NCBI GenBank assembly: GCA_030641485.1
Contig: DAOWHJ010000154.1
Span: 1-40,145, forward strand
DNA: 40,145 nucleotides
Direction: 5' to 3'
Source of the DNA: Pseudomonadota bacterium
GTDB taxonomy: Bacteria; Desulfobacterota; Anaeroferrophillalia; Anaeroferrophillales; Tharpellaceae
Part shown: positions 1 to 40,145 of the stretch, piece after piece
How the letters are laid out: each line of letters begins with the position of its first letter
How positions within the stretch are numbered: the first letter of the stretch is position 1
Notes under the pieces: generated by a model
What the model saw: only the letters and a program-made list of their open reading frames with translations
Database searches by the model: none
Told to the model about the DNA's origin: nothing
Program-made: the position numbers and the translations under genes

Positions 1-893
1 ATCTCCAGTGTGCTATCGACAGCGCCCGTGAACTTGGTCTGCTTGGGGAGAATATCATGGGTAGCGGCTTTAATTTCGACATCCATATCAGCAAGGGTGG
101 CGGTGCCTTTGTCTGTGGTGAATCGAGTGCCCTGATCGCCTCAATTGAAGGTGAGGTTGGCGAGCCTCGGGCCAAACATATCCATATGGCTGAAAATGGC
201 CTCTGGGGGAAACCGACGGTCTTAAATAACGTCGAAACCTGGGCCAATGTGCCGTTGATTATCAATCGCGGGGCCGCCTGGTATAAAGGGTTAGGTACTG
301 AAGGTAGCTCCGGTACCAAGATCTTCAGTCTGGTTGGAAAAGTCAAAAATACCGGTCTCGTCGAAGTGCCGATGGGGATCTCCTTACGTAAAATTATCTT
401 TGATATCGGTGGCGGGATTCCTAAAAACCGGGTCTTCAAAGCGGTTCAAACTGGTGGTCCTTCCGGTGGTTGTATTCCTGAAGCTCACCTTGATATGCCA
501 GTTGATTTTGATGCCTTGACCGAGATCGGATCAATGATGGGTTCCGGTGGCATGATTGTTATGGACGACCAGACCTGTATGGTCGATGTCGCCAAATATT
601 TTGTCGCTTTTCTGAAAGAAGAGTCTTGCGGCAAGTGTACGACCTGTCGTGAAGGTCTGCAACGTATGTACGAGATCCTTGACAAAATTACGGAGGGCCA
701 AGGAACTCTTGCCGATATTGACCTGCTTGAGGAGATGGCCCCGGTTATTCAGCAGGCCTCAATGTGTGGACTTGGTAAGACCGCACCCAACCCAGTTTTA
801 AGTACCTTACGCTATTTCCGTGATGAGTACTTGGCTCATATCAATGATAAAAAATGCCCGGCCGGAGTCTGTAAAGCTTTGACGACTTCGTAA
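1..893 (+). CDS. NADH-binding flavoprotein subunit, NuoF/HndC/HoxF family (5' truncated by window edge)
   Basis: Frame is open from position 3 through the ATG at 57. Motifs [29 protein letters not shown] and [11 protein letters not shown] are typical of the NuoF 51-kDa family. Confidence 0.88.
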
Positions 894-1040
894 ATCGTCC
901 AGCTACTGCGTTGTCACGAGCCTTCGTCGTTGCGGTGTGCTTTATGTACGCCTCACTCCTCATGTTCGTGGCGCCTTGTATCTGAATAATTTACTTTGTC
1001 GTTCCATTTAAGCTTAATTTAGTTGGAAAGGAATTATGCT

Positions 1041-1763
1041 ATGATTGAGATAACGATTAACGGAAAGAAAAGTGAAGTCGAACGGGGCACGACCATTCTC
1101 AACGCGGCCGCTGCCTTAAGTATAAAAATTCCAACCCTCTGTCACCATGAGTTGCTCGAACCCTATGGCGCCTGTCGTCTCTGCCTGGTTGAGGTTGTTG
1201 ATGGTGATTGGTCAACAGTGACAACCTCCTGTAACTATCCGATCACCAAACCTTTGGTCGTCGAAACCGAAAGTGAAGCGGCTGTGAAAGCCCGGCGTAT
1301 GGTCTTAGAGATGTTGATCGGCCGCTGTAACACCTCGCCAGAGCTTAATCGTTTGGCGGCTGAACACGGTCTTGAAGCCTCTCGCTTTGAACTCAATTAC
1401 GATGATTGTATTCTTTGTGGTCAGTGTGAGCGGGTTTGTCGCGAAGTGGTCGGCGCTAACGCTATCACCTTCGCTCAACGCGGAGTCGATCGCGTGGTCG
1501 TGCCGCCTTTTGCTGAAGAAGCGAATCAGTGCATCGGTTGCGGTGCCTGCGTCTATGTCTGCCCGACCGGTGCTATCCAGATTCAGGAAGATGGGGAACA
1601 GAAGATTATTGATCGCTGGTCCCGGGTTCTTGATCTTAAATACTGCACCTCCTGTGGGGTTGAAGTTGCCCCGGTTTTTCAGTGTGATTATTTTCAAAAA
1701 AAGGCCAATCTCCCGGAAGATTTCTTCGATCTCTGTCGCGATTGTCGAGTAGCGCAACGTTAG
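1041..1763 (+). CDS. 2Fe-2S/4Fe-4S protein, HoxU / NuoG N-terminal-like, with an extra C-terminal Cys pair domain
   Basis: N-terminal plant-type ferredoxin motif (CHHELLEPYGACRLCLVEV), CILCGQCERVCRE and CIGCGACVYVCPTGA clusters, C-terminal CTSCG/CRDC. Start placed at ATG 1041 after GGAAAGGA rather than the TTG at 1023. Confidence 0.85.
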   Translation: MIEITINGKKSEVERGTTILNAAAALSIKIPTLCHHELLEPYGACRLCLVEVVDGDWSTVTTSCNYPITKPLVVETESEAAVKARRMVLEMLIGRCNTSPELNRLAAEHGLEASRFELNYDDCILCGQCERVCREVVGANAITFAQRGVDRVVVPPFAEEANQCIGCGACVYVCPTGAIQIQEDGEQKIIDRWSRVLDLKYCTSCGVEVAPVFQCDYFQKKANLPEDFFDLCRDCRVAQR

Positions 1764-1810
1764 AAAGTTGAGCTAAACTCTGTTTTGCAAGAAAATTGAA
1801 TATTAACTCC

Positions 1811-1840
1811 AAAAATGGGCCGTGTAAACGGCCCATTTTC
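1811..1840. terminator. Rho-independent terminator-like hairpin
   Basis: Perfect 12-bp stem AAAATGGGCCGT-GTAA-ACGGCCCATTTT downstream of the CDS ending at 1763. Confidence 0.75.
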
Positions 1841-1920
1841 ACCCCGTCTCATTTGACAAAATGAAACAAATGTAGTGCCATTTGAATCTTTTTTGATATT
1901 TCTTTTTTGGTTATAGTCCT

Positions 1921-3081
1921 TCACTTGAGCAGGTTGATCTGCCCGGTTCGGATTGCATCAATGAACAATTTTCCGGTCAATTTTAGTTTTCCCCAGCCCC
2001 CTTTCTTGTTGGCCATAATGATGTCGTAAAGTTCTTCTCGAGTTTGCGGTGGTTTGGTTTCGGCATTCTTTCTTTGGAGAGAGAGGGCTTGGGTCGGGCA
2101 CGAGGGTACACATAGACCGCAGCCAATACAGCGGTTTAAGTCAATTACGGCGGGCCCATTTAGGGCTACGGTTGCGGCTCCGACCTGGCAGCGTTCTGCA
2201 CAAATGCCACAGCCGTTGCAGGCATCATTATCTATTACAGTGTAAAAATTTGTGGCCCAGAAATCCACAGGTTTCGGCAGGTTTTTGTGCATGGCGATCA
2301 TGCCGCAACAGCAACCGCAACAGGAACAGATGAACTCAGCCTTTTCCGTATTTGACGGCTGCAGAACCAAGCCCTGTTTTTGGTTTTGTTCAATGATCGA
2401 GATCGCCTCATCTCGGGTGATTTCTCGCCCCAGGCCTTGGCGCAGGACGCCTTGAGCCATGTCGCCAACAGCTAGGCAGGTCTCTTCTCGGTCAGTGATT
2501 TGACAGGGTTCTCCCGCTAAACTCTTTTTTTGGCGGCAGATACATGCGAATATGGCAAAAGGTGCTTCAGCTTTTTGCATTAAATCCGCGACTTCATCGA
2601 ATGTACTGACATTATGTTGCGGTTGGATGCTTTCGGCAATGGGAATAGTTCGCATCTGGGGTAGTTCTGTGCTTAAAAAGTCTACGCCAAATTTTTTAGT
2701 TGCAGTGTATTCGTTGAAGTCCTCAATAAACTCAGGAGTAAGTTTACCTAGTTGAAATTCAAACATTCCGACAACCAGAGGGGCATTACAAAAAAGTTTT
2801 TTACCCTCTTTGATTTTCAGTTCAATACCGCCTTTTTTTTCGATAGAATCAAGTAACTTCTCTAGTTGTTCTGGTGACTCAACTAGGTATCCGGCCCGAT
2901 TAAATATAGTTTCAAGTGATTCAAACCTAAAGCTCAGGCAGGTTGCGGCCTCCGCCTCTATCGGTGTGAAAATGTGCTTTAAAATCCTTATTTCAGCCCC
3001 TGATTTTGTTGCCGGGAAGCCTACGGCCTGGCTGTCTAAATGGCGTTGCAGTTTAATGTAAGCAAGTTCAGTTGTTGTCAC
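1921..3081 (-). CDS. 4Fe-4S dicluster ferredoxin-domain protein
   Basis: CNGCGICAERCQVGA and CIGCGLCVPSCPTQA motifs, plus an upstream Cys-rich CICRQK and CSCCGCCCG segment. Confidence 0.8.
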   Translation of the reverse strand: MTTTELAYIKLQRHLDSQAVGFPATKSGAEIRILKHIFTPIEAEAATCLSFRFESLETIFNRAGYLVESPEQLEKLLDSIEKKGGIELKIKEGKKLFCNAPLVVGMFEFQLGKLTPEFIEDFNEYTATKKFGVDFLSTELPQMRTIPIAESIQPQHNVSTFDEVADLMQKAEAPFAIFACICRQKKSLAGEPCQITDREETCLAVGDMAQGVLRQGLGREITRDEAISIIEQNQKQGLVLQPSNTEKAEFICSCCGCCCGMIAMHKNLPKPVDFWATNFYTVIDNDACNGCGICAERCQVGAATVALNGPAVIDLNRCIGCGLCVPSCPTQALSLQRKNAETKPPQTREELYDIIMANKKGGWGKLKLTGKLFIDAIRTGQINLLK

Positions 3082-3212
3082 CTTGCACCTCTTTTTTTGA
3101 TGAATTTAGAGCGGAGCCAGTTTTTGTGAAAGAAGTGGAAGCCAATGGCCACAACTCCAAACTTAACTGATATGTGATTTTCTGAGCTGGGACCGCTGGT
3201 GTAGATTGTTGC

Positions 3213-4010
3213 TTAGCGATACTCTTTGCGAGCTGATAAGTAATTGAAAAAGGTTGGAAAAAAACGTCTGATTGTGGGAGCTAGGCCGCTGATGCCCTGG
3301 CCGATAATTACTTCATCCTGGTGTTGTTCAATTGCATTAATAATTTTATTACAACAGACATCTACGGCCATTCCATTTTCAGTTGCATGATCTCGGTGCT
3401 GCTGTGGTTTGCCCTCGGCATTGAGTGAGTTGATATCAATATCAGTCTTGATGAAACCTGGGCAGACGGTGAGGCAATGAATTCCTGATTGCTTGGTCTC
3501 CGCGCGCAGGCAGTCCATAAATCCGACAACCGCATATTTTGAACCAGAATATCCGCTGCGTAATTTCGAACCTATTTTGCCAGCAACGCTGCTGATGGTA
3601 ACGACAATTCCTGATTTACGTTCGACCATGCCGGGGAGTACCACTTTGGTTAGGGCGACAGTGCCCAGGTAATTGACCTCCATAAGGCGGCGAAATACTG
3701 AGAAATCTGTTTCTAAAAACAGTGATCGTTGGGAAATGCCGCCATTATTTATAAGAATATCTACGCTTTCGAATTTAGCCAAAAGAGCCGGGGCTTGAGC
3801 GAACAAAGCCTCAGGGTCAGCAAGGTCTAGAGCCGCGACCCAATGGCGACTCTTCCCTCCAGGTAATTCATCACGAATCTTTTCCAGAAGGTCTGCACGA
3901 CGGGATGATAGTATAATTTTTGCTCCACGAGCAGCCAACTGCTTGCTGAGTTCCAATCCGATGCCGGAGGAGGCGCCGGTTATCCAAATAATCTTATCGG
4001 TAAAGTTCAT
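3213..4010 (-). CDS. SDR family NAD(P)-dependent oxidoreductase
   Basis: N-terminal IWITGASSGIGLELS Rossmann motif, NNGG, and the SGSKYAVVGF catalytic Y-x3-K-like region. Confidence 0.9.
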   Translation of the reverse strand: MNFTDKIIWITGASSGIGLELSKQLAARGAKIILSSRRADLLEKIRDELPGGKSRHWVAALDLADPEALFAQAPALLAKFESVDILINNGGISQRSLFLETDFSVFRRLMEVNYLGTVALTKVVLPGMVERKSGIVVTISSVAGKIGSKLRSGYSGSKYAVVGFMDCLRAETKQSGIHCLTVCPGFIKTDIDINSLNAEGKPQQHRDHATENGMAVDVCCNKIINAIEQHQDEVIIGQGISGLAPTIRRFFPTFFNYLSARKEYR

Positions 4011-4029
4011 ATTTTTTCTCAGCCAACTA

Positions 4030-4248
4030 CTACTGTTTTTTGACGACCGTTATACTATTAGTTTCAAATTTAACGATCATTCCGGCGTTGATTTTCCTGC
4101 GTTTACGGGTCTCAATTACTCCATTCACAGTGACTAATTCATCTTCAATGACAATTTTAGCATGGCCCCCGGTACCGCAGAGACCGCTGGCTTTGAGGAG
4201 TTTGTTGAGTTCAATGTATGCGTCAGATATTACAAAATCTTGATTCAT
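4030..4248 (-). CDS. Small S4-domain RNA-binding protein (YbcJ-like)
   Basis: 72 aa; IELNKLLKASGLCGTGGHAKIVIEDELVTVNGVIETRKRRKI resembles the S4/YbcJ family. Confidence 0.8.
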   Translation of the reverse strand: MNQDFVISDAYIELNKLLKASGLCGTGGHAKIVIEDELVTVNGVIETRKRRKINAGMIVKFETNSITVVKKQ

Positions 4249-4262
4249 ATTTCCCTACCTTT

Positions 4263-5033
4263 TTAACGGTTCAAAAGTGAATTGAAATAAGCTGGAACCT
4301 CGGTTGTAAAGGTCATCGGTTTTTTGCTGTGGGGGTGGAATATGGTTATGGTTGCAGCATGAAGCGTAAGTCTTTTAATCCCTTTGGCTTTTTCCCCATA
4401 GACTTTGTCGCCGGCGACCGGACAGCCCTGGTCGGCAAAATGTACCCGGATCTGATTTTTCCGGCCGGTTAAAAGCTCGATTTCGAGCAGGCTGAACCTC
4501 GCTGATTCGCGGAGTATTTTATAGGCGGTTTGGGCGAGTTTGCCGCTCTTAGGATCATCAACCGAATACATTTTATGGGCCCGGTTTTCGGCCAGGTATG
4601 AAGAGATTATGCCCTCTTGTTTAGGTAACGTTCCATGAATTACAGCCAAGTACTTTTTCGTGAAGTTGTGCCACTCCTTCTGGAGAAAAAATTTGGCCGG
4701 CTCAGTTTTTGCAAAAACGATAACCCCTGAGGTGTCCCGGTCTAAGCGGTGGACAATAAATATGCGGTTGCGTGATTTCGGGTTCCCCTTGCGAACATAT
4801 TTAGTTAGAAGAAAATAGGCTGTATTCTCTTTGACCTTCTCGCTACTCACGGTTAAAAGGCCGTTTATTTTATCGACAACCAGAATGTCTTGATCTTCGT
4901 AGAGGATCGAAATCCCCCGAGGTTGAAATTTTTTCGCGGGGCTTTTAAAGTTTTTCTGCGCTTCATGCATTAAATCGTTACCTGTTTTGGTTGATGTCGT
5001 ATATTGGTTAATTTTAGTAATTGCGGGGGACAT
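4263..5033 (-). CDS. RluA-family pseudouridine synthase
   Basis: IFIVHRLDRDTSGVIVFAKT motif (HRLDxxTSG) and GRKNQIRVHFADQGCPVAGDKVYG. Confidence 0.9.
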   Translation of the reverse strand: MSPAITKINQYTTSTKTGNDLMHEAQKNFKSPAKKFQPRGISILYEDQDILVVDKINGLLTVSSEKVKENTAYFLLTKYVRKGNPKSRNRIFIVHRLDRDTSGVIVFAKTEPAKFFLQKEWHNFTKKYLAVIHGTLPKQEGIISSYLAENRAHKMYSVDDPKSGKLAQTAYKILRESARFSLLEIELLTGRKNQIRVHFADQGCPVAGDKVYGEKAKGIKRLTLHAATITIFHPHSKKPMTFTTEVPAYFNSLLNR

Positions 5034-5105
5034 AACCTGATTTCTTTAAAGAAATCGGTATTGTGTACCCTGAATTTACGGGTTAGCAGAACCGTTACTG
5101 AAGCT

Positions 5106-6239
5106 TCAGCGCTTTTCCTGCATTTGTCTCATAAACACTCTTTTTCGACGCTGGTCAAGGTGCCCGATAAATATATTTAAATCATGAATCCTATGGATAT
5201 CAATGAGCCTGTTTTCAACCATATAGTTTAGATAGTCGGTTTTTGAGATCTTATTTTGCCAGTTGCCGCTTTGTCGAGCCAGGAATGATCCTCCGGAAAA
5301 GATGAAAATGGCAACTATACCAACCGCGACCGGTTTTAATCTGAACTTATTTCCAGGTAAGGCTAGAGCCAGGGTGCCTCTTTCTGGGCAGACATCAACA
5401 CATTTACCGCAGGCAAAACATTCATCGGAGATAACATTTACGGTTTGGCTGACATTTATGGATGATGGGCAGACTCTGTCACACTTTCCGCACGATACGC
5501 AAGTCTTTTCCTGGCGTCTTATCTTGAACGGGCTCCAGAAACTCAATAATCCCAGTAGGGCTCCATAGGGGCATAGATATCGGCACCAGAAGTTGCGGAT
5601 TGAAATCGAGAGAACAATAAGTGAGAGGATAATGATTGTTGCGGTTAGGGTGATGTCAGAAAAAAACAAGAGCATTTTAATGTCGGCAAGTTTATTGTAC
5701 GAGCTGAAGAGGAACTGCTTGATTACAAAGTGGCTCATTTTGAAAAAGATCGTATATATAAAGAAGATAAGCAGGCCATATTTGATCAGGCGCAGAGGGT
5801 AATCAATAAAGTGGTTTACGCGCAGGCCACGTTTGAAAAGCTGGAGATGTATTTTCACCAGAATTTCTGATAGAAAACCGATTGGGCAGACATAGCTGCA
5901 GAAACTTTTCTTGATTAGGAGGGAGAGAGCTAAAATAAACAGAAAAATCAGAAGTCCAGAAGGGTGAATATCATTAACAATCCCGGTTTGGAAAAAATAT
6001 TTCAGACTGATAAGCGCACTAATCGGCAAAAAACCTTCGACCCCAGGAGGTCGGTCAATGTCTGGAATAATCCCGGTTTCAAGTTGCGCCGTAAAACTGT
6101 AAAATTTATAGCCAATCACAATGATGGTGATAAGAAAAATTATCTGGCTAAAGTTTCTTGTGCAACAAAACTTGGCCGAAATAAGGTTGAATTTTTTGAT
6201 CATTATGGAAATTACCGATATGTTGTGGTAAGAAAACAA
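5106..6239 (-). CDS. 4Fe-4S binding polytopic membrane protein (NapH/CcoG-like polyferredoxin)
   Basis: Several TM segments, CSYVCPIGF, CRYLCPYGA, CVSCGKCDRVCPSS and CFACGKCVDVCPERG motifs. Confidence 0.82.
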   Translation of the reverse strand: MFSYHNISVISIMIKKFNLISAKFCCTRNFSQIIFLITIIVIGYKFYSFTAQLETGIIPDIDRPPGVEGFLPISALISLKYFFQTGIVNDIHPSGLLIFLFILALSLLIKKSFCSYVCPIGFLSEILVKIHLQLFKRGLRVNHFIDYPLRLIKYGLLIFFIYTIFFKMSHFVIKQFLFSSYNKLADIKMLLFFSDITLTATIIILSLIVLSISIRNFWCRYLCPYGALLGLLSFWSPFKIRRQEKTCVSCGKCDRVCPSSINVSQTVNVISDECFACGKCVDVCPERGTLALALPGNKFRLKPVAVGIVAIFIFSGGSFLARQSGNWQNKISKTDYLNYMVENRLIDIHRIHDLNIFIGHLDQRRKRVFMRQMQEKR

Positions 6240-6293
6240 CCTGTAAGATCACTGATCTTTCGTAGGTTTACATCTCTTGTGGTGGGTAAAAAT

Positions 6294-6791
6294 ATGCGTA
6301 ATAAACCTGTAGTTGTTGTTAGTCGATGTTTGGGCTTTGGTGTTTGTCGTTGGAATGGGGTGGCAATTGAAAGTCGTTTGGTTGCAGAACTCGAGGGTGA
6401 TGTTGACTTCTTGCCGGTTTGTCCTGAGTGTGAGGTTGGGCTCGGAGTGCCGCGTCAGCCGATTCGTTTGGTGCGTAAAAAATTAAGTTTGGCTTTGGTG
6501 CAACCGAGAACCGGGATCGATTTGACCCGTATAATGGTCAAATTTTCGGAAAAGTTTCTCCAATCTCTTGACCGGGTTGACGGTTTCATCTTGAAGCGTA
6601 AATCACCCTCCTGCGGCCTTGCGGGTATCCCAATCTATGAGAGCCCGGATTCAGAGTGTCCCCTGAATAGAAACGGCTCGGGATTCTTTGCCCAGGCCGC
6701 ACATGAACTCTTTCCTCATATCCCTAAGGAAGATGAGGGATGCTTGGATAGCGGTACATTTTTGGAGCAGATCTTTCACGGCACCTCTTAA
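6294..6791 (+). CDS. DUF523 family protein
   Basis: Translation from ATG 6294: VSRCLGFGVCRWNG...FLPVCPECEVGLGVPRQPIRL...GFILKRKSPSCGL, typical of DUF523. The longer ORF start at 5964 overlaps a convincing antisense gene. Confidence 0.8.
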   Translation: MRNKPVVVVSRCLGFGVCRWNGVAIESRLVAELEGDVDFLPVCPECEVGLGVPRQPIRLVRKKLSLALVQPRTGIDLTRIMVKFSEKFLQSLDRVDGFILKRKSPSCGLAGIPIYESPDSECPLNRNGSGFFAQAAHELFPHIPKEDEGCLDSGTFLEQIFHGTS

Positions 6792-7180
6792 GTGATCACC
6801 TCTTTTACTGTTTGGCTTAAAACGGCAAAGTGAAATGGTTTTGAGCAGTTAGCTTTGAATCCATAAGCGTTAAAATCAGCCATCACCGGGTCGTTTGAGT
6901 AGCCACTACAGACGATACCTTTTGCCATCGGGTCAATAGCTAGAAGTTCACTCATAGCCTCTTCCCCGCCCATGCCTCCGGGGATGGTGAGATCCATTAT
7001 CACGAGATCATAGGGTTTTCCCTGTTGGAGCGCGACTTGGTATTCGGCGAGCATGGAGGTGCCGTCAATTGTACCGTTGACTTCATAGCCCAAATCAGTC
7101 AAGAGCTCGATGCAGATCTCGCGTACAATCTCTTCATCATCCATCACCAGAATTCGTCCCGATTCGCTTGCAAGATCCAT
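6788..7180 (-). CDS. Stand-alone response regulator receiver domain
   Basis: RILVMDDEEIVREI, LVIMDLTIPGGMGG and KPFHFAVLSQTV, typical CheY fold. Overlaps the DUF523 stop by 4 nt. Confidence 0.87.
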   Translation of the reverse strand: MDLASESGRILVMDDEEIVREICIELLTDLGYEVNGTIDGTSMLAEYQVALQQGKPYDLVIMDLTIPGGMGGEEAMSELLAIDPMAKGIVCSGYSNDPVMADFNAYGFKANCSKPFHFAVLSQTVKEVIT

Positions 7181-7510
7181 TTCGGTTACTCCCCTTCACC
7201 TGTTCACATTTCTATGTCTTATACTTCATAACACACCTTTGTCTTAGACACAAAATCTCTTTTGCCATAATTGGCAGGGGCTTGTGTTTGACTGGATAAT
7301 GATATGGAGTGTCGCTGCCCCGGAAAGCTCATTCTGGAATTCGTGGATGTTTACGGGCGGGGTAGTGCATCCTGAAAAGCGTGGGTGTATTCCTGAGAAA
7401 ACACCGGCCATTTTACTGCGCCTTCAAGGGTTGTTTTGCCGGATTGTCGCGGCCCCAGAATAGCCGTAACCAGAAATTCAGCCATTAGTGTTCGCAACTC
7501 GTTTTTATCC

Positions 7511-7539
7511 TTGACAAAGGTGGCGTCGGAGGGTATCAG
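7511..7539 (+). promoter_or_regulatory. Candidate sigma70-type promoter of the dcw cluster
   Basis: TTGACA (7511-7516), 17 nt, TATCAG (7534-7539), upstream of mraZ. Confidence 0.5.
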
Positions 7540-7540
7540 T

Positions 7541-7565
7541 GTGGGTGATTGTGGTTCATTGTGGA
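7541..7565 (+). promoter_or_regulatory. MraZ-binding box: three GTGG repeats with 10-bp period
   Basis: GTGG at 7541, 7551 and 7561 immediately upstream of mraZ. Known MraZ sites are tandem TGGG/GTGG repeats separated by short spacers. Confidence 0.75.
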
Positions 7566-7589
7566 CTGAAAATGTCGATTTGGTGAAAA

Positions 7590-7997
7590 ATGGCGCAGAC
7601 ATTTATAGGTAGTTACGAGTATTCTCTCGATGCAAAGGGGAGATTTAAGGTTCCGGCAGCGTATCGGGAGATACTGTTGCAGGACTATGACTACAGCCTG
7701 GTTGTGGCCACGGCTGTGGACCCGGATGCAGAAACCTATCTTGATTGTTTTCCGTTTGCGGTATGGAGTTCTTACGAAAAAGATCTTTTGGTTATGTCCA
7801 AGCGGGAGAGGCGTAAGGCGGTTGCAAGTGCACGTGAGTGTGCTCTGGATAAACAGGGACGGCTTCTGTTGCCGCCCACGTTGCGTGAACAGGCCGGATT
7901 GGGCCAAGAGTGCAATGATGTTGTTGTTGTCGGAAGTTTAGACCGGTTGGAGATCTGGAGCCGGGAACGATGGCTCAGAGAGTGTGAAAAGGATTAA
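7590..7997 (+). CDS. mraZ: Transcriptional regulator MraZ
   Basis: FIGSYEYSLDAKGRFKVPAAYRE ... CALDKQGRLLLPPTLREQAGL; first gene of the dcw cluster. Confidence 0.95.
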   Translation: MAQTFIGSYEYSLDAKGRFKVPAAYREILLQDYDYSLVVATAVDPDAETYLDCFPFAVWSSYEKDLLVMSKRERRKAVASARECALDKQGRLLLPPTLREQAGLGQECNDVVVVGSLDRLEIWSRERWLRECEKD

Positions 7998-8080
7998 TTG
8001 CTTTCTGAAACTCTGATTGTGGAATTGAGTGGACTTAGGAGAGGCTTTCCAAGTCTTTGCGGATGGAGTGCTGACACGAA

Positions 8081-9022
8081 ATGGGACATGTCCCGGTTCT
8101 TTTACAAGAGAGTATCGATCTTTTGCTTGATGCCGGAGGTAGTTTGGCAGGTGATAAGCTGATTGTTGATGCAACGTTTGGCGGCGGAGGCCATACGCGT
8201 AAATTGCTTGAGCTCAGTTCCGAGAGAACTGTGGTTGTTGCGATTGATCGTGATCCGGCGGCAGAGTTGAGGAGTCTATCGCTGAAGCAGGGGTTTGGTC
8301 CCCGTTTTAGGCTTTTAGCGGGTAATTTTGCTGAGCTTGATCTGCTTTTGGATGAGGCTGGGATTGGTCAGATTGATGGTTTGCTCCTTGACATAGGGCT
8401 TTCCAGTTTTCAACTGGATGAGGGTGGACGCGGTTTTAGTTTTCGGTCTGATGGGCCATTAGATATGCGTATGGATCCGACTACGGGTAGCCCGGCTTCT
8501 GCAATTATTCAAGAGGCAGATTGTGAGACCTTGGTGCGAATCTTTCGTGATTTCGGTGAGGAGCCCTACGCGTTAACCATTGCCCGTAAAATTATAGCAA
8601 CTAGGGAGCAGAGGCCGTTGTTGACAACGCGCTCGCTAGCTCAGTTAATTGCGGAGATGGTGCCCGAGTATAAGCGTTCTCGGCGACACCCTGCGACTTT
8701 GGTTTTTCAAGCGTTAAGGATTGTGGTTAACGATGAGCTTGGTGCTTTGGAACGGGTGTTGCGAATCGGTCTTGAGCGACTTAACCAGGGGGGACGGATG
8801 GTGGTTATCTCATACCATTCCCTTGAAGACCGTCTCGTGAAACGTTTTTTTCGGGACTCCGTAAAAGGCTGTATATGCCCGCCAAGGGTGCCAATTTGTG
8901 GCTGCGGCAGGGTTAGTCTAGTGAAAGTTTTGAACCGGTCTGGATTACGGCCGCAAAGTGCTGAGGTCGAGCGTAACCCTCGCAGTCGCAGTGCTTGTCT
9001 GCGGGCAATTGAGCGGTTGTAG
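8081..9022 (+). CDS. rsmH: 16S rRNA (cytosine1402-N4)-methyltransferase RsmH
   Basis: GHVPVLLQESIDLL, VDATFGGGGHTRKLL, ISYHSLEDRLVKRFFR. Confidence 0.96.
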   Translation: MGHVPVLLQESIDLLLDAGGSLAGDKLIVDATFGGGGHTRKLLELSSERTVVVAIDRDPAAELRSLSLKQGFGPRFRLLAGNFAELDLLLDEAGIGQIDGLLLDIGLSSFQLDEGGRGFSFRSDGPLDMRMDPTTGSPASAIIQEADCETLVRIFRDFGEEPYALTIARKIIATREQRPLLTTRSLAQLIAEMVPEYKRSRRHPATLVFQALRIVVNDELGALERVLRIGLERLNQGGRMVVISYHSLEDRLVKRFFRDSVKGCICPPRVPICGCGRVSLVKVLNRSGLRPQSAEVERNPRSRSACLRAIERL

Positions 9023-9031
9023 GTTTCCCTG

Positions 9032-9319
9032 GTGGCCGCAAATAAACAACCGGCAACATCGCAGTGGGGTTTGTTGAATGGCTGTTTGCTGGTGGTTTTG
9101 GTTTTTATGGTTTTCTACTGCTCCTGGGTGAATAATAAGATTGTCACGCGGGGGTATCGACTGAATGAATTGCGAAAAAGTGAAAAACATTTAATTGAGG
9201 AGCAGGGTAAACTTGAAGCGGAATTGGCGACGTTGAAAAGGCCGCAAAATCTGGCTCGTCTTGCTCGCCAGTTGGGACTGAAAGAGCCTCGTTCAGGGCA
9301 TAAAATAGTGCTACCATGA
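9032..9319 (+). CDS. ftsL: Cell division protein FtsL-like
   Basis: 95 aa with one TM segment and a coiled-coil-like region, between rsmH and ftsI. Confidence 0.75.
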   Translation: MAANKQPATSQWGLLNGCLLVVLVFMVFYCSWVNNKIVTRGYRLNELRKSEKHLIEEQGKLEAELATLKRPQNLARLARQLGLKEPRSGHKIVLP

Positions 9320-11349
9320 AGCGTACAAAGCGCGAATCAAAACAAGAACGACGCAGTTTGCAAAACCGAATCAGGTTGGTGGCAGGCCTCGTCGTTTTTT
9401 GTTTGTTGGCGGTGGTTGCTCGGTCCTGGTTTGTTCAGATTGTAAAACATGACTACTACTTGGCCCGCCAGCAGCAGCAGCGGAGCTCAAATCTTCTAGT
9501 GACCTGTGATAGGGGAGAGATTTTGGCCGCTGATGGCGGGGCTTTAGCCATTACGGTTAAGGGCGAGTCACTTTTTGCAGATCCGCGAAATATTGACGAT
9601 AAAGAACGAATTGCTCAAGCTCTGGCACCTATTATCGGGCAAAAAGTTGCAACTCTTAAGCGACGTTTGAGTGGTGATCGTGGTTTTGTCTGGCTTAAGC
9701 GCACGTTAACTCCATCCCAGATAAAAGCATTGAAACCGTGGTGTGAGCAGGAAGCAGGGTTAGCCTTTTTCAAGGAGAACCAGCGGGTTTATCCCAACCG
9801 GGAACTTGCGGGCCAGGTCTTAGGATTTACCAATATTGATTGTTGTGGTCAGGAAGGGCTTGAACGCCATTACGATAAATATTTGCAAGGGCGCACAGTC
9901 TGCCTTGAGTGCGAATATGATGCCAAGCGTAAGTTAGTAGATAGCCTGCAAAATCCAGAGCTCAATTGTTATAAGGGAAAAACTGTCTATTTGACGATTG
10001 ATCGGCATGTTCAATCCTGGACTGAAGAGGCTCTTGCCACCGCAGTCACCAAAAGTCAGGGGCGGAGCGGCGTGGCATTGGTTATGGATGCCGATGATGG
10101 TGCACTCCTGGCGATGGCCCACTATCCTCGTTTTAATCCCAACAGCAAACGCAAAAACAACCCCTCTTTGTGGAGGAACCGGGCGGCAGTTGATCTTTTA
10201 GAGCCCGGGTCAACCTTTAAGGTTTTCACTTTGGTGGCTGCTTTGGAGTCGGGCCTTTTCAAGATAGATGATCAGATCGATTGTGAAGAGGGTAAATATA
10301 AAGTTGGTCGTCGGACAATTCATGATACCCATGAATATGGTCTTTTACGTCTTGATGAGATATTGAAATTTTCCAGCAACATAGGTTGCTCAAAGATTGT
10401 TGAGCAGCTTGGAGCCGAGCGCTTTCACGCGGTATTGAAAAAGTTTGGTTTTGGCTCTCGAAGTGGCATTGACTATCCCCATGAGCCTTCCGGTCGTTTG
10501 CGTTCATGGCAGAAGTGGCGGGCAATAGATCTTTGTAATGTCGCTTTTGGCCAAGGGGTTTCTATGACCTCGGTGCAGCTTACTGCGGCCTATGCGGCCT
10601 TGGCTAACGGCGGTTACCGGGTGACCCCGCATCTTGTGGCAAAAATTGTCAATGGGGCGGGCTGGACAGTTTACGAACACCAGGAAGATGGCTTGCCGAA
10701 GCGTGCTTGTAGCGCTGAAGTTGCTCGGCAGGTGGATGCGGCTTTAGGGCTGGTGGTTGAGGATGATGGGACCGCACCGAAAGCTCGGATTACCGGTTTT
10801 CGGGTTGCCGGCAAAACCGGGACCGCGCAGAAGTTTGATTTTGAAGAAAAGAGCTACTCGCACAGTAACTATTGGGCCTCATTTGTTGGCTATGTTGACC
10901 CGCCAGCCGGCCAGTCGCGCAAGGTTGTCTATGTCATGGTTGACGAACCGAAGAGCTCGATTTATGGTGGCATGGTTGCCGCTCCAGCTTTTCGCAAGAT
11001 TAATCGCCGTTTGGTGAGTTATTTTAACTACGCTCGAAATTCCGCTGTCGCTAAACTTACGGTCTCCTTGTCCGCGGATGAGGATGGCTTGGTCGGACGG
11101 GCTGGAATTTCTGAAGGGGTAGTTGTTGTGGATAATGCTGATGTCGTCGATCTACAGTCGAGTCAGGCTGAGTTGCTGGTTCCAGATTTTACCGGCCAGA
11201 CAATTCGTGAAGCCTTAACCCTTATCGGTGATTATCGTAATCAGATTAAAATTTCGGGTCAGGGGCGTATCATTGCCCAAGAGCCGGTTCCGGGAAGTCG
11301 GCTTGAGCCGGGACTCAATTTTGTTTTCAAATTGAGTAGTGAGATATAA
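9316..11349 (+). CDS. ftsI: Peptidoglycan D,D-transpeptidase FtsI/PBP3 with C-terminal PASTA-like domain
   Basis: LLEPGSTFKVFTL (SxxK), SSN, VAGKTGTAQK (KTG). C-terminus VPDFTGQTIREAL...EPVPGSRLEPG is PASTA-like. Confidence 0.94.
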   Translation: MKRTKRESKQERRSLQNRIRLVAGLVVFCLLAVVARSWFVQIVKHDYYLARQQQQRSSNLLVTCDRGEILAADGGALAITVKGESLFADPRNIDDKERIAQALAPIIGQKVATLKRRLSGDRGFVWLKRTLTPSQIKALKPWCEQEAGLAFFKENQRVYPNRELAGQVLGFTNIDCCGQEGLERHYDKYLQGRTVCLECEYDAKRKLVDSLQNPELNCYKGKTVYLTIDRHVQSWTEEALATAVTKSQGRSGVALVMDADDGALLAMAHYPRFNPNSKRKNNPSLWRNRAAVDLLEPGSTFKVFTLVAALESGLFKIDDQIDCEEGKYKVGRRTIHDTHEYGLLRLDEILKFSSNIGCSKIVEQLGAERFHAVLKKFGFGSRSGIDYPHEPSGRLRSWQKWRAIDLCNVAFGQGVSMTSVQLTAAYAALANGGYRVTPHLVAKIVNGAGWTVYEHQEDGLPKRACSAEVARQVDAALGLVVEDDGTAPKARITGFRVAGKTGTAQKFDFEEKSYSHSNYWASFVGYVDPPAGQSRKVVYVMVDEPKSSIYGGMVAAPAFRKINRRLVSYFNYARNSAVAKLTVSLSADEDGLVGRAGISEGVVVVDNADVVDLQSSQAELLVPDFTGQTIREALTLIGDYRNQIKISGQGRIIAQEPVPGSRLEPGLNFVFKLSSEI

Positions 11350-11350
11350 G

Positions 11351-12829
11351 ATGAACGAGCTGAAAAATTATTTTTGGAAACTCAGAGAGCTGCCGGCTCT
11401 GCTCAAGACCCACCCGCTACCGGTTTGTCGTGAAGTTGATCTAGATCAGGAAATTACCGGGGTTGCGACTGATTCTCGGACTATTGTTGCTGGCGAACTT
11501 TTTGTGGCTTTGTCGGGTGAGAACTTTGATGGTCATGATTTTATTGAGACCGCAATCGCCAAAGGTGCTCTTGCTGTAGTTGTGGTTGGGGCTGTTGCCG
11601 GACTTGCGGATTTGGCCCAGCGCTACCCGCAAACCTTTTTTCTGCCGGTGCCAGACGCTCTGGCGGCGCTGGCCAATCTGGCTCGGGCACGATTGCAAAA
11701 GATTGATCCAATTGTGGTTGCGGTGACCGGGTCAAACGGTAAAACCACTACCAAGGAGATGTTGGCAGAAATTTTGGTGCCTCATTTTCGGGTTCATAAA
11801 ACGGCGGGAAACTTTAATAACCGTATCGGTTTGCCGCTAACAATTTTCGCCATGGCGGATGATTGTCAAGTGGTAGTTTTGGAAATGGGCATGAATGCAC
11901 CAGGTGAGATTGCCGCCTTGGCAGCGACAGCGCCACCTGATTATGTCATCATAACCAATATTGCTAAAGCCCACCTGCAGGGTTTAGGGTCTTTAGATGA
12001 GATTGCCAAAGCTAAATGCGAGGTGATCGGTGAGCTTAAACCGGGCGCTTCTGTGATCTATAGCAGTGACGATCCCTATTTGGCTCGGTTGGTGCCGGAC
12101 ACGGCCGCAAGTCGCCCGGAGGGTTTAGTCCCAAAATTAATCTCGGTCTCCTGGCATGGGGCTGCAGAAGCTAAAATCAAGGTCTCGGAGATCTGGTTGA
12201 CACCAGAAGGTTCAAGCTTTGTTTTTACCCAAGGGAGTGAAAAAGCAACGGTCAAATTGCCCTGTTGGGGTCGTCATAATGTAATGAATGCGGCGCTGGC
12301 GTTGGCTGTGGGAATTTGTTTGGTCGGGGTTGCCCCGGTTCCTGCGGCCAACGCTTTGATCAACTTCAAGATGCCATCTGGGCGCTTGGAAAAGTATGAA
12401 TTTGGCAGTGCTGGGGTTTTGCTGCATGATGCCTACAATGCCAACCCCGACTCAATGGCGGCGGCTTTAACGGTGGTGGCAGAGCGCCGGGGGAAAAGAT
12501 TTTTGGCGCTAGTACTAGGGGATATGAATGAGCTTGGAACTGAAAGCGCCGTTCTGCATCAGCAATTGGGAGAAAAAATTGCGGAACTTAGGCCTAACCT
12601 GCTGGTTCTGCTGGGTGACTATGTTGGTGGAATTGCCAATGCCGCTCAATCTGGGGGGTTGCCCTTTGAGCGCATTGCCCAATTTCAGGTTGGAGCTTTT
12701 GCTGCGGTCGTGACCCTGCTCAAGGAACGTTTGCCTGATGATGCCCTGATTTTGGTTAAAGGATCACGAGGGGTGGCATTGGAGAAGGTTGTAAACCCAT
12801 TAGTAACTCATTTCGAGGCACGAAAATAG
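11351..12829 (+). CDS. murF: UDP-N-acetylmuramoyl-tripeptide--D-alanyl-D-alanine ligase MurF
   Basis: VAVTGSNGKTTTKEM, KTAGNFNNRIGLPLT, YNANPDSM. ATG 11351 preferred over the GTG at 11339. Confidence 0.93.
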   Translation: MNELKNYFWKLRELPALLKTHPLPVCREVDLDQEITGVATDSRTIVAGELFVALSGENFDGHDFIETAIAKGALAVVVVGAVAGLADLAQRYPQTFFLPVPDALAALANLARARLQKIDPIVVAVTGSNGKTTTKEMLAEILVPHFRVHKTAGNFNNRIGLPLTIFAMADDCQVVVLEMGMNAPGEIAALAATAPPDYVIITNIAKAHLQGLGSLDEIAKAKCEVIGELKPGASVIYSSDDPYLARLVPDTAASRPEGLVPKLISVSWHGAAEAKIKVSEIWLTPEGSSFVFTQGSEKATVKLPCWGRHNVMNAALALAVGICLVGVAPVPAANALINFKMPSGRLEKYEFGSAGVLLHDAYNANPDSMAAALTVVAERRGKRFLALVLGDMNELGTESAVLHQQLGEKIAELRPNLLVLLGDYVGGIANAAQSGGLPFERIAQFQVGAFAAVVTLLKERLPDDALILVKGSRGVALEKVVNPLVTHFEARK

Positions 12830-13906
12830 ATGCTTTACCATATCCTTTACCCGTTGCATGAATTTTGGTCCGGTTTTAATGTCTTCAGGTATATTACATT
12901 TCGGGCGATTTATGCCGCTTTAACCGCTCTTTTTTTGGCGTTTTATTTAGGCCCCAAAGTTATCAATTGGCTTAAGGCTTTACAGATTGGTCAGGTAGTG
13001 CGTGAGGATGGTCCCCAGAGCCATCTAGTGAAGACCGGAACGCCGACTATGGGTGGGGTTTTGATAATCTTCTCAGTTGTGGTTGCAACTTTGCTCTGGG
13101 CTGATTTGACTGAAATTTATGTCTGGTTGGTATTAGCCGTGGTTATTGGTTTTGGCGCAATTGGCTTTGTTGATGACTATCGCAAACTGATGAAAGGGAA
13201 TTCAACTGGTCTCTCGGCGCGACAGAAACTTGCGGCCCAATTCGGGATTGCAACTATCTTCGCGGTGGCGGTCTGCATGTTGCCGGGATATTCAACCACG
13301 TTGACCGTACCTTTCTTTAAACGAGTGCTACCCGATTTCGGGTTGTTCTATATCCCCTTTATGGCAATTGTTGTGGTTGGAAGCTCAAATGCAGTTAATC
13401 TGACCGATGGCCTAGATGGTTTGGCAACCGGTCCTTCACTGGTTGCCTTTGCGGTCTACATGGTTTTTACCTATGTCGCCGGTCATCGTGTTCTGGCCGA
13501 TTATCTGCAAGTTCAACATATCGTCGGGGTTGGTGAGGTTGCGGTTTTCTGTGGTGCTATGATTGGTGCAGCTTTGGGATTCCTCTGGTTTAATACCTAT
13601 CCCGCAGCGATTTTTATGGGTGATGTCGGTTCATTGGCATTGGGTGCAGGACTTGGAGCTGTTGCTGCGGTAACCAAACAAGAGCTCTTACTCTTTTTAG
13701 TTGGTGGAATTTTTGTTTTGGAAACTATGTCAGTTATCATTCAGGTGGCTTCGTTTAAACTGACCGGCAAGCGAGTATTTCGTATGGCTCCTTTGCACCA
13801 TCATTTTGAGTTGAAGGGTTGGGCCGAACCCAAGGTAATTGTCAGGTTCTGGATTATCGCATTAATCCTGGCCCTCTTTGCATTAAGTACACTTAAGTTG
13901 AGGTAG
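12830..13906 (+). CDS. mraY: Phospho-N-acetylmuramoyl-pentapeptide-transferase MraY
   Basis: [40 protein letters not shown]. Confidence 0.97.
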
Positions 13907-13909
13907 AAA

Positions 13910-15307
13910 ATGCAGGTTGCTAACCTGAATAAGAGAGCATTGGTTGTCGGGCTTGGTGTCAGTGGTATCGCTGCCGCCCGTCTGCTTTGTGCCCAGGGTT
14001 TTCAGGTGGCGGTCAGTGACCGGCGTTCAACGACAGAGTTAAAAGATGTTATCGGGGAGCTGAGACAACTTGGTATTAATGAAATTGAAACTTCAGGCCA
14101 TAGCGAAGCGCTCTTTCTCAATCAAAATCTAATTATTGTTAGCCCCGGAGTGCCATTATCATTGCCGATTTTCACAAAGGCACGTGCGTATGGCTGTGAA
14201 ATTATTGGCGAGGTTGAGCTTGCCGCCCGTAGTAGTAACCTGCCGATGCTCGCTTTGACCGGAACCAACGGTAAGACGACAACGGTGTCCCTGCTTGGAG
14301 AAGTTTTTCAAGCCGCCGGGGTTAAGGCCTTTGTTGGTGGCAACCTCGGCCGGCCTGCGGTCGAAATGGTAGAGTCAGGGAATGATATTGCAATTTTAGA
14401 ACTTAGCAGTTTTCAACTTGAGGGGGTTGCCAGTTTTCGTCCCCGGATAGCGGTTATCTTGAACCTGACTCCAGATCATCAGGATCGCTATAGCGACAGC
14501 GCCGCCTATCTTGCCGCAAAAGTCAGAATCAGTAAGACTCAAGAGGGTGTCGATTTTCTTGTCCTGAATTATGATGATCCCAAGCTTAGAGTTTTGGGTG
14601 CTGAGTTAATGGCACGACGGCAGGCGGGGGGGGATCTCCCGCAAGTACTATTTTTCAGTGTCGAAGAGAAGTTCGTTGAAAAGGGTGGAAGCTGGATTAA
14701 TGGCAGAATAGTAATTAAGACCAAAACCCTGTCCGGGCATAATCTGGATCTGGACTTTAGGGCGCCGACCGTAAAATTGCCGGGTGCGCATAATCGTTCC
14801 AATTACTTAGCTGCCCTCTTGACGGCTCTAATTTATGGTCTGGATGAAAAGAGCTCTATTGATACCTTAAGTTCATTTTTGGGAATTCCGCATCGGCTCG
14901 AATTTGTTGGGAGCAAAGCCGGGGTTGACTACTATAACGATTCCAAGGCTACTAACATTGATGCTGTGGTTAAAGCTGTCGGTAGTTTTGAAAAGCCAAT
15001 TCTGCTGCTACTTGGTGGTTATGATAAAGGGGCAGATTTCTCATTATTAGATAAACACCTTAAGAAAAATCTGCGGAGCTTAATTCCCTTTGGCCAGGCT
15101 GCAGCTGAAGTCGCAAAGCAGCTCTCCGGGTTTGATCAGGGTTTTCGGGCCCAGAACCTGGAAGCTGCGTTGCAACAGGCTGTCGCCACCGCCAAACCTG
15201 GTGACGTGGTCCTTCTGGCACCGGGCTGTGCCAGTTTTGATGAGTTTGCAAATTATGAAGAGCGCGGTGATCGCTTTCGCGAATTAGTACTAAGCTTCAG
15301 GGACTGA
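13910..15307 (+). CDS. murD: UDP-N-acetylmuramoylalanine--D-glutamate ligase MurD
   Basis: LTGTNGKTTTVSLLGEV, ELSSFQLE, NDSKATN, LLLGGYDKGADF. Confidence 0.96.
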   Translation: MQVANLNKRALVVGLGVSGIAAARLLCAQGFQVAVSDRRSTTELKDVIGELRQLGINEIETSGHSEALFLNQNLIIVSPGVPLSLPIFTKARAYGCEIIGEVELAARSSNLPMLALTGTNGKTTTVSLLGEVFQAAGVKAFVGGNLGRPAVEMVESGNDIAILELSSFQLEGVASFRPRIAVILNLTPDHQDRYSDSAAYLAAKVRISKTQEGVDFLVLNYDDPKLRVLGAELMARRQAGGDLPQVLFFSVEEKFVEKGGSWINGRIVIKTKTLSGHNLDLDFRAPTVKLPGAHNRSNYLAALLTALIYGLDEKSSIDTLSSFLGIPHRLEFVGSKAGVDYYNDSKATNIDAVVKAVGSFEKPILLLLGGYDKGADFSLLDKHLKKNLRSLIPFGQAAAEVAKQLSGFDQGFRAQNLEAALQQAVATAKPGDVVLLAPGCASFDEFANYEERGDRFRELVLSFRD

Positions 15308-15322
15308 AGGTAGTTTGTCGAT

Positions 15323-16402
15323 ATGAAACGCGATGAAATAGTTCTTGTGACAGTGGTGGCAACGATGCTTTGCTTAGGGTTGCTGATGGTATTCAATGCC
15401 AGCAGTATCAAAGCCTTTAATGCGTATGGACAGAGTGGTCATTATCTTCTCCGGCAGTTGATCTTCGCAATTTTGGGTGGGGTTGCTCTTTTTCTTTGTG
15501 CCCGTTTTGATTATCACTGGTGGAGCAAATTGACCCTGCCGTTGGTGCTTCTTAGTATTGGTATATTGGTTCTGGTATTGTTGCCGGGCTTCGGGGTTAA
15601 TGTGAAAGGGGCAACCCGCTGGATTAAGACCCCACTTTTCAATCTTCAGGCTTCAGAGTTCTGTAAATTAAGTTTTGTCATCTATCTGAGTGCGTATTTG
15701 GCAAAGCGGGAAGGAAAATTAACTGACTTTAAGAGTGCATTCCTGCCGCCCTGGATCATCCTTGGTATCGTCGTAACGCTGTTAATGATGGAGCCCGATT
15801 TCGGTTCATCTCTGGTACTTGGAGCACTGACTTTTGTTCTGCTTTTTGTGGCTGGGGCCCGGATCAAACATTTAGCAATTATAGCACTGATCGGTGTAGG
15901 CGGGATTGTGGTGGCAGTTGCCGGAGCTCCCTACCGGATGGCACGGGTCATCTCATTTCTTAATCTTGATGGTAAGGGTGTATCGTACCAATTGAAACAG
16001 TCTTTGATTGCCTATGGTGCCGGGGGAGTGAGTGGCACTGGGGCTGGAAACAGTGTCCAAAAACTTCTTTACCTGCCGGAAGCGTATACCGATTTTATTG
16101 TTGCGGTTTGGGCTGAAGAGTTCGGCTTTATCGGGGTAGCACTGCTGGCTTTATTGATAGTTTTACTTTTTGGGGTCGGACTTAAAATTTCCCGTACAGC
16201 TCCTGACCGTTTTGGTAGCATCTTAGCTTTTGGCGTGACCCTGCTTTTAGTTTTACAGATGACAGTTAATTTCTGGGTTACTCTTGGTCTCTTGCCGACC
16301 AAGGGGTTGACCTTTCCTTTTTTAAGTTATGGTGGAAGTTCACTTTGTGTATCTTTAGCCGCAGTTGGAGTTTTGTTGAATGTCAGTCGTCAGACCCGTT
16401 AA
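15323..16402 (+). CDS. ftsW: Peptidoglycan glycosyltransferase FtsW (SEDS family)
   Basis: Polytopic; ATRWI, QASEFCKL, MEPDFGSS, PTKGLTFPFLSYGGSS. Confidence 0.94.
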   Translation: MKRDEIVLVTVVATMLCLGLLMVFNASSIKAFNAYGQSGHYLLRQLIFAILGGVALFLCARFDYHWWSKLTLPLVLLSIGILVLVLLPGFGVNVKGATRWIKTPLFNLQASEFCKLSFVIYLSAYLAKREGKLTDFKSAFLPPWIILGIVVTLLMMEPDFGSSLVLGALTFVLLFVAGARIKHLAIIALIGVGGIVVAVAGAPYRMARVISFLNLDGKGVSYQLKQSLIAYGAGGVSGTGAGNSVQKLLYLPEAYTDFIVAVWAEEFGFIGVALLALLIVLLFGVGLKISRTAPDRFGSILAFGVTLLLVLQMTVNFWVTLGLLPTKGLTFPFLSYGGSSLCVSLAAVGVLLNVSRQTR

Positions 16403-17513
16403 AACAGTTCTTTTTGCCGGAGGTGGAACCGGCGGCCATCTCTTTCCCGGAATTGCTCTGGCAGAGGAGTTTCAGCGGCAGGATAAAGAGATAAAGATTG
16501 TCTTTGCTGGGACTCGGCGCGGCATTGAAGCACGACTGATTCCGGAACTTGGCTATCCCCTGGTTTTTTTAGAGGTGCATGGACTGGTTGGGGTTAAGGG
16601 TCTTAAACGGCTTAAGGCACTAGTGAATTTTCCTAAGGCGGTTATTCAAGCCCTGATATTACTGGTACGATATCGGCCGGTACTGGTCGTTGGACTGGGT
16701 GGCTATGCCAGCGCGCCAGTGCTGTTGGCAGCGATGGTGGCTGGTTTGCCGTGGGTGTTACAAGAACAGAATGCCTATCCGGGCTTGGTCAATCGTGTTT
16801 TAGCCCCCTTTGCCAAGGCGGTATTTACAGCCTTTGCCAAGGCGGGCGAGAGTCTGAAAAGTCGTGAGATTTACGATTTTGGTAATCCGCTGCGGCCGCA
16901 CCTGCAACTGCCGGGAACAACGGATGTGGAAACTCCGATACTAGAAGAGAGAGCAGCGAAGATTGCTAAACCGGAGTTTAATATCCTCATCGTTGGAGGT
17001 AGTCAAGGGGCTCGGGCACTCAACCAAACAGTGCCTGCGGCAATTTCTAACTTGGTGGGCCAGTATCCGGGTTTGCGGGTTGTCCACCAAAGTGGGAAGG
17101 GTGGGTTTGATGCTGTGACAAATGCCTACTCAGGGTTAAACTGTAAGATTGAAGTGAAGGTGTTTATAGATGATATAGGGGCCTGCTATCGCACTGCTGA
17201 CCTGGTCATCTGTCGGGCTGGAGCATTGACCCTGGCAGAATTGGCAGAACTTGGAAAAGCTGCGATTTTAGTTCCATTTCCCTATGCTGCTCATGATCAT
17301 CAGCTCTATAATGCCAAGGCTTTTGCCGAGCACGGTGCGGCTATCGTAGAGCTTGAAAGTGAGCTTACAGTCGCAGGTTTAAGTGAGAAAATTGAAGATT
17401 TAATTGAGAGACCGGACACCCTAAAGAAGATGGAACAGGCCGCTCTAACGTTGGCCCGACCACAAGCTCGGAAGCAAATTGTTGAACATTGTTTCAAACT
17501 AATAAGTGAATGA
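16380..17513 (+). CDS. murG: UDP-GlcNAc:lipid II GlcNAc transferase MurG
   Basis: LFAGGGTGGHLFPGIALAEE, LQEQNAYPGLVNR, GGSQGARALNQ, ICRAGALTLAELAELGKAAILVPFP. Confidence 0.96.
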   Translation: MSVVRPVKTVLFAGGGTGGHLFPGIALAEEFQRQDKEIKIVFAGTRRGIEARLIPELGYPLVFLEVHGLVGVKGLKRLKALVNFPKAVIQALILLVRYRPVLVVGLGGYASAPVLLAAMVAGLPWVLQEQNAYPGLVNRVLAPFAKAVFTAFAKAGESLKSREIYDFGNPLRPHLQLPGTTDVETPILEERAAKIAKPEFNILIVGGSQGARALNQTVPAAISNLVGQYPGLRVVHQSGKGGFDAVTNAYSGLNCKIEVKVFIDDIGACYRTADLVICRAGALTLAELAELGKAAILVPFPYAAHDHQLYNAKAFAEHGAAIVELESELTVAGLSEKIEDLIERPDTLKKMEQAALTLARPQARKQIVEHCFKLISE

Positions 17514-17539
17514 TCAAATTTTTTAGGAGCAAATGAACA

Positions 17540-18916
17540 GTGAAAGGAATGCACCATAAAGTAAAACGGGTACACTTTGTCGGTATCGGTGGTAGCGGAA
17601 TGTGCGGCATTGCTGAAGTGTTGCTTAACTTGGGCTATCAGGTTCATGGTTCTGATCTTAACCGAAGCCCGGTAACCGAAAGGCTCGAAAAACTTGGAGC
17701 CCAGATTGCATATGGTCATGCCCGGGAAAACCTGGGTGATGTACAGGTACTGGTTCGTTCAACTGCGGTTAAAGATGATAATCCAGAGGTTGTAGAGGCC
17801 CGCATTAGAGCAATTCCGGTAATCCCCAGAGCTGAAATGTTGGCAGAGTTGATGCGCTTAAAATATGGCATTGCTGTTGGCGGCACCCATGGCAAAACGA
17901 CTACGACATCAATGATTGCAACAATGCTCAGTGGCACAGACCTCGACCCCACCGTAGTTATTGGCGGTCGACTTAACAGTATCAACAGCAACGCCTGTCT
18001 GGGTGAGGGTGAAATTCTACTTGCTGAAGCAGATGAGAGTGATGGTTCGTTTTTAGCCCTGTCACCAATTATTGCGGTTATTACTAACATCGATCGTGAA
18101 CACCTTGACCATTATCGGGGTGGAATAGAAGAGATCGAGGACAACTTTGTTGCCTTTGCGAATAAAGTACCCTTTTATGGTCTTGTGGTTCTCTGTCTGG
18201 ACGATCCTCGGGTGCAGGATATTATCCCGCGCATAGGCCGGCGCATTTCAACTTATGGTTTTAGTCCCCAGGCAGATGTACGCGCCCTTGATGTCTCAAT
18301 TGAGGGGATGCAGAGCCGATTTAGGGTTATTGTGAATCGGGAAGAGTTGGGTGAGTTCACCATTGATATGCCGGGTCGCCACTATGTTCTGAACTGTCTG
18401 GCGGCAATCGCCACCGGCTTTGAACTAGGTTTGGAGTTTGCTGATATTCGGAAGCATCTTTCTGGTTTCGCTGGGGTTCAGCGTCGTCTACAAATTGTAG
18501 GTGAGTACCGGGGGGCATTGGTGGTTGATGATTATGGCCATCATCCAACCGAGATTCAGGTTACCCTTGAAGCCTTGCGTCAAGCATGGCCTAAACGGCG
18601 TCTGGTCACACTTTTTCAGCCGCATAGATATACTCGGACAAAGTATCTGTTTAACGACTTTCAGGTTGTTTTCAATGAGGCTGACATTTTGCTCATCACC
18701 GATATCTATGCCGCCGGAGAGCGTCCAATTGATGGTATCACCGGAGCCAGCCTGGCCGAAGCGGTCCGTCAACATGGACACAAACAGGTCCACTACCTGG
18801 CGGATCATGAAGCCTTGCGGGAATTTATTATAGCAAATGCCGAATCATCAGATTTGATCCTGACTATGGGGGCTGGTGACATATATCGCTTAGGCCATGA
18901 ATTAGTTAAGATGTGA
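17540..18916 (+). CDS. murC: UDP-N-acetylmuramate--L-alanine ligase MurC
   Basis: VHFVGIGGSGMCGIAEVL, VGGTHGKTTTTSM, DDYGHHPTEI, FQPHRYTRTK. Confidence 0.96.
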   Translation: MKGMHHKVKRVHFVGIGGSGMCGIAEVLLNLGYQVHGSDLNRSPVTERLEKLGAQIAYGHARENLGDVQVLVRSTAVKDDNPEVVEARIRAIPVIPRAEMLAELMRLKYGIAVGGTHGKTTTTSMIATMLSGTDLDPTVVIGGRLNSINSNACLGEGEILLAEADESDGSFLALSPIIAVITNIDREHLDHYRGGIEEIEDNFVAFANKVPFYGLVVLCLDDPRVQDIIPRIGRRISTYGFSPQADVRALDVSIEGMQSRFRVIVNREELGEFTIDMPGRHYVLNCLAAIATGFELGLEFADIRKHLSGFAGVQRRLQIVGEYRGALVVDDYGHHPTEIQVTLEALRQAWPKRRLVTLFQPHRYTRTKYLFNDFQVVFNEADILLITDIYAAGERPIDGITGASLAEAVRQHGHKQVHYLADHEALREFIIANAESSDLILTMGAGDIYRLGHELVKM

Positions 18917-19041
18917 CCCCATTTATGGGGGCGACAGCAAAGTTCGCCAATTTTCGCTGTGACTTAACTGCCAAGCCACAGTAAGGCGAATATTTACTAA
19001 AAAGATAACCCGTAACTTACGAATTTAATAGAGAGTCAATA

Positions 19042-19392
19042 ATGTTCCTAGAGTCATATTCTCAGAAAAGAGTAAGATCAGCAAGCAACTTCAAACTGTG
19101 GGTGGCTGTTACTCTCACTCTTTTGACTCTACTCATTATATCATGCTCGACCCCGGGAGGCCGGAGTGTCGAGGCGGTCTACGATGACGCGGTAATTGCG
19201 ACAAGGCTTAAAGGATGCCTGACAGAGATGATGGGGAGTAATGTGATCGGGATTGATGTTGATGTTTACCATGGGGAAGTCACCCTGCAGGGCCGGGTCC
19301 GGAGCCCAAATATGGAGAGCCGGGTAGTGGCCGTGACCGCTCATGTTCAAGGGGTGAGAAAAATAATTAACCTGCTTCATATAATACCTTAA
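19042..19392 (+). CDS. BON-domain lipoprotein
   Basis: Lipobox-like TLLIISCSTPG. BON-like core DDAVIATRLKGCL...NVIGIDVDVYHGEVTLQGRV...VQGVRKIINLLHI. Confidence 0.8.
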   Translation: MFLESYSQKRVRSASNFKLWVAVTLTLLTLLIISCSTPGGRSVEAVYDDAVIATRLKGCLTEMMGSNVIGIDVDVYHGEVTLQGRVRSPNMESRVVAVTAHVQGVRKIINLLHIIP

Positions 19393-19456
19393 AGCTGATT
19401 ATAGCCTAATGGGATTTTAGCATGTTTGAAAAAAACATCACTGACAAGGTAATGAG

Positions 19457-20371
19457 TTGATTAGGACTGAACAAAAGCATGAGTTACGCCAGCGTTTATC
19501 AGAGTTTATGACTGAGGAGGAACCGCTGGCACCCAAAACGGCATTTAAGACCGGTGGTGCCGCCGCAATCTACCTGCAACCTGCAGATTTGACTGAGCTG
19601 CTGCTCGCTGTTAAAACTCTTGCCGAACTTAAGCTCGGTTTTCTGATTCTTGGTGGTGGCCGCAACTTGCTGATTGCCGATGATGGTATTAGAAACAAAG
19701 TTGTAATCAGTTTGAGCAGAGGTTTTATGGATTATGAGATTGTCGGCTCGGACAAGCACTCGGTGATGATTCGTGCCGAAGCCGGGGTTTCTTTGGCGGC
19801 TCTGGTTAATTTAAGTGGAGTTGGTGGTTATGGTGGCCTTGAGAATCTGGCTGGGATTCCCGGGAGTCTAGGCGGCGCCATAGCCATGAATGCTGGAGCC
19901 TTCGGGAGTACGATTTTTGACCACTTGGCGGCGCTATGGGTGCTGCATGACGGTGGTCTTTGTTGGCGTTCGCCTGCGTCCCTGAACCCAGGCTATCGAG
20001 ATGGCGGTTTAGGGGGGCAGGATATTGTCGTCGCAGCTTATCTTATCCTGCCCCGCAAACCGGTTCAAGAGATCGTTGCTAAAGTGAACGAAATTCGGAG
20101 CCAGCGGTGGCGACGTTTGCCGCAAGGTGCTCATGCTGGTTCGGTGTTTAAGAATCCTGATGGAAATTTTGCCGGCCGCCTGCTTGAATCCGCAGGTTGT
20201 AAAGGGCTGCGTTGTGGTGGAGCTAAGGTCGCTGTGGAGCATGCCAATGTGATTGTGGCAGAGGATACGGCAACAAGCCAAGATATAATTGACTTAATGG
20301 AGAGCATGCAAGCTTCAGTTAGGCAACATTGTGGTACAATTTTGCAGCCCGAAATTAGAGTCTTTTCTTGA
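19457..20371 (+). CDS. murB: UDP-N-acetylenolpyruvoylglucosamine reductase MurB
   Basis: FKTGGAAAIYLQPAD, LGGGRNLLI, GGLENLAGIPGSLGGAIAMNAGAFG, AGSVFKNPDG. Confidence 0.94.
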   Translation: MIRTEQKHELRQRLSEFMTEEEPLAPKTAFKTGGAAAIYLQPADLTELLLAVKTLAELKLGFLILGGGRNLLIADDGIRNKVVISLSRGFMDYEIVGSDKHSVMIRAEAGVSLAALVNLSGVGGYGGLENLAGIPGSLGGAIAMNAGAFGSTIFDHLAALWVLHDGGLCWRSPASLNPGYRDGGLGGQDIVVAAYLILPRKPVQEIVAKVNEIRSQRWRRLPQGAHAGSVFKNPDGNFAGRLLESAGCKGLRCGGAKVAVEHANVIVAEDTATSQDIIDLMESMQASVRQHCGTILQPEIRVFS

Positions 20372-20403
20372 TTTATGATTGAAACTGCAGGAGGGGAGCA
20401 GAA

Positions 20404-21333
20404 ATGAAATTTACGCCAGGAACCAAGGTTGGGGTACTCTATGGCGGACTCTCAGCTGAACGCGAAGTTTCCTTGAAAAGTGGTAAGGCTGTGGGGCTGG
20501 CCTTGCAAGAGCTTGGCTTCATGGTCACCCTGATTGACGTTGACCGTGAGATTTTTACCAGACTTAAAGAGGCAAAAGTAGAGGTCGTTTTTATTGCCTT
20601 ACATGGTGCCTATGGTGAAGACGGCACAATTCAAGGGGTTTTAGAGTATCTACAGATACCTTATACCGGCCCTGGGGTAATGGCTAGTAGCATTGCCATG
20701 AATAAGGTGATGACTAAGAGGGTTTTGCTTTCGTATGGCATTATGACTCCCGACTACACAGTGCCAAGTGGTGTTGAAATTGAGGTTGAGGTGCCACCAG
20801 GAGGTTACCCTCTTGTGGTCAAGCCGGTTGCAGAAGGTTCAAGCTTGGGGATGAGTATTGTAACAGATGCTGGAGATCTGGAACCGGCTTTAATTCAAGC
20901 ACGGGAATACGGTCAGCAGGTTATGATTGAGAGCTATATTCCGGGCCTAGAGTTGACTGCAGCAGTACTCCACGGTGCAGCGCTGCCCTTGATTGAAATT
21001 CGGGCTCGTGGTGGGGTCTATGACTATAGAGCAAAGTACACCAAAGGTTTTTCCGAGTACCTGGTGCCAGCGCAAATTGACGAATCTATCACCCGTAAAG
21101 TTCAGGAGTTGGCCCTTGCCAGTGCCCGGGTTTTGGGCTGTGATCGCGGTGCCGTGCGGGTCGATTTCCGTCTTGATATGGAAAATAACCCATTTGTGAT
21201 TGAGATTAACACGGTGCCAGGGATGACAGAAACCAGCCTGTTGCCTCAGGCGGCAGAGGTCGGTGGGATGGATTTTATAGCCCTGATAGATCATATTCTC
21301 CAAGGTGCTGGTCTTGATTTGGCCCCGCGCTAA
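20404..21333 (+). CDS. ddl: D-alanine--D-alanine ligase
   Basis: VLYGGLSAEREVSLKSG, FIALHGAYGEDGTIQG, VKPVAEGSSLGM, FVIEINTVPGMTETSL. Confidence 0.96.
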   Translation: MKFTPGTKVGVLYGGLSAEREVSLKSGKAVGLALQELGFMVTLIDVDREIFTRLKEAKVEVVFIALHGAYGEDGTIQGVLEYLQIPYTGPGVMASSIAMNKVMTKRVLLSYGIMTPDYTVPSGVEIEVEVPPGGYPLVVKPVAEGSSLGMSIVTDAGDLEPALIQAREYGQQVMIESYIPGLELTAAVLHGAALPLIEIRARGGVYDYRAKYTKGFSEYLVPAQIDESITRKVQELALASARVLGCDRGAVRVDFRLDMENNPFVIEINTVPGMTETSLLPQAAEVGGMDFIALIDHILQGAGLDLAPR

Positions 21334-22222
21334 AAAAAGGGGGAACCAACGGTTACGAGCAGGAAATAGTCGTAAGGCTATCCAGCAGGCTCGCAACACC
21401 GGCGTAAAAAGTGGTGGTATACGTAAGGTTGCTCTGTTAATTTCGCTGGTCTGTTTTTTAGCTCTGGGCGGCAGTGCCTTGTGGCTCTGGTTGCCGACGC
21501 TGGTAAGTAATGTAGATGGTTGGTTAAAAGAGAGCGGCAGCTTTTTAGTAAGAGAGATCGTAGTTGAAGGCATTCATAGGTGTCACAGGGATGATATAAT
21601 TCAAGCTCTGAACCTGGATTCGGAGCAGCTGATATTCACATTTTCTTTGGTTCAAGCTCAGGCTCGAGTAGAGGCGCTACCGTTCATTAAACTGGCAATG
21701 ATTCGCCGCCGGTTGCCAGACTTGCTGCAGGTTGAGGTCGTTGAGTGCAAACCTCGGGCTCTGCTATATTTGGAGGATCTGTATCTGGTTGATGAAGAGG
21801 GGGTTGTGATGGCACGTGCCCCGGCAGGAGAGGTCTTGGATTTCCCAGTGATCAGTGGTTTTAGCTTAAATGAATGGCAGCAACGGCCCCAAGTTTGGCG
21901 GAGATTGCTTAAGAAGGCCACGAACCTACTCTTGATTTGGGAAGAGAGAGGTAAAGAGTGGCCGGAAAAGGTTGCTCAGATAGTGTTGGATGAAGTTTGT
22001 GGAGTAACTCTGTTTACAACGGGCAGTAATTGGGAGTTGCAATTGGGGTCGGAGAACTATTGTGAACGCCTTGAACGTTGGCGACAGGTTCTCGTGTTGT
22101 TGGGTGAGCGTGCATCATCGGTGAAATATTTCGATTGTGCCGGGGAGAGCTCGGTTGTAGCCGGGTTACGGCAGTTCAAAATAGAGGCAGATAAAAAGGC
22201 AGGGGAATATGGCCAGAAGTGA
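21305..22222 (+). CDS. ftsQ: Cell division protein FtsQ-like (POTRA domain)
   Basis: N-terminal TM segment followed by FLVREIVVEGIHRCHRDDIIQAL (POTRA); between ddl and ftsA. Confidence 0.88.
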   Translation: MLVLIWPRAKKRGNQRLRAGNSRKAIQQARNTGVKSGGIRKVALLISLVCFLALGGSALWLWLPTLVSNVDGWLKESGSFLVREIVVEGIHRCHRDDIIQALNLDSEQLIFTFSLVQAQARVEALPFIKLAMIRRRLPDLLQVEVVECKPRALLYLEDLYLVDEEGVVMARAPAGEVLDFPVISGFSLNEWQQRPQVWRRLLKKATNLLLIWEERGKEWPEKVAQIVLDEVCGVTLFTTGSNWELQLGSENYCERLERWRQVLVLLGERASSVKYFDCAGESSVVAGLRQFKIEADKKAGEYGQK

Positions 22223-23438
22223 ACAGATGGTGGTTGGTCTTGATTTAGGGACAACAAAAACTTGCGTCCTGGTAGGTGTTCAGGGGGAGACCGGGCTTGA
22301 AATTGTCGGTGTAGGAACTGCTCCTTCAATTGGTCTGCGCAAAGGTGTGGTTGTTAATTTGGACTCAACTGTAGAGTCCATTCGTCAGGCCGTGGCAGAG
22401 GCGGAAAAGATTTGTGGGCAGAAAATTAAGGTTGTGTATACGGCAATAGCAGGCAGTCATTTGCAAGGTATGAATAGTCACGGTATTATCGGGGTTAAGG
22501 ACCGGGAGGTTAGTAAGACTGATGTTGAGCAGGTTCTTGATGCAGCTCGGGCGGTAGCAATCCCAATGGATCGTGAAGTGATTGATACAATCCCTCAACA
22601 ATTTTTTCTTGATGATCAGGAAGGGGTGGTTGATCCTGTGGGGATGTCTGGGGTCAGGCTCGAAGTCGATGTGCATATCGTGACGGCGGCTGCAGCCTCA
22701 CTGCAAAATGTCTACCGCTGTTGTAATCGGGCCGGACTTGATGTGAAGGGGGTGGTATTGCAGCAGTTGGCTTCAAGCCGGGCTGTACTTACCGTCGAAG
22801 AGTGCGAACTTGGAGTGGTGTTGATCGATATTGGGGGGGGGACAACTGATATTGCAGTTTATGTTGGAGGGGCAATTTCCTACACTGCATGCCTGCCATT
22901 AGGTGGTAATCAGGTAACTAATGATATTGCACTTGGTTTACGGACCCCAATGGAAGCTGCCGAAAAAATTAAGCGACACTACGGATGTACAACTTCGAAG
23001 ATGATTGACTCAGAGGAGCCAATTGAAGTTCCAAGTGTCGGAGGGCGCCCGCCGCGCAAACTTCCACGCCAAATTCTAGGCGAGATTATAGAACCGCGGT
23101 TGCAGGAGATTTTTGAACTGGCAAATCGTGAGCTGCATAAGTCAGGGTTTTATGACCAGGTGGTTTCTGGAGTTGTTGTGACCGGCGGAACTGCTCTGTT
23201 GCCAGGGGCGGCAGAACTTGTGGAAAAAGTTTTTGAGCTTCAGGCCCGGGTCGGTTTTCCCGAGACTCAAGGTAGTGGTTTTGATGCAGTCAACAGCCCC
23301 ATCTACGCAACCTCAATAGGCTTGCTTAGATATGCTGCTGATGGACAGAATTCAAATCGAAACAGTAACGGGTTTAAGGGATTGGAAATGGGTGGAATTT
23401 TTGCTAAATTTACAGCTTTTATGAAGGATTTTTTTTAA
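22209..23438 (+). CDS. ftsA: Cell division protein FtsA
   Basis: VVGLDLGTTKTCVLVG, LIDIGGGTTDIAVY, amphipathic C-terminus FAKFTAFMKDFF. Confidence 0.96.
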   Translation: MARSEQMVVGLDLGTTKTCVLVGVQGETGLEIVGVGTAPSIGLRKGVVVNLDSTVESIRQAVAEAEKICGQKIKVVYTAIAGSHLQGMNSHGIIGVKDREVSKTDVEQVLDAARAVAIPMDREVIDTIPQQFFLDDQEGVVDPVGMSGVRLEVDVHIVTAAAASLQNVYRCCNRAGLDVKGVVLQQLASSRAVLTVEECELGVVLIDIGGGTTDIAVYVGGAISYTACLPLGGNQVTNDIALGLRTPMEAAEKIKRHYGCTTSKMIDSEEPIEVPSVGGRPPRKLPRQILGEIIEPRLQEIFELANRELHKSGFYDQVVSGVVVTGGTALLPGAAELVEKVFELQARVGFPETQGSGFDAVNSPIYATSIGLLRYAADGQNSNRNSNGFKGLEMGGIFAKFTAFMKDFF

Positions 23439-23574
23439 TAAATTAGAACAACATGCAAATTTAGGGTAGCTAATCCCGATCTCTTTCGGAAGATCAGTTT
23501 AGGTCCTCAGTTTGCTGAAATATATTGTTAGAATTAAGGTTTGGGCAACTTTAAAGTATTAAAGGGAGAGAGCT

Positions 23575-24855
23575 ATGACATTTGAATTTGAAGAGAGCGT
23601 AAATCTAGCGGCACAAATTAAAGTGGTAGGGGTCGGTGGTGGCGGTGGTAATGCCGTAAACAACATGATTCTATCTGGCCTTGAGGGGGTTGATTTTATT
23701 GTCGCCAACACTGATGCGCAAGACCTGAAGGCCTCACAGGCTGCATCCAAGATACAATTAGGAAGCCGGGTGACCAAAGGTTTGGGGGCTGGAGCAAATC
23801 CCGATATCGGGTGTAGTGCTGCCTTGGAAGATGCTGATCACATTTCAGAATTGCTGGCTGGTGCGGATATGGTTTTTGTGACCGCAGGTATGGGCGGAGG
23901 AACCGGTACCGGTGGGGCACCTGTTGTGGCTCAGTTGGCTAAGGAGGCAGGTTCGCTGGTGATTGGAGTGGCCACCAAACCTTTTAATTTTGAAGGCAAG
24001 AAAAAGATGCGTATAGCCGAAGCGGGGTTGGCAAAGTTACGCGAAAATGTAGATGCCCTGATCACCATTCCGAACCAGAGGTTGTTGAATACAGTTTGTA
24101 AAAATACAACTGCTGCCGATGCATTTAAAACGGTTGACGATGTATTGTTGCAGGCGGTTCGCAGCATCTCTGACCTTATCAATGTCCATGGTCATATTAA
24201 TCTTGATTTCCAGGACATTAAAACGATCATGGATAATGCCGGAATGGCTCTTATGGGGACGGGTATTGCAAGTGGAGAGAACCGTGCCCTCGAAGCCGCA
24301 CAGTCGGCAATTGCATCACCCCTGTTAGAGGATCTAAGTATTCAGGGGGCCCGCGGTGTGATTATTAACTTTACCGCATCTTCCGAGTTGACCCTGCATG
24401 AGATGGATCAAGCCGCGACATTGATTCAGGAAGAGGCCCACGAAGATGTTGAGGTGATCACCGGGTTTGTTCTTGATGACTCTCTGGGTGAGGATCTTCG
24501 CATTACAGTTATTGCGACCGGTTTTGATTCAGTTCAGGCTTCTCAGCCAGCGATTGCTGGAGTTGGGGCTAAGGGGCCGGGGTTAGGTCTTGCCGGAAGG
24601 TACCCAATTGGTACAGCCGTACGACGTGACAATTATGATCGTCCAGCTTTTCAGGTTCAGAATGATGAGGCTGCCGGAATGGTTTCGTCCTACGAAGCGG
24701 TGGACGCCGATCGCATGGTTAGCAAAGATCTTCAATTTGAAGATATTCAGGAGATACCAACTCTTATGAAAAAGGTAGTTGGTTCAGAAAGTGAGTTTGA
24801 CAGCGGGATTGATGATATGGACATTCCAACCTTTATTAGGCGTCAAATCAGTTGA
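23575..24855 (+). CDS. ftsZ: Cell division protein FtsZ
   Basis: KVVGVGGGGGNAVNNMI, GGGTGTGGAPVVAQLA, C-terminal peptide DIPTFIRRQIS. Confidence 0.98.
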   Translation: MTFEFEESVNLAAQIKVVGVGGGGGNAVNNMILSGLEGVDFIVANTDAQDLKASQAASKIQLGSRVTKGLGAGANPDIGCSAALEDADHISELLAGADMVFVTAGMGGGTGTGGAPVVAQLAKEAGSLVIGVATKPFNFEGKKKMRIAEAGLAKLRENVDALITIPNQRLLNTVCKNTTAADAFKTVDDVLLQAVRSISDLINVHGHINLDFQDIKTIMDNAGMALMGTGIASGENRALEAAQSAIASPLLEDLSIQGARGVIINFTASSELTLHEMDQAATLIQEEAHEDVEVITGFVLDDSLGEDLRITVIATGFDSVQASQPAIAGVGAKGPGLGLAGRYPIGTAVRRDNYDRPAFQVQNDEAAGMVSSYEAVDADRMVSKDLQFEDIQEIPTLMKKVVGSESEFDSGIDDMDIPTFIRRQIS

Positions 24856-24949
24856 TGTTGTTATGTGGCCGCCCTCTTAAATAGCATTAAGTAACAGCGC
24901 TCAGTGTGAATTTGACTCTCTTTCAGTGTTGTCCGTTCTCCGTGCTATG

Positions 24950-24996
24950 AGCTCGTCTTTTATGGGTCCGAATATTAAATCTATAAAAGGCGAGCT
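24950..24996. terminator. Stem-loop between convergent ftsZ and umuD-like gene; probable terminator
   Basis: AGCTCGTCTTTTAT (24950-24963) pairs with ATAAAAGGCGAGCT (24983-24996) with a single G-T wobble, followed by TCTTTTCT. Confidence 0.55.
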
Positions 24997-25050
24997 TCTT
25001 TTCTGCTAACCCCAAGTGCTCGTCACAAGCTCCCTAGGTTTTTAATAACC

Positions 25051-25482
25051 CTAAAGTGCGTGAATGACACTTGTAACCACACCCCAGATTTCAAAATCCA
25101 TCTCCTCGATAATTTCAGTGGGACCGTATTCCGGGTTTTCAGGAAGCAGAAAAACTCTTTTCTTATCTACCCGAATCCTTTTTACAGTCAAGTCACCATC
25201 AATAATGGCGATCACGACTTTTTTGTCGCTCGCCTCCAGGGCACGATCCACAATCAGGAGATCACCTGATTGGATACCTGCACCGGTCATTGAATCACCT
25301 TTAACTTTAACGAAGAAAGTTGCAGCTGGATGACGAATGAGGTACTTGTTCAGGTCGAGGTGGTTCTCGATGTAGTCATCTGCAGGAGACGGGAAACCAG
25401 CTGAGACCGGAATCATAAAAAGCGGCCGATTATATTCACTCTCAATCTCAGGGCCTGAGATCGCCGTAACAGTTGTTGACAT
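25051..25482 (-). CDS. umuD: S24/LexA-like peptidase, UmuD-type (no HTH domain)
   Basis: VSAGFPSPADDYIE (Ala-Gly cleavage-like site), VKGDSMTGAGIQSGDLLIVDRA (Ser), DGDLTVKRI (Lys). Confidence 0.85.
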   Translation of the reverse strand: MSTTVTAISGPEIESEYNRPLFMIPVSAGFPSPADDYIENHLDLNKYLIRHPAATFFVKVKGDSMTGAGIQSGDLLIVDRALEASDKKVVIAIIDGDLTVKRIRVDKKRVFLLPENPEYGPTEIIEEMDFEIWGVVTSVIHAL

Positions 25483-25518
25483 AATATTATCCAGTCAAGT
25501 CAATTGTTTTTGAAAAAA

Positions 25519-25550
25519 GAGGGCCATTTTCAAGTCTGAAAATGGCCCTC
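25519..25550 (-). terminator. Rho-independent terminator of the cytochrome operon
   Basis: Perfect 14-bp stem GAGGGCCATTTTCA-AGTC-TGAAAATGGCCCTC; read on the minus strand it is followed by TCTTTTTTC. Confidence 0.85.
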
Positions 25551-25597
25551 TCTGCGAGCAACTATACCCGCGTTAGTTTTTGTTGTTACCAGTAGTG

Positions 25598-28500
25598 CTA
25601 TTTCATGAATGCACCCCAAAGATCGTAAAGGAGCTGGTTACCGCCACCAGCACCGGGCTCAACCGCAACATATTCACCAGGTTCATAGACTTTGACCAGT
25701 ACATAAGCACTCTGGTGGCCGACAATAACAGCATCATGGGCTCGGGTGTAGAATGTATCGTGCTCTCCCAGCTTCCAGATTTCCGGCTCGGCACCAGTGT
25801 AGGGCAGGCGAATAATCGCTGCCGGGACCGGCTCTGTCGCATGAGCGTCATCGGAGCTATGGCCTGAATTGAGTTCGTAACGCAATACGAAAGCCTTGGC
25901 GAACCCACGACCGCTAAGATAGACATCTTCCTGGCCGCCGACGGTGAAGCCAAGAGCTGCCAGTTTATGAATTTTAAGTTCTTGCGGGATGTAAAAATGA
26001 CTCTTATCCATCCATGGGCCATTAACTACCTGTCTGGCGTATTCTCTTTCCTGCTCTTCCAGGGTTAACAATGCCGGGTCAACTCCGAAAATAGAGTCAC
26101 CTTTAACCGTGCCCTCAGAGGTCAGTGAGAAAAGGGCTTCTGCGTGATGGAGGCTCAATTTGAGAATGTCTTTCTCGCGGGCACCAAGGATACGCATGCC
26201 GTTAGCTTCAATTACATCAATATAATCAACCTCACCGTCAACAATAAAGAGACCATCCGGATTAGCCGGAACCATACCGTGTGCAGGGTCGTAACGCATC
26301 GCCCGGTTTTCATCTCTAAACCAAGGCGGAGCCCAAGGAACAAATGAGATGATCCGGTCAGTAACCCGAAGGGCACCGGCACTGTTGGCGACACTGCCAT
26401 GACAGTCGTTACATGACTTGGACCCTAGAGCTTCCTCTTTGGGTTTGATTCCATGGCTGCCAGAGAAGTAGTGAGCTGCAATGAAAAGGACTGGGTTCGG
26501 GTTGGTGCCTCCCTGTGCAATAATTACCTTCTTAAGAGATTCCTGCATGGCCTTGACATCTTCATCCCACCAGATGTCTGGAAACATATCGCCGGTGTGG
26601 TCAAAGAGGACGTAGCCGCTATCCTTCAGGATAACGCGGCCGACGTAAGGGTTCTGGGCCCAAGTCGGATCGTTTGCCGGGATCATAGCCATCTCCATGG
26701 GAGAGACCATGCCGAGTTTGGTAGGTTTCTTGTACTCTTTTATTGTGGCGTTGAGCTCTTTGAGGTAGATAATCCGCGCCCCAGCATAAGGCATTTCACT
26801 CATGTCGGCATCTTCTTGCGGGTTAGTGTCGACCCAGGTCATAACCGTAATCGGATTGCCTGGGACGATTTGTGGATAACCATTGAGACCGTTAGCATAA
26901 TAGAGTGGTGGGATTACTTCATTATCGGTCAGCTCAGTATACTCGAGTGGAATACCCATCGACTTCATGCCTTCGTAGCTGGCCTGGAGGAAGTATTTCC
27001 AGAAGTCAAATTTAAAGTTGGTCGGCATCCCGTTAACTAACTGACCCGGGTCAGACTCACCGTCCATAAAGAAATAATCAACCATTTGCGACTGAATGTC
27101 CATCGATTCCTGACCTTTACCGTCAGCATCAATGTGGTTCGCTACCATATTGAAGTGGGGAATCCCATAACCCGGTGAACAGGAGTAGACCGGTGAAATC
27201 GCGTAGGCTGGTGATGGGAATGCCATAACCGAATTGTCACCGCCTGGGAGGATGTTGTACCCCATCAGGTTGTCAAAGTTAGCATAGTAACCTAGGGTGT
27301 CATCAAAACAGCGGAAATTCCAGGTTTTCCGTTTTGGCGCATGACAGGTTTGGCAGGCAATCTCAGACAAGTGGCGCCCGGTGTTCTCGCCAAAAACTTC
27401 TTCATGCCGGACGGACGGGTTGTTGCCGTGACCCTCGCCACCCATGTGGCAACCTTCACAACTCTTGACTCGCGGGTTGGCATCAAGGTCGTTACGTACC
27501 ATATGGGCGGTATCAACTCCTTTTAGGAAGTTATGTTTATCTTCAACTGTGCCATTTTCACGTAGATGACAACTTCCGCAACCCATCCATTTACCCGACA
27601 TATGGACATCGTATCCACGGTCTTCAGTGTCGTTAGTGAAATTGACGTAGTGGCCATTTTTTACATAGTCAGCTGAAAAACCAAGGTTGTATTTTCTTGA
27701 ACTGGTCCATTCGCTGTTGCCGTGATCTTTAGTCATAACATGGCATTCACCGCAGACTTTAACCCACTTCCAGCTTTCACGATCATCCTGGCCGCCAAAC
27801 ATCTCGGTCATCGGCAGGGCTCCATCTTCACCGATGTCACCAAGATTGTAGAAGACCTTAGGCGTCCAGGTGTCACCATCGCGATCAATCCGTAAATATG
27901 TAACCGGGGCTCCGTCATGGTTGAAATCAAGACCCATGAGTTCGCCTGAAGGCATGTAGTTAAAAAAACCGGGCAGGTAGTCATGCATGACCGGATTGAT
28001 TTCCCCCTCCGGAATTTTTCCTTCCTGGAGATCCTGAATTACTAATGCCAGGTCAAGCTGACCGGTCTCCGGACTGATATAGCGGTAGTCACCCTGCATA
28101 ATCAGACCCATGGCATACATGGTCGCACTTAGTTCGGTACCGTTTTTACCAACGTACGGAATCCCTTCACCTTCAATCAGGCCGGAACGGATATAGTCAC
28201 GGGTAGAAGCATGAAAGCTATCCCAGTTAGTGTAGAATTTGCCTGGCTCATAAGCTCTTAATGCATACGGAATCGGTAACATCATATCGTTTTCAAACTG
28301 GATTTTGTAAGCAAAGATGAAGTCGTTGAAGAAGAGACCCATCAACATATTCATATCGGCATCGGGCGGTAGAAGACCCTTATCCTTCATGTACTGTAAA
28401 AAACCTTGAAAAAGTTGACCGATGGCCGCCTGAGCTGCACCGAGGCGACCCATTTCGTCCATAACTCCATTCGGGTTAGCGCAGTACTCCTCACGCAGCA

Positions 28501-29623
28501 TACCGGTTTTTGCATCCCAGATTTTGGCGATGTTGGGGCCGTAGAGCGCGAAAGGAAGATTGATGCCGTTGGCTTCGATCTGCTTTAAGCCATCAACCCA
28601 CATCTGCATCATTTCACCAACAATCTCTTTCGGTAGTTGAGCTAAAGCCATCATCGGAGTTGGGCGACCCATACGTTGGAGGCCGTCACTATAGTAGAGA
28701 GTAGTGCTGTTCTTCAGGCCAATCTGGGTTGGCATCCCAAAAGAGATCTTCTGGACCTTGAAGTTTTCGTCACGTTCAGCAAACATTAGCATCCGGGGAC
28801 GGTAGGTCTTGACCTTCAGACCATCAGCAGCCCGGTAACCGTAGGGGCTTTCCGGGTCGATATGACACATCAAGCAGTCGGCTTCCACAGTTCCCGATTT
28901 TGACCAATCATGCTTTTTCGGTGCACCGAGGTTCTTCATGGTCTCTTCGATGGTTTCTGCACCGTAAATTGCCATGGTGATGTCGTTAACACTGTAGTTG
29001 TAGAAATCACGGTCGTAGCTGTGCTCTTCCACCAGGCTTGGATCACCGAACTGGGTAAGAGTTCCATCCTCACCGAAAATTCCCTCGACCGGACCGCCAC
29101 CAGGATGGCACGATTGGCAGCTCTCAATATGTTCAGCGGTGCCCATATCGAAGAAGTAGGGTTTATCTTCTGAGGTGAAGGGTTGACGGTAATCACCACG
29201 CTCTTTTTTTGCCGCCACCTGGCGGTAAGAGGGGGGTCACCACGCACCGAATTGCCCCGGACTTAAGAGATGTCCGTAGGCATTGGCAAGGTATTTGTAA
29301 AGCGGGTTATCATCCATGTTTTCACTGACCCAGGTATCACTGATTCCTTGGCCGTCAACATTAGCACCTTCACGAAAGTGGTAGGCTTTGGTGACTGCAT
29401 GGTAGTCATGGCATTTGCCACAAGTCTGTTTCGGGCTGTAGGGCGGGCCCGCCTTGTAGATCGAGCCGCCTTCAGCGGTGACAATTTCGCTATCATCAAG
29501 TTGATCAATAATCCGGTTGCCCTGACCGTCATACAGGGTTACCGGGGGATGGGCCGCCGCCGCGAGCATTGGTACCAATGCCAGCAGGAGTGCTCCAAAA
29601 ATCATGGGTAAAAACTTCTTCAT
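25598..29623 (-). CDS. Predicted selenocysteine-containing octaheme c-type cytochrome, 1341 aa (TGA at 29237-29239 read as Sec); annotated in the ORF track as 128 aa + 1206 aa
   Basis: 128-aa ORF (29623..29237) and 1206-aa ORF (29218..25598) share one reading frame; only TGA plus 6 sense codons (PPSYRQ) separate them. The N-terminal part has a signal peptide (MKKFLPMIFGALLLALVPMLAAAA) and CGKCH. The C-terminal part has 7 CXXCH (CQSCH, CLMCH, CGECH, CGSCH, CEGCH, CQTCH, CNDCH) but no signal peptide. Confidence 0.72.
29201..29239 (-). promoter_or_regulatory. Candidate bacterial SECIS element immediately 3' of in-frame UGA
   Basis: Minus strand: UGA CCCCC CUCUU A CCGCC AGGU GGCGG CAAAAA AAGAG. 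Perfect 5-bp apical stem with AGGU loop starting 17 nt after UGA, and a second 5-bp stem CUCUU/AAGAG. Confidence 0.7.
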
Positions 29624-29700
29624 TTAACTACCTCCAAAGGTTTTATTAGTAATACATGCAAATATATGGTTAAATATTTTAGGTTTTAAAGTGGATTAGT

Positions 29701-30603
29701 CTACTGCTTGCGCAGCACGATGCCCTTATGACACTTCATGCACTCACCGGTTTCATGGCAAACATTACAGCTCCGGAAGTTACGGTGGGCCGCTTCAGCA
29801 TGTCCGTTTTCACGCTGGTATGACATCCAGTCGCCGCGCTTGTGCGAGACCGGTTTCTGGTGTTTGTGGCAATCGGTGCAGTAGCCAGCAACATGACATG
29901 TAGCACAAACCCGGCGATCATGAGTGGCTTCAACCCCATGGCCTGAGGTCTTCCAGCCAAAGTTGTGGTCTTTTGGTTTCTCGGTCTGATGACATTTTTC
30001 GCAGAAAGCCTGGCGGTTGGAATGACAGCAGTAACAGGAGTCGGTAAGTTTGCTGGCAAAGCCATGCTTTGCATCCCAATCCTGGCTATGGTTTACCGGT
30101 GCTTTCTCAGCCCGGAGTTCTGTGTGGCAAGCCTCACAGTCGGTTGGGCCATCTTGGCTTTTGTGGCAGTTAAGGCAAAGGGCCATAGTTGGTCCTTTGT
30201 CGAAACCACGATCTTTATTAATGGCGTAGTGACATGATTCACAGTTGAGCTCAGTATGGGCTTCGTGGCTGAAAATCAGGTCGGCAAAGCCGATCGGTTT
30301 TGCCACACTCTTGATTTCGTAATCTTTGGCAGCGCTTTCGGGGGTATGGCAGAGTAGGCAGCCAGGTCCCGGTTCGTCAACATTGAAATCATGGCACTCT
30401 TGGCAAGTATCCATGGTTGCCGCTGTTCGGTTGCCGTCAGTATCAGTTTTGTGGCAGGTGTCACAACTGGCTTCCTGCTCGATGATATGGAAGCGGTGAC
30501 TAAACTTAAGACCCACTGATGATTTACAGGCTCCGAGAATCAGAGCTCCGAAAACTAAAGCCGCAAGTCCTATCCAGAGTAATCTTCTTTTTTGCTTGCA
30601 CAT
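29701..30603 (-). CDS. Dodecaheme c-type cytochrome, predicted lipoprotein
   Basis: Twelve CXXCH motifs counted in 300 aa; lipobox-like GALILGACKSS after an N-terminal hydrophobic segment. Confidence 0.92.
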   Translation of the reverse strand: MCKQKRRLLWIGLAALVFGALILGACKSSVGLKFSHRFHIIEQEASCDTCHKTDTDGNRTAATMDTCQECHDFNVDEPGPGCLLCHTPESAAKDYEIKSVAKPIGFADLIFSHEAHTELNCESCHYAINKDRGFDKGPTMALCLNCHKSQDGPTDCEACHTELRAEKAPVNHSQDWDAKHGFASKLTDSCYCCHSNRQAFCEKCHQTEKPKDHNFGWKTSGHGVEATHDRRVCATCHVAGYCTDCHKHQKPVSHKRGDWMSYQRENGHAEAAHRNFRSCNVCHETGECMKCHKGIVLRKQ

Positions 30604-30669
30604 AAAAATGTCCGTTTTTATAGTAAGGTTGTTTTGATTGCTTTAAAACTAAAAGCCGATTGATTTTCG

Positions 30670-32067
30670 TTAGAAATCAAGGTCTAGAGTTACTGTTAGT
30701 GAATTGATGTGATCAACCCCGAGCTCATCTTCATAGAAGTCATCCTGAGCGTATTCGTAAGCCAGTTCTACCCGTGAATAGGCACAAATTTTGTAGGCGA
30801 CTGCAGCCCGGTAGCTCGTTGACGCTTCGTTTTCAAGCAGGCTGTTAACATCTTCACTTTTATGGTAGTAGCCTAAAGAAATCTCTAATGTCTGAAAGAG
30901 TTCCTGCTCAAGGTCGGCAAACCAGGAGGTCGATTCGCCTTCGTAGAATTTATCACGCTTTTCCCACCAATGGCTGTATCCAGCACTAAAGTGCGAACCA
31001 TGGATACCGAAACCCTCATGGAGGTCAAATCCAGCAGTAATTCGGTGGAAGTCAGTATTGTAAATGTTTTCATCGTCACTGTGTGAGAGGTTGCGGTTGC
31101 AGTAACGGCCAAAAACGGTGAGTCCGTGAACGAAGGGGATGGGCTGACTTACGCGGACATCGAATTGTAGGTAGCTCTCTTCCTGCATCAGGTAGAGACG
31201 GTTCATTTCTGAGCTTAAAGCTTCATCAAGAGTATAGCTGAAGTCGAAAAGAAAATCGGCCTCGGAAGCGATGTCGTAACGTCGATAGATGGAAAAATCA
31301 AGGACCGTTCCGGTTGCCGCAATCGTGGTTTCAACCCCACCGTCAATAAATCGAGTATGGTCATTAATGAAGGCGACCCGGCTGCGTAATTTCCAAGAAT
31401 CTGAAGGCTGCCAGTAGAGGGCAGTTTCCCAAGAGGTCTCTTCAAAAATTACCGCATTTAGATCAATTGCAAGGCCAGGTAAAGGGCGAATTCGTAAGTT
31501 GGCACCACCAATTCCGCTCGGCCCAAGGTCATCGTAATGTTGGGTGATGAGCCCGCCGAAGGCCTCAATCTCAAGCCCTAAAAGTTGCGGTAGGTCGTAG
31601 CGGGCCCAGAGTCCGTCAAATTGGATGTTTTCAGCCCCATAAGCATACTGGCGACCGGCTCTTACTGTGAGTGCGTCAGTAAAGAGGCCACTCTTTTCTA
31701 GGTAAGCGTAATAACATTCAAAATCCTGCCGATGGCTGCCACGGCTATCGGTGTAATCCTGAAAAATCGAGCCCGAGCGAGTGCCATCAAGATCTTTGGC
31801 GTAGGTCACCATAGTCGAGAAGCTTAAGCCCTTGTCCTGCCAAATAACGTCAGCAGAGAGGGTCTCGAAAAAATCTTGGTCACTATTTTCATCTGTAACC
31901 ATATAGTCTGCCGGACTGTCTGACCACTGCAGTCTATACTCTGTGGTGCTGCGTAACGAAGCCTCCGCACCGCCTAATTCCAGAGCTGAAACGGGGGGTG
32001 TCAACAGGCAACATCCGATTATCAGTCCGGCTACAATCCTAAGTTGCCGCCATTGTAATCCAGCCAT
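30670..32067 (-). CDS. Predicted outer-membrane beta-barrel protein (porin component of a porin-cytochrome conduit)
   Basis: Signal peptide, alternating amphipathic strands rich in aromatic residues, terminal strand SLTVTLDLDF ending in Phe; adjacent to multiheme cytochromes. Confidence 0.8.
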   Translation of the reverse strand: MAGLQWRQLRIVAGLIIGCCLLTPPVSALELGGAEASLRSTTEYRLQWSDSPADYMVTDENSDQDFFETLSADVIWQDKGLSFSTMVTYAKDLDGTRSGSIFQDYTDSRGSHRQDFECYYAYLEKSGLFTDALTVRAGRQYAYGAENIQFDGLWARYDLPQLLGLEIEAFGGLITQHYDDLGPSGIGGANLRIRPLPGLAIDLNAVIFEETSWETALYWQPSDSWKLRSRVAFINDHTRFIDGGVETTIAATGTVLDFSIYRRYDIASEADFLFDFSYTLDEALSSEMNRLYLMQEESYLQFDVRVSQPIPFVHGLTVFGRYCNRNLSHSDDENIYNTDFHRITAGFDLHEGFGIHGSHFSAGYSHWWEKRDKFYEGESTSWFADLEQELFQTLEISLGYYHKSEDVNSLLENEASTSYRAAVAYKICAYSRVELAYEYAQDDFYEDELGVDHINSLTVTLDLDF

Positions 32068-32167
32068 CTAAATAGTCCTTTTTGTTTTTGGTTTGCCAAG
32101 CACCAGTTTGGAGGTTGGCACTTGAATTCTCTTACGTTGACCACATTAGAGTTTGCTCATTGTCATT

Positions 32168-32205
32168 TGACTCATTAACATACATTAACCCAGTGAATGA
32201 GTCAA
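32168..32205 (-). promoter_or_regulatory. Candidate promoter of porin-cytochrome operon overlapped by a 9-bp inverted repeat
   Basis: Minus strand TTGACT - 17 nt - TATGTT. TGACTCATT (32168-32176) and AATGAGTCA (32196-32204) are perfect inverted repeats. Confidence 0.55.
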
Positions 32206-32264
32206 GCAAAAAAATGCACAAACATAAATTTTACGGAGCTCCTATCGCGAACAAAATTATCTCC

Positions 32265-32305
32265 ATGATACGAACCATAGGGCACCCTATAGAATGAGGT
32301 ATCAT
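32265..32305. promoter_or_regulatory. Nested palindrome upstream of the porin-cytochrome promoter
   Basis: ATGATAC...GTATCAT (7-bp arms) enclosing ATAGGG-CA-CCCTAT (6-bp arms). Confidence 0.45.
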
Positions 32306-32613
32306 TTTATAAGGCTGTGTAATTGTTAATTCTTTATACAAAATACAAAGCATGATTAAGATTTAATTGCTAAATTGTTTGTAAGGTCTTCATGGTTGTC
32401 TGGTGGAGATTAAACTCGTTTAGCCGGAGGTCAATTATGTGCGTCTTTTGACCCAAATCGGTGGGTCGTTTAGTTTGTGTTGGTGGCTTGCTGTGGGCTC
32501 AAAAGGTATGTTTGGGAACCAATTGAAGGGGTTGCAAGTTTACTGAAAGTCTTAAGTTTGATGCCTTCGTAAAAAAAATTACCGGATGGCTAGGTAAAAA
32601 TTTCGATACACAT

Positions 32614-32683
32614 GCTGTGGTGGTTTTTCAGGTGCGAGAGACTATACATGTAATATGTCGAGTGCATGAAAAACCACCACAGC
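32614..32683. repeat. 17-bp perfect inverted repeat with 36-nt loop
   Basis: GCTGTGGTGGTTTTTCA (32614-32630) / TGAAAAACCACCACAGC (32667-32683). Confidence 0.8.
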
Positions 32684-32684
32684 T

Positions 32685-32736
32685 GGCACCCCAAAGGCAC
32701 TTCCCATGGGCGTAGATCGGACTTTTTTAGCCATCA
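32685..32736. repeat. Dispersed intergenic repeat, copy related to 33611-33670
   Basis: GGCACCCCAAAGGCACTTCCCATGGGCGTAGATCGGACTTTTTTAGCCATCA closely resembles GCACCCCAAGGGCACTTCCTCTGGGCGTAA...CGGACTTATTTACTTAGTCATCA. Confidence 0.65.
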
Positions 32737-32755
32737 GGTTTGCGTAGGGCACAAA

Positions 32756-32788
32756 AAAGGGCACCTGCGATATTTGCAGATGCCCTTT
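32756..32788 (-). terminator. Rho-independent terminator of the minus-strand AAA/Hsp70 module
   Basis: AAAGGGCACCTGC / GCAGATGCCCTTT (one mismatch), with a T-tract on the minus strand (TTTTTTGTG). Confidence 0.7.
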
Positions 32789-32832
32789 GTCAAGTAAACA
32801 TACTTAAAATGTCAGTTGGCTTGATTTTGGTC

Positions 32833-33231
32833 TCAGTTTTGACCAACTGCCAAAGGAATTATGATTGCAGGAGCATCACTAACCTGTTTTTCAAGCTCAT
32901 GTTGGAGTTGTGGTGCCGCCTCAGCATTGTCGGCCAGCTTCTTTTTACGGAAGTGGTCAACAGAACAAAGCACAATTGAGAGAATCACAAATCCACCCCA
33001 CATTACAATCAGGGGGAAGACCAAGATGTTGAGGGCTGGAATAAAGGCTGCCGGAATCGCCATTATTCCAAAAAACTTACCCATCACCAGACAAACAGCT
33101 CCAATCTTGGTGAGTACCGAAATTTGTTGGATAAGCTCCAGGAAATCTGCTGCGTCTGTGTCTGCAGTGTGTTGACTGTAGTTACGGCTGTAAGTTCTAG
33201 CCTGGCTGGGACTCATTCTCTTCTCCGTCAC
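32833..33231 (-). CDS. Small predicted membrane protein of unknown function
   Basis: 132 aa with two hydrophobic segments (IGAVCLVMGKFFGIMAIPAAFIPALNILVFPLIVMWGGFVILSIVL). Confidence 0.6.
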   Translation of the reverse strand: MTEKRMSPSQARTYSRNYSQHTADTDAADFLELIQQISVLTKIGAVCLVMGKFFGIMAIPAAFIPALNILVFPLIVMWGGFVILSIVLCSVDHFRKKKLADNAEAAPQLQHELEKQVSDAPAIIIPLAVGQN

Positions 33232-33375
33232 GCATGTGAATTATGGTGCTTAAGTGCGAACAGCTAATCGTCAAAAAAATATAAGCTATCTTCATAAAAC
33301 TAACCGATGGTGTGTTGATTGTCAAGTTTTTTTGCTCTGAACAAAAAAGATCCAATTTCGATCTTGTGAAATTTG

Positions 33376-33573
33376 TCAAGAACCAGGGAGTTTTTCTTCC
33401 TGTTTGAGCTCATTAGCTAGGTAGTATTCACTAGTTAAAGTACGCTCTACAATTTCATTGCCAAGCAGGCGTTCGAGGGCTTTAGTTGCCTCTTTGCATT
33501 TACCTCCTTCAAACCCAGCTAGATCAAGGTCAACCGTACCATCTGCACCAATTGTAATGTTGATTTTTTCCAT
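33376..33573 (-). CDS. DUF2997 family protein
   Basis: MEKINITIGADGTVDLDLAGFEGGKCKEATKALERLLGNEIVERTLTSEYY matches my recollection of the DUF2997 pattern. Confidence 0.75.
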   Translation of the reverse strand: MEKINITIGADGTVDLDLAGFEGGKCKEATKALERLLGNEIVERTLTSEYYLANELKQEEKLPGS

Positions 33574-33610
33574 TCTAATTTCACCCTCTAAATTTATTGT
33601 TGATGGATTC

Positions 33611-33670
33611 GCACCCCAAGGGCACTTCCTCTGGGCGTAAAAAGTACCGGACTTATTTACTTAGTCATCA
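33611..33670. repeat. Dispersed intergenic repeat, second copy
   Basis: Similar to 32685-32736; ends in TTTACTTAGTCATCA, related to the 39451 arm TTTTTACTTAGCCA. Confidence 0.6.
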
Positions 33671-33679
33671 TTAGTTAGG

Positions 33680-34057
33680 TTAGGACTCCCGACTCAAAGT
33701 CATGCTTATAGTGCCCGCTTCATTTTCTTCGTTGGTTAGGAGGAAGCCCTGTTGAGCTAAAGTGTCCTTAACCACGTTGTAGGCATAGCGTTGATTTAAG
33801 GTGTCCATGAAAGTAGTTTGGTCAACGTCCTGAATCGAGTCCCAGTCAGCGACGACATCGTAGGTTTCTCCGTTAAAACGGAAACCGATGTCACAACCAC
33901 TTTTTGTCGGGATAATGAGGTCAGCTTTCTCTTTTTTCCAGAGCCAGCCCTTGGCTTTGAGTTTTCCCTCCTGATATTCTAGTTCCATGTCGCTGATCGC
34001 CTTTTTTAAAAAAACTTTGTCAGCAATTTTACTTTTAATCTTGGTGAAGTGTGACAT
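33680..34057 (-). CDS. DUF1257 / Ycf35-like protein
   Basis: MSHFTKIKSKIADKVFLKKAISDMELEYQEG...DIGFRFNGETYDVVADWD...LNQRYAYNVVKDTLAQQGF matches the DUF1257 pattern. Confidence 0.8.
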   Translation of the reverse strand: MSHFTKIKSKIADKVFLKKAISDMELEYQEGKLKAKGWLWKKEKADLIIPTKSGCDIGFRFNGETYDVVADWDSIQDVDQTTFMDTLNQRYAYNVVKDTLAQQGFLLTNEENEAGTISMTLSRES

Positions 34058-34127
34058 GACATCTCTCCGAATTATTAATGTTAGTCAAACTGTGGGGTTA
34101 TACCTGATATGGAATCAGGCCAACCAG

Positions 34128-35645
34128 CTACGACTCGCTGTTTGCTTTTCGGGTTCTTTGCGCGGCCCAGGCTTTGAGCCCATCAATTTTTTCGCTCATT
34201 AAGCGTGAAATTGGGATGATTTCACTGACACTGGCAAGAACATCAGCTTCAGTAAATTCACGCTGATTGTCGTCAAATGCGTTAAACATTGCGTCATAGA
34301 TAATCTGCTCAATTTCAGCACCACTATAGTCGGTGGTCGCATCTGCAAGTTTTGTGAGGTCAAACTGGCGGATTACAGGGCGCACCTTTTCAAGCAGGAC
34401 CTTGAAAATTGCTTGGCGCTCTGAATTTGAGGGGAGATCGACAAAGAAAATTTCGTCAAATCGACCTTTACGCATCAACTCTGGAGGGAGTTGGGCAACG
34501 TCATTGCCGGTTGCAATAATAAAGACTGGTTTAGTTTTTTCCTGCATCCAAGTCAAAAAAGTTCCTAAAATACGAGCTGAAGTGCCACCATCACCGGCTG
34601 AGCCGGAACTGCCCGCAAAAGCTTTTTCAAGTTCATCGATCCAAAGAATGCAGGGGGAGATAGTTTCAGCCAGATTAATCGCCTGGCGTAGGTTCTGTTC
34701 AGATTCACCGAGGAGGCTGCCAAAGACCTTACCTAAGTCCATTCTTAGAAGAGGTAATTTCCAGAGCCCGGCAGTGGCCTTGGCAGCCAAGCTTTTACCA
34801 GTACCCTGGATGCCAATAATCAAAATCCCTTTCGGTGACGGAAGGCCGTAATCTTTGGCTTTGTGCGTGAAGACCTGGCTGCGTTTGCGCAGCCACCCTT
34901 TAAGATTTTCAAGTCCGCCAATGTCATTTAGGCTTTCCTGAACCGGAAAGAATTCTAGGATTTCACCTTTTCTGATGATGCCTCGCTTTTCCAGGAGAAT
35001 AATTTCAATTGCGCGCTCATCAATAGACCCATGGGTTATGATGATCTTGGAAAATAGATTCTTGATGTTAACCATCGACAGGCCCATGGTCGATTCGATA
35101 ATTTTCTCTTTTAGTTGAGGCGTGGGTGGTTTTCCTTGGGCCGCACTTACGACAATACTGTCAAGTTCTTTCTCGATCTCGGAGTAGCCCGGAAGTTCAA
35201 GTTCAAGTTGGCAAATGTCTTCGCGTAATTCAATGGGTAAGGTTGGGGTCGGGGTGGTCAGGACAATTGTTTTTTTTGTGAACTGAAGATCATGGTTGAG
35301 GTTCCTGAGGGATCTTAAAATGATACTTTCGCGAAAATGGAGATGAAAATCACGGAGAATAAAGAGAGCGTTACCTTTAAATTTCTTGATCTCCTGCAGA
35401 CAGGTGATAGGGTCAGCCCGGTCGCGATTTTTGATTCCGCCGAGGTCACCTTTGAGCGGGCTGAAACCATCACCCAAGTCCCAGACGATGATATTTTTGT
35501 CTTTGAAAAGTGGAGATTCACTCAGCATTGAGTGGAAGCGAGCCTCTTCATAAGTGATTATGTTTATCAGTGAATGGTTGCTGCGAATGGTTGTGTTAAG
35601 GCGCTCAAGAAAGTCCATATCATCCTCTATCAATAAGCTATCCAC
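34128..35645 (-). CDS. AAA family ATPase, Ycf46-like
   Basis: GILIIGIQGTGKSLAAKATAGLWKLPLLRMDLGKVFGSLLGESEQNLR (Walker A), CILWIDELEKAF (Walker B), RKGRFDEIFFVDLP. Confidence 0.9.
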   Translation of the reverse strand: MDSLLIEDDMDFLERLNTTIRSNHSLINIITYEEARFHSMLSESPLFKDKNIIVWDLGDGFSPLKGDLGGIKNRDRADPITCLQEIKKFKGNALFILRDFHLHFRESIILRSLRNLNHDLQFTKKTIVLTTPTPTLPIELREDICQLELELPGYSEIEKELDSIVVSAAQGKPPTPQLKEKIIESTMGLSMVNIKNLFSKIIITHGSIDERAIEIILLEKRGIIRKGEILEFFPVQESLNDIGGLENLKGWLRKRSQVFTHKAKDYGLPSPKGILIIGIQGTGKSLAAKATAGLWKLPLLRMDLGKVFGSLLGESEQNLRQAINLAETISPCILWIDELEKAFAGSSGSAGDGGTSARILGTFLTWMQEKTKPVFIIATGNDVAQLPPELMRKGRFDEIFFVDLPSNSERQAIFKVLLEKVRPVIRQFDLTKLADATTDYSGAEIEQIIYDAMFNAFDDNQREFTEADVLASVSEIIPISRLMSEKIDGLKAWAAQRTRKANSES

Positions 35646-35823
35646 ATAAATTAAAAGACATTGCCTTGATTTGATCAGCTAAATTTTGGTTGCCAGTCAA
35701 ATTTAAGAGTAGTTCTTCATGGTTTTGTTCCAGGCCCCAGGCGCAGATCTCGCCGTCATCACTGATTCTGATATGGATTTTGGGACTAACATCAGAGGGC
35801 GTCTGCTCAGGATCTTTCTTCAT
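35638..35823 (-). CDS. Small 61-aa protein of unknown function
   Basis: Translationally coupled on both sides: 4-nt overlap with the upstream Hsp70-like gene and 8-nt overlap with the downstream AAA gene. Confidence 0.65.
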   Translation of the reverse strand: MKKDPEQTPSDVSPKIHIRISDDGEICAWGLEQNHEELLLNLTGNQNLADQIKAMSFNLCG

Positions 35824-37337
35824 TCCATACGCACCGATTTTTTACGTTTCCAGATAGTTTGATTGCGGCGTAAATCTTTTACCGTAATCAGGAGGTCACG
35901 GTTTAGACTTACATCAAAGGTGATTTCCAGGCGTTGTTCATTGTCCAGAGCCGGCGGATCTAAGGGGATGATCTCCGGTCGAGCCTGGTTGATGAATGAT
36001 TGTTGCTCATCGCCTAAATTCTCCTCCATCTGGATACGTCCGGCATCATCAATGACAATTTCTCGGTCGCTGCTACTTTCAGGGCGGTCCATCCGGATGA
36101 TGTCAAGTTCAACTTCAAGCTGACCAACAAAAAAGCCATTCGCAACAATACTCGTAATGCCATTTTGTGTCGGGTATGGTGTCCCTTTGGGGACAATTAT
36201 GTCATAGCGGTAGCCATCGCCCTTGGCGGTGCGACTCCGAATTGCATAGTTGGCTTTAATCGTGGCCTGACGCCCGCCCTTTTGCAGGTACTTTAAGGCC
36301 CCAATCGGGATAGCATCGTGGGTTCTGTGGCTTAAAAGTTTAGGTCCGAAAAAGTCTCTCATGATATCCTGGTAGTAAGGGGTTGGTAGACTCAAACCAC
36401 ACCCCAGTACATATGCGACGTTATCAAAGGTGACACCAAAACCTGAAGCCAGGTCAAAGAGGTCGCGCAGGAGCATCCGCAGCTCTTCGCCGTAACCCTT
36501 TTGATCGAGCAACTCATGGAGATCGTTGCGAGTTAAGGAGAGCTCAATGCCGTCGATCGTTTCACGGTAGTTAGGGTTGACGTTGAGTTTGCCCCTTATT
36601 TCCCGGGCTTTTTTCATGCTGAGCGGAAGTTTGTCGGCAAGAGAGTCGTGGATTACCTTGTCAATATCTACGCCACCGTAGTTTTTGTGCATACTGCAGA
36701 TGATCACACTTTGGAGCCTCGGCTCACGGTTGCTTTCGACAATCTTAATCAAGTAAAAATCGATAGTCGTGTAGCCGAACATGAGATAGACTAAATGCTG
36801 GTCAATTTGGCTGGCGAGATCGTATGCTAAGAGCGCGCAGACGGCTTCATCCACAATCTTGTAATTAATTAAACCGATCCTTAAGCAGAACTCCTCAATA
36901 GTAGAGGCAAAAATCTGGAAATTTAAGGGTTCAACAATGAAGACTATCATTGCCACCTGATCTTTACCGTAGAGCTCGTGGATACGGTCGATAATATTTA
37001 TCAAAAGATCGGCTGCCGCCTGAAAAGTGCTGATTTCCTGGTCCCCAATAATTCTGGGCAGGTACTGCTCCTTACCAATGTACTGTTTCATGTATCTGAA
37101 AGTTGCCGGAGAGCGGAATTTTTTGTGAGCAAAGACCTCTTGGCCGCAATAAATACGGTCCTCATAGCAGATCATCGCCGGGACCAAGTGGATCTTCTCC
37201 CGCCCTTTTGGGGTTTTGATTTCGACTGTAGTCGAAATGTCACCTAAATGAACGGATTCGATCACACCGCTTTTTTCATCCTGGCTGTAGATCTGCAGGT
37301 TGACGTTGTTGAAAAATATTGAGACAGTTTTGGCCAT
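35820..37337 (-). CDS. Hsp70/DnaK-like actin-fold ATPase (divergent)
   Basis: LVPAMICYEDRIYCGQEVFAHK, YKIVDEAVCALLAYDLA, HKNYGGVDIDKVIHDSL and LSLTRNDLHELL, an Hsp70 NBD-like arrangement, then a substrate-domain-like ITVKDLRR. Confidence 0.78.
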   Translation of the reverse strand: MAKTVSIFFNNVNLQIYSQDEKSGVIESVHLGDISTTVEIKTPKGREKIHLVPAMICYEDRIYCGQEVFAHKKFRSPATFRYMKQYIGKEQYLPRIIGDQEISTFQAAADLLINIIDRIHELYGKDQVAMIVFIVEPLNFQIFASTIEEFCLRIGLINYKIVDEAVCALLAYDLASQIDQHLVYLMFGYTTIDFYLIKIVESNREPRLQSVIICSMHKNYGGVDIDKVIHDSLADKLPLSMKKAREIRGKLNVNPNYRETIDGIELSLTRNDLHELLDQKGYGEELRMLLRDLFDLASGFGVTFDNVAYVLGCGLSLPTPYYQDIMRDFFGPKLLSHRTHDAIPIGALKYLQKGGRQATIKANYAIRSRTAKGDGYRYDIIVPKGTPYPTQNGITSIVANGFFVGQLEVELDIIRMDRPESSSDREIVIDDAGRIQMEENLGDEQQSFINQARPEIIPLDPPALDNEQRLEITFDVSLNRDLLITVKDLRRNQTIWKRKKSVRME

Positions 37338-37354
37338 TGATAGCTCTGGTTTTG

Positions 37355-39382
37355 TTAACCTTTAAGTTTCCGGACCTTTAAAATTCTTAACTCACGAGTT
37401 TGTGAGGCCTCATTGAAGACCAAAAGTTCACGGCTGTTGCGGGTTATTTGGCTGATACGTTTGAGCACCTTATCACGCAAGCTGGAAAAATGGGATTGCC
37501 CGCGAATAGAGTAAATAATCTGGTTTAGGATTGGTAAATTTTCAGTCTGGTCAAGTTCACCTTCGGTTTCAAGTAGTCGATCAAAAATTGCGGTGATTGC
37601 TTCTCTGAAAAAACCGCTGTAACGTCGGGTCCGATGTACTACTAGCGCAAAACAATCACTGCCGTCAACCTCGATTTCAGAGAGTAGGTGCATGGTTAAG
37701 AGTAGGGGGAAATCACGCGGGTCAGAGGTGCTCTGGCTGTTGCCTGGGCTCAGCATCAGTTTGACTAACTCGGTTGGTTGTTGCTGAAGAGATGTGAACA
37801 GTTCAGTCTGGCTTGGAGCGGTTGCCATAATCGCATGGGTTACCATTTTTTTTATGGTGAGGTTTGAAATTTCAGGATGTTGCTGAAAAAATTCAGCTAA
37901 AGCGGCCGACATTTTTTCCAGGTCCTGACCTTTGGTCAGGCGTTCCTTGATCGTTAGTTTGCGTTTTTCGTCGCGGTCTTTAAGTAGATCCAGAAGAGTG
38001 CCGATGTCGGAGCTTTTGAGCTGCGGAGAGATGAGATTTAAGAGACGGTATGAAAAACTCCAGTCAATGTCGTTGATAAGGGTTAAAATATGGTGACGAA
38101 TTTCATAGCGGTCTGCGTGGCGGCACATAAAGAGAGCGAGTTCACGGTAGTGCGGCTTTAAGACTGGGCTGGATGTTTTTTTCAGAATTTCAACCCATTT
38201 GTCACTGTCGCCCAGTGCGGCCAGGGCTTGAAGTATTTGAGGGTAGAGTTCAATTTTCTCCGACCATTGACTCAAAGAGTCTGCAATTGTCCGGTTCTCT
38301 CCCGGCCATTTGGGGCCCGCAAGGGCGTGAAAAACAGAGTGGAGTTCTTTCTCTTTGTCGGTTTTTGCCATTATGCGGTAGAGGGCTTGCAAGGCTTCTG
38401 GAGTGCGCATGTGACCCAAGGCAGCCAGGGCCTTTTGTCGTTCCTCAAGATTGCCCTGCAGGGCTCTTTTTTGCAGGAGTTCAATCGCTTCTGCTGTCTG
38501 ACACCAGGCTAAATCTTCTAGTGCGGCCGCTCTTTTTTTCCGGCGCCATGATTTTCCGGCCTGGAGTAGTTTTTGATAGCCGTTTGTATCTTGGAGGCGG
38601 GCCAAAGCCCCGGCGGCGGCGGGAATCTCATCAATAAGACTGATAAGGTTTGCTTTGCAGCCTGAAAGTTGGAGGCGACCAGCTGCCCGGGCCGCAGCTT
38701 CGGTTGTTGGTGAGCTGGTTGTCAGTAAGTTTGTTACAAATTCATCAATCTGGGTTTTAAGGTCAGGTTCTATCGGTAGTCCGATAAGGTCTAAAAGTTC
38801 CGGCCTTTTTTTGACCAGAGCAAAGTCATCTTTCAGGAGCAGATCATTGAAAAAGGTGTCTGGATACTGTTTTTTGAACTGGGTTAAAGCGGATAATCTG
38901 GTGTCAGGTTCAGGGATACTCAAGAGCAGATTCAAGGTGAGTTCTGGGGGGAATATTCTGATGGCAGTGGCGGTCGCAGCATCGACGGCCTGGTTACGGC
39001 TGAGTAGAGAGTGAAAGTAATTGAAAAAAGAGGCTTCTGGATGATTGCCAGAGAGTGGTTTTTTGAGCTTGTTAATCTCGCTGTGATTACCTTCCGGATC
39101 GTCGACCCCAATTTTTTCCAGAGCCAGGAGCAGGAAATGGCTACCCCCTAAAAACCAGGCCGCAGCCAGGATCAGGTGCAGGTTGATGTCACTAGCACCG
39201 TTAAGGCGGCCTGCCATCTTCAGGCATAAGGTCTGGGCTTGTTTATACTCTCGTGAAGAGCGGGCATAGTTTTGCAGTATTACTTGTGTTTGTTGCAGGA
39301 GATTGAGAACCCGCCAGCGCAGTTCCCAGTTCTCTGCCAACAGATCGTCAATTATATCGGGTGAGGGGACCAGCTCTCTCAT
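37355..39382 (-). CDS. HEAT-like repeat protein of unknown function
   Basis: 675 aa, alpha-helical; repeated segments such as LEDLAWCQTAEAIELLQKRALQGNLEERQKALAALGHMRTPEALQALYRIM. Confidence 0.7.
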   Translation of the reverse strand: MRELVPSPDIIDDLLAENWELRWRVLNLLQQTQVILQNYARSSREYKQAQTLCLKMAGRLNGASDINLHLILAAAWFLGGSHFLLLALEKIGVDDPEGNHSEINKLKKPLSGNHPEASFFNYFHSLLSRNQAVDAATATAIRIFPPELTLNLLLSIPEPDTRLSALTQFKKQYPDTFFNDLLLKDDFALVKKRPELLDLIGLPIEPDLKTQIDEFVTNLLTTSSPTTEAAARAAGRLQLSGCKANLISLIDEIPAAAGALARLQDTNGYQKLLQAGKSWRRKKRAAALEDLAWCQTAEAIELLQKRALQGNLEERQKALAALGHMRTPEALQALYRIMAKTDKEKELHSVFHALAGPKWPGENRTIADSLSQWSEKIELYPQILQALAALGDSDKWVEILKKTSSPVLKPHYRELALFMCRHADRYEIRHHILTLINDIDWSFSYRLLNLISPQLKSSDIGTLLDLLKDRDEKRKLTIKERLTKGQDLEKMSAALAEFFQQHPEISNLTIKKMVTHAIMATAPSQTELFTSLQQQPTELVKLMLSPGNSQSTSDPRDFPLLLTMHLLSEIEVDGSDCFALVVHRTRRYSGFFREAITAIFDRLLETEGELDQTENLPILNQIIYSIRGQSHFSSLRDKVLKRISQITRNSRELLVFNEASQTRELRILKVRKLKG

Positions 39383-39408
39383 AAGGTAGTTTTGAAAAAT
39401 TGTAAAAA

Positions 39409-39490
39409 TGATGGCTAAGTAAAAAGTCCGAACAACGCAGTAGATCGAATTTTTTACTTAGCCATTCCGAGACTTTTTACTAGTGCATCA
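39409..39490. repeat. MITE-like inverted-repeat element
   Basis: TGGCTAAGTAAAAA (39412-39425) / TTTTTACTTAGCCA (39451-39464) perfect 14-bp arms; outer ends TGATGGCTAAGTAAAAAGTC / GACTTTTTACTAGTGCATCA. Confidence 0.65.
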
Positions 39491-39597
39491 AACATGTTTG
39501 GTAATTTAGATGTTTTTTTGTTATGGAGGTACCATACACCAAGATATTGTTCATAACAACTGTAAAATTACGTTTTCTTGTTGCCTGAGGGGGATTT

Positions 39598-39945
39598 ATG
39601 GATTTTGACAGAGATTATCTTAAGCGCTTTCTACACGATGACCTTGAGGCGATGGGGTTTGGTGATGAAGGTGCTGCCGAGATTGTTGCGGCTCTGTGTG
39701 AGGCTGTGAGTGAATATCTGCCCGCACTTCGAAGTGCGGTTAGTGCTAAGCAAATAGTAGAGGTCGGTTTTTTTGCGCATGCTTTAAAAGGGACTTTTAA
39801 TAATTTCAGTGCAGCCCCGTTTGCTATGTTAACCGAACTTTTTTTGTCGATTGAGACGGAAGGGAAAGGTGCCGGTGATCAGGACACTGTCAGTAAGCTG
39901 ATGGCGGAAGTTGAGATTAAAATGAAAGATTGGGTTGAGGAGTGA
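39598..39945 (+). CDS. Hpt (histidine phosphotransfer) domain protein
   Basis: 115 aa; FFAHALKGTFNNFSAAPFAMLTELFLSIE has the HxLKG Hpt motif. Confidence 0.75.
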   Translation: MDFDRDYLKRFLHDDLEAMGFGDEGAAEIVAALCEAVSEYLPALRSAVSAKQIVEVGFFAHALKGTFNNFSAAPFAMLTELFLSIETEGKGAGDQDTVSKLMAEVEIKMKDWVEE

Positions 39946-40004
39946 CTGGTCAAATGTGCTTTAAATTAGGCTATTTAGATACTTGAATGTTTTACTAGCC
40001 ATAA

Positions 40005-40047
40005 CAAAAAAGTCCACTCCGTTAAATTCAGCGGGGTGGACTTTTTT
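40005..40047. terminator. Bidirectional terminator-like hairpin
   Basis: AAAAAAGTCCACTCCG / CGGGGTGGACTTTTTT with flanking A/T tracts. Confidence 0.8.
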
Positions 40048-40145
40048 GTTATTTTCGGTCGGGCACTAAGTAAAACTACGGCGCTGTAGACGAATAGGTT
40101 TGAAAAGCAAAACCGGTCGCATTGCCGATATATACTGTGACCGTA

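Follow-up and report, generated by a model that had tools for sequence, protein, structure and literature searches.

In the window, as we call the whole stretch of 40,145 nucleotides that was analysed, two minus-strand open reading frames separated by a TGA together resemble one multihaem c-type cytochrome. The locus thus raises the question of whether the TGA ends a protein or encodes selenocysteine (Sec) within a longer one, and of what the longer protein might do.

Results

One reading frame across the TGA

The gene and the parts of its predicted product are as follows.

25598..29623 (-): predicted Sec-octahaem cytochrome gene, 1341 aa via TGA read-through; stop codon TAG at 25600-25598
29552..29623 (-): signal peptide, predicted cleavage AAAA/HP, read from the sequence; invariant His25-Pro26 follows
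29408..29422 (-): haem 1 site C68-H72 (CGKCH), the sole CXXCH upstream of Sec
29237..29239 (-): in-frame TGA, codon 129, predicted selenocysteine; TGA in orthologues, Cys (TGC/TGT) in homologues
27653..27670 (-): D652-x-V-K655-N-G657 between haems 4 and 5, corresponding to Asp150/Lys153 of octahaem tetrathionate reductase (OTR)

The ORFs at 29623-29237 (128 aa, ATG start) and 29218-25598 (1206 aa, GTG start) lie in a single frame, and the TGA at 29239-29237 is the only break between them. Translation of 29623-25598 confirmed what a sequence-only reading of this DNA had proposed: both ORFs share one frame, the upstream part supplies a signal peptide and an eighth CXXCH, and the downstream part holds the other seven. 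The read-through product starts with the signal peptide (MKKFLPMIFGALLLALVPMLAAAA / HPPV) and places the predicted Sec in the context SPGQFGAW-U-PPSYRQVAAKK. The GTG "start" of the longer ORF falls inside the SECIS-like hairpin described below.

Alignment of 15 full-length orthologues (type A; the labels A, A2, B, C, D, E and F were coined in this analysis, A2 being a relative of A with 38-42% identity) showed that all eight CXXCH motifs, His25-Pro26 and SPGQ-x-G-x-W-U-PPSYRQ-x-AAK are invariant. His25 (29549-29551) directly follows the predicted signal peptide; the mature N-terminus may therefore be His, a possible metal or haem ligand. An AlphaFold model of residues 25-1135, built with the 15 orthologues, reached a pLDDT of 34 and was discarded, and the orthologue profile matched none of the solved structures.

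Conservation of the TGA and its exchange for cysteine

The TGA was kept in all 24 deduplicated type-A orthologues that cover the site, with identities as low as 50%. Orthologues from the window's class (22 genomes) and from named MAGs, at about 50-86% identity, all have it where the site is covered. In a phylum sample of 396 genomes, every type-A match spanning the site likewise had TGA. Since the same in-frame TGA recurs in every orthologue spanning the site, it is neither a chance event nor a sequencing error; no sign of an isolated nonsense mutant was seen among these 24 different genes. One related locus (L029) belongs to 'Candidatus Tharpella aukensis', and the same contig occurs in G010, which is listed as the window's genus. 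Two type-A genes (L037, L044) lie in MAGs labelled Thermoplasmata and Methylomirabilis, which are possibly binning errors.

More distant homologues with about 30% identity (type C), which carry 17-19 CXXCH where the N-terminus is covered, had TGC or TGT at exactly the Sec column, with the frame continuous across the site. Cys was also found there in a few homologues beyond type C, and a type B homologue of about 940 aa has an in-frame TGA of its own. Two divergent homologues of about 600 aa (L089, L135) have Ser in this column, so a chalcogen at the position is not universal; L136 apparently has Phe, in an uncertain alignment. These comparisons show that coding continues through the TGA and that selection has favoured Sec or Cys there.

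A SECIS-like hairpin downstream of the TGA

29212..29225 (-): SECIS-like hairpin CCGCC-AGGU-GGCGG, 11 nt after the TGA; supported by fold, frozen synonymous codons and covariation

The claim that a SECIS adjoins the UGA drew support from three sides: the hairpin itself, codon usage across it and covariation between families. In type A the hairpin has five pairs, a loop of AGUU or AGGU, and an onset 11 nt past the TGA. It thus lies just 3' of the TGA and has G and U in its apical loop; no SECIS family in Rfam matched it. Codons +4 to +8 (Tyr-Arg-Gln-x-Ala; TAC CGC CAG.TG GCG) showed zero synonymous variation among 24 type-A genes, against background codon entropies of 0.9-2.2 bits for these amino acids, and of all windows along the gene, the ten under the strongest constraint lay at the TGA. 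The Leu codon TTG at the hairpin was kept even in distant relatives, apparently from G+C-rich organisms.

Across families, four of the five pairs were altered on both sides in a compensatory manner. Covariation in the stem was 0.42 versus 0.10 in shuffled alignments, and none of 500 shuffles reached it. Pairing was found in 92% of cells among 20 distinct 18-mers, a figure that leans towards structure because the rule by which the 18-mers were chosen seeks AGNT and pairing; three poorly pairing type-E sequences were restored to this set, and two Sec-OTR sequences without an AGNT loop were excluded. The single-sequence fold was only mildly stable (z -1.5). These patterns indicate that the hairpin is under selection at the RNA level.

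Selenocysteine machinery and the predicted decoding of UGA 129

SelA is present in the window's own genome, whereas SelB and tRNA-Sec were not found in that assembly, which is 61.65% complete; its tRNA-Sec matches proved on inspection to be ordinary tRNAs. The expected Sec machinery was thus recovered in the own genome for SelA, and not for the other two components. Within the window's class, SelB occurs in 20 of 22 genomes and tRNA-Sec in 18 of 22 at a stringent threshold. SelB was also present in all of 20 further genomes of the phylum, chosen for carrying members of the superfamily described below.

Could the TGA be a true stop, with two proteins made from one conserved transcript, perhaps through regulated termination? 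Gene calls do list two ORFs, and a like doubt has been raised about ExtKL, which yielded no SECIS (PMC1914089). The downstream part would then be a protein with seven CXXCH and no signal peptide. Moreover, conservation crosses the TGA (SPGQ.GAWUPPSYRQ.AAK), homologues with a Cys codon have one unbroken frame, and the hairpin appears to be selected as RNA, all of which makes a stop very improbable. The chance is slimmer still that UGA stands for Trp or some other standard amino acid, or that the TGA is a nonsense mutation or a local error of sequencing: homologues have Cys at the position, not Trp, the TGA is common to 24 different genes, and selenocysteine machinery is present. In addition, TGA is the normal stop of 10 of the 26 listed window genes, so UGA has not been reassigned genome-wide. 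Pseudogene formation, sequencing error and genome-wide reassignment of UGA were all rejected.

The window cytochrome is therefore almost certainly a selenoprotein, as judged from comparative sequence evidence, and UGA 129 would be the codon at which selenocysteine is inserted. The sequence-only reading had proposed an octahaem cytochrome with Sec, encoded in a porin-cytochrome operon, and this held up on the conservation of the TGA, the exchange for Cys, the hairpin, and the Sec machinery of the genome or its clade.

A superfamily of predicted Sec octahaem cytochromes related to OTR

Types B, D, E and F (L078-L098, L131-L134, L048, L070-L077) were observed across Desulfobacterota; they have a SECIS-like hairpin, and their Sec falls between haems 1 and 2. 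In each of the TGA-containing octahaem types A, B, D, E and F, exactly one CXXCH precedes Sec, and when types B, D, E and F were aligned together, Sec fell in one column. Profile comparison linked type A to B/D/E/F (100%, E 4e-62) and B/D/E/F to OTR over the whole OTR length (99.1%, E 7e-19). Direct comparison of the type A and OTR profiles aligned only haems 4-7, so the link between the two needs the intermediate types. The motif between haems 4 and 5 reads D-x-V-K-x-G in type A, D-x-V-K-H-G in OTR and D-x-K-K-x-G in nearly all others; its D-x-x-K is found in all types and corresponds to Asp150 and Lys153 of 1SP3. Mowat et al. are said to have found in 2004 that Lys153 ligates the catalytic haem of OTR.

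The window protein scored 32.3 bits against TIGR04315, below the curated cut-off of 375 bits, which makes it a distant relative and not a member of that family. Its eight CXXCH follow in the family's order, with D-x-x-K-x-G after haem 4. The same two haems flank the Cys or Sec, which stands 10 residues before haem 2 in OTR (Cys64) and 40 residues before it in the window protein. Profile alignment did not place Sec129 on Cys64. In OTR itself, about 30 of 77 above-cut-off TIGR04315 matches in the phylum sample (e.g. L056, L060, L061, L066, L067) contained one in-frame TGA. In five such Sec-OTR members the TGA stands at NNF/NSF-U, aligned to Cys64 of 1SP3, and the majority of genomes in the window's class have a Sec-OTR. 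These results indicate that the window protein is a distant homologue of OTR. The earlier reading did not include the OTR homology, the location of Sec between the first two haems or the breadth of the superfamily.

The predicted conduit operon and its surroundings

Two genes precede the cytochrome gene on the same strand.

29701..30603 (-): dodecahaem c-type cytochrome lipoprotein, 300 aa, 12 CXXCH; MtrA-like conduit subunit
30670..32067 (-): putative outer-membrane β-barrel (porin subunit), 465 aa; directly upstream in type-A loci with intact flanks

No Pfam family matched the 465-aa protein over its cut-off, and its barrel nature is read from the sequence. The order is β-barrel, 12-haem lipoprotein and, last, the Sec-octahaem gene. 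Both partners lie ahead of the Sec gene in 21 of the 23 type-A loci compared, a set that includes some identical contigs counted twice; of the two exceptions, one is cut after the cytochrome and one at the Sec gene. The same order is seen in A2 and in type F, where the lipoprotein has nine haems. Adjacent barrel and multihaem genes that are conserved together, as in porin-cytochrome conduits, were thus found at the gene level, and Pfam gave an MtrC/F domain II/IV match in the trio. No barrel or lipoprotein neighbours were seen at the four loci inspected from types D and E, two of each, so the conduit is not universal in the superfamily.

Upstream of the trio (33680-39382) lie genes for a HEAT-repeat protein, a 505-aa protein that matched no Pfam family and an AAA+ ATPase whose identity in relatives is 88-92%; they are conserved within the class and not at distant type-A loci. 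An apparent cell-wall/division (dcw) cluster at 8081-24855, with ftsA- and ftsZ-like genes at its end, adjoins the conduit genes. Elsewhere, at the loci L048 (G016:C18) and L049, type B (Sec) and type C (Cys, 17-19 haem) cytochromes are accompanied by propeller-like repeat proteins, several multihaem proteins and a large barrel-like protein. These clusters recall Oet-type conduits (PMC10553843).

Discussion

Proposed function

The three genes at 32067-25598 would encode a porin-cytochrome conduit in the outer membrane, whose last subunit is a selenoprotein. Electrons from the periplasm would pass through the 12-haem lipoprotein within the β-barrel to the octahaem cytochrome of about 1340 aa. 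UGA 129 would be decoded as selenocysteine by SelB together with the hairpin that follows the codon. Placed between haems 1 and 2, the Sec would most likely sit at a Lys-ligated catalytic haem, in the role of Cys64 of OTR, and the enzyme would reduce a substrate, probably sulfur-containing, at the outer surface. We consider this overall scheme, an outer-surface reductase with a catalytic Sec/haem site, likely. The assembly and topology, the proximity of Sec to haem 2, the substrate and the direction of electron flow are all inferred. Catalysis would take place at the haem 2 site, and a sulfur compound as substrate is suggested only by analogy: Beggiatoaceae have a relative of OTR that reduces both tetrathionate and nitrite (PMC6449678), and a sulfur acceptor was proposed by the Tharpellota authors for a different multihaem protein (PMC9213671).

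Sec might also be non-catalytic. It would then be an axial ligand of a haem, or a redox relay, and the protein would do no more than pass electrons along the conduit to minerals, other carriers or partner cells. It is common for porin-cytochrome conduits to end in a surface cytochrome that lacks a specific active site and hands electrons on, and the protein's size, its conduit context and the Pfam MtrC/F domain match would fit such a role. Its weight per haem, by contrast, is estimated at about 18 kDa, which is very high, as in catalytic multihaem proteins; this measure has been used to separate catalytic from electron-transfer multihaem proteins (PMC7096707). The D-x-x-K motif of OTR is retained, every type has Sec or Cys at a constant position between the first two haems, and the TGA of OTR members falls at Cys64. 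A purely electron-transferring protein therefore seems unlikely, and we favour a catalytic Sec.

Wider significance

A broader proposal, which we put forward tentatively and to which we give somewhat less than an even chance, is that the widespread superfamily (A, A2, B, D, E, F and Sec-OTR), mostly split by gene calling, consists of terminal reductases with a haem-Sec active site, that A, A2 and F are wired to outer-membrane conduits, and that the missing respiratory reductase of Tharpellota is found here. If true, an active site that combines haem with selenocysteine would represent new redox chemistry. Members of the wider group are found in many Desulfobacterota families and readily escape notice, since their annotation ends at the TGA. 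The window belongs to Tharpellota, and its genus includes 'Ca. Tharpella aukensis'. A study of Tharpellota found no terminal reductase and screened CXXCH genes for candidates (PMC9213671), which makes the Sec-octahaem conduit a testable candidate; the Sec-OTR of most class genomes is another. The Sec-octahaem cytochrome may thus be the missing respiratory enzyme of Tharpellota.

Comparison with known systems

It had been cautioned that related Sec cytochromes may already be described, and this is the case: as a predicted kind, Sec multihaem cytochromes are known from ExtKL, with Sec after five haems, and from Sec-OTR. A 2026 inventory of 119 prokaryotic selenoprotein families includes as multihaem cytochromes ExtKL, a TIGR04315 entry and a CXXCH-containing barrel-type protein, and lists the Sec form of OTR as annotated in GenBank; the window family is absent from it (PMC13188914), and most of the wider group of such cytochromes is unlisted. 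The open full-text literature on octahaem proteins and selenocysteine yielded nothing closer, subscription papers and NCBI records being outside the scope.

ExtKL of Geobacter (GSU2937-2936, NF040886) is, like the window protein, a predicted Sec multihaem c-type cytochrome split by gene calling, and its cluster includes an outer-membrane porin (PMC5877670, PMC1914089, PMC6148476). It differs in its size of about 50 kDa and in having five haems, all before Sec, whereas the window protein has one haem before its Sec. Membership in ExtKL was rejected on this haem count and on the lack of an NF040886 match at E 0.01. In 2007, neither a SECIS nor Cys homologues were found for ExtKL (PMC1914089).

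With OTR (TIGR04315; S. oneidensis 1SP3) the window protein shares the order of its eight c-haems, a Cys or Sec in the stretch from haem 1 to haem 2, and an Asp-x-x-Lys-x-Gly motif between haems 4 and 5. Unlike OTR, it is about three times larger, with about 370 haem-free residues between haems 3 and 4, and its Sec motif is GAWUPPSYRQ instead of NNFU. It is also encoded in a porin-cytochrome trio, whereas Shewanella OTR has been described as a soluble periplasmic enzyme (PMC6449678).

The trio resembles MtrCAB and other porin-cytochrome conduits (Geobacter OmaB-OmbB-OmcB, extABCD) in combining a barrel, an MtrA-like cytochrome and a large multihaem partner. It differs from them in that the 12-haem subunit is a lipoprotein, and the large partner, which has an ordinary signal peptide, is an octahaem protein resembling OTR and predicted to contain Sec.
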